Assembly (NCBI GenBank): GCA_914767715.1
Contig: OU612074.1
Location: 22,308,062 to 22,372,061, forward strand
Length of the DNA: 64,000 nucleotides
Direction of reading: 5' to 3'
Source: Membranipora membranacea
Taxonomy: Eukaryota; Bryozoa; Gymnolaemata; Cheilostomatida; Membraniporidae
The notes below the pieces were generated by a model that was not told where the DNA came from, did not search any database, and saw only the letters and a program-made list of their open reading frames with translations. The position numbers and the translations under genes were made by a program. Below are positions 1 to 64,000 of the stretch, piece after piece. How positions within the stretch are numbered: the first letter of the stretch is position 1; each line of letters starts with the position of its first letter.

Positions 1-1345
1 AGTAGTATCAGTCTTGTGCATTGGTGTGGTACGAGTGTTACGTGCATGAATTGTGCTCCCCTTAATGACCGGAGTGGTGACATCAGATGAGGACAACTCT
101 GCGCTGGATGGAGACGTGTTACCAACTTCTGATGCAGTTGTGCTGTTTGCAATACTGCCTATCACTATACAAAAGGATGATCATTATATGTATTGTTGTA
201 ATATTATGTGGGTTTCTACCCTGTCTCAACAAAATATTGTTGTGATCATTACAAAGCTATCCCAGATTTGAAAGTTACTGTACAACAGTGCTACAGAAAT
301 CAAAGGTTTTGAGCGTATCTCTACAACATCTCAAAACTGCCTGACACAGACCTTATGAGTCTTCACACACCAACTGGTCAAGGTTTCCTTTCAAAACGGA
401 TAAATAAGTTGTAATGATGACAGAGAATTTCACCGCAAACAACAGCGAAGCAATGTTGTGTGGGGTTTAGAAGTTGCTTCACTACACCCGAAGGGTGCAC
501 AACTCCCAAAAAACACGCTTTGGTAAGTCTGTTCAGGTACCCTATGATTATACAGCGAATGTGCCAAAGTGCTTACCTTTAAACTCATATGTAAATTGGA
601 ATCCTCTGCCCTCTTCTGTATCATTGTTAGCCAGAAATCTGAACAGTACAGAGCCGCTTCCTTGTTCTACACTGATGACATAACGCTCCCCAATTATCGG
701 CTGTTCAACCACATCTGGTCCAACATCACATCCACTAAACCGTTGGCTAGCTAACATAACGTGGTCTCCTAGGGGACTACATCCATTAGGCTCAACCTCA
801 TACACAAAACTGGCTCCTACTATTGTGTAGTCTTTATATGTGTAGATATGCTGAGGGGGTAGCTGGAAGATATCGCTGAACTGGACCTCTAGTTGGTAGA
901 TGTTGTATGGGTTTAGTCCTTCAATTGTGATAGTTGAGTTTGTGTTTGGTTTGTAGTTTGTCGATGAAAAGCTACAATGGCTTGTAATAGAACCATTCAT
1001 CTTTGTCAAGTTCACCTGTTGGTCATTGCTGCGTCAGAAGCACGCCAGCTCTTGTTCCTCCATTACCTGGCCTGTAAGAAGAATGACAAAACTGATTGGA
1101 GATTCGGCGCTGAGAAAAGAAGTAGCATTGGTGGCATTTCATTGGGCAACAGTTTCTGCCAATTGCATTGGCTAAGGTCTGCTATGCTTGCCCCTCAAAT
1201 GGTGATTTTTAAAGTCATGACCTTCATGATATTTGATGTTGTGTAATTTATTGCACCTGACAATGGTTTGTACAGAGAAAGCTGCAAACTTACCAGAAGA
1301 TATTCCTATTAGAGTCACAGAGAAGAGGAATAAAATGTTAGACAT
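1..1345 (-). CDS. CUB-like secreted or single-pass membrane protein, 5' part (partial)
   Basis: Exons seen on the minus strand: 1294-1345 (start ATG at 1343-1345), 577-1015, and 158 down to the window edge. The first exon reads MSNILFLFSVTLIGISS, a typical signal peptide, and ends at a consensus gtaagt donor in phase 1. The 439-bp exon encodes about 146 residues resembling a CUB fold: strand-like LEVQFSDIFQLPP, then GDHVMLASQRFSGC, and a closing GFQFTYEFK like the GF..Y end of CUB domains; it has few cysteines. It splices in phase 1 to a Ser/Thr-rich segment (SSAELSSSDVTTPV) that looks like an O-glycosylated stalk. The first exon ends in phase 1 but the big exon opens in phase 0, so a small exon between 1016 and 1293 is probably missing from this model. 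Ligand unknown. The gene continues beyond position 1. Confidence 0.6.
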
Positions 1346-2340
1346 TGTCAAGGTTAGCTTACGGTGAAATTAAATGAATATGTGAAGGAGCAACTTTGTA
1401 CAACATTATCCAGTTTTCAAACGTAATAACTTCCCTCATGAAATAGGCAATACGATATCGAATTCTGAAGCTTGATCATGAAATCCAAAACTTCAAATCT
1501 TATGCGCAAACAAACCATGAAAGTAAATTTCAAATAAGTAAAGATACACCCTCAGTTAATACCAATATGGGTTTAGGGTTTAATTACCATAATGCTTACT
1601 CATACTTGTGAGACTGAGAACCTAAATGTCAAACGAGCCATCAGTACGATTTCTATCGGTTGATTCAAACAATGCAATGGCTGTGACATCTAGCTGGCAG
1701 TTAGCCAATGTGTCGGCTCTGATATTGCTCTGACAGAGGACCTATACTTAGGCTTACGAACTTGCTTCTCTTATCAAAGTTAATGCAACTCCGAATGTGT
1801 TGAGACAAAATCAGAGGTTTATAGCTTTAATTATTTCTCTTCCTTTGGTGGTAGAGCGGACAATACATGGCAGCAGCCTGTTTGAACTTTACTTTAGCCA
1901 ATAGGATCCCTGCAGGCGGTATATAGCAGTGTGAAATATAAGAAAAAAAATATTGTGATCTTGTACACTTTAGCAGGGTGTGAATTTTGTGACACTATGA
2001 TAAAAGCTTGAAGCTGGTTAGTAAATTAGCCTGCCCAAGTTAGTAGTAAGTACTAAGTAGTGGAGTTATGAATGACAAACCATTTGGAATAAGAATGTAT
2101 CTCGTGAACTAACTGTTGATTAATCATTGTTACTAGTTACTACTATAGTAAATTTAAGCTTAGCATCAGTAGTGAGAGCACAGTTGGCAGCGTTGTGCAA
2201 AACACGTCTTTTCAGTGAAATACCTTCAATCAATGGATAGTTGTCTTCCCCTACACAGCCCTGAAATATCGATCCAGTTTACAATGGTCAGTTGAATCAA
2301 AGAGTTAGAGGGACTAGCTCTAATCCTTGTTAGGATAACC
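1346..2340. other. intergenic, nothing recognised
   Basis: AT-rich sequence without supported exons between the CUB-like gene and the transposon at 2341. The last 8 bases (2333-2340, ggataacc) are the target-site copy of that element. Confidence 0.5.
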
Positions 2341-3659
2341 CATACTTGCCAAGTAATCTAAATACAAAATAGGGAGATTCCATTTTACGGCGATACTGCA
2401 CCACAACGTGGTGCTTCGAGGGTGCGAAGCACCCGAGCCATCCACCTGGGGGTTTGGGGGGCGGTGTGAGCCCCCCAGCGGGGTACGGGGCGGAGCCCCG
2501 TCTGCAGAAGCTCTGAGAGCGTTTCCAGCCACTAGAAAGGGCTGAAAAGGTATATTTGACCCCAAATAATTTCATGTTTGTACTAGTACTAAAATATCAA
2601 ACTGAGGTAAAATACACTTTAAACAATTACAATCAATCCATGGGCCCCTGGGACTCTTACATACATGCCTTTACATTGCCAATGTACAGTATCAAACACC
2701 CCATTGGCAAAGTAGAGGCATGTAAGTCCCAGGGGCCCTTGCCTGTCAAGATAGGCTACAAGTGCCCATGCATCATCAACATCTGAAAATATGCTCAGTC
2801 ACAGACAGTGAGAATCCAGATAAGGTACTATATTCCTGTTTGACTAACATTAAATATGTTTCAAAGTGTTTGGTCCGAGCATTAACTAGACTAGACAGTA
2901 TAAAATTATTACTATAAAAAATGTGTGATCTGAAAGGAAATGAAAACTAAATGTATCACTTGACTAGCTACTTTATATTTTGACCAATGACAGTCAGTGT
3001 TGTGAGTTATGAGAGGATGCTATTGGTCATTTACAATAATAGGCTGAATCTTAACAAAACAGGTAAATTTGTTCATTCTGCGCATGCTCAGCTCTGGGCA
3101 TGAGCTGATCTCTGCAAAATTTAGCCTCGGAATTCCGAAGCCATCTGATTGGCTACCTGCTCTGGTGGCACACTCACAAATGCGTGCGGAATTGTTAGAA
3201 AGAGTTATCTTCTATTGTCACTATTAACTAACGTTGACTAGCAATTTATGCAGGGGGTGTCCTATCTCCCCAGACCAAAATTGCAATTAGAACCCAGACT
3301 AAACTCATTGTTCTTGCACATGCGCAAATTCAAGTCACGCATGATACATACTTAGCCTTACGACATTCTCTTTGTGGTAATGATAGCCTAGTTTATCAGT
3401 GATCTACATGCCCAGTCAGATCACGAGAGTCAGTATGAAATTTGTTAGGATTGTTTAATTTGATATTTCCTTTCAATTTTGTGTGCAAATACCTTAACAG
3501 TAACTAGTCAACAACAACATGTGCTTGGATAACTATCAAAAAATTGCGATTGGGCTGTTTTCTCTAAAATCTGGAGGAAATAGTGAGATTTACAAAAAGT
3601 GGGAGGTGGGTGTAAAAATCTGGAGGGTCACGCCTAAATCGGGAGACTTGGCAAGTATG
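2341..3659 (+). mobile_element. Non-autonomous DNA transposon, 1,319 bp, hAT-like 8-bp TSD
   Basis: The ends are inverted copies of CATACTTGCCAAGT (2341-2354 and 3646-3659). The 8 bases ggataacc occur directly before (2333-2340) and directly after (3660-3667), an exact 8-bp target duplication as made by hAT transposases. No transposase reading frame is visible. Internal parts (2390-2640, 3480-3659) recur in opposite orientation at 23657-24228. Confidence 0.85.
2642..2738. repeat. Nested palindrome inside the 2.3-kb element
   Basis: GGGCCCCTGGGACT at 2642 is answered by AGTCCCAGGGGCCC ending at 2738. Pairing continues imperfectly inward (tacatgcct, cattggcaa), giving arms near 40 bp and a short loop. 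One arm is also present in the related copy near 23917-23956. Confidence 0.75.
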
Positions 3660-4325
3660 GGATAACCTAATGGGTGTCATTTTTTCAATCCCACTTTTAT
3701 AGAACAAGAAAAATGGATGTATGTAATCGATTTTAAATTTTATAGACTAAATATATAAAATCAGTGTAAAAAGAAATACATTTAATAACATTAATATCCA
3801 TTCCCTGCTCCGTGACAAAGAACATACGAGTAAAAGTTATGATAATTTAAATGAAATATCTAAATACATACTTATACTTGACTAGACCATGAATATAGAA
3901 TATGTATAGCAGAAAATAGAGCCTAAAAAGTCACTTATTCAGAGATAAATGCTCATGTTAGAGATTAACATAGAAAATAGTAGAGATAATCATTTTGAGA
4001 AAAATCCATGTAGCAATATAATAGAGATTAGTTTCCTTTGAATTCATACGCCGGATACCATTTATCATGTCAGCAAAGACACAGAGCCGTCATCTGGATA
4101 TAAAGGAAACAAAAGGACACAGAAGGACAAAAAAAGGCGACTTTTACTACCAGGCTCTTTGACACATTCTAAACAAAGATGTCCGGGATAATAGTGATTT
4201 CCAGAGAAAAATTCAATGTTAAAACCATATTAATTAAATAAAAGCAATTTATCTTGTGAGGCAATGATGGTGATCAGAACTTGATGTCAATGTATCAACA
4301 TAAGATTCTGTTTATCTATCTGCTC
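3660..4325. other. intergenic, nothing recognised
   Basis: AT-rich sequence downstream of the synaptotagmin-like exons (which read leftwards). No coding or repeat signal beyond low complexity. Confidence 0.5.
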
Positions 4326-4616
4326 TTATGATGACAAGGTTTTCTGGATGGGAGTTTTATGTGACGTACTAGCTACAGTTCCATCTCGGAGGGGGAGGGT
4401 GTGCTCCACCCATTCTGAAGGATTATTTATCATCTCCTCCCACATGCTACATTCCTGTTCTACGGCATCCATCCAATCACAGGCCTTCCCAAAACTTTCG
4501 CCTGTAAGAACGATTAAACAATGAAATGTATTATTCTTACTCCTCAAGTAAATACACCTGAGAGTCAGGCCACTTAATATTCAGATATATTATTGGCTGA
4601 GTATAATTATCGTATC

Positions 4617-5081
4617 CATAGACTTAATAATAAACCTAGACAGGACACTATATACAGCTGATGTGAGGCACTTAATTTTGGGGCAACGTAACTTCATTGG
4701 AAGGTGTAGAAGCAATGATGCTATCATAATTTACTGTCCATAATCAAGGTTATTTATTCATAACTCAATCAATTTTGATCGGATTTTGAATTTGAAAATT
4801 GCTTTACAATCAGCAGCATCTTGTTATCAACCTGATGCTGTTTCTTCTTCAAAAAGATTTGTTGCCTAAAATTAGTATCAAACTGTTCAGGACAAGCTGC
4901 TAACTCTATTGTAATTTTCAAACTCAAAATCCGATCAAAATTTATGAGTTATCAACAAAAAACCTGGATTTTGGACTTCTAAACCTTCCAATGACGTTAC
5001 GTTGCCCATAATTAAGTGCCTCAGTGCCTCAATGCTAATGCTCCATATAGTGTCCTGTCTAGGTTTATTATTAAGTCTATG
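4617..5081. mobile_element. hAT-type foldback MITE, 465 bp, in a C2B intron
   Basis: CATAGACTTAATAATA begins at 4617 and its reverse complement ends at 5081. Pairing is perfect for about 37 bp and continues imperfectly inward (ggcacttaatt, gcaacgtaac, cattggaag), so the element is nearly a full hairpin. The 8 bases atcgtatc flank both ends (4609-4616, 5082-5089). No coding capacity. Confidence 0.9.
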
Positions 5082-5089
5082 ATCGTATC

Positions 5090-5117
5090 CATAGACTTAA
5101 TAATTATTAAGTCTATG
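5090..5117. mobile_element. 28-bp TIR-TIR palindrome next to the MITE
   Basis: Directly after the right TSD, the same terminal repeat stands back to back with its own reverse complement as a perfect 28-bp palindrome, with nothing between. It is followed by gtcatatc, a 6/8 match to the TSD. This looks like a maximally deleted second copy that shares a target duplication with its neighbour. Confidence 0.8.
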
Positions 5118-7389
5118 GTCATATCTTTACCTTTTCCTGTGTTCAGTCTTATCAGACCGAGAAGCTCATTAGAGCTGAATCTATCGTGATCCCAGACGGC
5201 TAACTCCAGAGATAACTCACACAACTCCTCTGCCTGAATCTGTAAACATGGAAGGTCTCATTAGATGATTCCCATATGTGAATACGCAGTTACTATCAAA
5301 CAGATCGGAGAAGGTAGTTATGAGGTAAAGAGGATATCTAAACACAGTGATGATTTCAAAACAGAATTCTCACAGTAATATTGCCATCTGCCATTATTTC
5401 AAATTTAAAGGGTGTCCTTTGTTGCCTGCTCTTGGATCGATATGAAACTGTGAATTGAAGTTGTCTGTCATTGACTGAGTTCATATTTATTGGAGATCTT
5501 GGAGAGTAAACAGAACTAAACAACCATATCATCACAAGTGTGAACATTGAAGGAGGATGGAGGTGGAGGAATTTTATCTCAAAGTAATTAGGGCGTGATG
5601 ATATCACATCACATCTTTCAATCCAATTTTTTGTAAACAATAATATTTCCGTTGTTAATTTTTTCCATCGCAATTGTGAAATTAGTGAGGCCGGTTCACT
5701 GTAACACTGCTCTCCTAACCAGATAAGCCTACCTTATGATATGTGAATCCCTCATAACAGTTTTGTGCTTCATCCTCTCTGGCATCAACAAACTGGGATT
5801 CAAGAATAGATAATAACAACTTGTGAAACGGGTCCTGGGGTTACTCAATTTTATATCGCAGTCAAGCCATTGCAGACATTGCTTTATCAAATATTGCTTT
5901 GCAGAACATCGATTGTGTGATACAACTTACAGATAGGCCGGGATAAACAATCCTTCTCAAACAAGTAACTTTCTTTAAATTTTGCAAACAAATCTACTCT
6001 CGGCTTTGATTGAAAGAGTTAATAAGCTTTGTACACACCTCCATGAACACAACTGAAGCTTGTCCATACAATGGTAGTGAACTTTCTCCCATCAATGTGA
6101 GGCAGCTAATATTAATGAAAGTCTGCTTAGTATCTAGTATTAGTCCACTCACCATTTGACATAGGGATCATATACACCCGACTTCTAGGTGGGTAGATAC
6201 TGAGCAGATATGACCTTGACATGAAGGTCACCTCCTGTCCGCTTACTAGCCTTGAAACCTTTAGCTCGAGCTGTATCTGCAGCGATCGGTGGGGGTGGGG
6301 TGTACTTTACCGCAATCTTGAGCTCAGGAGAGATTATGATGGAAAGTTCGGAGCCATGTCTCTTCATGTGCGGCTGGAAATAAAAATAATAATTTTATTA
6401 ATAGGTCAGCAATCGCGATAATTTAATCATTCCTAAGGACACAATAAGGGAAAGAAATCTGTGAAAGCTTGCAAAAACTAAAATAGTTTTAATACTTATA
6501 ATGAAAGTCAATAAAAAGGAATCACTGGAGTATGTACAATTGAATGAGAATAATGTAATGCATTGGCTTACACGTCTCACATATGTGAGCAATTCTAAAA
6601 ATCTATGATAGAATTTGACCAAATAATGTGCAAGTCATTAGAAATAAATGATTGAAAAATGAAAATAAATGGTGCTGTGGCGTAGTCATTGTTACCTATT
6701 CAGACAGAGGGTACCATTGCCTCTCACGGGCTGTATCAAAGTGGTAGGTTTCAAACGGTATGTTAATCTCTCCAAGGAATTCACTATGACCCAGTCTACT
6801 GAAGTTCCATACTGACAACTAAAAGTAACAACAGATATGAGAGTGGGAGATACAATAAGAGACTCTAGGTTTGCTCCCGAAGCATGTGAAAATTAAATCT
6901 CTAAAGACTATCCAAAGTCCAACGCATGTTATAGTCAGGTAGTTGCTTATAATAAAGTTTTGTCAGATTTGTAGGGTAATGAAAAATTCAATGCCCTACT
7001 TGGCATGAATTATATTTGTTAGAAAAAGTGCCTGCATAAGGAAAGGTAACTCCCTTTCTCTGCAATATGATGTCACAGTTTCCCGGAAGCGCAATACAAG
7101 AAACAAGCACTACCGGGAGCATTGAATAACATGAAAATCTTACAAAACATGCATTGGTCTCTGAGTAGTCTTACCAATAATGAGTAGTTGACATGTATCT
7201 CCCGTGGCGTGGCTATAGTTGTTAACTGTAGAGTATCATACCTGCATGGTTAGAGATAGAAGATCAGCCTCCTTGAGCGTATAGCTGAATGTCTATCCAT
7301 ACTGAGGATTGATGGTGGACTTTTTCACACTTGCCTTTCTTTTCTTCAGCCTTTGGCCCTCGGCATCCAACAAATACACCTTCACATAT

Positions 7390-9431
7390 CTAAGATACAA
7401 TCAAACACAATTTGAACTACCATTAAACCATAAGAAGAGGAGAAATTTTGTAAATAGAAATACAGGAAACTCTATTGTACAGAGTTCAAATGGATGAGAC
7501 AAAATTAACTTAGTAATATAGTATGATGAAAAATAACTTCACAGAGTCCTTTAACAAGGGAGGTTTCAATGTATGGTCCAGCTTCAAAAATCTACTGAGG
7601 TAAGTAGTGAATATTTCAACCTTTTGAAGTATTTTAGTCGTTAGTTAATTAAGGCAAAAGCGCAACTTAAAGTATTTCAGTTAGTAGATGAGTTGTGTTA
7701 AAAGTGATGTTGTTTTAAAATCATCATTTTACAGCAAGATTTAATGGTAACTATTCTCAGTTACGATTCTCGTTTATACAAGTAGGTATGATTGAAGTAC
7801 TATACAATGAAATGGAAAACCTCCTGAGAAGTAAGAAGACTTAGATGCAAACAGAATGGTAATCATCAATATTAGTCACTGCTGACAACTAAAAAAAGGT
7901 ACAGTTTGATTTATTTTAAGGATGAGCAATGTTGTCCTCTTGCATTAAATATTGATTCCTACTATTTTCCATTAACAGTAAGTTTTCTCTTTCGAAATTA
8001 TAAGAGAACAACTTTGCAATTAGATTTATGCATGGAATTCAATCAAGTGAAGGCAATGCAAAGTAAAGTTATCTGCTGCAGAGGTAGAATCTAGCGAACT
8101 ATACAAAGTGATCAGGCTGCATTAAAGCACTCAGCAAAACACAGGAGGGAATGGTAAGCTTTGGATTCATAACTACACTCATATCTATGGAATCAACTAG
8201 TAGCTAGTTATGTTTCAAAGGTTTTTGACATACAAAGAAATGAGCTTATTCAAACGAGTTGGCATATTAGTGCTGTGATGTTGATTTCCATAAAATGAGT
8301 GAAGTAAGAAAGCGATGTATGTAAGAGATATAGACGCGTACAAGCTCTGATGTTTGACTAAACCCGGTGACCGCTGACCGATGACCGCTGTGAACGGCCC
8401 ATTCCACAGAGCGGAAGGCTAAAACTAAGAATAAATCCAATTCAATAAAGATAGCAGATAGCAGATAGCAGCTACAGCAATTAGTAATTGGATGGATGCA
8501 ATAATTGAAGATAATCTACAGCTCAATTTTACATACTCAATTAAAAACGCTTTGTTAAAAAAACACCCACTTTTCACACAAAACTAATCTAAGCAAAATG
8601 GAGAAGAAAAAGAAATTTACACGCACAATGATATCATTGGATGATGTAAGCGATTTCAAAGGGTGTATAAGGATCAAGAGTTATCACCCCTGTTACAGGT
8701 CAATACTAAAATATCTTTGATTAGGCTACCTTTGACCTTGTATAGCCTAGGTTTTTGCACTTTAAAATAGGTTACATCATTCAACAACGCTTGTGTGGGA
8801 TTAATTTTAGTTTTTTGTTCATTGCTATGGGAAAACTTTGATATGAACAATGGTTGTTTTTTGCTTCCCTTAACACTTACGTAGGAGTCAGTCTATCTCA
8901 CACTGAAAGTTAGCAGGATTTTAAATTGTCTTAAAATTTGTGGTGAGACAACCACTACATCTCGATACAGGGCTTTACGAAGCATATTGTGAGATGTGGC
9001 AACTTAATGGGCAGACAACTTCCAAATATGAACCTAAACCGATAGAAGATGATTCGTAATCTTGCCCTCAGATTGAAGATTTTGTGTTCAGTAATAGAAT
9101 GCAACTAGTAACAAACTCACAGCTATACTTAGGAGAGGTTGTGAATAAGAACTGATTTAATATCTGATTGCCCCTAGCTGAGTGAGCGAGACCTTTTAGG
9201 GGTCTTGTCAATAATTGCTCACTCATTAATGTGATTGTAAACATTTATGCCCCTCGGGATGTGGCGTGTGAAAAACCAACTGATTTTAATCAAACTTTTG
9301 ATCTAAGTGAACAAATTTATTGAATTGAAATACTAAATGAGCAAGGAATGAGCACAGCGACAGCGATAATTTTGTTCACAAAGCTTCGCTCATTTTAAGA
9401 GTACCCCCCCCCCCCTCTCTGAGTAACTTAC
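7390..9431. other. stretch without recognised exons between SYTL-like and SMPD2-like genes
   Basis: It should hold the missing C-terminal (membrane-anchor) exons of the sphingomyelinase, whose last seen exon ends in phase 1 at a good donor, and possibly the missing 5' exons of the C2 gene. I could not identify either. A C-run lies at about 9404-9414. Confidence 0.4.
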
Positions 9432-12400
9432 CTGTAATATTCTTTTTGATGACCATCTTAGCCTGCACACCGAAATGATCAGATAGATGTGTGTCCGTAC
9501 CTGGTATCTTATCTTTAACTACACTACATTCATCTAACCGAATATCACTCACTGCAAACAGACAGACATAGAAAGTCACTACAAACATTTACAATCAAAG
9601 AGAGATTCAGCAGCACTATACGAGGTGGTTTGACAGATATACTGAAATGGAGAGCTGCTCACTTCATGTATTATATCTATTTATCTGGGTCTAACGACGT
9701 ATTACTTTCATCAAACCAAATTTTGAGAAACTGCTTACGAGAATTTTTTATATATTATATGATGTACACTTTATCGCTATTCAGTGCCCCTTTCGGGGCC
9801 AATGAGTATAATGCTTACATTAATGATTTAGATCAGCTCATCTATTTAACTCGTACAAGGTAAGGGTGGGCAAGCTAGGATTATGTATGAAAAGCTCACC
9901 TCAATTAGAAGCATGGGTTGTGACTAAGATTCGAACCTGCAACTCTCAGATTGAGAAGCTCGAATCCTAACCACTACACCACCCTGCCAACCCATCCACA
10001 AATAGCAACAATCTGAGGTAGGGGATAGAATATCGTAAACTTGTGCTAACTCCATAGCTGGCAGCATGACAAATGGTAGAAAAATAACCGCGGGCAACAC
10101 CAAACGGTGAACGAGAAAATGTAGGTTCTACAAAATTAGAATCACATCCCTCCTGATTGATGATTTATTTCACATAATGTGAGCAAGACTTCACTCAATT
10201 GAGTCTACCTGCAACCTAAAGCATTGTTTTGTGGTGAGGGTAGGGAAAAATGAGAAGTTAAAAGGGAACATGTTTCGCCTTAGTGAGGATTAATCCCCTC
10301 AACATTCTTAGGAAAATCTCCTACAAACGATCGGGTTGCTATGTATAGGTCTAATGTACACAGTTTCCTTAGGAAAGGTAGGTTATAAGTAAGTGTGTGC
10401 ACAACTTAGTAATAAGGACGATTGTACATACAGTCATTAGCTCTGTAGAATATATAATCTATCCTCCGTCCATGTGGTAACTCCTGTGTTACTGAGGCTG
10501 GTGTGAAGCAGTTATCTGGCGTATCACATGTATATCCACCCTCACTGCTACCCTCAGCATTCTACAACACAAGATATATAACTAAAACTCTCACAAAGGC
10601 TACCCCTACTCATCTAAAGAGCCATGAAAAATTAGACTCAATGCAAACCTAAACTGAGAGAGGATTTTTGTCACTTGACTATTTTAGTCTAACAGTCTAA
10701 CATTGAGATGTCCCTGAATATCGTTGTATGGTCAGATAGCATGATTACTGATAACAAGACAGATAACAAAATACTGTCACTGATGCGAGTGCCTTTGAGT
10801 GCCCATTGATACAAAAAGCTGAGTAGTATCTATGAGATGATGTCTATGTAATAGCCTAAGAGTATACTGGTATATCGTGCACATACCTGCTTGTAATTAG
10901 AAATTTTCAATTTCATGGATGAATGGACTGCAAAAGAAAGTTGCAGGGCCCTGCATCCTGTATCCGGCCAATGTGGGATGATTTTGACATGCTAGATTAG
11001 CTCATCCACATAATTTAGTATAATTAGCAACTGCAATCTACTGCATTTTTAAATTGTATCTCATCTTATCAGAAAAAAAGCAGATTTCGATCCCACAGCC
11101 ACTGAGCACTCACCTTGACAAGCCAGGCGTCGTTGACGACAGCGTTACTGCGGATAACTCTATAAGCCAGCTCTGTAGGTGTAGAGTTAAAGTCCCCCGT
11201 GATGATCACATCATCACATGACGTCGAGGTATGCTTAACGAACTGACTAAGAGAGAAGGCCTGAGCCGCTCTATGTCCGGCGTATTCATCAAACTCTGTA
11301 ACGTGGTTATATCGAGCGTGCATCTACAAGCAGACAATACAGTGATATTGTTGAGTATGGTGTTGAAGGTCATGATTTGCAGTCATAAGATTGTGGTCAA
11401 GAGAATTGTTAGGCTGAATAACGACTGGAAAATGAAAAGTTGCAACACAAAACACCATAGTCTAAAGGCATAAATTTCCGTATTTCTTTTTATAAAATGA
11501 AATGTAATTCCGGCCAAGCTAACACTAGAACGTCCGCTGGACCTCATACAAATTTGTTTAGGATTCAGCTATTATTTGTAGTTGGCAAGAGTTATCTTGT
11601 CAACAGGACATGGTTCATCAAAGCGCAGTGTGACAATCTGACTAGATTTCATATGGTGCTGTAGCTGCCTTTTCAATTGCCGCAATTGAAATTGTTTCAA
11701 ATCATTAATTGCAAGCCACTTGATGCCCTGTTGACCAAAGTGGCCCCGTGGCCAAATTGAGTCGCCTTTGACCAAAGTTGACACACTATCGACCAGTTAT
11801 CACCCCATTGAACCTAACTAATTGTGACGCTGAACAAAATCATCTGGACAATCTCATCAGTGTGCCTTATTAAATCGAAACCTGATGAGCATTAAATGCA
11901 GCAACTAAGCTCCCAAAGAGTATACATTTGTTTTGTTTAAAGGATCACCTACCTTCCCACAGACCATCAGTGCTGGATATCCATACCGGCATTATTACAC
12001 AGAGCTAACTGAGGGCTGATCACTTACATGTGTAGTATAGAGATTCACAGTGAGGTCCTTAACTTTCCGTATTAGAAGTCCACATGACTTGTTACCGTAG
12101 AAATCACCATGGAAGATCTTCTGTGGATGACCGTTGAGAGGGAATCTATTCTCCATAGTCTCTAGTATTGGATAGCGTGAGAACACACAAACACCAGCCC
12201 CTATAAAACCCCTGCAATAAATATAAACACCCGCCCCTATAAAACACAGTCTACAAGACACAAACACAGTCTACACATTACAACTACCCTCTACAAATTC
12301 TAATCGGTCTGGGAATGAGCTATGTCATGCCACGAACTTTAGTGAGACACTGATTTGTACATGGTGTTGATGACTTATTATGTAAAATTTCCTGTTGCTC

Positions 12401-15164
12401 ATTTCTTAGCCAGATAGAATTCAGTATACAATTTATCATGATGGAGAAGTGACATTTATCATTTTCCTTAGTTGGTATGTTTCTGGAACTACTGCAAGAC
12501 ATGGGTGTATTTTATTACAAGCTGTGAAATTGTCAGTCATAGTGGGTTTTGAGAATCTGTAAAAGACACTTCTATGTGGCATGGTGTCAACAACTTAGGG
12601 GTCTCTTGAACTGAAGCTAAACAAGCCGATTGAACCCTTCTGTTACCACCAGGTACTTAACAGGTACCACTGAGTCTTACACCAGTTACCTGACAGGTAC
12701 GAGTGGTTCTTACCCGTTAAAGTAGTGAGTATGAGGCATCTTGTCAAGAATCTTCACACTGAGCTTCAAATAGTCAGCATGACTCCAAACCTGCAATATA
12801 AATAAACCCTTAATCAAAGAGAGTTAGGCCTTCCTTTCTATGTGTATTTCCTTCAAGAGAGACAATACATTCCAACAATTTATTCATTGTTGACAAATAT
12901 ATTAATGAATGTGTGTCCGCGTATTGTAATAGAAATACATATCAAACAAAAAACAGTATGGGTATGAAAGATTTAATGTAAATTTAGTATTTTGCCATGT
13001 GTAACAGAGAATAAAATAAGTGTTTAGACTGTTGATGCTTGAGGCTAACGCTAAGATAATGTGAACATTACTTATCAGCTCTTATCAGTATATTTTTTTG
13101 ATTTCGTTGCTCTATATATAAAGGCTTTTGAGGAACATGATATTGACATCATATTCCATTCTGTAATCCTTAGGGCTCAGACCGATTAAAAGTTGGGTGG
13201 TTGGCAGTGAGCCTAACCACCCCAACTCTAAACATCATAAGAACCCTAGCTACTTACCTCTTGGAAGATGACAATATCATAGTCTTTACTGCTCACATAG
13301 TCTGCTATGGCAGCCATACGCTCTGTTACCACTGCTGATCCAAATACTGGTATACGAATACCCCTGATAGAAACAAAATAGAGTTACCTCATACATTTAG
13401 TTAGGTAATGTCTCTTATAGAAACAAAATAGAGTTATCTTAAATGCTGAGTAAGGTAATACCCCTGATAATAACGAAATAGAGTTACCATAGGCCTATAC
13501 ACATAGTAAGGTAATACCCCTATTAGAAATAAAAAAATACCTGTATATGAAAACCCCTGAAAGGAATAAAATAGCGTAACATTATACATGAAGTTAGGTT
13601 AGGTAAAACTGAAACCTCACCAGTATAAGAATACCCCTTATAGATATAAACCAAAGTCGGGTATACCAATACCTCTGGTTGAAACAGAAAAAAGTCCCTT
13701 CAATGTGTGAAATCAGTTAAGACTGAGTTTTCATCCTGTTCAGAGGATGATAGAGAGCAATATATAGAGATGAATTTTGTCTAACGAGCCTCCTACTCAA
13801 GCCAATGTGTTGGATCTGATTGTCTGTTGGGTATGGAGGACCCTAGAGGAGGAAATATTAGTTTCAGTTTAGCTTTGTTAGTTTTGGGGAAACTTTAAGG
13901 ATCATTGTGACTAGCTAGAGTGGAAGCTGACATGAAGTTTGAAGTATTTGTTTTGAAGCAACCGATTTCATTTTTTACAGCCTATGCGGAATGTAATTTC
14001 CTGCACATAGGCTACTTAACCCCTTTAAAGTACTCAGTGTTGATATCCACTGGATACATCAGCTGAGCAATGGCTGAGTCTACATGATTGCAATGATGAC
14101 ACTGTGGAAGATATAGTGGTCATAACAAACATTTATGCTGTTCTGAAAGGGCACTAAAAACTGGCGTTGGCGATGGGTTTTGTAATACGTAAGGCAGGTG
14201 TTGTATCTGACATGCCTTACAGCACCCAAGACCTATACAGTCTATAAAGAGTGTTGAATTGGAAAACTACTTAAAATATGTCTGAGCATGCAACATGAGC
14301 TCACCAGGAAACCCTCTACTATGACTTTTTCATTAAACATGCTGTTGCCCGTACAGAACAGAACTTTTTCTGCTATGATGCTTCTAATCATGATGCTGTG
14401 GTTACAGTAGTGCAAATTATATCACTCAGTTCAAATATCTAGTGGCTTGTCTTACTCATCGGGGCCTGCTTTTGATAAACAGCATGATCCTAATTTAATG
14501 AATTATTAACACTGAACTTAGTCATATAGGCCTAACATTTTTGCAAGCCCTGAAACCTGATACTCAATATATTTGTAAGCCCTAGGACCTGATAATCTTG
14601 CCATTGAATAAGGCAATCAAACAAATACAACAAAGTCAGCAAAATAAATATAATTGTTTCTGCAGCATCTTGTTTTTTATTACTGTATGACAGATGAAAA
14701 TGAAAATCATTGCGTTGTATGCTGTGGTAAAACACTGACAGCACTAGTCAAGACTAATTATCAGATCAATCGATGTGAATATAATGAATATCATTGTTTG
14801 TAGTTTGTTTAGTAGGCCTGACAGTGACTAGCCTACTGTAGTGGTTTTGTTGGGCTACCCTATTTATTAGTATCAGCCCCACTGTCTTACAGGATCACAT
14901 TTGGGTTCGGTTTATTTTCATAACTTAACTTATACTTAACCTCCACTCACTACAATGAATCATAGCAGCAATTGATAAAGCACTACTTTTCTATCTAAAA
15001 TGAGGCCATACCAAATCATAATCTTCGAGTCTTTTCTTTCTTCTTCAGTCAGTCCCCTCCCCACCATTTACTTGATGACCATACATGCACATTAAATTAC
15101 CACAACGACTGATTAGAACCACTTACCAGCAGTTGAGTGTCAATACCTTCAGTGAAGCCTCCAT
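9432..15164 (-). CDS. SMPD2-like: Neutral sphingomyelinase (SMPD2-like)
   Basis: Hydrolyses sphingomyelin to ceramide and phosphocholine at cell membranes. Seven exons on the minus strand with matching phases: 15127-15164 (start ATG 15162-15164), 13258-13363, 12714-12790, 12028-12211, 11114-11323, 10432-10561, 9432-9551; together 288 codons. The protein has the order of the Mg-dependent endonuclease/exonuclease/phosphatase fold: LTLNCWGI at the N-terminus, IVIFQEVW with the metal-binding Glu, GAGVCVFSRYPI, FHGDFYGNKSCGLL, THMHARYN, HRAAQAFSLSQFVKHTS, the catalytic GDFN, RRIDYIFYR and the final SDHFG with the catalytic His. This order and spacing match animal SMPD2. The last exon ends in phase 1 at gtaagt, so the C-terminal exons, which carry the membrane segments in this family, are not annotated. 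No stop or frameshift within the seven exons; probably functional. Confidence 0.9.
9911..9994 (-). repeat. tRNA-derived SINE head in an SMPD2-like intron
   Basis: On the minus strand, GTGTAGTGGTTAGGATTCG is an A-box-like D-arm and, after a short anticodon-like arm, GCAGGTTCGAATC is a B box. The ends (gggttgg, caaccc) can pair. Placement inside an intron, antisense-free with the gene, suggests a SINE rather than a working tRNA. Confidence 0.6.
13355..13690. repeat. Degenerate tandem repeat of about 65 bp copying a 3' splice site
   Basis: Five or so diverged copies of a unit beginning aatacccctgatagaaa and carrying aaaatagagtta. The first copy overlaps the acceptor and first bases of the SMPD2-like second coding exon (exon end 13363, acceptor 13364-13366, read on the minus strand). 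Confidence 0.65.
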
Positions 15165-17506
15165 GATATAGTCAGGTAGCAACAGATAGTTATGAGAAAA
15201 GACGAACTACTCCTGTTGAAATTCTTTCAATTCACATGTTTTTTTCTTCTTAATTGCAACCTTGAACTTGACCCTTGCCTGAAATCATGATTTCAGAATA
15301 TAGGCTCTATTTTTAACGATCCCTTCTCAATAGGCAAGACAACTCCCATATAATCTGTTTAGAAATAATATAAATTGTAAGCACTGTTTATTACGCTTAT
15401 TCTAACAAAAAGCCAAGATATAATTACCTCCTACTAAGCGGATCATACCTCTTAACAAGTGATAACAGACCTGCCGTTGAGAATTACGATAAGAACAACT
15501 TTGTATTCTCAGTTACTGTGTATTGAATTATCTTACTGTATATATATAAAAGTTCTTTAGTCATGATGTGGAGCGGACAATACACCTATACAGTTGAATA
15601 GCAGGGCACTTAGATATATCTTACCAGAAGGCTATTAGCCACAATGAGATTTGGGATGAGTTCACCTGAGCATTTTTTATGACATGTCATGCAAATTATC
15701 ATTTCAAGAAGCTCTGTTGGTATAGATATGAGAATTATCGATTAATTGTAAGAGGCTGCACTGTTGATTTTTAAGTCATATATTTTTTTTAAAAGCATTT
15801 GCTTCTTTGAGCGAGCTTCTTTTTAATTTTGTAAAGATATCTATTTTAACTTGCGGCGTTTAAATTTTACCATGTGTTTTTGAGTTCACCCAATTTGCCT
15901 CTGCATGTCACATTAATTCACTTTATTATCAGGTAAAGTGGTGACATATAGTGACACAGGCTCAGTGTTGAGAGTGAATTATACTCTGATGTATTAGAAC
16001 GATATTACAGGGATTGTCAGAATCAAACATGGCTCTGGAACCATCTTAATCTGAAGAGCGTTAAACTGTCCAAAATCCACACTAAGAAAATCTCCCAACC
16101 ACTTCAACGTAAGACTGATAACAAACAAACCACAGGTGAGGCCTGATACATGATGGTACAATAAGTGTATAATGTACATTCAAATATCACAGCATCCTAT
16201 AAGTTTCAACAAATCAGTCTGTATTTGGAGTTGTTTCCCCTCCAGCTGCAAGCTTGCTAGTCCGACAGGAGCAGTTTTAAATCCAGGCAGATGAGGCCAG
16301 ATTTGACCTTGCATGCTATATGCGTGTGTACATACATGAGTTGCCATATTTGAATTGTGATTGTGATGAGTCTTTTGGAAAAAGAAGGCAGTTGTCAGAA
16401 GAGTTTTAGATTAATTTCATTCTCCCCACACAAGGATTACTTATCCTAAGTCTATCCTCAATTAAAGTTAACATATGAATTGCAAATGGAATAGGCAAAT
16501 AATTTTAGTACTCTTATTCCAGCCAAAATGCGCCCTTGTTGTGATATCATCAGTAAATAACCTATATGAAATTTGCTGACGCTTTGTAACAATACTTTTT
16601 GTTTGTTTACAAAACTAATATGTGTACCAGAACGCTATTAGACCAGTAGAATATGACACTGAGGCCTACCTGATAGAACTATAGAGATACTGATTAGAAC
16701 CGTCTTGTCTGCATCCTGACCATCTGATCCAGCGGACCATATAAGACCATACTAGATATAAAAGTATGTGGACTGTGAAATGTAAGACATGTTTTTCCTC
16801 TAAACCCCTCAAAGCTTCCACCTTCACAAAATTGTACCAATTAAGCAGAAAAATTTAAAGTCAAAGTCTGTGCTTCTATGCTAAACTGCTGTCAAATTCT
16901 ATATAAAGGGTAGGAATAGTTTTTTTAATGGGCCTGATGCTAACCAGTCAAACTTATACCTGATACACTGCCTGATCTAACTATAGATCCTGTAATGGAC
17001 TCTGTATAACTGAGATGTCAGATTTTCTTTTCTTATTTCATATCTGTAATACAGAATCACATATAACGTTGCATTTCATTGCTTCATAACCCATAACTAC
17101 ACTCAATTATAAATACAATTCCTTTTGAAATCATTCTTTGCAAACGGGAGTTGTCTTCTTAACACCAGTGACGGGACAACTCAGGTGATCAGGTGGTCAT
17201 CAGACACTGTAATGGCTATCATCAAATGAAAAAAAATGTTTGCAGCCCAGACATTATGTTTATGGAAATTCACCTAGATTTTTTAACCTTGAGTGATCAT
17301 CGACAAAGTACACATCACCCTCATAATTTCACTTTGATAGTATGATTGAGTAGTATGGAGTAGTATTAAGTAGTAATGAGTAGTATTTAAATCATTATTG
17401 ACAGGTGGAGGGTAAGCTCTAGATGTGATATTAATTTCCATGTTGCCGATCACTGTACGTCTCAACACCGAGCAAGCAGGTTGTGTTGAAAGTGCAGAAA
17501 TCGCCA
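15165..17506. other. intergenic between divergent genes
   Basis: Separates the start of the minus-strand sphingomyelinase from the plus-strand SMB gene, so it should hold both promoters. A short imperfect repeat of gagtagtat lies at about 17345-17391. No other feature seen. Confidence 0.5.
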
Positions 17507-18288
17507 ATGTTAACACTGGTGGCGATGGCGATCAGAAGTTTGGGCATCTTTGCTGCTGTTATTTTTCTGTTTGGATGGTGTTCTCTAATCTCTGAGATCG
17601 CAGGTCAAGGTAAGAATGATATCTGTTGAAGGCAGCTTCATTGTCTATTCACTAATACCAGAGTAGATATTTATTTGAGGCAATCATTCTCTAACCATAC
17701 ATCATAGTTATTCATCTGGTTTTTTTTAATAGTAATCTTCCTCCTTCCTCTGACACAAAGCTATAATATTATACTGATGTCATTTATCCATAAACAGCCT
17801 TACTGCCGTGTATTTTACCACATATCCTTGATATAACATGGATACCATTGTCAATTAGATAGTTGTGCTCAGTTACTGCATATATTAGCTGCTTGAGGTC
17901 GAGTAATTTCAAAATTTCAATCGGGCAGCATTGGGCCATTGGGCTTCACTTAGATAATTGCATCCAGGAAACAAAAACAGAGACAGGATATTGATACTAA
18001 ATTAACGTTAGTTTTTTTGTTTTTTCGATATTTTATTTGTGTTTTGATAGGAATTCCATGTATATTCATACTCATATGAATACATGTGTTTGTGCTTTGT
18101 GTATGTTTAGAAGCACTTGCTCGTTTTTAAATAGTATGAGATATGTTGTAATTTAGCAGGGGAAAGCTGTGTAGAGAGATGTGAGGATAGATATAACTCT
18201 ACTCTCTCATGTCAGTGTTACTCTAAATGTGGTAAATTTAGGAGCTGCTGCGGGGACTATCTACTTTTGTGTATCGGCAATTTTAGGG
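17507..18288 (+). CDS. Secreted somatomedin B domain protein (partial model)
   Basis: Exon 1, 17507-17609, starts at ATG 17507 (an in-frame ATG follows at 17525) and encodes a hydrophobic signal peptide with core LGIFAAVIFLFGWCSLI. It ends in phase 1 at gtaaga. Exon 2, 18160-18288, is phase 1 to phase 1 and encodes one complete somatomedin B domain: CVERCEDRYNSTLSCQC, CGKFRSCC and a final C, the eight-cysteine pattern of vitronectin, ENPP and proteoglycan-4 SMB domains. Phase 1-1 exons are usual for shuffled extracellular modules. A possible last exon at 18448-18560 continues in frame, carries a hydrophobic stretch and stops at TAG, but its support is weak. No enzymatic partner domain is seen, so function is open; protein binding or protease-inhibitor binding is the family theme. 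Confidence 0.7.
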
Positions 18289-18560
18289 GTGAGCTTACCC
18301 TCAATTCTCCCCCCCCCCACCTAAAATGTGGCATGTCGCATACAAGGTGCTGTCAGTTGGGCTCTTTCAGCACCATAGATTACACACCATGATAAGCCAA
18401 TTGCCTGTTGCATGCTTGGCTTGCTCTGTGCTTTGTCTTGTTGGCAGTTTGTTCGATTAAACAGCAAGAGGTATCCACATTATTTCAGTATTTCGCTGTG
18501 TATATAATAATCAATGTCTCTATTATTGTAAAGGTTGTGTTTGATTCTCTTGATCTTTAG

Positions 18561-19185
18561 ATTTCAATGTTTTTATTTGGTATTGTTACACCTTGATTTC
18601 AAGGCTCATTTTAGGAGCCTGTTGACAACATTTGACAACCTGTGCCAGTACTGATTGGATATTGCCAATATTAATGATTTTAATTTGGAAATAAATCAAC
18701 ATAGACCAAACATTTTTGAAACATTTGGCAACAATTAATTGCACTATAACAGGTCAAAGAGAGGTACAAAATTAACAACAACATTACTTTATATCAGTCA
18801 TGATTATTAGCTGATATCAAATTAGGAATGAACAACAATAATAACTTATCTACAATAAAATGTATATTAAGAAGTATAAAAAGAAAATTCAGATCTTAAC
18901 TTCACATATCTATACAACCTTCCGTAAAAACAAGAATGATAAAAAAACACCTCCAAGTCACAGATAGTTCCAACTTTTTATCTAACAAAGATTTTCCTAC
19001 ATTCAGACTTATTTATAATTACGTGTTTTCCTAGATGTTAGACTAAGCCTTGTCACATATAGTGATAGTGGGCGAAGCTGGTAGTGTGTCCAACCTACTT
19101 GTACAATAGCCTGAGCTCAAATCAGATCTCAGGTTATGTGAGCACATTACAGCCGCGATTTCAAAATAGTCATGGTTCCAACACA
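18561..19185. other. intergenic between convergent genes
   Basis: AT-rich; a likely place for the 3' ends of the SMB gene (plus) and the PPxY gene (minus). No exon supported. Confidence 0.4.
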
Positions 19186-20161
19186 TTAACTAGATTGTGT
19201 GAGGGGCGTATTGGGACCAGCCTCTGTATGCCCTTCCGTTGCTTGATCATTGCTGATATTAACTTGTGGTGTTGAGATAGCGTCTATTCTCTCTTGAGAA
19301 GCGAAGGAAGAACTTCTGATATAATCATTATAAGTGGGTAACTGATTGGCTGTTAGCTCAGGGGGAGGCTGTACATACTGAAACAGAGAAATTAAAATAG
19401 TAAGAGATGGGCGAGGATAACCCTCTAGGGCAAAAGTCCCCCTGACAGATATTCAGACAGAGTGGGCCGGCATTAGACACCAGTATATAGGCTAAGTATA
19501 CACAAGTGACAAGTGTGCGTGTCCGGTACTAGTATGACACCCATTTGAATGATATTATAGATGATGCGGGTTCACAAAATAGTTAATGAAGAACGGATGA
19601 AGAACCATATTCCTTAAACTCACATCATTATTTAGGACACACAAACATTTCCCTGTCTTGACATGAACAGTTTGGAGTTGTCTGGACATTTTCAAAGAGA
19701 AGATAACTTATTTGTTGAACAAGAGGGCAGGGATAAGAATCGTTATTATTATAACAAACCTCCCAATTGTCCACAGCCTGGTCGTATGAAGGCGGTGGAG
19801 GCATACTATCACTGTAAGTTGCTAGCCCTGGTGCCTGGCCTGGTGCTGATGGAGCGGTAGGTGACCCCGGATACACAGCGATAGTCGGATTTTGTGCAAG
19901 AGGGTAGGCTGGATATCCAGTCTCTGGAGGAGCCCTAAAAGTTGAAGAAAAGTTGAAATTCGGAGAAACTCCTTAAAAATGCCACAACATGTAAAATGGA
20001 ACCCAAAACATCCCATCTCAACATCGATGATCAGTGGTGAACTGCTAATTTTTAGGACGTTATGAAACTTATGGGAAGTGACATAACTGATTCACGGAGG
20101 CAAACACCAATCACATCATTCTAAATGTTAAGTGTACCTCAATGGCTGTTGAGTTGAGCTA
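19186..20161 (-). CDS. C-terminal exons of a proline-rich PPxY protein (WBP1/Shisa-like architecture)
   Basis: Three minus-strand exons join with matching phases: 20138-20161, 19760-19934 and 19186-19377, ending with TAA at 19186-19188. The peptide is rich in Pro, Ala, Tyr and Gly (ETGYPAYPLAQNPT, SAPGQAPGLATYS) and contains PPPPSYDQAVDNW, a perfect PPxY WW-ligand, then PPPEL and LPTYNDY, a second Tyr motif. Such tails recruit NEDD4-type ubiquitin ligases in small membrane proteins such as WBP1, VOPP1 and Shisa. A likely upstream exon near 20250-20384 encodes a Ser/Thr-rich stretch, and a Cys-rich segment (CLTCCSGFC) could be read at about 20890-20960, but their splice phases did not resolve. 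The membrane segment is therefore not shown. Confidence 0.55.
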
Positions 20162-21560
20162 CTAATAAAAAGGACAAAGGAGTTTTAGCAAAACAAAAAT
20201 GCTCCTAATGAAACGCTAAGGCATATACAGGCTACGATTCCCGGTGAGCAAACCGACCACGCTGTCGCTCCTGATGTAGTGGTGGTATTAAGAGGCTGAC
20301 CGTCGAGGAATACCTGATGTGTCCTCACTGTCTGCCTGTCAGCTGATGTCACTGTGGTGGAATAAGAGGCAGGCTGTCCCTCTCCTGAATAAATAAATAC
20401 TTCATGGATAAAAAAGATATCGCGAGGGTATGTTGGTGTAGCTTTTTAAGCTGTGCGTTTAGCCAAAGGAAAAAAACGGAAGGGTAAGCCAATATACTGG
20501 TTATGCCACTGGATATAAAACTGTCCTTCAATTGGCTTCACTTGGCGCAAGCAGAAGGAAGGCTCTCAAAATCATATAATACATAACTGTTACGGATGCC
20601 TGGGTAACAGCATTAGCATAAATTAAACCTTGACAATGTGACTCAGTCAAAGTTTGGCTGACACATAAACAAAAAAGAGTTTGAGGTTAGTAATGTATGT
20701 GAGTAAAAGGAATAATGTTCCCTTGGTGCTCTAAACTAGCATGCTTTACATAAATAAATGCTTAACCAAAGCACCCAACTCCAAACTCCTAACTATGAGT
20801 ACGCAAATTATGACTTGATAACTTACTTACGGGGATGGTAGTTGTACCTTGAGTAATATTTTCCTGATTTGATTTTTTACTACATCAGAACGCTTTACAG
20901 AATCCGCTACAGCAGGTTAGACAAAGCAGCCTGCCACAATGCCAACTATACCCATTGTAGAAAGTCCCTCTTGTGAAAAAAAACAAGAAAAGTAGATGAT
21001 ACTTACAAATTACAATAACATTCATAACCAGACTTGACCATGTGTATATTTTACACACTCACAAAGTGATCTACTGCTCATGCGGGGAGGTAACTCCAAT
21101 TAAATGCAATCCAGCTAATTCTAGATAATCTATCGAGAGTATAAATTGGCTCTGATTGGCTGCATATTGATGGTTTGGGGCGGGGGTTTTCAAGCCTGCT
21201 TTAACTGCTACACAACTGTAGAGACTGGATGAATTGAACACACAAATTGAACTAGGCTTTACAATCTTTTCACTGATTTCCTTCGATGGTTTTAGCATTT
21301 ACAATCAGCTTGACCAGCAGTGGAAACATCTAAGACAAGGAATCGATAAACCTGAATTGTCACCGTTTTTTTATTTTAAATTTATTTATTTGATACAAAA
21401 TTGCCTGAAATTTGTTTTTTCCCCTTTTTTCTCAATGGCTGATTTTAAAAAAAACTCTCATGGAATGAAGGTTATGCCAATAAAGTTTAAAAGGAAAAAC
21501 AATGAATTATATAGTACTAGATTCATATCTCTCAGTGGTATAGCTGTAGTAGGTATTATC
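20162..21560. other. presumed 5' region of the PPxY gene
   Basis: Contains the two tentative upstream exons discussed for the PPxY gene and otherwise AT-rich sequence. An open plus-strand frame from ATG 21435 runs into the minisatellite at 21575; I do not consider it proven coding. Confidence 0.35.
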
Positions 21561-21574
21561 ATCATACACGTCGT

Positions 21575-21780
21575 TCCACTCGCTCAACCTTTCCCAGTCA
21601 TACCAATCGCTCCACCTTTCCCAGTCGTACCAATTGCTTCACCTTTCCCAGTCGTACCAATCGCTCCACCTTTCTCAGTCGTACCAATCGCTCCACCTTT
21701 CCCAGTCGTACCAATCGCTCCACCTTTCCCAGTCGTACCAATCGCTCCACCTTTCCCAGTCGTACCAATCGCTCCACCAA
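21575..21780. repeat. 27-bp minisatellite, about 7-8 copies
   Basis: Unit atcgctccacctttcccagt plus cgtacca, nearly perfect. Being a multiple of three, both strands stay open: plus reads repeated PIAPPFPVV, minus reads repeated GGAIGTTGK. The plus frame starts at ATG 21435 with a basic then hydrophobic segment and stops at 21797 (120 residues). Without splice or homology evidence, coding on either strand is uncertain. Confidence 0.85.
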
Positions 21781-21839
21781 TCATTATACTAGTCTGAGGA
21801 ATCGCTGTGGACTTACATGTTTTAATACATTTCAAAATA

Positions 21840-23656
21840 AGTAGAATCCAGGTAACTTAATTTTATTGTATTGTTTATGTAAAGGAGAACCTATTACCAT
21901 TGGCGAAGATAAAACTCTTTGTTCAAGCTCTTTCCTATGGCTCACTGCAACCAATTTGAAAAAACTTAAAAATTTAATTTGGCATACAAATTTTCGTTGT
22001 CATATGAAAGACACATTTCCCAACCTTAGCCAATAAATTCTGAACGCACACTCCCAAAATTAAAAATATTAATCGTTCTTATAGAGAAATGTGAATTCCT
22101 AAAAAAATTGTTGCGAGAAATTGCACCCACAATGTTTTTGTTTCCTATGTCGATGAATTTCTCTTCACGCAAATAATAAAATTGTTAAAGTTTCTCTACC
22201 ATTGACTTAATAATATTGGTATCAGGATAGTTAAGTCTCTTGGTTCTCTTTATTATAAACTTATTACACAAAATTCAAACAAATTGTTCCACAGTGATCG
22301 GTGTCGTTAGAGCAGTCAGTACTATTGGGAGAATTAGAGGGAGTGAAAGACCTGGTATAATTTCACTCTGCTGGAAATGATTATTTCAAATAATCGTTCT
22401 ACCAGACTTCAACTTTAGGAGTATTCCTGTTTGCTGTTATATTTTCCTAAGGAGTGACATGGTATGAGATTCTCACTTGCTCTAACAACTATTCACACCA
22501 CCATATTGGATGTGAAGTTATAGTAAACAGTGTAGTTTGCATGCCATATTTGAAGTTAAACTGTGGGAATCTGAATAATTTAGCTGATTTTTCTTTAGAT
22601 TCAAACATGCATTATCCATCTGACATGCTAAGTGACACTCATCCTGACTTAGTTCATAGTAGTTTATATCATAGTTAGATTTCTGAAATGTACAGCATAT
22701 CTCTGCTGCTGCCACAACTGGGAAAGGTGAGATTGTGCAAAGAGACAATAATTCCGAGTATCAGCAGCATAACTAAAGCATCTGTTACTGTTATCAGATT
22801 GTGTCAGCGTCAGCACAAAGTCAATACTGTCTTAATGATGTCATGGAGACAAACTTTCTGTAATTGATTGTTGACTGATAAAAGAGTTGCTTTCTTAAGT
22901 CAAACAAAGGAAAAATATTTTGACTATTACTAATGTTAATGTTACAGTATTGTTGACAATTTTTTATGCTTCACCAAATAATATCACTTAAAATTCATGT
23001 GACAATCAGTTTTCTCTCTTCTGAGCAGGCTCATTCAATATACCTGGGGCTTGGCATTGATGATCACTAATAAAACATAGCCTTTCATGCTGTTAACCAT
23101 TGAGTCTGCAGGATTAGATGTCTTTATTTATACATTCAAAATGTTTATAATCATTTAAATCATTTAATAAATAGACTTGCATCTCACATTATGGTAATGT
23201 AAGAACTGTTCAGGCGGGCGAGGCAGTAGCTGTGATTGTCATCTATATCACAATTATTTGACCAGGTCAAAGTGACTGATTGATTGAGATCAACATTATT
23301 ATGAGAGTAAACAAGTTAGTGTTGTTAGGTTTATTTCTGCCCTGCTTTAGAACATCGATCTCCTAGGGGAAAACCACAGGAATATGTAATGTGTGTAGAT
23401 ATTATTATTCTGGCCTTTCGATGATAATATAGATAATAAGGCTTTGTTCTATAGGGGTCCTCAGTGATCATAAACATTAAGAGTACATGAAGGTAATATT
23501 TAAACAAAGTTCAGTTTTACAGTTCAACTGTTTTCATGTACTGGGAGTTGCAATCTCTCTATCACTGAGTAGATAACTCCAAAATACAGCTAAAAGCGCG
23601 TTAGAGATATGCTAAGCAGACTAAATCATTATAATTGTATACGCAGTAGACCAGCT
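21840..23656. other. no recognised gene
   Basis: AT-rich sequence with no exon, RNA gene or inverted repeat that I could support. Confidence 0.4.
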
Positions 23657-24228
23657 CATACTTGCCAAGTCTCCCTATTTAGGTTGGACCCTCAAGATTT
23701 CCACATCCACTTCTGTCCTCTTCCCACTTTTTGTAATTTGAGAGAAAACAGCCATATCGCAATTTTTTAGTAACAATCCAAGCACTTGCTGATGAGTTAC
23801 TTGTAAGGGCTTTTCATACAAAATTATAATCAATTGTGCTATTCAATAAAGTTCACAAATATACTTATTGTATAAAAACTCAGACTATTATTGTCAATGA
23901 GGTGGTTGATTTTGGACATTGGCAAAGTAAGGGTATATCAGTCCCAGGGGCCCATGTGTTGATGGTAAGCGTTTAAAGTGTATTTCACCTCAGTTTGAAA
24001 TTTAAGTACTAGTACAAAGTGCAAACATGAAATAATATGGGATCAACTACGCGTTTTAGCCCTTCCCAGTGGCAAAATTCGCTCTCAGGGTATCAGCAGT
24101 GAGGGGCTCCATCCCAAACTCCATTGAGGTGCTCACACCACCACAAAACCCCTAGGTGGATCGATCGGGTGCTTCGTAACCACGAAGCACCCGAGTGATG
24201 CGGTGCAGTATCGCTGTAAATAACCAAA
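23657..24228 (-). mobile_element. Shortened second copy of the 2.3-kb hAT-like element
   Basis: Begins CATACTTGCCAAGTCTCCC like the right end of 2341-3659 and continues colinear in reverse orientation: an agaaaacagcc segment, the cccaggggccca palindrome arm, the gtgcttcg / cgaagcac hairpin and gcagtatcgctgtaaa. The middle is deleted and the far terminal repeat is missing, so this copy is immobile. Confidence 0.8.
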
Positions 24229-24689
24229 TAGTTGATATAATGTGGCATTGACTTTGTTGTGAAGTTGAGAAGAGATCCATAATCTGTAACTGGGTTCAGG
24301 GACTATGACACAGATTTTGTGGATAGATGAGGTTAAAGTAGCTAGTATATTTTATAAGATGAGACCTAATCAGTTAGGCCTGCTATTTTTCTGCATCGTA
24401 TGAATGTGTATTCAATATTTCAATCTTCAATCGCCCAAAAAGCAATGCACTGGAATCAGGAAACAACTAAAAATGACTGCTGTAATAGAATTTTCAGCCT
24501 ATGTGATTGGTCATGTTTAAATCGGTTAACAATAGAATCAATCAGTTGGTTAACGTAGAGAAGTTAGAGAGGTTAGATATGGGCCGTCAGCTATTCTGAG
24601 GGAAACTTCAACGGGAACCAGCTAGGTAGTTCAATTAATCTTTGACCCCTATGCTCAACTTTGACGACTGATTTGCACGTCAGAGTTTC
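24229..24689. other. no recognised feature
   Basis: AT-rich sequence between the truncated transposon and the rDNA-like segment; nothing supported. Confidence 0.4.
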
Positions 24690-25075
24690 CTCTGGCTCTG
24701 CTCAAACATAGTTCACCACATGTCGGGGCTGAAGCTGGCGACGAGCATGCCACAGGCCGATGCTGCGCCAGTGCCAAGGGACGCCAGATCGCACCCGTTT
24801 CAAGTTAGCTTCGCCATGAGAGTTCGTGAGGCCTCGTGACATGCAGCAGAGGTCAACTCCTTAGTCTGTACTTCAAGGCGGGTAAGTTGAAGTGCTGAAA
24901 TGTTGGACGCTACGCATCCCACGGCACCTAGTGCACTCTGCTGCCAAGGCCGCAGCGCTAAATGATGATGGGGAACACTCCCAGTTCTGGCCGTTTGCTT
25001 GCAGGCAGTATCATCTACTCTTGAATTCTCATTTCAAAGTTCTTGGCAATTTTCCCTCACGGTTTGCTTTAGGTG
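24690..25075 (-). pseudogene. Decayed 28S rRNA fragment (5' region)
   Basis: GC-richer than its surroundings. The plus strand at about 25015-25065 reads CTCTTGAATTCTC, TTCAAAGTTCTTGGCAA and TTTTCCCTCACGGTTTG, which follow the reverse complement of the universally conserved large-subunit segment that ends with accgtgagggaaa. Upstream GTTTGCTTGCAGGC fits the adjoining gtaaac part. It is diverged and unaccompanied by 18S or 5.8S, so it is a dispersed or dead rDNA piece or an rRNA-derived retroelement. Its outer limits are uncertain. Confidence 0.5.
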
Positions 25076-25949
25076 TGCCACATGGTATTTAGCCTTAGCA
25101 GTGGATTTGTTTTCATAGAGTTTTATTTACCATAGAGTGGACTGTGTACAAAATTATATAGCATAAGTTGTCCAACTTAATTATTGCAAAATCCATGACG
25201 CAATGCAATCTGGTTGTTCATGGCTGCTAGTGCTTTAATCATTGAATTTATCATTAAGAAGATCAGAATTGGGCACGCGAACTTGATTTTTATTTGGTCT
25301 TTTAAACAGAAAACTTCACACATAATACCATGTAGATTAGTTGCAAGAATTTTCTCGTGTAGCCAGTGGAAATTTGTTTGTGTATTTTCTGATCAAGAAT
25401 AAGCCAAAGTCCCAACCACAAGGCCAGTTTGTTTTTACCACTCCCACTGGCCAGCCATATTGGTGTGTCCTGTGTCTATCATCTGTATGTTACACACTCA
25501 GTGGGTTAATTTTTATTACACAGTGTGCAAGAAGCCAATATAAAATGTGTTAAAAAGCTTTGCACTTGCCTTACTTGTATTTTACATAGTTTCCAGAATC
25601 CAGTCTAAATGTTTTCAGTGTTTTAAGTTTCTCAATGGACATCTTACGAATTCTAGAATTTTTTCAGCACTTTAATTCATGGCAGGGTTGGTGCGCTCAA
25701 GGTCTCTTTGGTACTGTTAGTCTGATTAAGAGTTTTACAATGATATAAGAAAACGTATATATACGTTATATCTCCTTTAAAGAACTGGATTGGTTGTGGC
25801 ATTAACTGTTCTAGTCGCACTCCACGTTAAAACGTTGAGTGTCTGTTTTCATGACCTTGTAATCAGCAAGTTTCGGCTCTTGTAGCAAGCATCAAGCCGA
25901 AATTTAACATGTTAGAAATTATGCAGACAGCGCAATAGTACATAACAAC
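25076..25949. other. no recognised gene
   Basis: Only a short perfect palindrome around aacgtatatatacgtt (about 25752-25767) stands out. Confidence 0.4.
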
Positions 25950-26656
25950 ACGGAGTAAGGATATACAGAGAGGACTCTTCAATGATCGTTATAGTGCCTG
26001 CGGTTTTTATCCACTGGGGGAAATTCATCAATCTGGCCATCTGCCAATTTCAGAATATATATAAGTTACAGTGGAGTTTTGTCATGCAGACATAGCCACC
26101 TTTGATAGGTCATAATTCATTCTGTATTTATCCTAAAGACTGATTTCTAACTTTTCTGAAATGTCCAATCTTCAAGCTATACACCATATTATTGTCATTT
26201 TTTGCTAGGATACATAGGCTATGAGTAATCCAAGTTTTTAAAAAGGGTTTATCGTATAGATTTACATAGGGCTTAGGTCAATGCACGGACATTTCCTAAT
26301 TTTGATGACCAGCCGTCTATAAATTGTCACATGTAAATCTATATGACAAAACTCATTTCAAAAACCTGGATTACTCTTAGCCTATGAATCCTAGCTAAAA
26401 ATGACAATAATATGGTGTATAGCTTGAAGCTTGGACATTCCAACAAAGTTGGAAATCAGTCTTTAGGATAAATACAGAATGAATTATGGCCCATCAAAGG
26501 TAGGGATGTCTGCAAGAAAAATGCCATTATAACATATAGAGATAATGAGATTTTGGCATCCAGATCCAGCTGTGCACAATTTTCCCCCAGTGAATCAAAA
26601 ACCGCAGGCACTATAACTATCATTGAAGTGTCCACTCTGTATATCCTTACTCTGTG
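25950..26656. mobile_element. Foldback hAT-type MITE, 707 bp
   Basis: The two halves are inverted copies with arms of about 320 bp: cggagtaaggatatacagag at the left and ctctgtatatccttactctg at the right, then tagtgcctgcggttttt / aaaaccgcaggcactata, ataggtcataattcat and so on, around a loop of about 60 bp near 26270-26330. ataacaac precedes (25942-25949) and follows (26657-26664), an 8-bp target duplication. Confidence 0.9.
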
Positions 26657-26687
26657 ATAACAACTCTTGCTCTGAGAGCCTATGTCA

Positions 26688-26780
26688 TACCTGACAAGTC
26701 TCCCTTTTTGGTAGGGAGCCTCCCAGTTTTTAGGGGTATTTTCCATCTCCTCCCTATCTCCCTTTTTCCTCCCTTTTTTC
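26688..26780. repeat. Fragment related to the CATACTTGCC transposon end
   Basis: gtcatacctgacaagtctcc resembles the terminus of 2341-3659 and is followed by a similar pyrimidine-rich tract with repeated ctccc. Diverged and one-ended. Confidence 0.45.
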
Positions 26781-29257
26781 AGCTTCCTTCACCCAGAAGA
26801 ATTTTTAAGCTTCTCGTTGCAAGAAAACTATGTTTTCCTACCCCCACAGTACATATACATATATATAATTGCCTATTAACATACTATCTCTCCTCGTTCA
26901 TATAAAGTGCAACAATATAATTTGTAAAATCAGGTAAAATTATGCATTGCATAATATGAACGCTCCAGTTTTGGCTTAAAATAAATGACAACAAGGGCCA
27001 AATTACACCCTCGCTGCGGGACGCGCAGAGTGGTACTCCGGGTCGGGAGTTCGTCCGCAGAGACCTCCTGATTTCTGGGTCTACCAACTTGTCATGTATG
27101 GCCTATGTAACCCGTTTAACGACAAAATTAATAAGGACAACAACATAAGCTCATCAATCAATCCCATAACAGTTTTGGCACGACTTTACACTGCAATCTC
27201 ACCACATACATATAATTATAATCAGGAAATAGTTTTTGGCAAGTATAGTCGCTGGTGGACTACAACAACATTCATCATCATGTGCTAATATTTTCTATGC
27301 ATTGTTTTTACATGATTGCAGGTTACAATTAAAATGAATGGCTACGAAGCTCATTTACTGTTGACAATCCACGATCCCAATCCCATCCCAATACACTATG
27401 CTTACCTCAGTGACTTATATGGTTTCCTCGTTATCTCCCCCTACATTTTTTAAATTTGATGCAGAAACCATCACAAATTGATTGAAAGTTATTGTGCAGG
27501 CTTGGTGGTTGAATTACCATTTAATCCACGAAATGAATGCAAAAAATCATGAATTTCATAAAAAATGATGAATTGTTGGCAAAAAATTCTCTTTTAACCA
27601 GATGACTCAATTAAAATGCACTTCTACATATGCTAGAAGCGTCAAATTTTTTTGCTAACCACATTATGATGATATCAATATATGAATCATTTTGGATCAC
27701 TCTATCGCTATTTCCCTTCATTTAATGCAGCATTTCTTAAAATTTATTCTGAGTTTTCTCATATAAACTTTTGATGCAAGCTGACATGGTACATTTATCC
27801 TCTATTGTATAGAACGAGGCACAGCATATAAAGGATTCCTTTGTTTACCAAATGCTGAAACAATGAAAAGTATTGAATCGTATAGAGGCCTCACACTCAG
27901 CACAATACAATGTTACAAAATTAATATCACAATGAAGGTTTGATGTGAACCTGTAGTCTTGTCTTCTAACATGACATCACTTAAAATGATAACAGATTAT
28001 GAGCATCGAATGCTGACTTAGATTATTGTTCCTAAAATGAAGATGGAACCCTTATTTAATTTTGAAAGCAGAATATAATAATTACTTAGGTATGATAGAA
28101 AAACCAGTAATTTTAGAAAACTCCACATGACAGAGAATATTAGGGTTCTAAAACAGGGACCGGCAGATTTATTCAATATTTTACCTTAGTCATTTCAGTA
28201 CCCATGAATGGGGGTTAATGTGACCACAGTACACTCTTCATTTTTTAATACCTATAAGATAATTTGTCAGGTCTTATGAGCTTGCCCAGATCACAACCTT
28301 ACAGCAAATTTACACATCAAGCAACACTATTAGCAATGACAGTAGTAACAAGATCTCGGAAATCCCTGTCAAAGAGTAGCAAATTCAAGCAGCATCCAAG
28401 CATTGTATCATTTTACATTGTACAGGGGCACACACAGCAATTCCACTGTGTTATGTTGTAATATTTCAAAACTTCTAGACTCTAGTCTTTTGTCAGATCA
28501 GGGAAACACATTTCTTCTCAGCTGTAAACACTTGATTACGTATTTTTCACATATTTTGAGTACCATAAACCATTTACCATAAACCCTGCTTGGTGATTTC
28601 ACCTGGGTGTGTTATTGAAACATCTATTGTGAAAACTACTCTGAGTTTGTTCACCTAAACAAGGATAGGTGTCTCCTGTCTCTTTGAAATAGTTTCATTG
28701 ATATTGAGTTTACAATGGATGTGAAGCCTAATCCCCCAAGAAACAATAGAGTGAAGGCTGATTATTATCTCTAGGTATTTACACATTAAAGTGTGCTATG
28801 TAATGTTACTTGATAAAATCTCTTATAAATGGTCTGTGTAAGGTGGGTTCAATGAATGAGATTATCCTGTTATTGCCAAAAATTTTCAATGGCTCCTGCA
28901 GTGAGAGTTCGCTCCTGTAGACTAGCTATATTGTAGAAGACCATATCAAATTGTTTGCAATTATGGACTCAAATTTAATTGCTTGAGTTTGATATTTCAG
29001 GGAGGGTGGCAGAGGGTATATCCCACCCTCCCTGGTTATTTCAGACCATCATTGTATTGGTATTAATTTTAAATATGTGTAGATTGGTGTACCAAAATCA
29101 AGGATGAAGAAAATTAGTGCCTAGTGACGTTGGCTATAGCTTTTTGCTCAGATTGCAGGCAAAAACATATGAAAGACATTTATTCTGTGTCACAGGTATT
29201 TCATGATGCAAGCCTGTTTTAAACCACTGCTGCCACACAGCCAAATGTGTGCTTATA
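26781..29257. other. no recognised gene
   Basis: AT-rich. One strong small hairpin (cagggagggtgg / ccaccctccctg) lies at about 29000-29036. No exon supported. Confidence 0.4.
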
Positions 29258-29520
29258 GAATTCTGTGTAGCTCAAAACTAATAAAATGAGGCTGCAATCT
29301 CAGCATTGTCACCTAATGAGCAAATAATTTGCACAAACTGATCGTCAATATTAGGGTATGAATCTAATTATGTCTTACTAGCGCACACTGTACACGTCAT
29401 AAGCTGGTGGTAGATTTCATGCCCTGATTTTGAAGATCAGTTTGTGCAAATTATTTGTCCATTAGATGACAATTATGAGATTTAAGTCTCAATTAATTAT
29501 CTTGGAGCTATGCAGAATTC
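29258..29520. repeat. Foldback element, about 263 bp
   Basis: gaattctg...tagctc at the left is answered by gagcta...cagaattc at the right. Inside, gcaaataatttgcacaaact pairs with agtttgtgcaaattatttg and the loop itself continues the pairing (agggtatgaa, ttcatgccct). No clear target duplication. Confidence 0.75.
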
Positions 29521-32500
29521 AATGAGCACAAATTTGTATGAGTGGCAGCAGTAGTTTAAGGGCAGTCCAAGGGAAAAATCATGGTAATTGGCTATTGCAC
29601 TGCTCTGCCTATTCTACCCAGGGCTGTATCCATGGATTTTGTATAGGCAAACCAGGCTGGGTACAGGAAATGCGTTGGAAAGTCTTTCCGCAGGGAAGGA
29701 TATTGAGGAACTATCTGAGGAATAGAGGTAGTTTAATGTGTTCCAGCCCATTTTGGAAGGAAAATTATCGATCGGCTTGCTGCAGAAACAATCCATGGAA
29801 AATTTATCGAATTACAGAGCTCATTCATGAGCTGCTTGATGATTTTGACTTTGCTGCAACAAATATTATGCATGGGTGTTATTTCATTCGACGGGCATCT
29901 TAAATTGAGACTTGCTTGAAAATGATTCAGACAGCGGCAATATCAAATTTCTGGCCATAGCCTACCTTATGTCAAAAATATCAGTTTAAAACTCATTGAT
30001 GACATCTTAACCTCAAAACATGTAAGAATTGGCAAACCACACCATATCAACCAGCCTAATCCATTCATAATCCCAACCAATCTCACAATGGCCCCTCTGC
30101 GTGCCTGGTTATTAAAAGTTTAAGAGGTTTCAAGAGGATTTTCAAAATTGACACGCTGAAAATTGGTAGGGTCAAGCCCACTAAAAGCCCTTCCGACGAA
30201 TACACTATTGACTCTACCCCACATACCTGTAATACCAACTTGTGGCAAGAAATTTAAAAGTATCATAGAGAATAAAGAGTAGAGAAAACTATCGGATACT
30301 AAGTTGTTGCAGCTCTAATGCTGCCATCGTGAGTTAAATGCTGCTGCTCTAGATTATCATCAATTTGACAAGTTTGTTTAAGGAAACTTTATACCTCCTA
30401 GTCCCCAGTCCTCTGTCGATAAAGTTCCAACTCAGTGAGCATGGTATACGATAGGCAGATTTGAAAATACCATACAAGGCTAAGACCAAAGCTACCAAAA
30501 CCTTGCAGAATCAAACTCAAATTTAATCAGTCATTGTGTGTATTGATAATATCACTTGTTAATTTCCGGATCTTATTAAAGTTAGAATTGACAAAAATTC
30601 ACTGCTGCTGCATAAGTATTTCTCCATTACTTTTGCTTAGTAATAGTTCAGTATAGCAAAATTTTGTGTGCATTGAATTCTATTTCAAAATGACAATGTT
30701 TCAATATGTTTGTGTGGCATCATTTGAGTGCCATACATGGAATTAGCATCAACACTTAATTTTAGTATAGCACGTCAAATTCAAAACTGCTGGGCTTTCA
30801 ATCAACAGACAAACCAGTTGATACAAACAAGAATATCCACTGTCTTTTGTTTCTTTTCTTCTAAATTTCTTGTGGATTTTGTTTAGCAGAACAAAAGACT
30901 TTCTATATGTATATAAAATTTGTGGGGTAATAACTCTGGCTTAAATATTTATACAAACAAGGAGAGGATAATTCCTGCAGCTATTGAACTACGAAATCCA
31001 TATAAGTCACTGAGACACTAGGAAACTTGCATTTTTTATGAGGCCTTGTATTTATGAATTGGCATGAAATTTTACCAAACCTGCGAGAAAGATTTTTCTG
31101 ATGGAGTATATGTAGTTCTTTTCTGACGAATATATTTTCGAACAGTAATACGGACAGAATAGTAATTTGTTTTGTTCATGTCTAGTCCTTAAATTGCCTC
31201 ATTTTGATCACAACTTCCAGTATATAGCGCTGCCATTTTCCAGTCAATTTGAGAAGGCCTCTGAAATTTCAGTTTTTCTGTTTATTGTTAATCCTTCTAT
31301 CAATTAAGGGTGTTCTTAGATTTTCTTGGATTAATTATTCCTGGGTAGATTTCATTTTTTGTTGATAAAATATTTTTGACAATCTCATAATTTAGCATGG
31401 CCCTCTACATACAGTCTCGCACACTTTTTTGTTGTTTTCCAGTTTTTTTATAGAGTATTATTTCTAACAATTACTACATAGATAAATTACAATTGAAATA
31501 AAGAAAAGCGTAAATTTAAAACTTACATGTAGGTTGAATACAATAGAAATAAATAATAAGCTAAGGGGTTTTGTATAGGCTGTGGTTAGAGTGACACTGA
31601 CCAACTGTAAAAATTACAGGTCAAATGCACTGCACACCAGCAAAGAAACATAGCACCGGTATTTCCACAGAGATGAAACCAGGCCTGCGGGAATGCAATC
31701 CTTAGAAAACATGCAACTTCCTTTATGAATTGCAGTGTTACAATACAACCCAATTGTTACTGGCCACTTATTTGAATTTTAAATCATTATTTTGAGTGTT
31801 GTAAAGGGTTTTAGATTCCAACTCCAACTCAGTAAGAAATGTTTTAATGATTTTTTTTTTAGAGAAATGAAGAATTCCAACTTCATTTGGATGGGTACAA
31901 TTCCTAGGGTTATATAAAAACGATATGGTGTGTAATCTGTAATCTTGGCCTCTGCTCAGAGTAAGAAGCACATATCCTTTTCGTCATAATCTGTTTCTTT
32001 GGCATAGCCCAAGAATTAATGCTGGAAGGTAAATGCGGGTAAAATTAACAGTCTATCATATTTTTGTTATCAACATAAAAGTGGGCTTCCCTCAATATAG
32101 TGAAATTGTATTAGGTTTATTTTATTTTTCATTTTAGACAAGTTTTCGACAGAGTTCTCTATAATTTTCCTTAAGAGTTAAATTAGGGTTTATGTTGGTT
32201 AACATCGCAAGGTTTTGTCCCAGCCAAAAGATAGATAGTAAAAGAGATTCGGGGGTTAGCAAATATTAACTTTCTACTCCCGGGCCCTAGTGCCAAACCT
32301 AGGGCTCATGAGTCCAAATGGCTCATTTTTAAAATATTGGTGGCTCATTTCCTTTTTTCAGAATTTTGTGGTTAAGCTGCGCGAAACTGACATGTGCGTC
32401 ATCATTTATCACCAATGTACATAAGTTGGATATAATATCTCTATTCTAAACTCTCTGTCTACTCTAATGTCAAATTTCTGCTTGTTACCAGGTTTAGAGT

Positions 32501-33907
32501 TCATCAATACATCTATGACTAAAACATGTGAGCCATTCTTCCGCGCCACGGCTGTCTCAAAACCTTTTGGCTAAAATTAAACATGCAGCCTCTTAACGTT
32601 ACTTGTTCTAAACTGATTACAGATGATGTTCGTGTTAGTTTTTACTATTTACAGTCTTTAATTGTCACTGATAATATCTCGTCTATCAAGCAAAGCACAA
32701 CTTGCTACTACACAACACAGGTTATGATATAACATACAGCACAGCTACAGCGGTATCATATAACACACAGTGCAAAAACCGTAAAGCGTAAAATGTCAAG
32801 AATACAAGAGTTAGGCAACATGAGTAAATTATTATGACAGGCATGATAAAGCAATTAACACAATGTATGAGTCATGTATCAGACAACTACATGTATCTAT
32901 GTGAATTCTACTCCCAACAGTTCGGCCTTGTGAAAATTCAATGTAAGCAAATTCATGGCACACCATGGTGGTCGATAAAATTAGAATTTCATCAAGAAAT
33001 TCCCCCACACCCTAAAACCGATTATTACTAAACTAATATTAAATCTATTCATGGGGAATACAGCACTGTCACATCTTGGTTGACTGGTAACATCCACTTC
33101 TTCTCTGTAAGCAGATAAGTGAAGGACTGGTTCCTACCTCCTACGACTCACTTGTGTTCTTTTCAACCAACATTTAAATTTGACATTTTGGATCTTTTTT
33201 ACTGTCCAATCTCTTTCCGCGCTCCATGAAATTTAAAGTATCAATAACTGTTGGATAAGATATGATGTTACACTAAGATTACTTGTCATTTTTCCTCTCA
33301 AAAAGGGCCGGAGTGCCTTAAAACTGCATCTGTGTTTTGAGAATTTTCCCATACCCCTACTACAGCATATCTCCCGCATCCATCCCGCCTGGCCCAACCA
33401 CTGTCACTAATTATTAATCGCTGTTCAATGCATGTATTTTATGTTATTTTATTAAAATAAATTTCGCAGATTTTTGGTATTTTGATCATCATCATCATCA
33501 TCAAATTTTAACTGCTATTTGGTCACAAGCATATGTCAGATGCCTCAATTTTGCGATGATAACCCCATACCCCCAAGCAGGAGGCTGCTCTGGCACCCCT
33601 TCCACACCCTCACCGTACGTACAATCCATACACATCAGGCCTCGGCCCCTTTATCACGCCAGGCAAGGCTTCTTGAACATATTAAAATTCAAATTTGGTC
33701 CTTTACTTAAGCTGCTAAGCTTCTGATGGCAAAAAGCTCATCAAAACTTTGATTGAATGACGCCGAATCATTTTATTAAAGAAAATGAGGCAACAGACCG
33801 TTTTTAGCAAAGATGATGACTGAGCCAATTTAAAATTTAAAAAAGGTACTATTTATTCTTAGTGATATAGTTCATCACAACTTTTGGTTTAAAATTACAT
33901 ATGGTAG
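29521..33907. other. no recognised gene
   Basis: Long AT-rich stretch. Open frames such as 29538-29903 lack homology, splice context or domain features that I recognise. No RNA gene seen. Confidence 0.4.
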
Positions 33908-34626
33908 TGAGCCTTAATTGGCTCCTTTAGTCACAACATAATGTGAGTAATATTTTAAATTTGATGATACAATTTGAAATTTCAAGCAACCATTCGAGAC
34001 TGTTAAATGTTTGAGTCGATGGCACACAACCATCTTTGAAAAGTATAGCTAACGTATCATGATCACCACAGACCATCAAAGGCAAATTGTTTTCCGTAAA
34101 CATTACATGACATCAAACATGCTGTTGGAAGGACCATTATTGTGGCCACACAACCCGTTTTTGGAAGTTCTCACATACTAAGCAGCTTTCATGAAGCATA
34201 GTACATACAGTACAAGTTTTCCTTGATTTTTAAGTTGTTTTTGAGCGTTCTGTGGTGCGCAATTCAGGAAAACCTGTCACGCAGTGCCAAAATCTGTTGG
34301 TATTTCCTGTATATATTATGCTTAATCGAAGCGGTTTTGTATGATAGAATTTACAAATAAAAATTGTGTGGCCATAGTTATGATTCTTTTAACAGCATGG
34401 TTGGTGTCATGGAGAAATAACGCCAAATGTATACCTTTGATGGTCTGTGCTGATCTTGAAACATTAGCTGTATTACTGAAAATTAGGTTGTGCGTCAATT
34501 ACACATCACTCAAGAGGAAATCACTAATTTGATCAGTCTCATATTGCTGAAATTTCACAACGTATCATCAAATTAAAAAAAATCACACACATTATAACAT
34601 GACGTAAAAAAAGTCACTTCAGGCTC
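33908..34626. mobile_element. Diverged foldback element, about 720 bp
   Basis: Left arm 33908-34200 and right arm about 34335-34626 are inverted, diverged copies: tttgatgatac, gaaatttca, cacagaccatcaaagg, acatgctgtt and tggccacacaa all recur in reverse complement and in mirrored order. The loop is about 130 bp. It is older than the 26-kb element, since the arms have many mismatches. Confidence 0.75.
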
Positions 34627-34732
34627 ATCCTATATCATCTAAACCTAAGGTTATGATGAAATATAGTGCTTATCACACTTGTATGCTTTGTTATGTTAGG
34701 CTCTAACCAACTAAGCTACCTGGTACCCGGCC

Positions 34733-34975
34733 ATAATGCCATGGTCAAAATGCCATTGGGACAAAATGCCATTGCCATAATGCCAGTGCCATAATGCCAT
34801 GGCCATAATGCCATAGGTCATAACACCACTGCACAATATACCAATGCCAAAATATCAGTTGTACAAAACGCCAGTTGTGTCAAAATACCAGTGGATATAA
34901 AGCCAGATTGGACATAATACCATTTGGGACAACATACCATATCCCAAAATACCATTGCCAAAATATGTAATAAAA
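34733..34975. repeat. Degenerate short tandem repeat of a 'aaatgccattg' theme
   Basis: About 15 diverged copies of aatgcca/aataccat/aacgccag separated by variable ttg, gtg or ggac linkers. Period varies from about 12 to 20 bp. Confidence 0.7.
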
Positions 34976-35039
34976 GAAGATCAAGCCACGTTGTATTTTT
35001 TTTGTTAGTAACATAACAGCTGCGGGTTGCTCGATCAGA

Positions 35040-35110
35040 GTAGGAGGTGGTTCAGCTGGTTAGAGCCATCTCCTTCACTGTTCAAGTCTCGAATTTACTA
35101 CATTTGAATT
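35040..35110 (+). repeat. tRNA-like SINE head
   Basis: gtggttcagctggttagagc is A-box-like and aagtctcgaattt is a weak B box about 30 bp later. A second A-box-like piece on the minus strand (gcttagttggttagagcc) lies at 34698-34725. No complete cloverleaf. Confidence 0.4.
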
Positions 35111-38010
35111 TTTCTCTGGGGTTTGTTGGGCCCCATTGTACTGAAGGCTAGTGTGTGCTGCAGAAATTGCAGCCAAGTATTGCGTCACCAACTATGTGGG
35201 TTATGGCAAATTAATTGACTCTTTAAGTTTGACCAACTTTATGGCTTGGCTTGAAGGGTTTTGACTGGTTTTGTCTGATGCTATTACCGGCGTCATGAAG
35301 GCTAGGATGATTGCACTCTGGCCCTGCCCAAACTGCCGGTATGAACTTTTTGAACAAGCCTATGCAATTGCTTAACAAGGATCTCTCTCCTCGCTTGTCA
35401 TTGGTTTTAATAAATTCAAGTTTGTTCATACCTATGAAGTGTTCTATGAAAGATCTTTTTTATAGTCTGACAGATCAATTTGTGTCTTTGACAATTAGAA
35501 AATAAGTTGAAACATTTTTTAAATACTTTACAAATAAGACAGTCGTTCAGCATTTTCAACTTTTTGCGTTTTAATACATCCCTGTACTTATTGTTCTCAG
35601 TAAAATAGACTGAAAATTCCAAATCAAAACACAAGAAATGGAAATATATTTCAGTCGCATCAATGCAAAAAGAACAACCGGAAGATTTTAACGATTCGTT
35701 GAAACAAAATTGTGTGTTAACGCTGAACAGTTTGGGACTCCCTGCACTCTGTGAGGATGGGAGATCCCACCCTCCCTGCTGCACCGAATAACAGAAAACC
35801 CACAACTTGTTCAGTTGTCTTCACTTACTTTAAAAGGGGGCAACTCCTTAGACACAATAGTAATCTTGAACAGCTGTTATGAGAGACGTATGCTAATATC
35901 TGACAATTTGCAGTAAGAGGCCATGCAACGAAAGTATTCCAACTGTTTTGCAGCCTCAAAGTAATCGAAGGATTAATTTAAAAGTCCTCTTTGCAACGGC
36001 TAAGTAGGACTGAGCAGGTAATAATACAAAATGACAACAGCAATCAATGACATGCATGGAATATAATAATCGGCAACTTGGATCACTGAAAAGATATACA
36101 TCGAGAATGGAAGATGAAAAGCCCTGTTTGCCACATATGTTCAAGATAAGAATCTGACATACGGTGGGCTGCACTCCTTGACACCCACGGTATGGAACTC
36201 CCCAGAGGAGTAAAAAATACTCAGGAGGAAAGGTTATCATTACGTATCGTCATGTATGGCTAGCCCACGTTTACCCTACTTCATAACTTAACATAACATG
36301 AACTCCCATGTCAGCTAAAAATATTGACTCACCTCCAAACCAGCAAAACTAACTATAGGTTATATTTACTCGTCTAAGGTAAGCGCTCTCTATCAATAAA
36401 TGATGACACAGCCAGGTTGGGTTGAAAGTGAACAAGGATATAAGAAGATTGTGAGCTCGGGTGAATTCATTGATTATGATGTATTCGAAACAGAGTATGG
36501 CGGATTCAATACTCCAGATGGCTAATTCAATAAACTATGACTTATCCCAAGCATACATTATCGTTCATAACACTCTCAATATGGCGCATAATAATGGAAT
36601 TCTTTGTTTTCCGCAGATATCTATGATGACAGCCTGATTAATAACAGCTGAAATCAATGACGTCCATGGTATGAGGTGAGGTGAGCTGTACGGTACAGAA
36701 AAAATTAGATCTAGCTTTCCGCTCTTCTCAAGCGAGAATACGAAACAACTCGTGTAATCAATAGTATGTGAGCAGCTCGGGTTGCGCACTAACAGACAAA
36801 CTATTTGTGCTGAATTACAGAGTGTAGGCTGCTCCTTGAGTTTTGATAAGTCTTGGAACGTACCGCAGATTGACAAGTTATTTCTAGGTCCTAAAAGGCG
36901 ATCCAAAATCATATACCTGCCTCGAAAGTATGCACAGGTGCTTCCAAATTCCAGTCTATGTAACTCCCCATACAAACGAGCTAGCTAGGACTCAGGTAGA
37001 CAATAGGCCTACTCAGGCTATACTTACTAACAGTATCACTAACAGTCACTGTCAATATGAATTATAAGTTGTTCCTGGATTATGTGTGAATGTTTGGGGA
37101 GACAGTACAGTGGTTAGAGCAAGGAGTCTTTTACTCCTTGGTTAGAGTATATGAGAAGCACATAACCACACAGCCATATATATGAGATAATACTTCAGTA
37201 CCTGAACCTACACTTCACATCAATATTCCAACAACACAAACACTAGCCTGTATACATATTTATACACAGAACTGGGTCAGCAATAATAATAATAGCCTAC
37301 TTACTACCTGCTACCAATAACCACAAGTCAGAATTTTCCCTGTATTACCTGTTATTTTGATTACTTAATCTCTTAATTCTGTTAGTGCAAATGGACACAC
37401 ATTCTTCTTGAACCTGTCATGTACAAGGAGTGTCTCAGTAGAGTGATGTGGCTCTCTCTCTCTCTTTTTCCACCTCATCTCCTGTCTTTGACTTGAGTTG
37501 GTGTACGGAAAAATTTACCTTTTCTTTTGCCTATTTAGATCAGTTAACTTTGGAATGAAGAAGGACCCGGTAGTAACACCCCAACATTTCACTTACTTAT
37601 TGGATGATAAAACACAGCTATTTTGAAATGGCCTGCCTTTGACCTTGACAAGGAATTGCTTTTTCTTTTCAGTATACTCTATCATCATAACAATAGAAGA
37701 CAACTCCTAAAATTACGCAAATTCTAAATTAATATAATTACGCAAATTATTACGCGTAATACGGCAATTACGCAAATTCACAAACCCCGTGAATCAGTCT
37801 GAAGTGAAACTACTTGATAAACTAACATATATCGGGTGCTAAGAATATCTGTTATCAGTTGCAGTAGCAGAGGGCCCACACAGGAGACTAATTTTGCCAA
37901 TTTGCTGATAGAGATCAATGAAAGCTGACAAAGGTGAGTGAATTAGTAGAGCATCAAAGAGTAAGAATGTGGTCTGCAACAAGTGATCTGAAAGTGACAT
38001 TTTAAACTGC
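35111..38010. other. no recognised gene
   Basis: Several open frames (35416-35805, 35956-36240, 36565-36975, all minus) show no domain, repeat or splice support. A weak tRNA-like D-arm (cagtggttagagc) lies near 37107. Confidence 0.35.
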
Positions 38011-38040
38011 AACAGCTAGTTTATTGTCACAATTACAATC

Positions 38041-39009
38041 ATGATCATGAAAGCCATAGGAATCCATAGATCTACCTGCAACTGGATATCTGAATGGCTA
38101 TCCAACCGACTACTCACAGTGACAGTTAATGGTGTCCAATCTTCTTTGCATCATGTCACCTCTGGTGTGCCCCAGGGCAGTGTTCTGGGGCCCCTCCTGT
38201 TCTTATTATATATCAACGACATGCCATCTTGTGTCCATTTTTGTAACCTTAGACTATTTGCAGATGACTCTTTAGCTTTTCACCGAATACAATCACAGGT
38301 GGATGTGGATCATATGCAGAGCGATCTTGATCGACTAATTGAGTGGGCTAACACCTGGCAGATGAAGTTTAATGTGGATAAGTGTGAGCACATGAGAATA
38401 CAGCGTCAAAAACATAACTCAACCCAGGCTAGTTACATGCTCAACAACTCCAAGCTGACTCAAGTCTCCAGTATTAAATATCTTGGTGTACATATAGATG
38501 ACCAATTATCCTTCGACAAACACATCAGGGAGATATGTAAAAAAGCCACTCAAATACTTCATATGTTGATGAGAAATTTGAAAAAAGCTCGTACAAAATC
38601 CAGAGCTATTTGCTATAAATGTATTTGTAGGCCTATACTGGAATACGCTTCTCAAAGCTGGTCGCCTCACTTGGTGAAACACATCGACACTATGGAAGCG
38701 ATTAATCGGAAGGCTTTCAGATGGGCTTTTCACAAAAAGAAGTCGGATCATATCAGTGATCTCATGTCTCAGTTCGATTGGCAGACTCTAGCTGAAAGAC
38801 GACAAAATTCCGATCTAAAATTGTACTTCAAAATCATTGCAGGTTCAGCAGCTGTTGATGAAGGCAAAGTCTCCACAAGCCATATGCACAATCACAACAC
38901 CCGGACAGGTTCTGTTGTTGGTACAATCAACACCAATGTGAAGAAATATGCTTTCAAACAGCGAGTCTACCGATATCTCAACCCAGCTATCCATCGAACT
39001 GATTTATGA
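38041..39009 (+). mobile_element. 5'-truncated non-LTR retrotransposon, reverse transcriptase C-terminal half
   Basis: A 322-codon open frame ending in TGA. It begins in the middle of the polymerase (GIHRSTCNWISEWLSNR), followed by SGVPQGSVLGPLLFLLYIND (RT motif 4), the catalytic LRLFADDS, then KTSW-region equivalents MKFNVDKCEHM and IKYLGVHID, and the thumb and C-terminal region. This order is that of Jockey/CR1-type LINEs. The endonuclease and the first RT motifs are missing and an in-frame TAG lies just upstream (about 38012), the usual result of incomplete target-primed reverse transcription. It cannot move by itself, but the open frame shows it is young. Confidence 0.95.
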
Positions 39010-40243
39010 TAACTGTATATGTTGTTCGTTGTTCGCATTACTATATCCCTTGTTGCTCATTTATCTATTGATCGTTATTGTACTACTGATGACTCATGAT
39101 ATTGTTTACTGACTTATGACTCACACCACTGACTACTCTCATCGACATACTGGACTGTCCTATTTCATTGTATATTAGCCATCCTACTCCGTTTATAATT
39201 TGTTGCTCTCGTCTTACTCAACTCCAACAATATTTACCAACTCATGAAACAAGTACTCAGTGCTGTTTCGATTGTGCATTTGTTGCCGTTTTCTCGAAGG
39301 CACTAAGCCCCCTTCCCCGTGCTCGGCTCCCGGCGCCTGTTGTGGTTGATTTTAGTGTATGGGCAAGGACTTGTTGCCCTGACCTGGTCCCGAGTGTGGT
39401 GTGGCCTGGTGTCTGATAATCCACTGGAAACCCCTACAGTGTTGTCCCAGATTACTAACAAAAGTTGTCTGTCAATTTCTCCTTATCCTCCCCTTATATG
39501 TTAACAACCCACTGCTGAAAACCCTGCGATTGTGAATGTGACGCCAAAACCCTCCTTGAATTGATCCCTTGCGAGTCGTGGCTGTGAAGCTATACAAAAT
39601 ACCTAACTGTTACATCTCCGATGACTGATATACTGTTATTTACATCCAGATAATCAAGTCTCACTCTGTTATCACTACACAGCATATCGCCCTTGAAAGG
39701 AGACAACTACTCCGACGGCGATCAACCTATCGGAAGAATCGGAAGAATGATAGGTATAGCAATTAATGAAAGGTTGCGAGCAGATAATTCAATGATCCGA
39801 ATTTAAATCTGTGTCATACAATGATCCTTGACTTTGGTAGATCTCTTATATATTACCTCAGTGGACTGCTGCGTGAGGTCACCTTAGTCACCTTAGTCAC
39901 CTTGGTCACCTTGGTAGACTGCAGCATGAAGAAACCTTCCCAGCCGGCAAGGTTTAGCCAGCAACCTTTTGTAGAGGTTGCCAATGGGCAGCTTTATTGT
40001 TGGCCAATATCCTCTGACATCACCTGTCTTTGATAGGTATGCCAGAGGGAGCCAGATATCCCAATTTCCCAGCAACAGATATTGTAGATGTTTCTGCTTT
40101 TATACTCTATTTTCTTGCCATTGGCGGTTGCAGAAATAACCTTTCTGGACTGACAACACATAGCCAACACTCAAATATTAATGTATTTACCATCTATTAG
40201 TATGGCTCCAGCATGAGAACAGTTTACTCCCCATTGTTTTCGA
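39010..40243. other. LINE 3' region and repeat fragments
   Basis: Begins with the probable 3' UTR of the LINE copy. A 9-bp tandem (caccttagt, caccttggt) lies at 39878-39922; a related block ending caccttggtagactgc recurs at 42460-42520. Confidence 0.4.
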
Positions 40244-41733
40244 CAGGGCTCTCAACCACTCAGGTTTAGCCCGAGTTACTCAGATTTTTGGGTTCAACTC
40301 AGGCTACTCAGGGGATTTGAGAATGAAAGCTAAAAACTCAGATTTTGCTCGTTGGCAGAGATGAATAATATATAAACAATGCTAAATGTTGCCTTACAAT
40401 AATTTATGCCATATTATTACTGAATGATCAGGTATTAGATTCTAGTTGTGATAAGCTATGTAAATAATACTGCACTGCCTAAACTAATAATACCAAAGAT
40501 TATGAATACTCTCACTGCGCTGCCTATTCAAGTCATTTATGTGAAATCGATATGGCTAAATTCCAATTTGCATTTGAGAATGCTTTTAAAATTTAGCTTG
40601 TAACGAACTTGACATGATTGAATGAATCTAGTCTCTAATTTGAATACACTAATAATAATAAATTCTATTTATGAAACACTTAATAAAATTGTTTAAAAAC
40701 AATGGTTTCTAAGCGTTATAGAATATCGACACATTACACCCAGACCCCCACTGAGATGAATAATAAAGAGAACATCAACCTTTTGCATGAGAATAATGTG
40801 TGGTATTTGTTGTAGGTATTTTATTTCATTTGTGATAAGCTATGCTCTTATTGATCTGCCAATCCCAGTGATTTGCGAAATAGATTATCATGTCTAAATA
40901 GAAGTTTAGACATGTTAAAAAAGTGATTTTGCAGGTGAACCGGATAAATCCAGGCAATGATTTCAATAGCATCAAATTACATTGATTATGGCTTTCTACC
41001 ATGGCACCTCGACTCGTCAGCCTTTAAATGAATATTTCTACAACCATCATATTTTAACATCATGGGGATACATTTTCGCCTGTGGCGACGGTCTTGGTTA
41101 GTCCATATGAATTGGTTCATCTGGATCAAATCTAAAATTGTTTACGATTTTATGTTTACAAGAAATGCTCTAGGTTTTTATTGATTTACTTGCTATCACA
41201 AACATGAAATGTTGCGAGAAAAGGATGCATATACTTTGTCAATAAAGGAGCTTGTTGCTAGAGTATGGAACTTGCATTTGAGGGCATCGCTCTAAAAAAA
41301 TTGCGTTTGATGTGATGCTCATCAGCAAAACAGCACAATAATATCGAGGTCGCCTACGTCAAGCCTCAAATTCTTGGCAACATTAAAAACTTTCCTTAGT
41401 AATTTCTTGTCTATGGTACATATGCTCATGTGCAAAACAGGTAGACAGTACATCAAGAGGGAAACTACAAAACCTTTGAACATCATGAAAGCTAATGGCT
41501 TTGATCTTAGATGCAACTTTTTTTTAACAACATCCATTCTTTGACTTGCTTTGCCAGCTATTCTTTGGGCATAATCATCAAATATCAGGGGTTTCACCCG
41601 ACAATATTTCTGTGCCATCTCAGGCGTACCCTCAGCTGTTTATGCTCAGGGTGTTTTACACCTTTAAAATACCACTATATGACATGCTAATATCAAAACT
41701 CAGGTTTTGAATCCTCCCAGGTTGAGAGCCCTG
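40244..41733. mobile_element. hAT-like DNA transposon, 1,490 bp
   Basis: CAGGGCTCTCAACC starts at 40244 and its inverse GGTTGAGAGCCCTG ends at 41733. Ends beginning CAGGG are typical of hAT elements. The flanks gttttcga (40236-40243) and ggtttcga (41734-41741) agree in 7 of 8 bases, an aged 8-bp target duplication. No hAT transposase is recognisable inside. Confidence 0.8.
41322..41618 (-). pseudogene. Reverse-transcriptase-like fragment within the hAT element
   Basis: A 98-residue minus-strand frame resembling the post-catalytic region of non-LTR reverse transcriptases: KASQRMDVVKKKL, then MFKGFVVSLLMYCLPVLHMS and KKLLRKVFNVAKN, like the thumb of LINE polymerases. It has no catalytic motif. 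An adjoining frame at 41752-42015 lies outside the element and is not recognised. Confidence 0.45.
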
Positions 41734-41741
41734 GGTTTCGA

Positions 41742-42558
41742 TGGTACAAATTTACTGCAGTACCAATCCTAGAGGTCTAGGCTGAGTGTAAAAATGGTTG
41801 TCACGGTTAGGTCGATGTAATTTGCAGACCAATGTAGCATTTGTCTCCCCTAGCGAAGTGCTTGTTTTTGAGAATGCTTTACATCTAGACACCAAGTAAT
41901 CAAATAAGACATGAGCATCCTCAAATAATTCCTTTGAACCAGTATCACATCCAAGAAATTTGAAATAGGCAAATAAGACGTGGCCATTGATTGAATCAAT
42001 TGCTTCTGGCACCACTTAATACGCAACACAACAAGTGGTGGTCAGGAACTGATACATTTGTTAAATTATGAATTAATTATTCTTGCTAGGTATCTAAATA
42101 CCAAATGCTAAATGCTCTTAGCAAGGCAGAAGCACACTACAGACCCCACTCAGCCAGTACCTCTTACTCCCTCTCCCACAGACCTTCTAGGTAATTTTAT
42201 AAAATAAATAAATATAACAAATAATTTAACGATATAATCTTAATATCGGATAATATTGGATAGAGACAGTTAATAATTTCCCTGATATATCCTTCCCTGA
42301 GAAGGATATAAAACCTCTATTAAACTTCTTGAATAGGTTGCTAAAAATCCCTTTTTGGCAACCTCTTCCACCGGTCCATATGGCATACTATTGGCAACAG
42401 TGTTCAGCCTCTTCCGGTAACCTCTTTCCAACTCAGTTTAGACAACTATTTGCCCGCTGGGTTAGTACCTTGGTACACTGCCGTCACCTTAGTACCTCAG
42501 TCACCTTGGTAGACTGCCGTGTTATGTCGCCAAAAATACCTACAGCACTGTTTTTTTA
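41742..42558. other. region upstream of the LRR gene
   Basis: Should contain the promoter and the 5' non-coding exon of the LRR gene; a pyrimidine tract and AG at about 42551-42559 look like an acceptor before the start exon. No core promoter element can be pointed to with confidence. Confidence 0.35.
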
Positions 42559-42604
42559 GGTTTGTGTCCTCTGTGGTTGTGTGAAGACAGTCAAAGACAA
42601 TATT

Positions 42605-42752
42605 ATGGGTACTGTGCTAGGTTGTATTGCCAGGAGATTCAACATAGAAGATGACAACACTGATACTACAACCACTTATTCAGGAGGAGAAAATGAAGGT
42701 CAGGTTACTGAAAGGAGAAAAGCTAAAGATAAACAACAGGCCGATATGTCGA
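42605..42752 (+). CDS. LRR gene, start exon (unit 1 only)
   Basis: Opens at ATG 42605 and runs to donor gtaagt in phase 1. It encodes MGTVLGCIARRFNIEDDN, then an acidic, Thr-rich and charged linker (GENEGQVTERRKAK), then DKQQADMS. Gly2 with small residues following and Cys7 before Arg-Arg fits N-myristoylation plus palmitoylation, which would attach the protein to the inner face of a membrane. From position 42728 (codon GAT) onward this exon is repeated at 50528 and 57743, but there it is joined to an LRR exon and not to a start region. Hence it is the only start in the triplicated block. Confidence 0.7.
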
Positions 42753-45700
42753 GTAAGTTTACTACCTAATATATTTGCGTTCTGTGAGTCACCATAGCTA
42801 TGTCCTGTCAAAGGCCATTTAGTTTTGTTGATAAGCTCGCTACCTCAGAGGGTCGTTCAAAGGAATATCTGCTCAGAAGCTGATGTTGATTAGCATTAAT
42901 GAGCTTTGTAAAATGTACATTTGGACCCTTTGGGGTCTAGACTAAATGTAAATTGAGACCCTCTGACAGATGAATATTGGCTTGTTTCTGATGAAAATCA
43001 GCCATCTATTGGAAGAAGGATGAACAGAACATGGGTACATAGTCAATAAACCACCGTGATATAGGGAATACTCTGGTCACCTCAGGCAGCATTCCTCATT
43101 GGTAAAGAGGTGTTGTGTAAATGACACAATCAGTAAGTTAGCCCAAGTTCACACAGATGAAGTAACATGTGTGTGTGTGGTGAGGGATGATTGTACACAT
43201 TTCTTGACCTATGTCAATTAAGCGTATATGATTGTAAACTTGTGACTCTGTTGCGCATAGCCAGTGATTTTGCTAAGTGATGATCTCTATTTAAACAGAA
43301 GTGTACAGTGTCTGGTACAGAGATTACAGTGAGGGAGGTATTGATGAGATACCTGAGAAGCCTGACTACAGAAGCCTGACGCTAGAACAGTTAGTATCAG
43401 CTACAAAAGGTCACAAGGTGACACATATGGCAATAAAAGGAGACATACCACCACTACACCCGATAGCACCTGATCTCAAGGTGCTGAAGGTCATATATAA
43501 TACCGGTTCAGCTAAGTTAGAGAGGTGAGTAGCGTGTGACAATATCAGATGAATCAGTATTACGAAAAATAATTCAAGTCATTAATTCTCGCATGTTTTA
43601 GAAATAAACGTTGTAACTATATCTAGGCAGCATTGTTATCTTTAGATAAGTTCATATTCTCAATATCAGCATCTTGAGTCCCTGATTTTATCTGATGACG
43701 AGATTGAGAATATGAATAATACAAACATGTCAACAGAAAGGGTGGGATACCCTCCCATCCTCCCTGGTGTCAATGATATATATCTTGCAGTGTGAATCAG
43801 AATTGTCTTCCCCTGTAAAAAAGTGAGATAACTGCCATGAATTATATTTAAGTTATTTTCATAGTTATTACCAGCACAGGATAATTCTATAATCTCATTT
43901 ATAGCATGAGATATATACTTTCCTGACAGATAAGCCAGCATAAGAAATCTTCTATACACTTTGTCTTATTTGATTGCGCCATTTAACGGGCGCTAGTGGC
44001 TTGTGCAGGTGCACTAATACCTTGCCGGCCGTTTCCGGCTACTCTTTATCTAATAAGAGCAATAGGGGGGATATTTATACTGTGTGCAGGCACACGGTAG
44101 ACTTCCTGTAAATATGGTCCTGATCCGAACAGACCTGGCTAGGATGAATGGCTTTCCAGTGTAAAAACAGAAATGACAGCCGGCGCCGGGAATCAAAGCT
44201 GGTTCATTGGATCAAAAGTCCTCACCCTTAACCGTCAGACCACTCATGACTTTTGAGATATATAGGTTTCTGTTGAAATGTTTTCGTTGTTGTGTGAGTA
44301 AGAGATTGTTATTTATATTAATATTATATGATCTGGGGAAGCTGACCGTATCTGGTAATGAGAGACTGTGTGCATCATCTGTTTGGATCAAAGAATAAAG
44401 AGCACAATAATAGTGGAATTAATATTTCTATATATTAACACCAGTTAAATAAATTTGAGGTATTACCTGTAATTTCACTCAGATAGTGTCATCATTTGTA
44501 AATTTAATCTATATGGGTATTTATAGCATAAGATCTCTAACTTGTCTGGAGGAGCTGATTGTAACAGGGAATGAGAGCCTGTGTACATTACCTGATGGGA
44601 TCGGAGAACTAAAGAGCCTCAGGAAGCTTGATGTGTCATGGTGTGATCTTACTAAGCTTCCTGACAGGTAAGTCGAGTATAATAACGATGGAGCTTATAT
44701 TTCTACAAATTATCTCGGTTTTGCAGTTTTGAGATATCAGCTCTTATTATTCTCATATAGTGTCTAAATGTTAAAATTCAATCTATATGGGTATTTATAG
44801 CATGAGATCTCTAACTTGTCTGGAAGAGCTTAATGTATCAGTGAATGAGGGTCTGTGTACATTACCTGATTGGATCGGAGAACTAAAGAGCCTCAGGAAG
44901 CTTTATGTGTCACACTGTGGTCTTACTAAGCTTCCTGACAGGTAAGTCGAGTATAATAACGATGGAGCTTATATTTCTAAAAATTATCTCGGTTCTGCAG
45001 TTTTAAGATATCAGCTCTTATTGTTCTCATATAGTGTCTAAATGTTAAAATTCAATATATATGGGTATTTATAGCATAGGATCTCTTATTTGTCTGGAGG
45101 AGCTGATTGTAACAGGGAATAAGAGCCTGTGTACATTACCTGATGAGATCGGAGAACTAAAGACCCTCAGGAAGCTTTTTGTGTCACGGTGTGGTCTTAC
45201 TAAGCTATCTGCCAGGTAAGTCGAGTATAATAACGATGGAGCTTATATTTCTAAAAATTATCTCGGTTCTGCAGTTTTAAGATATCAGCTCTTATTGTTC
45301 TCATATAGTGTTTAAATGTTAAAATTCAATATATATGGGTATTTATAGCATAGGATCTCTTATTTGTCTGGAAGAGCTGAATGTATCAGAGAATGAGGGT
45401 CTGTGTACATTACCTGATTGGATCGGAGAACTAAAGACCCTCAGGAAGCTTTTTGTGTCATGGTGTGATCTTACTAAGCTGTCTGCCAGGTAAGTCGAGT
45501 ATAATAACGATGGAGCATATATTTCTACAAATTATCTCGGTTTTGCAGTTTTGAGGTATTAGCTATTATTATTCTCATATAGTGTCTAAATGTTAAAATT
45601 CAATCTATATGGGTATTTATAGCATGAGATCTCTAACTTGTCTGGAAGAGCTTAATGTATCAGTGAATGAGGGTCTGTGTACATTACCTGATTGGATCGG

Positions 45701-48700
45701 AGAACTAAAGACCCTCAGGAAGCTTTTTGTGTCATGGTGTGGTCTTACTAAGCTTCCTGACAGGTAAGTCGAGTATGATAACGATGGAGCTTATATTTCT
45801 AAAAATTATCTCGGTTCTGCAGTTTTGAGATATCAGCTCTTATTATTCTCATATAGTGTCTAAATGTTAAAATTCAATCTATATGGGTATTTATAGCATA
45901 AGATCTCTTACTCGTCTGGAAGAGCTGAATGTATCAGAGAATGAGGGTCTGTGTACATTACCTGATTGGATCGGAGAACTAAAGAGCCTCAGGAAGCTTA
46001 ATGTGTCACACTGTGGTCTTACTAAGCTTCCTGACAGGTAAGTCGAGTATAATAACGATGGAGCTTATATTTCTAAAGATTATCTCGGTTCTGCAGTTTT
46101 GAGATATCAGCTCTTATTATTCTCATATAGTGTCTAAATGTTAAAATTCAATCTATATGGGTATTTATAGCATAAGATCTCTTACTCGTCTGGAAGAGCT
46201 AAATGTATGGAACAATAAGAGTCTGTGTACATTACCTGATGAGATCGGAGAACTAAAGAGCCTCAGGAAGCTTAATGTGTCACACTGTGGTCTTACTAAG
46301 CTTCCTGACAGGTAAGTCGAGTATGATAACGATGGAGCCTATATTTCTAAAAATTATCTCGGTTCTGCAGTTTAGAGATATCAGCTCTTATTATTCTCAT
46401 ATACTATAGTGTCTAAATGTTAAAATTCAATCTATGTATGTATGTATATATCTGTATCAATTCCCATGATAAAATCAATGTTTCTCTTGTGCTCTGTGAA
46501 TAAAAATAAAGTTTTATAAATTATAATAAAACATTGACTAGATTTATAATAAATGAATCAAGCTATTCGATTGAGCAGTTTTACACATAATGAGCGAAAA
46601 CAGTATTTACGGCAGTTTATACGGTAGGCTGGCACTCTGTATCTACCAGATGGGAGTTGTTCTAGCGTTATGACAGTGTCGTTGCCCGAAGCAAACATTC
46701 TTAGGCATTTAGTTTTGAAGTACTTATCGAATATATGGTCTATGGTTGTAACTTCAAGCCTGCCTTTGCTTAGTCTACGTGCTGTGGTTATGAGGTGATT
46801 GTACTGGTGATTGTATCTATATGGGTATTTTTAGCATAAGATCTCTAACTTGTCTGGAAGAGCTGATTGTATCATGGAATAACAATCTGTGTACATTACC
46901 TGATGGGATCGGAGAACTAAAGACCCTCAGGAACCTTGATGTGTCAGACTGTGATCTTACTAAGCTTCCTGACAGGTAAGTCGAGTATAATAACGATGGA
47001 GCTTATATTTCTACAAATTATCTCGGTTTTACAGTTTTGAGATATCAGCTCTTATTATTCTCATATTGTGTATGAATGTTAAAATTCAATCTATATGGGT
47101 ATTTATCATAGACTTAATATACTCCCTAGACAGGCCAATAGCATTCAATACTGTCCCACTTAAATAGCACGACATGACGTAATTAGTTTGTGCTGTGAGC
47201 CATAGTTTACTATATACCATTCAATGAAATAATGTGAAAAATCAAGGGACGCCAGGCATGATATCGGCCCTTGTCCGGCCCCTAATTATTTAAACACAGA
47301 GAAAATTTTGTGAGTTTATGTAAAAGACCGTTCCCCACGAGATGGTATAAAAAATTGACTCCTTAGGCGAATCCAAAGTGAGAACAAACCTGATAAGTTA
47401 CAATCATTAGCCAATAAATATTGAAACAAATACAGCCGTCTACCATTAACACTTCTACCACTACTATTCAAATGCATAGAATATCCACAACACAGTATCA
47501 CAAATATTTTGTTGGATGAGCCAGATCAAAGCACCACCACCATCATCATAGATTTTTGCCTAAACATTCCTAGTCATAACTGAGCACAACCTGCTCAGCT
47601 TGGATTCCTTGTTAAAAGATTTTACTGCAAATTTTATTGTCGCTTCATGAGGAAGAATAGATCTGTGCTGTAAATTGAGTATGCTAACTCCAGATATGTA
47701 TGTATGATGAAGCTAGGGTACGTGACATATATATATATATATAAAGTCTTTGGTAATCTCTCATCAATGAAATAATATAGTAAATCAAGACATGCAGGGT
47801 ATAATACCAGCCAAATTATACTAGATCTGTTTTATTTTATGAGATAAAAAATATCAAAACAAATACAGCCCTGTACTTAACCACTTCTATCACTACATGA
47901 CAAAAAAGATGAGGGCTGTTACTGTGGGATTATACTAATTTCTGAGGGCACGACCAAGGCTAGCGGCTACTTCTATCAGCGATTGCTGCCATATTCGATG
48001 TGACTGATTACAGCATAAGCTAAAGATTATCGACACAAGTACAGCCATGAAGCTAGCCACTTCTTATCACTACTTTGTAAAAAATATGAATATATACTGT
48101 TGAGTTATACTAATTGTTGTGGGCACGACAAAAATTAAAAACACTACCACTATCAGCGAGCATTGCAAAGTTAGATATGACTGGTTGCAGTATATGTTAA
48201 AATTATTCAAATTAGTAGAGCAATGTGAGCTAACCACTTCTTACACTACTTAGCAAAAAAAATAATATACTGTTGGATTATACTGAATTTTGCGGATGGG
48301 TCAAAGACTAGAAAACTACCACTATCGGTGATTACTGCAAAATTTCCAAATGAGACACTGTCAATTTTGGATGTAACATGGTATGACCAGGTCAATTTTT
48401 GATCAGAGCCTTGAAAAAACTATGGTTATAGGGTTATGGGCTATAGGAATGAGATAAGGGTCTCGGACCCACCCAACTATTATGGGTCTGGTCATGTTCT
48501 GGTGGTGGTCCTTCCAGCCGATGAACCCTCATGTCCTGGTGGTGGTCCATCCAGCAGATGAACCCTCATGTTCTGGTGGTGGTCCTTCCAGCCGATGAGC
48601 CCTCATGTTCTGGTGGTGGTCCTTCCAGCCGATGAACCCTCATGTCCTGGTTGTGGTCCATCCAGCATATGAACCCTCATGTCCTGGTTGTGGTCCATCC

Positions 48701-49979
48701 AGCCGATGAACCCTCATGTTCTGGTTGTAGTCCATCCAGCCGATGAACCCTCATGTCCTGGTTGTGGTCCATCCAGCCGATGAACCCTCATGTCCTGGTT
48801 GTGGTCCATCCAGCCGATGAACCCTCATGTCCTGGTGGTGGTCCTTCCAGCCGATGAGCCCTCATGTTCTGGTGGTGGTCCTTCCAGCCGATGAACCCTC
48901 ATGTCCTGGTTGTGGTCCATCCAGCATATGAACCCTCATGTCCTGGTTGTGGTCCATCCAGCCGATGAACCCTCATGTTCTGGTTGTAGTCCATCCAGCC
49001 GATGAACCCTCATGTCCTGGTTGTGGTCCATCCAGCCGATGAACCCTCATGTCCTGGTTGTGGTCCATCCAGCCGATGAACCCTCATGTCCTGGTTGTGG
49101 TCCATCCAGCCGATGACCCCTCATGTCCTGGTTGTGGTCCATCCAGCAGATGAACCCTCATGTCCCGGTTGTGATCCATCAGGCCGATGAACCCTCATGT
49201 CCTGGTTGTGGTTCAAACCTGGATGACCATATTCACTATGTTTACTATTGTCCCAAATACAATAGCATTAGACGTTTTCCTAAAACCAATCACTTTCTAG
49301 ATAAACCAAAATAGGCATCGAGGTTCCAGATCTTGTTGTCTTCATTTGTCAGTCATGCAAGTTTGATAACCATAAGATGTAAGAGCATACTTGCTTACCT
49401 GGGCCTCTGAGTACTATGTGTACCTGTACCTGTACTATGATAATACAATCATGTTGCATTATCCCCCATTGAAGACCAGACAAGACAATTTGTAGGTCAC
49501 AGGTTCCATTCAATTATATCACTACTAATGCTCATAATTATGATTTTATCGCTTTGAGTAACTTTCACAAACCTGTGGTGGTATTTTGGAGTATTTTAAT
49601 TTGAGATGTTAAAAAATTTATTTTTCGAAATGTTTCAGAGAATCATATAGGATGTATTGTGGTTCAGCATAGAAATGAAATAGCCACTGCATTGTGGTCT
49701 ATATAATAGAAAAAAATATTAACAACATTACATCCTGTCATGTGTGTTAGCAATCTGGGTAATTACGGGATATTCAGTCATTCTCATAGTCATGGCATAT
49801 ATAACAACACTATTAATATTATATTTTGTAGGAAACAATGTTCAATTCAAACATGTTCCCACTAATGCCCATGACATGCATTAATCTCATAAGAGGTCAA
49901 AATAATTGGTGATGTGATGTGTGAGATTTACTATTAGAATGCATGCAGCTTAAGCTCCAGCCTAGCATATTGATTGATA

Positions 49980-50016
<37 letters not shown>

Positions 50017-50038
50017 GTTGATTGATTGATTGATTGAC

Positions 50039-50099
<61 letters not shown>

Positions 50100-53000
50100 A
50101 ATTGGTCCCAACCACATAACATTTGGCATGTCGTGAGTCCAGCAAGTGACTTTTGATCACTCAGGCTTCATATAGCAACAGCCTATCAGGACAAATCTCC
50201 CATTCTCCCTGCATACATTAAGAGATTCTTCACTCTGTGCAAGGATTATCAAAACTTAAAACAAGTATATTATTATATGAACATTTTTTGTTCTTCAGTC
50301 TGTGTGGATTGTCGAAGCTAGAGGTACTCTTTCTCTCAAAAAATGAAGAGATCATCAGACTTCCAGCTCAGCTACACAGACTTAACAGACTGATAAGACT
50401 GGAACTTTCAGGATGTAAATCTCTAACATTCCCACCGCCTGAAGTGATTGGACAGGGTCTGCCAGCAATACGAAAATTTCTGACTGATCTTGACAACGGT
50501 GTTGGAGTTAAATTCATGCCAGTGACTGATAAACAACAGGCCGATATGTCGAGTAAGTTTACTACCTAATATATTTGCGTTCTGTGAGTCACCATAGCTA
50601 TGTCCTGTCAAAGGCCATTTAGTTTTGTTGATAAGCTCGCTACCTCAGAGGGTCGTTCAAAGGAATATCTGCTCAGAAGCTGATGTTGATTAGCATTAAT
50701 GAGCTTTGTAAAATGTACATTTGGACCCTTTGGGGTCTAGACTAAATGTAAATTGAGACCCTCTGACAGATGAATATTGGCTTGTTTCTGATGAAAATCA
50801 GCCATCTATTGGAAGAAGGATGAACAGAACATGGGTACATAGTCAATAAACCACCGTGATATAGGGAATACTCTGGTCACCTCAGGCAGCATTCCTCATT
50901 GGTAAAGAGGTGTTGTGTAAATGACACAATCAGTAAGTTAGCCCAAGTTCACACAGATGAAGTAACATGTGTGTGTGTGGTGAGGGATGATTGTACACAT
51001 TTCTTGACCTATGTCAATTAAGCGTATATGATTGTAAACTTGTGACTCTGTTGCGCATAGCCAGTGATTTTGCTAAGTGATGATCTCTATTTAAACAGAA
51101 GTGTACAGTGTCTGGTACAGAGATTACAGTGAGGGAGGTATTGATGAGATACCTGAGAAGCCTGACTACAGAAGCCTGACGCTAGAACAGTTAGTATCAG
51201 CTACAAAAGGTCACAAGGTGACACATATGGCAATAAAAGGAGACATACCACCACTACACCCGATAGCACCTGATCTCAAGGTGCTGAAGGTCATATATAA
51301 TACCGGTTCAGCTAAGTTAGAGAGGTGAGTAGCGTGTGACAATATCAGATGAATCAGTATTACGAAAAATAATTCAAGTCATTAATTCTCGCATGTTTTA
51401 GAAATAAACGTTGTAACTATATCTAGGCAGCATTGTTATCTTTAGATAAGTTCATATTCTCAATATCAGCATCTTGAGTCCCTGATTTTATCTGATGACG
51501 AGATTGAGAATATGAATAATACAAACATGTCAACAGAAAGGGTGGGATACCCTCCCATCCTCCCTGGTGTCAATGATATATATCTTGCAGTGTGAATCAG
51601 AATTGTCTTCCCCTGTAAAAAAGTGAGATAACTGCCATGAATTATATTTAAGTTATTTTCATAGTTATTACCAGCACAGGATAATTCTATAATCTCATTT
51701 ATAGCATGAGATATATACTTTCCTGACAGATAAGCCAGCATAAGAAATCTTCTATACACTTTGTCTTATTTGATTGCGCCATTTAACGGGCGCTAGTGGC
51801 TTGTGCAGGTGCACTAATACCTTGCCGGCCGTTTCCGGCTACTCTTTATCTAATAAGAGCAATAGGGGGGATATTTATACTGTGTGCAGGCACACGGTAG
51901 ACTTCCTGTAAATATGGTCCTGATCCGAACAGACCTGGCTAGGATGAATGGCTTTCCAGTGTAAAAACAGAAATGACAGCCGGCGCCGGGAATCAAAGCT
52001 GGTTCATTGGATCAAAAGTCCTCACCCTTAACCGTCAGACCACTCATGACTTTTGAGATATATAGGTTTCTGTTGAAATGTTTTCGTTGTTGTGTGAGTA
52101 AGAGATTGTTATTTATATTAATATTATATGATCTGGGGAAGCTGACCGTATCTGGTAATGAGAGACTGTGTGCATCATCTGTTTGGATCAAAGAATAAAG
52201 AGCACAATAATAGTGGAATTAATATTTCTATATATTAACACCAGTTAAATAAATTTGAGGTATTACCTGTAATTTCACTCAGATAGTGTCATCATTTGTA
52301 AATTTAATCTATATGGGTATTTATAGCATAAGATCTCTAACTTGTCTGGAGGAGCTGATTGTAACAGGGAATAAGAGCCTGTGTACATTACCTGATGGGA
52401 TCGGAGAACTAAAGAGCCTCAGGAAGCTTGATGTGTCATGGTGTGATCTTACTAAGCTTCCTGACAGGTAAGTCGAGTATAATAACGATGGAGCTTATAT
52501 TTCTACAAATTATCTCGGTTTTGCAGTTTTGAGATATCAGCTCTTATTATTCTCATATAGTGTCTAAATGTTAAAATTCAATCTATATGGGTATTTATAG
52601 CATGAGATCTCTAACTTGTCTGGAAGAGCTTAATGTATCAGTGAATGAGGGTCTGTGTACATTACCTGATTGGATCGGAGAACTAAAGAGCCTCAGGAAG
52701 CTTTATGTGTCACACTGTGGTCTTACTAAGCTTCCTGACAGGTAAGTCGAGTATAATAACGATGGAGCTTATATTTCTAAAAATTATCTCGGTTCTGCAG
52801 TTTTAAGATATCAGCTCTTATTGTTCTCATATAGTGTCTAAATGTTAAAATTCAATATATATGGGTATTTATAGCATAGGATCTCTTATTTGTCTGGAGG
52901 AGCTGATTGTAACAGGGAATAAGAGCCTGTGTACATTACCTGATGAGATCGGAGAACTAAAGACCCTCAGGAAGCTTTTTGTGTCACGGTGTGGTCTTAC

Positions 53001-56000
53001 TAAGCTATCTGCCAGGTAAGTCGAGTATAATAACGATGGAGCTTATATTTCTACAAATTATCTCGGTTTTGCAGTTTTGAGGTATTAGCTATTATTATTC
53101 TCATATAGTGTCTAAATGTTAAAATTCAATCTATATGGGTATTTATAGCATAAGATCTCTTACTCGTCTGGAAGAGCTAGATGTATGGCGCAATAAGGTT
53201 CTGTGTACATTACCTGATGAGATCGGAGAACTAAAGAGCCTCAGGAAGCTTGATGTGTCAGAGTGTGGTCTTACTAAGCTTCCTGACAGGTAAGTCGAGT
53301 ATGATAACGATGGAGCTTATATTTCTAAAAATTATCTCGGTTCTGCAGTTTTGAGATATCAGCTCTTATTATTCTCATATAGTGTCTAAATGTTAAAATT
53401 CAATCTATATGGGTATTTATAGCATAAGATCTCTTACTCGTCTGGAAGAGCTGAATGTATCAGAGAATGAGGGTCTGTGTACATTACCTGATTGGATCGG
53501 AGAACTAAAGAGCCTCAGGAAGCTTAATGTGTCACACTGTGGTCTTACTAAGCTTCCTGACAGGTAAGTCGAGTATAATAACGATGGAGCTTATATTTCT
53601 AAAGATTATCTCGGTTCTGCAGTTTTGAGATATCAGCTCTTATTATTCTCATATAGTGTCTAAATGTTAAAATTCAATCTATATGGGTATTTATAGCATA
53701 AGATCTCTTACTCGTCTGGAAGAGCTAAATGTATGGAACAATAAGAGTCTGTGTACATTACCTGATGAGATCGGAGAACTAAAGAGCCTCAGGAAGCTTA
53801 ATGTGTCACACTGTGGTCTTACTAAGCTTCCTGACAGGTAAGTCGAGTATGATAACGATGGAGCCTATATTTCTAAAAATTATCTCGGTTCTGCAGTTTA
53901 GAGATATCAGCTCTTATTATTCTCATATACTATAGTGTCTAAATGTTAAAATTCAATCTATGTATGTATGTATATATCTGTATCAATTCCCATGATAAAA
54001 TCAATGTTTCTCTTGTGCTCTGTGAATAAAAATAAAGTTTTATAAATTATAATAAAACATTGACTAGATTTATAATAAATGAATCAAGCTATTCGATTGA
54101 GCAGTTTTACACATAATGAGCGAAAACAGTATTTACGGCAGTTTATACGGTAGGCTGGCACTCTGTATCTACCAGATGGGAGTTGTTCTAGCGTTATGAC
54201 AGTGTCGTTGCCCGAAGCAAACATTCTTAGGCATTTAGTTTTGAAGTACTTATCGAATATATGGTCTATGGTTGTAACTTCAAGCCTGCCTTTGCTTAGT
54301 CTACGTGCTGTGGTTATGAGGTGATTGTACTGGTGATTGTATCTATATGGGTATTTTTAGCATAAGATCTCTAACTTGTCTGGAAGAGCTGATTGTATCA
54401 TGGAATAACAATCTGTGTACATTACCTGATGGGATCGGAGAACTAAAGACCCTCAGGAACCTTGATGTGTCAGACTGTGATCTTACTAAGCTTCCTGACA
54501 GGTAAGTCGAGTATAATAACGATGGAGCTTATATTTCTACAAATTATCTCGGTTTTACAGTTTTGAGATATCAGCTCTTATTATTCTCATATTGTGTATG
54601 AATGTTAAAATTCAATCTATATGGGTATTTATCATAGACTTAATATACTCCCTAGACAGGCCAATAGCATTCAATACTGTCCCACTTAAATAGCACGACA
54701 TGACGTAATTAGTTTGTGCTGTGAGCCATAGTTTACTATATACCATTCAATGAAATAATGTGAAAAATCAAGGGACGCCAGGCATGATATCGGCCCTTGT
54801 CCGGCCCCTAATTATTTAAACACAGAGAAAATTTTGTGAGTTTATGTAAAAGACCGTTCCCCACGAGATGGTATAAAAAATTGACTCCTTAGGCGAATCC
54901 AAAGTGAGAACAAACCTGATAAGTTACAATCATTAGCCAATAAATATTGAAACAAATACAGCCGTCTACCATTAACACTTCTACCACTACTATTCAAATG
55001 TATAGAATATCCACAACACAGTATCACAAATATTTTGTTGGATGAGCCAGATCAAAGCACCACCACCATCATCATAGATTTTTGCCTAAACATTCCTAGT
55101 CATAACTGAGCACAACCTGCTCAGCTTGGATTCCTTGTTAAAAGATTTTACTGCAAATTTTATTGTCGCTTCATGAGGAAGAATAGATCTGTGCTGTAAA
55201 TTGAGTATGCTAACTCCAGATATGTATGTATGATGAAGCTAGGGTACGTGACATATATATATATATATATAAAGTCTTTGGTAATCTCTCATCAATGAAA
55301 TAATATAGTAAATCAAGACATGCAGGGTATAATACCAGCCAAATTATACTAGATCTGTTTTATTTTATGAGATAAAAAATATCAAAACAAATACAGCCCT
55401 GTACTTAACCACTTCTATCACTACATGACAAAAAAGATGAGGGCTGTTACTGTGGGATTATACTAATTTCTGAGGGCACGACCAAGGCTAGCGGCTACTT
55501 CTATCAGCGATTGCTGCCATATTCGATGTGACTGATTACAGCATAAGCTAAAGATTATCGACACAAGTACAGCCATGAAGCTAGCCACTTCTTATCACTA
55601 CTTTGTAAAAAATATGAATATATACTGTTGAGTTATACTAATTGTTGTGGGCACGACAAAAATTAAAAACACTACCACTATCAGCGAGCATTGCAAAGTT
55701 AGATATGACTGGTTGCAGTATATGTTAAAATTATTCAAATTAGTAGAGCAATGTGAGCTAACCACTTCTTACACTACTTAGCAAAAAAAATAATATACTG
55801 TGGGATTATACTGAATTTTGCGGATGGGTCAAAGACTAGAAAACTACCACTATCGGTGATTACTGCAAAATTTCCAAATGAGACACTGTCAATTTTGGAT
55901 GTAACATGGTATGACCAGGTCAATTTTTGATCAGAGCCTTGAAAAAACTATGGTTATAGGGTTATGGGCTATAGGAATGAGATAAGGGTCTCGGACCCAC

Positions 56001-57174
56001 CCAACTATTATGGGTCTGGTCATGTTCTGGTGGTGGTCCTTCCAGCCGATGAGCCCTCATGTTCTGGTGGTGGTCCTTCCAGCCGATGAACCCTCATGTC
56101 CTGGTTGTGGTCCATCCAGCATATGAACCCTCATGTCCTGGTTGTGGTCCATCCAGCCGATGAACCCTCATGTTCTGGTTGTAGTCCATCCAGCCGATGA
56201 ACCCTCATGTCCTGGTTGTGGTCCATCCAGCCGATGAACCCTCATGTCCTGGTTGTGGTCCATCCAGCCGATGAACCCTCATGTCCTGGTTGTGGTCCAT
56301 CCAGCCGATGACCCCTCATGTCCTGGTTGTGGTCCATCCAGCAGATGAACCCTCATGTCCCGGTTGTGATCCATCAGGCCGATGAACCCTCATGTCCTGG
56401 TTGTGGTTCAAACCTGGATGACCATATTCACTATGTTTACTATTGTCCCAAATACAATAGCATTAGACGTTTTCCAAAAACCAATCACTTTCTAGATAAA
56501 CCAAAATAGGCATCGAGGTTCCAGATCTTGTTGTCTTCATTTGTCAGTCATGCAAGTTTGATAACCATAAGATGTAAGAGCATACTTGCTTACCTGGGCC
56601 TCTGAGTACTATGTGTACCTGTACCTGTACTATGATAATACAATCATGTTGCATTATCCCCCATTGAAGACCAGACAAGACAATTTGTAGGTCACAGGTT
56701 CCATTCAATTATATCACTACTAATGCTCATAATTATGATTTTATCGCTTTGAGTAACTTTCACAAACCTGTGGTGGTATTTTGGAGTATTTTAATTTGAG
56801 ATGTTAAAAAATTTATTTTTCGAAATGTTTCAGAGAATCATATAGGATGTATTGTGGTTCAGCATAGAAATGAAATAGCCACTGCATTGTGGTCTATATA
56901 ATAGAAAAAAATATTAACAACATTACATCCTGTCATGTGTGTTAGCAATCTGGGTAATTACGGGATATTCAGTCATTCTCATAGTCATGGCATATATAAC
57001 AACACTATTAATATTATATTTTGTAGGAAACAATGTTCAATTCAAACATGTTCCCACTAATGCCCATGACATGCATTAATCTCATAAGAGGTCAAAATAA
57101 TTGGTGATGTGATGTGTGAGATTTACTATTAGAATGCATGCAGCTTAAGCTCCAGCCTAGCATATTGATTGATA

Positions 57175-57211
<37 letters not shown>

Positions 57212-57233
57212 GTTGATTGATTGATTGATTGAC

Positions 57234-57314
<81 letters not shown>

Positions 57315-59956
57315 AATTGGTCCCAACCACATAACATTTGGCATGTCGTGAGTCCAGCAAGTGACTTTTGATCACTCAGGCTTCATATAGCAACAGCCTA
57401 TCAGGACAAATCTCCCATTCTCCCTGCATACATTAAGAGATTCTTCACTCTGTGCAAGGATTATCAAAACTTAAAACAAGTATATTATTATATGAACATT
57501 TTTTGTTCTTCAGTCTGTGTGGATTGTCGAAGCTAGAGGTACTCTTTCTCTCAAAAAATGAAGAGATCATCAGACTTCCAGCTCAGCTACACAGACTTAA
57601 CAGACTGATAAGACTGGAACTTTCAGGATGTAAATCTCTAACATTCCCACCGCCTGAAGTGATTGGACAGGGTCTGCCAGCAATACGAAAATTTCTGACT
57701 GATCTTGACAACGGTGTTGGAGTTAAATTCATGCCAGTGACTGATAAACAACAGGCCGATATGTCGAGTAAGTTTACTACCTAATATATTTGCGTTCTGT
57801 GAGTCACCATAGCTATGTCCTGTCAAAGGCCATTTAGTTTTGTTGATAAGCTCGCTACCTCAGAGGGTCGTTCAAAGGAATATCTGCTCAGAAGCTGATG
57901 TTGATTAGCATTAATGAGCTTTGTAAAATGTACATTTGGACCCTTTGGGGTCTAGACTAAATGTAAATTGAGACCCTCTGACAGATGAATATTGGCTTGT
58001 TTCTGATGATAATCAGCCATCTATTGGAAGAAGGATGAACAGAACATGGGTACATAGTCAATAAACCACCGTGATATAGGGAATACTCTGGTCACCTCAG
58101 GCAGCATTCCTCATTGGTAAAGAGGTGTTGTGTAAATGACACAATCAGTAAGTTAGCCCAAGTTCACACAGATGAAGTAACATGTGTGTGTGTGGTGAGG
58201 GATGATTGTACACATTTCTTGACCTATGTCAATTAAGCGTATATGATTGTAAACTTGTGACTCTGTTGCGCATAGCCAGTGATTTTGCTAAGTGATGATC
58301 TCTATTTAAACAGAAGTGTACAGTGTCTGGTACAGAGATTACAGTGAGGGAGGTATTGATGAGATACCTGAGAAGCCTGACTACAGAAGCCTGACGCTAG
58401 AACAGTTAGTATCAGCTACAAAAGGTCACAAGGTGACACATATGGCAATAAAAGGAGACATACCACCACTACACCCGATAGCACCTGATCTCAAGGTGCT
58501 GAAGGTCATATATAATACCGGTTCAGCTAAGTTAGAGAGGTGAGTAGCGTGTGACAATATCAGATGAATCAGTATTACGAAAAATAATTCAAGTCATTAA
58601 TTCTCGCATGTTTTAGAAATAAACGTTGTAACTATATCTAGGCAGCATTGTTATCTTTAGATAAGTTCATATTCTCAATATCAGCATCTTGAGTCCCTGA
58701 TTTTATCTGATGACGAGATTGAGAATATGAATAATACAAACATGTCAACAGAAAGGGTGGGATACCCTCCCATCCTCCCTGGTGTCAATGATATATATCT
58801 TGCAGTGTGAATCAGAATTGTCTTCCCCTGTAAAAAAGTGAGATAACTGCCATGAATTATATTTAAGTTATTTTCATAGTTATTACCAGCACAGGATAAT
58901 TCTATAATCTCATTTATAGCATGAGATATATACTTTCCTGACAGATAAGCCAGCATAAGAAATCTTCTATACACTTTGTCTTATTTGATTGCGCCATTTA
59001 ACGGGCGCTAGTGGCTTGTGCAGGTGCACTAATACCTTGCCGGCCGTTTCCGGCTACTCTTTATCTAATAAGAGCAATAGGGGGGATATTTATACTGTGT
59101 GCAGGCACACGGTAGACTTCCTGTAAATATGGTCCTGATCCGAACAGACCTGGCTAGGATGAATGGCTTTCCAGTGTAAAAACAGAAATGACAGCCGGCG
59201 CCGGGAATCAAAGCTGGTTCATTGGATCAAAAGTCCTCACCCTTAACCGTCAGACCACTCATGACTTTTGAGATATATAGGTTTCTGTTGAAATGTTTTC
59301 GTTGTTGTGTGAGTAAGAGATTGTTATTTATATTAATATTATATGATCTGGGGAAGCTGACCGTATCTGGTAATGAGAGACTGTGTGCATCATCTGTTTG
59401 GATCAAAGAATAAAGAGCACAATAATAGTGGAATTAATATTTCTATATATTAACACCAGTTAAATAAATTTGAGGTATTACCTGTAATTTCACTCAGATA
59501 GTGTCATCATTTGTAAATTTAATCTATATGGGTATTTATAGCATAAGATCTCTAACTTGTCTGGAGGAGCTGATTGTAACAGGGAATAAGAGCCTGTGTA
59601 CATTACCTGATGGGATCGGAGAACTAAAGAGCCTCAGGAAGCTTGATGTGTCATGGTGTGATCTTACTAAGCTTCCTGACTGGTAAGTCGAGTATAATAA
59701 CGATGGAGCTTATATTTCTACAAATTATCTCGGTTTTGCAGTTTTGAGATATCAGCTCTTATTATTCTCATATAGTGTCTAAATGTTAAAATTCAATCTA
59801 TATGGGTATTTATAGCATAAGATCTCTTACTCACCTGGAAGAGCTGAATTTATCATGGAATGAGAGCCTGTGTACATTACCTGATGGGATCGGAGAACTA
59901 AAGAGCCTCAGGAAGCTTGATGTGTCATGGTGTGGTCTCACTAAGCTTCCTGACAG
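42605..59956 (+). CDS. Multi-block leucine-rich-repeat gene across three tandem units (model)
   Basis: All exons listed separately here join with compatible phases: 42605-42752 (out 1); 43299-43524 (1 to 2); eight 141-bp exons (2 to 2); 50299-50552 (2 to 1); 51099-51324; seven 141-bp exons; 57514-57767; 58314-58539; two 141-bp exons to 59956. The sum is 3,731 nt, about 1,243 codons without a stop. The LRRs are of the intracellular L..L..L.L..N.L..LP..I type seen in LRR-ROCO, LRR-death-domain and SHOC2-like proteins. A possible role is cytosolic or membrane-anchored recognition, an inference from the repeat type and the acylation-like start. No downstream effector, stop codon or poly-A site is found to the right edge. 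Separate transcripts per unit remain possible, but units 2 and 3 lack starts. Confidence 0.6.
43299..43524 (+). CDS. LRR gene, 226-bp linker/N-cap exon, unit 1
   Basis: Phase 1 in, phase 2 out, acceptor ttaaacag, donor gtgagt. Encodes about 75 residues: KVYSVWYRDYSEGG, EIPEKPDYRSLTLEQLVSAT, GHKVTHMAIKG, then LKVLKVIYNTGSAKLE. The last part has LRR spacing and likely caps the following repeats; the first part matches no domain I know. Exact copies stand at the start of each unit. Confidence 0.8.
44160..44252 (-). repeat. Degenerate tRNA-like SINE head (also 51960-52052 and 59175-59267)
   Basis: On the minus strand, GAGTGGTCTGACGGTTAAGG is A-box-like and AGCTTTGATTCCCGGCGCC carries a degenerate B box. 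It lies in the intron before the LRR cassettes in all three units, so it was there before the duplications. Confidence 0.45.
44333..44396 (+). pseudogene. Dead LRR cassette (also 52133-52196 and 59348-59411)
   Basis: Reads LGKLTVSGNERLCASSVWIK and then a stop, aligning with LEELIVTGNESLCTLPDGIG of the live cassettes. It lacks the second LRR and the donor. The same remnant occurs in all three units. Confidence 0.7.
44527..46975 (+). CDS. LRR gene, eight cassette exons, unit 1
   Basis: Exons 44527-44667, 44801-44941, 45075-45215, 45349-45489, 45623-45763, 45897-46037, 46171-46311 and 46835-46975. Each is exactly 141 bp, starts with C after tag and ends with AG before gtaagt (phase 2-2), so any number can be joined or skipped without loss of frame. 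Each codes two LRRs: (I/M)(R/G)SLTCLEEL-V---N-LCTLPD-IGEL, then K(S/T)LRKL-VS-C-LTKL. The spacing is 274 bp for the first seven with near-identical 133-bp introns. Variation falls on the residues around the LxVxxN strands: ITG, NSV, NSE, NWN, ISW before Asn, and D, Y, F, N before VS followed by W, H, R, D. The second of each pair ends in LPD or LSA. Confidence 0.93.
46558..46812 (-). pseudogene. Retrotransposon C-terminal remnant between cassettes 7 and 8, unit 1
   Basis: An 84-codon open minus-strand stretch ending in TGA: HLITTARRLSKGRLEV, then FASGNDTVITLEQLPSGRYR and INCRKYCFRSLCVKLLNRIA. The closing pattern resembles the C-terminus of LINE polyproteins. It interrupts the regular cassette spacing and is also present in unit 2 (about 54084-54338) but not in unit 3. 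Confidence 0.4.
47107..48420. repeat. Intronic repeat element with internal subrepeats, unit 1
   Basis: Starts CATAGACTTAATATAC, the terminus of the 4617-5081 family, inserted in a cassette-type intron. Inside, diverged subrepeats of about 170-190 bp share acagcc...ccacttct...cacta...gcaaaa...tatac and begin near 47445, 47866, 48031 and 48210. A TA run lies at 47730-47745. Copies lie at 54633-55940 and 60090-61351. The other terminal repeat is not found. Confidence 0.65.
48487..49215 (+). repeat. 37-bp minisatellite, about 20 copies, unit 1
   Basis: Unit gaaccctcatgtcctggttg plus tggtccatccagccgat, period 37, hence not frame-preserving. Variants (ttctggtggtgg, catat for ccgat) show higher-order duplication within the array. 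It runs directly into the zinc-knuckle coding remnant at 49186. Confidence 0.95.
49186..49314 (+). pseudogene. Zinc-knuckle tail of a non-LTR retrotransposon, unit 1
   Basis: Reads DEPSCPGCGSNLDDHIHYVY, then YCPKYNSIRRF and a stop. Pattern C-x2-C ... H ... C followed by CP-Y--IR is the C-terminal zinc finger of many LINE reverse transcriptases. The first codons (DEPSCPGCG) are the unit of the neighbouring minisatellite. The same remnant lies at 56381-56509 in unit 2. Confidence 0.6.
49972..50100. repeat. (ATTG)n microsatellite, unit 1
   Basis: About 30 tetranucleotide copies with a few substitutions (gataga, ggttggtt, gact). The copy in unit 2 is longer. Confidence 0.95.
50299..50552 (+). 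CDS. LRR gene, fused junction exon, unit 1 to unit 2
   Basis: 254 bp, phase 2 in (acceptor ttcttcag), phase 1 out (gtaagt). Encodes two LRRs (LCGLSKLEVLFLSKNEEIIR, then LNRLIRLELSGCKSLTFPPP), the post-LRR motif EVIGQGLPAIRKFLTDLDNG and KFMPVT, and from codon GAT 50528 onward DKQQADMS, which is the tail of the start exon at 42605. PP-E-----G--AI--FL is the usual last-repeat signature before a downstream domain in ROCO-type proteins. Here the downstream part has been replaced by the duplication junction, in frame. Confidence 0.85.
51099..51324 (+). CDS. LRR gene, 226-bp exon, unit 2
   Basis: Copy of 43299-43524 with the same phases and splice sites and no visible difference in the encoded residues. 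Joins the fused junction exon 50299-50552 in phase 1 and the cassettes at 52327 in phase 2. Confidence 0.8.
52327..54501 (+). CDS. LRR gene, seven cassette exons, unit 2
   Basis: Exons 52327-52467, 52601-52741, 52875-53015, 53149-53289, 53423-53563, 53697-53837 and 54361-54501, each 141 bp and phase 2-2. Cassettes 1-3 match unit-1 cassettes 1-3 (one Glu to Lys change in the first), and 5-7 match unit-1 cassettes 6-8. The fourth (LEELDVWRNKVLCTLPDEIG, then LDVSECGLTKL) has no identical partner in unit 1 and stands in place of its cassettes 4 and 5. All are open and have intact splice sites. Confidence 0.93.
54633..55940. repeat. Intronic repeat element, unit 2
   Basis: Copy of 47107-48420 with the same start and subrepeats; the TA run at 55253-55270 is slightly longer. 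Confidence 0.7.
56020..56405 (+). repeat. 37-bp minisatellite, about 10 copies, unit 2
   Basis: Same unit as at 48487 with roughly half the copies. The terminal copies, including the variant with cccggttgtgatccatcagg, are the same as in unit 1. Confidence 0.95.
57165..57315. repeat. (ATTG)n microsatellite, unit 2
   Basis: Same run as in unit 1, about 20 bp longer, with the same internal substitutions near its left end. Confidence 0.95.
57514..57767 (+). CDS. LRR gene, fused junction exon, unit 2 to unit 3
   Basis: Copy of 50299-50552, again joining the last-LRR sequence (ending KFMPVT) to DKQQADMS at codon GAT 57743. The junction is the same base as in the first fusion, so both come from one duplication structure that was later copied again. 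Confidence 0.85.
58314..58539 (+). CDS. LRR gene, 226-bp exon, unit 3
   Basis: Third copy of the 43299-43524 exon, intact, phases 1 to 2. Joins 57514-57767 and the cassettes at 59542. Confidence 0.8.
59542..59956 (+). CDS. LRR gene, two cassette exons, unit 3
   Basis: Exons 59542-59682 and 59816-59956, 141 bp each. The first equals cassette 1 but ends TG before gtaagt, so the residue at the joint becomes Cys instead of Ser. The second (LTHLEELNLSWNESL, then LDVSWCGLTKLPD) is a combination not found in units 1 or 2. No last-LRR exon follows within this unit, so the transcript's end is unknown. Confidence 0.9.
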
Positions 59957-60089
59957 GTAAGTCGAGTATAATAACGATGGAGCTTATATTTCTAAAAATT
60001 ATCTCGGTTCTGCAGTTTTGAGATATCAGCTCTTATTATTTTCATATTGTGTATGAATGTTAAAATTCAATCTATATGGGTATTTATCA

Positions 60090-60705
60090 TAGACTTAATA
60101 TACTACCTAGACAGGCCAATAGCATTCAATACTGTCCCACTTAAATAACACGACATGACGTAATTAGTTTGTGCTGTGAGCCATAGTTTACTATATACCA
60201 TTCAATGAGATAATGTGAAAAATGAAGGGACGCCGGGCATGATATCGGCCCTTGTCCGGCCCCTAATTATTTAAACACAGAAAATTTTGTGAGTTTATGT
60301 AAAAGACCGTTCCCCACGAGATGGTATAAAAAATTGACTCCTTAGGCGAATCCAAAGTGAGAACAAACCTGATAAGTTACAATCATTAGCCAATAAATAT
60401 TGAAACAAATACAGCCGTCTACCATTAACACTTCTACCACTACTATTCAAATGCATAGAATACCCACAACACAGTATCACAAATATTTTGTTGGATGAGC
60501 CAGATCAAAGCACCACCACCATCATCATAGATTTTTGCCTAAACATTCCTAGTCATGACTGAGCACAACCTGCTCAGCTTGGATTCCTTGTTAAAAGATT
60601 TTACTGCAAATTTTATTGTCGCTTCATGAGGAAGAATAGATCTGTGCTGTAAATTGAGTATGCTAACTCCAGATATGTATGTATGATGAAGCTAGGGTAC
60701 GTGAC

Positions 60706-60736
<31 letters not shown>

Positions 60737-61351
60737 AAGTCTTTGGTAATCTCTCATCAATGAAATAATATAGTGAATCAAGACATGCAGGGTATAATAC
60801 CAGCCAAATTATACTAGATCTGTTTTATTTTATGAGATAAAAAATATCAAAACAAATACAGCCCTGTACTTAACCACTTCTATCACTACATGACAAAAAA
60901 GATGAGGGCTGTTACTGTGGGATTATACTAATTTCTGAGGGCACGACCAAGGCTAGCGGCTACTTCTATCAGCGATTGCTGCCATATTCGATGTGACTGA
61001 TTACAGCATAAGCTAAAGATTATCGACACAAATACAGCCATGAAGCTAGCCACTTCTTATCACTACTTTGTAAAAAATATGAATATATACTGTTGAGTTA
61101 TACTAATTGTTGTGGGCACGACAAAAATTAAAAACACTACCACTATCAGCGAGCATTGCAAAGTTAGATATGACTGGTTGCAGTATATGTTAAAATTATT
61201 CAAATTAGTAGAGCAATGTGAGCTAACCACTTCTTACACTACTTAGCAAAAAAAATAATATACTGTTGGATTATACTGAATTTTGCGGATGGGTCAAAGA
61301 CTAGAAAACTACCACTATCGGTGATTACTGCAAAATTTCCAAATGAGACAC
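60090..61351. repeat. Intronic repeat element, unit 3
   Basis: Copy of 47107-48420 with a longer TA run (60706-60736). Ends where unit 3 diverges; a further diverged subrepeat (cacaaaagcctgctcagttt) follows at about 61390. Confidence 0.7.
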
Positions 61352-62270
61352 CATCAATATCAGCGATCGCTGAAAATTAGATATGACTGAACACAAAAGC
61401 CTGCTCAGTTTGGAGCGCTTATTGTCAGTGTTTGCTGCGAGTTTGGTTGTTTCATGGTGTATTCTGACCAGCGTTTATCTCTTCACTATTAGGGGTTTGT
61501 AGATAGTGTGGGAAGGATTGGAAAATTGTTGGGATAGCATCCTTTTTTAGCAAAGCTCTCCCACACCAGGAGGCCTTCTAAATGTATCTCGTTTCAAATG
61601 TTCGCTACATAGAACAGCATATTTGGATGGAGTCTAGTTCTTGCGTTTAACGGCCGAAACCCATACCTTTAGTCTCTCCTCGTTATTTCTGGGGAAGGCG
61701 TGGAAGCTTAAATTAGGATTTCCTGCTGGGTTATTTCCACAGCAGTAGGCAGCACACCAGTTTCTAGATGACTTTTTTTAAAAGCATCACAAATGATAAC
61801 ATGTACAAACAATTATCATTAAACTACAGCTTTTGATATAATAAACAGAAATTGTAAAATCAATTTCATAGCAGCGTCAGCATGGCCAAAAAAGATTTGC
61901 GAGATCACCAATTAAGTCTACTCACATTTTTTGACTGCTGTGCCAGTTCTGAGTTTGATATTTCGGGAGTAAATCAGAATTGTCATCACAAATAGTGTCC
62001 CTCCAGCCCCCCCCCCCCGCCCCATCAATATTGTTCCACCTTTTTTTTCTTACATTCAAATTTTATCACACCCATCGATTATTATTTACTATGTCTATAG
62101 CCTTAAATTTATGTGCATGTATAGAAGGATGTGGGTATTATCTAAAAAATTAAGGAAGCCTGTCCTCTTAGATGGATGGGACAAGCAGAAATTATGCCAA
62201 AAAATTCAATCCAATAAAGACCGAGATATGACAATGCATACATGAGAGCCACCACTGGGCTGTTTCTTAC
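61352..62270. other. no recognised gene
   Basis: Unique AT-rich sequence after the end of unit 3, with a C-run at about 62008-62023. Forms the loop between the inverted repeat arms at 60580-60885 and 62640-63603. Confidence 0.4.
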
Positions 62271-62531
62271 CTTATCATCTTGTGAAGTGGTAGCAGCAGG
62301 ATTTTCATCTTGTGAAGATGAGGCAGCAAGATTACCATCTTGTAAAGATGAGGCAGCCAGATTATCATCTTGTGAAGATGAGGTAGCAGGCTGTAGGCTC
62401 ATTTAAAATTAGTTTTGCTATAAACTGAGCAGCGTGGGTATTATATCCAGAACTTCTATGTTTGCCTTGTATCTCGCAACTGATGGTAGTAAAATTGCAG
62501 CTGGGCTTACTTGTGAAGATGAGACAGCAGG
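62271..62531 (-). CDS. Two exons of a Ser/Gln/Asp-rich repeat protein (partial)
   Basis: Minus-strand exons 62511-62531 (21 bp, PAVSSSQ) and 62271-62390 (120 bp) are both phase 0-0 with good acceptors (cctgcag, cctacag) and donors (gtaagc, gtaaga). The longer exon is four tandem versions of a 10-11 residue unit: PATSSSQDDNL, AASSLQDGNL, AASSSQDENPA, ATTSQDDK. The microexon equals the start of the unit. Both exons begin with the same bases after the same kind of acceptor, so one arose from the other. The peptide is low-complexity and probably disordered. No start, stop or neighbouring exon was found, and the exons lie inside repeat DNA, so it could be a fragment carried with it. Confidence 0.5.
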
Positions 62532-62994
62532 CTGCAGGTTCACGTTATATGAATAAATAATCTCAACGAAGTATGAATATTAAAACCAGTAACCACTTTG
62601 TTTACCTAGTATCTTTCATCTTCTGTTTAAGTACAGGGCTGTATTTGTTTTGATAATTTGTATCTCATAAATTAAAATAGTTCTAAAATAATTTGGCTGG
62701 TATTATACCCGGTGTGCCTTGATTTACTATATTATTTCATTGATGAGAGATGACCATAGACTTAAAGACTTTGTTTGAGGCTGCTCTTTTGTATCACATC
62801 TTATTCTCCATATTTTATTCTATCATGTGAGCGATTTTCAGCTTTAGAATCCAAATATTGAGGAAGTTATGGCCTCTCAAACTTCCAAGGTGACGGCAAT
62901 TTATCGGCAGTAAGAGTCAGCCGGCAATCCCTAGGGTACGTCACAACCATCATACTTATTACGATACACTAATAAATATGTTGATGATCAAAAT

Positions 62995-63075
62995 GTTCAG
63001 ATCTGTAACGGTCTCGAACCCAGGACCAAATGGCTTTGCAGGCAACGCCGCTAACACTGAGCTATATTGTCTACT
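62995..63075 (-). repeat. tRNA-like sequence, minus strand
   Basis: Read on the minus strand: ATAGCTCAGTGTTAGCGG (A box / D-arm), TTGCCTGCAAAGCC (anticodon-like loop with TGC/GCA) and TCCTGGGTTCGAGACC (T-arm and B box). Close to a tRNA but without a clean acceptor stem; probably SINE-derived. Confidence 0.55.
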
Positions 63076-63094
63076 GGCCCACCTAGTTGGTCCA

Positions 63095-63172
63095 AGTGGC
63101 GTGATGGGTGATGTTAGCGTCGATGCCTATAGGTATGGGAACCCGGGTTCGATTCCCACCCAGGTCTGAATT
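63095..63172 (+). repeat. tRNA-like sequence, plus strand
   Basis: GTGATGGGTGATGTTAGCG, then GATGCCTATAGGTATGGG and ACCCGGGTTCGATTCCCACC with a good B box. The A box is weak. It faces away from the minus-strand tRNA-like sequence 20 bp to its left. Confidence 0.5.
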
Positions 63173-63604
63173 TTGATCATCCTCTTATCTGTGTGATTAT
63201 TAGTGTATTAACTATTAACTCATAATAATTATCACCATAGACAAAACACATGTCTATGGTTGTGAGGTACCCCAGGGGAAACATCCGCTTATTCCCAATG
63301 CCGATTGAAGGCAATCACCCTGGAAGTTTGAGAGGCCATAACTTCCTCAATATTTGAATTCTAAAGCTGAAAATCGCTCACATGATAGAATAAAATATGG
63401 AGAATAAGATGTGATACAAAAGAGCAGCTTCAAAAAAAGTCTTTAATATATATATATATATATTTATATGTGCCACGTACCCTAGCTTCATGATACATAC
63501 ATACCTTGAGTTGGCATACTCAATTTACAGCACAGATCTATTCTTCCTAATGAAGTGATGAAAAAAAAAATAGGAGTAAAAAACTGTAACAAGGAATCCA
63601 AGCT

Positions 63605-64000
63605 GTTGTTAACAGGGCACGAAGAATTCCATTATCAATGACGAACAAAGTTAAGGTTGAGCTGCAAAAGATGGAGGACTCTGGGATAATTGCTAAGGTT
63701 GATGAGCCGACTGAGTGGGTTAGCAGCATGGTGGTCGCCGAGAAAAAGGATGGTGGTGTCAGAATCTGCCTTGACCCCAGAGCATTGAATAAGGCGATCC
63801 TACGAAAACATCACAATATACCCACCCTAGATAATATTGCCCACAAGTTCGTTGGCAAGAGAATATCCACCATCCTCGACATGAAGCATGCATACTGGCA
63901 TGTGCCCCTGGACAAGAAAAGTCAACTGCTGACTGCCTTCAACACCCCCTTTGGGAGACGTTGTTTCCTGCGTCTGCCCTTTGGCATAAACTCCGCGGCC
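63605..64000 (+). mobile_element. Ty3/gypsy retrotransposon reverse transcriptase (cut by right edge)
   Basis: Open frame from about 63605 to the window end: ARRIPLSMTNKVKVELQKME, IIAKVDEPTEWVSSMVVAEK, KDGGVRICLDPRALN, then ISTILDMKHAYWHVPLD, LLTAFNTPFGRRCFLRLPFG. These are RT motifs 1-3 of the Ty3/gypsy (Metaviridae) pol, with the LDP-ALN and LD---AYWHVPLD signatures and the first catalytic Asp. The YVDD motif, RNase H and integrase would lie beyond the window. Its left border joins the inverted intronic repeat at about 63603, so the element is 5'-truncated or its gag/protease part is lost. Confidence 0.93.

Follow-up and report, generated by a model that had tools for sequence, protein, structure and literature searches.

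The window analysed here, a stretch of 64,000 nucleotides of the Membranipora membranacea genome (C10:22308062-22372061), contains a gene in which three tandem units follow one another on the plus strand; a self-alignment of the window places their starts at 42728, 50528 and 57743. The window cuts the gene, and coordinates called extended below run on past the window end at 64000. Exon 1 (42605-42752, plus strand, as are all parts of the gene given here) carries the sole start codon, an ATG, and is preceded by a 5' leader (42462-42604) that matches paralogue A at 96.5% over 143 bp and paralogue B at 91.9% over 124 bp. No match of at least 120 bp to this leader is present ahead of unit 2 or unit 3, in agreement with the earlier claim that unit 1 alone has a start.

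Unit 1 (42728-50527, 7,800 bp) starts within exon 1 and comprises the end of that exon, exon 2 (43299-43524, 226 bp), eight LRR exons (44527-46975, 141 bp each, the first seven on a 274-bp exon-plus-intron period) and the last LRR with its linker. Exon 2, which is read as an LRR N-cap, is asymmetric, being entered in phase 1 and left in phase 2. Unit 2 (50528-57742, 7,215 bp) contains exon 2 (51099-51324), seven LRR exons and the last LRR. The part of unit 3 that lies within the window (57743-64000) contains exon 2 (58314-58539) and two LRR exons (59542-59682 and 59816-59956), after which the long last intron begins; the unit runs to extended coordinate 74045. Thus, the unit length of 7.8 kb given earlier applies to unit 1 and not to the other two. 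In each unit the 274-bp exon-plus-intron repeat carries the LRR exons, which are 141 bp long and in phase 2-2 in 17 of 17 cases in the window model, and which are arranged differently in each unit: a-b-c-d-e-f-g-h (unit 1), a-b-c-x-f-g-h (unit 2) and a-y (unit 3). An LRR exon remnant that ends in a stop, seen by eye at 44334-44400, lies just 5' of the first used LRR exon and has copies in units 2 and 3. A 37-bp minisatellite, assigned to the last intron, is present at 48492-49212 in unit 1 (19.5 copies) and at 56020-56407 in unit 2 (10.5 copies).

The units meet at two joints, 50527|50528 and 57742|57743, which are letter-identical and in frame. In the first joint exon (50299-50552) the last LRR and its linker, ending ...KFMPVT, are fused to DKQQADMS, and the donor of exon 1 then follows; the joint in the second joint exon (57514-57767) is identical. 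The 229 bp 5' of the joints, which are last-LRR exon sequence, are the same at both, and the 42 bp 3' of each joint are identical to a stretch of exon 1 that includes its GTAAGT donor. Only 1 base is shared at the junction. In a genome search, which covers one assembled individual, a 290-bp query spanning the joint gave a full-length match solely at these two joints.

Conceptual splicing of the window yields a frame of 1,243 codons plus 2 bases, with matching phases throughout. The model of the whole gene, built from the window and its extension, has 24 exons and 1,918 codons, with GT-AG borders at 23 of 23 introns, no internal stop and one terminal stop. The sequence-only reading had described three LRR units fused in frame, breakpoints inside two coding exons with the frame kept and the donor of exon 1 used at both joints, and about 1,243 codons without a stop; at the DNA level, all of this is borne out.

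The position of the breakpoints matters for the frame. Since exon 2 is asymmetric and the LRR exons are in phase 2-2, a duplication running from exon 2 through the LRR exons, with its breakpoints in introns, would shift the frame; at the observed joint, the frame is kept because the joint carries the phase-1 donor of exon 1. When pairs of breakpoints were placed at random on a reconstructed 18.2-kb single-unit locus, 0.9% hit two different coding exons and 0.31% also kept the frame. Such an in-frame, exon-to-exon event within a large, duplicating family is unusual but not impossible.

The last exon and the predicted protein

A query with the last LRR exon located the native copy of this exon at C10:22381859. 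The last exon of the gene is situated outside the window, some 10 kb beyond its end, at extended 73817-75842 (C10:22381878-22383903), and is reached across an intron of 13.9 kb that has a retroelement inside. This exon codes for the last LRR, followed by a Roc GTPase and then by a COR-like region; it reads KFMPVT|VIGEAMAGKTSLVKS..., that is, the P-loop comes after the linker. Roc is matched by PF08477 (E 1.3e-7, 32.3 bits against a cut-off of 27), and a Roc match was obtained in all three tails scanned at E <=0.1, the best at 1.9e-8. COR-A lies directly after Roc (E 2.3e-5) with a score of 24.8 bits over 87 of 143 positions, which is below the Pfam cut-off of 35.3; it was likewise matched in three of three tails scanned at E <=0.1. 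N-terminal of Roc, LRR families of Pfam match down to E 3.7e-53. The GTPase motifs GEAMAGKTS and DFGGQ can be seen as motifs alone, and THCD in the Roc tail is what we take to be G4. In a profile of three tails, the PPPE-QG-A-R linker, MAGKTSL and DFGGQ align with the solved bacterial chain 6hlu; PDB entries 6hlu and 3dpu, listed as 'Rab family protein', are presumably the Chlorobium tepidum Roco. By these matches the gene belongs to the ROCO family, with a predicted three LRR blocks on one Roc-COR GTPase.

Paralogues B (tail at C10:22185988), C (tail at C10:22298084) and D (tail at C10:22520445) have an uninterrupted LRR-linker-Roc order. At the site of the joint they read KFMPVT|VIGEAMAGKTS, and one exon-2 match lies ahead of each tail. 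In the window gene, both joints cut where Roc begins, just ahead of the P-loop, and the last codons of exon 1 stand there instead. What the sequence-only reading named the last LRR exon corresponds, in paralogues B, C and D as well as in unit 3, to the 5' part of a single large LRR-Roc-COR exon. Overall, that reading is partly supported, and what is new is the ROCO identity, the gene end outside the window and the position of the joint at the LRR/Roc boundary. The predicted protein had also been inferred to be receptor-like; ROCO proteins are generally intracellular.

Several other features surround the gene. Open frames at window 551-1033 (minus strand) and extended 84425-84901 (minus strand) are very similar to each other, lie about 84 kb apart and flank the ROCO gene, and gene C and the window gene agree at 95% in their 3' flanks; together, these similarities suggest a segmental duplication of about 84 kb. 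The frame at 551-1033 (minus strand) has no Pfam match. In the long last intron, the stretch from window 63590-64000 on to extended 65649 is a retroelement with a reverse transcriptase match (PF00078) and with open frames that look integrase-like by eye, and stretches of 63597-66618 match an intron of gene B at 97-99%. Another reverse transcriptase open frame is present at window 38020-39006 (plus strand; PF00078, E 3.7e-18), and a fragment at 24618-24727 (minus strand) matches the eukaryotic large-subunit rRNA (RF02543, 53.3 bits).

History of the units and of the ROCO family

Units 1 and 2 show 0-2 differences per compared stretch (194-1,259 bp, taken from beyond the inner LRR array), or about 0.1%, and exon 2 shows 0 differences among the units. 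An ATTG repeat has 34 copies in unit 1 versus 39 in unit 2. Unit 3 is equally close to units 1 and 2 over its first 2 kb, differs from them by 0.9-1.3% in the later introns and by 9.2% in the last LRR exon, and contains about 9 kb of last intron that is absent from units 1 and 2, parts of which are also found in B, C and D. Judged from this pattern, unit 3 is a mosaic. The identity of the two joints suggests that the joint arose once. Given the shared absence of about 9 kb from units 1 and 2, their divergence of about 0.1% and the mosaic unit 3, at least three events are needed: formation of the joint, a deletion and a further duplication of a unit. Besides these, turnover of LRR exons is required. 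The proposal that a longer protein was built in one step is too simple as a history. In the simplest history, a single formation of the joint would have been followed by the deletion and then by another copying of the unit, while LRR exons turned over and sequence was exchanged locally with paralogues.

Origin of a unit wholly from another paralogue was considered and rejected: when compared in 100-bp steps, the unit has no one relative that stays nearest along its length. For example, the 190 bp 5' of the last LRR exon of unit 1 are nearest to D (0.5%) and are 5.8% away from unit 3, and the intron at 49214-49884 is 1.3% from unit 3. A mosaic with local exchange fits these comparisons better than a single-paralogue origin.

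As judged by matches, the genome contains a large ROCO family; the counts are of exons and matches, not of curated genes. Genome-wide, a Roc-COR query gave 66 scored matches from 277 candidates, and an exon-2 query gave at least 145 matches (150 of 182 candidates were scored). Many of the matches are clustered on C1, C3, C5 and C10. A stop is present inside the matched stretch in 30 of the 66 scored Roc tails; since the stop of paralogue B is near the end of its frame, some of these may be natural ends. Exon 2 and tails were paired for 45 of the 145 exon-2 matches and 40 of the 66 scored tails, taken from C1, C10 and one C3 gene; C5, the rest of C3, C8, C9, C11, C2 and a few isolated C1/C10 matches, where tails are under-sampled, lie outside the pairing. 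In this sample 37 of the 40 tails have one exon 2, one tail has none and one has two that are 82 kb apart; three close together occur in the window gene alone, and triplication in other C1/C10 genes was accordingly rejected for these 40 tails. The LRR exons are 141 bp long by pattern in 18 of 18 cases in paralogue A and in 16 of 18 in paralogue B, where the others have 159 and 135 bp; this length check covers 18 exons in each gene, tblastn counting 25 LRR matches in A and 24 in B.

The two halves of the gene diverge differently. Roc-COR has pN/pS values of 0.23-0.39 in six pairs of four tails. In the LRR half of the last exon, pN/pS is 0.67-2.04 in five pairs, and the C-B pair has 14 replacement and 0 silent changes. 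These values come from simple counting on paralogues that exchange sequence, so that ratios near or above 1 do not constitute a formal test. Across ten distinct LRR exons taken from the window, concave LRR positions have a pN of 0.30 and a pS of 0.19, compared with 0.055 and 0.084 elsewhere, the concave positions having been named from the LxxLxLxxN pattern after the variable columns had been viewed. In paralogue B (16 LRR exons, the two of odd length left out), pN at the concave positions is hardly above pS (0.252 and 0.242). Introns between the window LRR exons differ by 4% over their first 90 bp, and the exons by 9% at silent and 11% at replacement positions. From these counts, the LRR exons look driven to diversify and Roc-COR looks constrained, a pattern that would be expected of a recognition surface as far as simple counting on recombining sequences can tell. 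The joints themselves are too young for selection to have tested them.

A two-block ROCO layout is present at four loci on C3, at 19.00, 19.09, 19.14 and 19.30 Mb. Block 1 consists of exon 2, LRR exons (2, 19, 22 and 6 in locus order) and a last LRR exon without Roc; in four of four loci, block 2 brings another exon 2, followed by three LRR exons and by the beginning of a Roc tail. In all four, the last exon of block 1 ends at a phase-1 donor, CTGAAAG|GTAAAT (one has an in-frame 3-bp difference just 5' of it), and a phase-1 acceptor precedes the second exon 2. One of these loci, spliced conceptually, is open through nine exons into Roc, although the donor of its block-2 exon 2, GTTGGT, is weak. 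The two exon-2 copies of this locus differ with pS 0.57 and pN 0.26 and are, on these values, old. A first exon was located for neither block of the C3 arrangement, and the blocks could instead be separate genes, the first of which has lost Roc. The four loci, being related copies, amount to a single event. A further candidate at C3:25.73 Mb (C3:25727500-25734499, minus strand) was rejected. There, exon 2 and its flanks alone are duplicated, the copies being 1.6 kb apart with no LRR match between them, and, given the asymmetric phase of exon 2, both copies in series would break the frame. Tentatively, chaining of whole LRR blocks onto one Roc-COR might be a recurrent route to receptors in this genome, with at least two origins: the exon-to-exon joint with three blocks in the window and the last LRR exon with its phase-1 donor and two blocks on C3. 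If so, blocks could be selected or strung together by splicing thanks to their common phase, and a single locus would yield multivalent or selectable sensors.

The predicted product and its alternatives

In the explanation that we favor, a tandem duplication would have fused the LRR/Roc border of the last exon in frame with the interior of exon 1, and the unit so formed would then have been duplicated again. In the DNA, the frame opens with the N-terminal extension, runs through three LRR blocks, each of the first two followed by a linker, and ends with Roc and the COR-like region. Transcription would start at unit 1 and splicing would run through both joints; the product would be an intracellular sensor of about 1,918 residues, with a single GTPase switch that takes its input from three diversifying LRR blocks. 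We assign a probability of about 0.62 to a single predicted, chained ROCO protein with three LRR blocks, spliced through the joints. The LRR-rich front half is probably ligand-binding, and by analogy the role would most likely be the recognition of varied ligands, as has been proposed for brown-algal ROCO genes. The 13.9-kb last intron with its retroelement, the COR-A score below the cut-off, the stops in 30 of 66 Roc tails and the likeness of the units, from which an open frame would follow in any case, argue against the chained protein. The explanations that follow are not fully exclusive of it.

The units could be alternative cassettes, with exon 1 spliced to any one of the three exon-2 copies. 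Exon 1 and both joint exons share a phase-1 donor that is accepted by all three copies of exon 2; such splicing would give predicted proteins of 1,918, 1,382 or 893 residues, with different LRR sets on one Roc-COR, and the sets do differ among the units (8, 7 and 2 exons). Alternative splicing of LRR exons is described for the brown-algal ROCO genes (PMC11378527). However, the GT-AG borders of the joint exons are ordinary and give no reason for skipping, and we consider such cassette use unlikely.

Quite unlikely, in our estimation, is a recent, non-functional duplication in which the recent origin of the copies alone keeps the frame open and the RNA would be truncated or degraded. The units resemble each other so closely, with units 1 and 2 about 0.1% apart outside the LRR array and 0 differences in exon 2, that an open frame would be expected even without function, and the 30 of 66 Roc tails with an internal stop, some of them maybe natural ends, indicate that decay may be common in the family. 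On the other hand, no stop, frameshift or broken splice border occurs across the 24 exons of the model, and the older, comparable layout stays in phase at the four C3 loci. A fault of the assembly, for instance through duplication of a haplotype or of a repeat, is very improbable: tandem units this similar are a known source of trouble, but these differ in content (LRR exons d and e versus x, 19.5 versus 10.5 copies of the 37-bp repeat, 34 versus 39 of ATTG) and by the intron of about 9 kb in unit 3, and the assembly, 339 Mb in 18 contigs, looks chromosome-scale.

If the joints of the chained gene are spliced through, a duplication with both breakpoints in coding exons would have given rise to a multi-block sensor protein rather than to a paralogue. 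A question that thereby becomes testable is whether several LRR blocks can be read out by one GTPase.

Comparison with known systems

The gene resembles the bacterial ROCO proteins 6hlu and 3dpu in its PPPE..QG..A.R linker, its P-loop MAGKTSL and DFGGQ. Unlike the gene described here, the bacterial ROCO of these entries is intronless and has a single LRR block. Concave LRR positions that diversify, as they appear to do here, and unequal exchange of LRR units are also features of plant NLR and lamprey VLR receptors; their switch is a different one (NB-ARC) or is lacking, and that part is not homologous to ROCO. Brown algae, too, have ROCO genes (LRR-ROC-COR) in which LRR exons are shuffled (PMC11378527, where Zambounis 2012 is cited).

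In the brown-algal account, the LRRs of these genes lie in 72-bp, phase-2 exons that are arranged in tandem and shuffled, and positive selection acts on the concave LRR face (PMC11378527). The window gene is similar in its LRR-Roc-COR order, in its tandem, shuffled phase-2 LRR exons of constant length, in belonging to a large family and, as far as simple counting goes, in replacement changes that seem concentrated at concave positions. It differs in that each LRR exon has 141 bp and two LRRs, whereas the brown-algal exon has one (PMC11378527). Brown algae have 9-47 such genes per species, most of them dispersed on different scaffolds (PMC11378527); here, many matches are clustered, and with at least 145 exon-2 matches and 66 scored Roc tails, which are not curated genes, the family looks larger, with LRR exons apparently driven to diversify. 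The existence of a large, shuffling ROCO recognition repertoire outside brown algae is thus open to test. Neither chained LRR blocks nor an in-frame joint is described in the available part of the brown-algal account (PMC11378527), and titles and abstract openings in the open-licence literature yielded no report of chained LRR blocks in ROCO genes. Duplication of the EGFR kinase domain is, according to the excerpted source, also an in-frame tandem duplication inside one gene (PMC7925532); there, a block of exons 18-25 is duplicated in human cancers, whereas here the breakpoints lie inside exons and within a large gene family. Thus, as far as these partial sources go, the closest published kind is the exon-shuffled ROCO gene of brown algae (PMC11378527), to which the gene described here adds the chaining of whole LRR blocks in frame.
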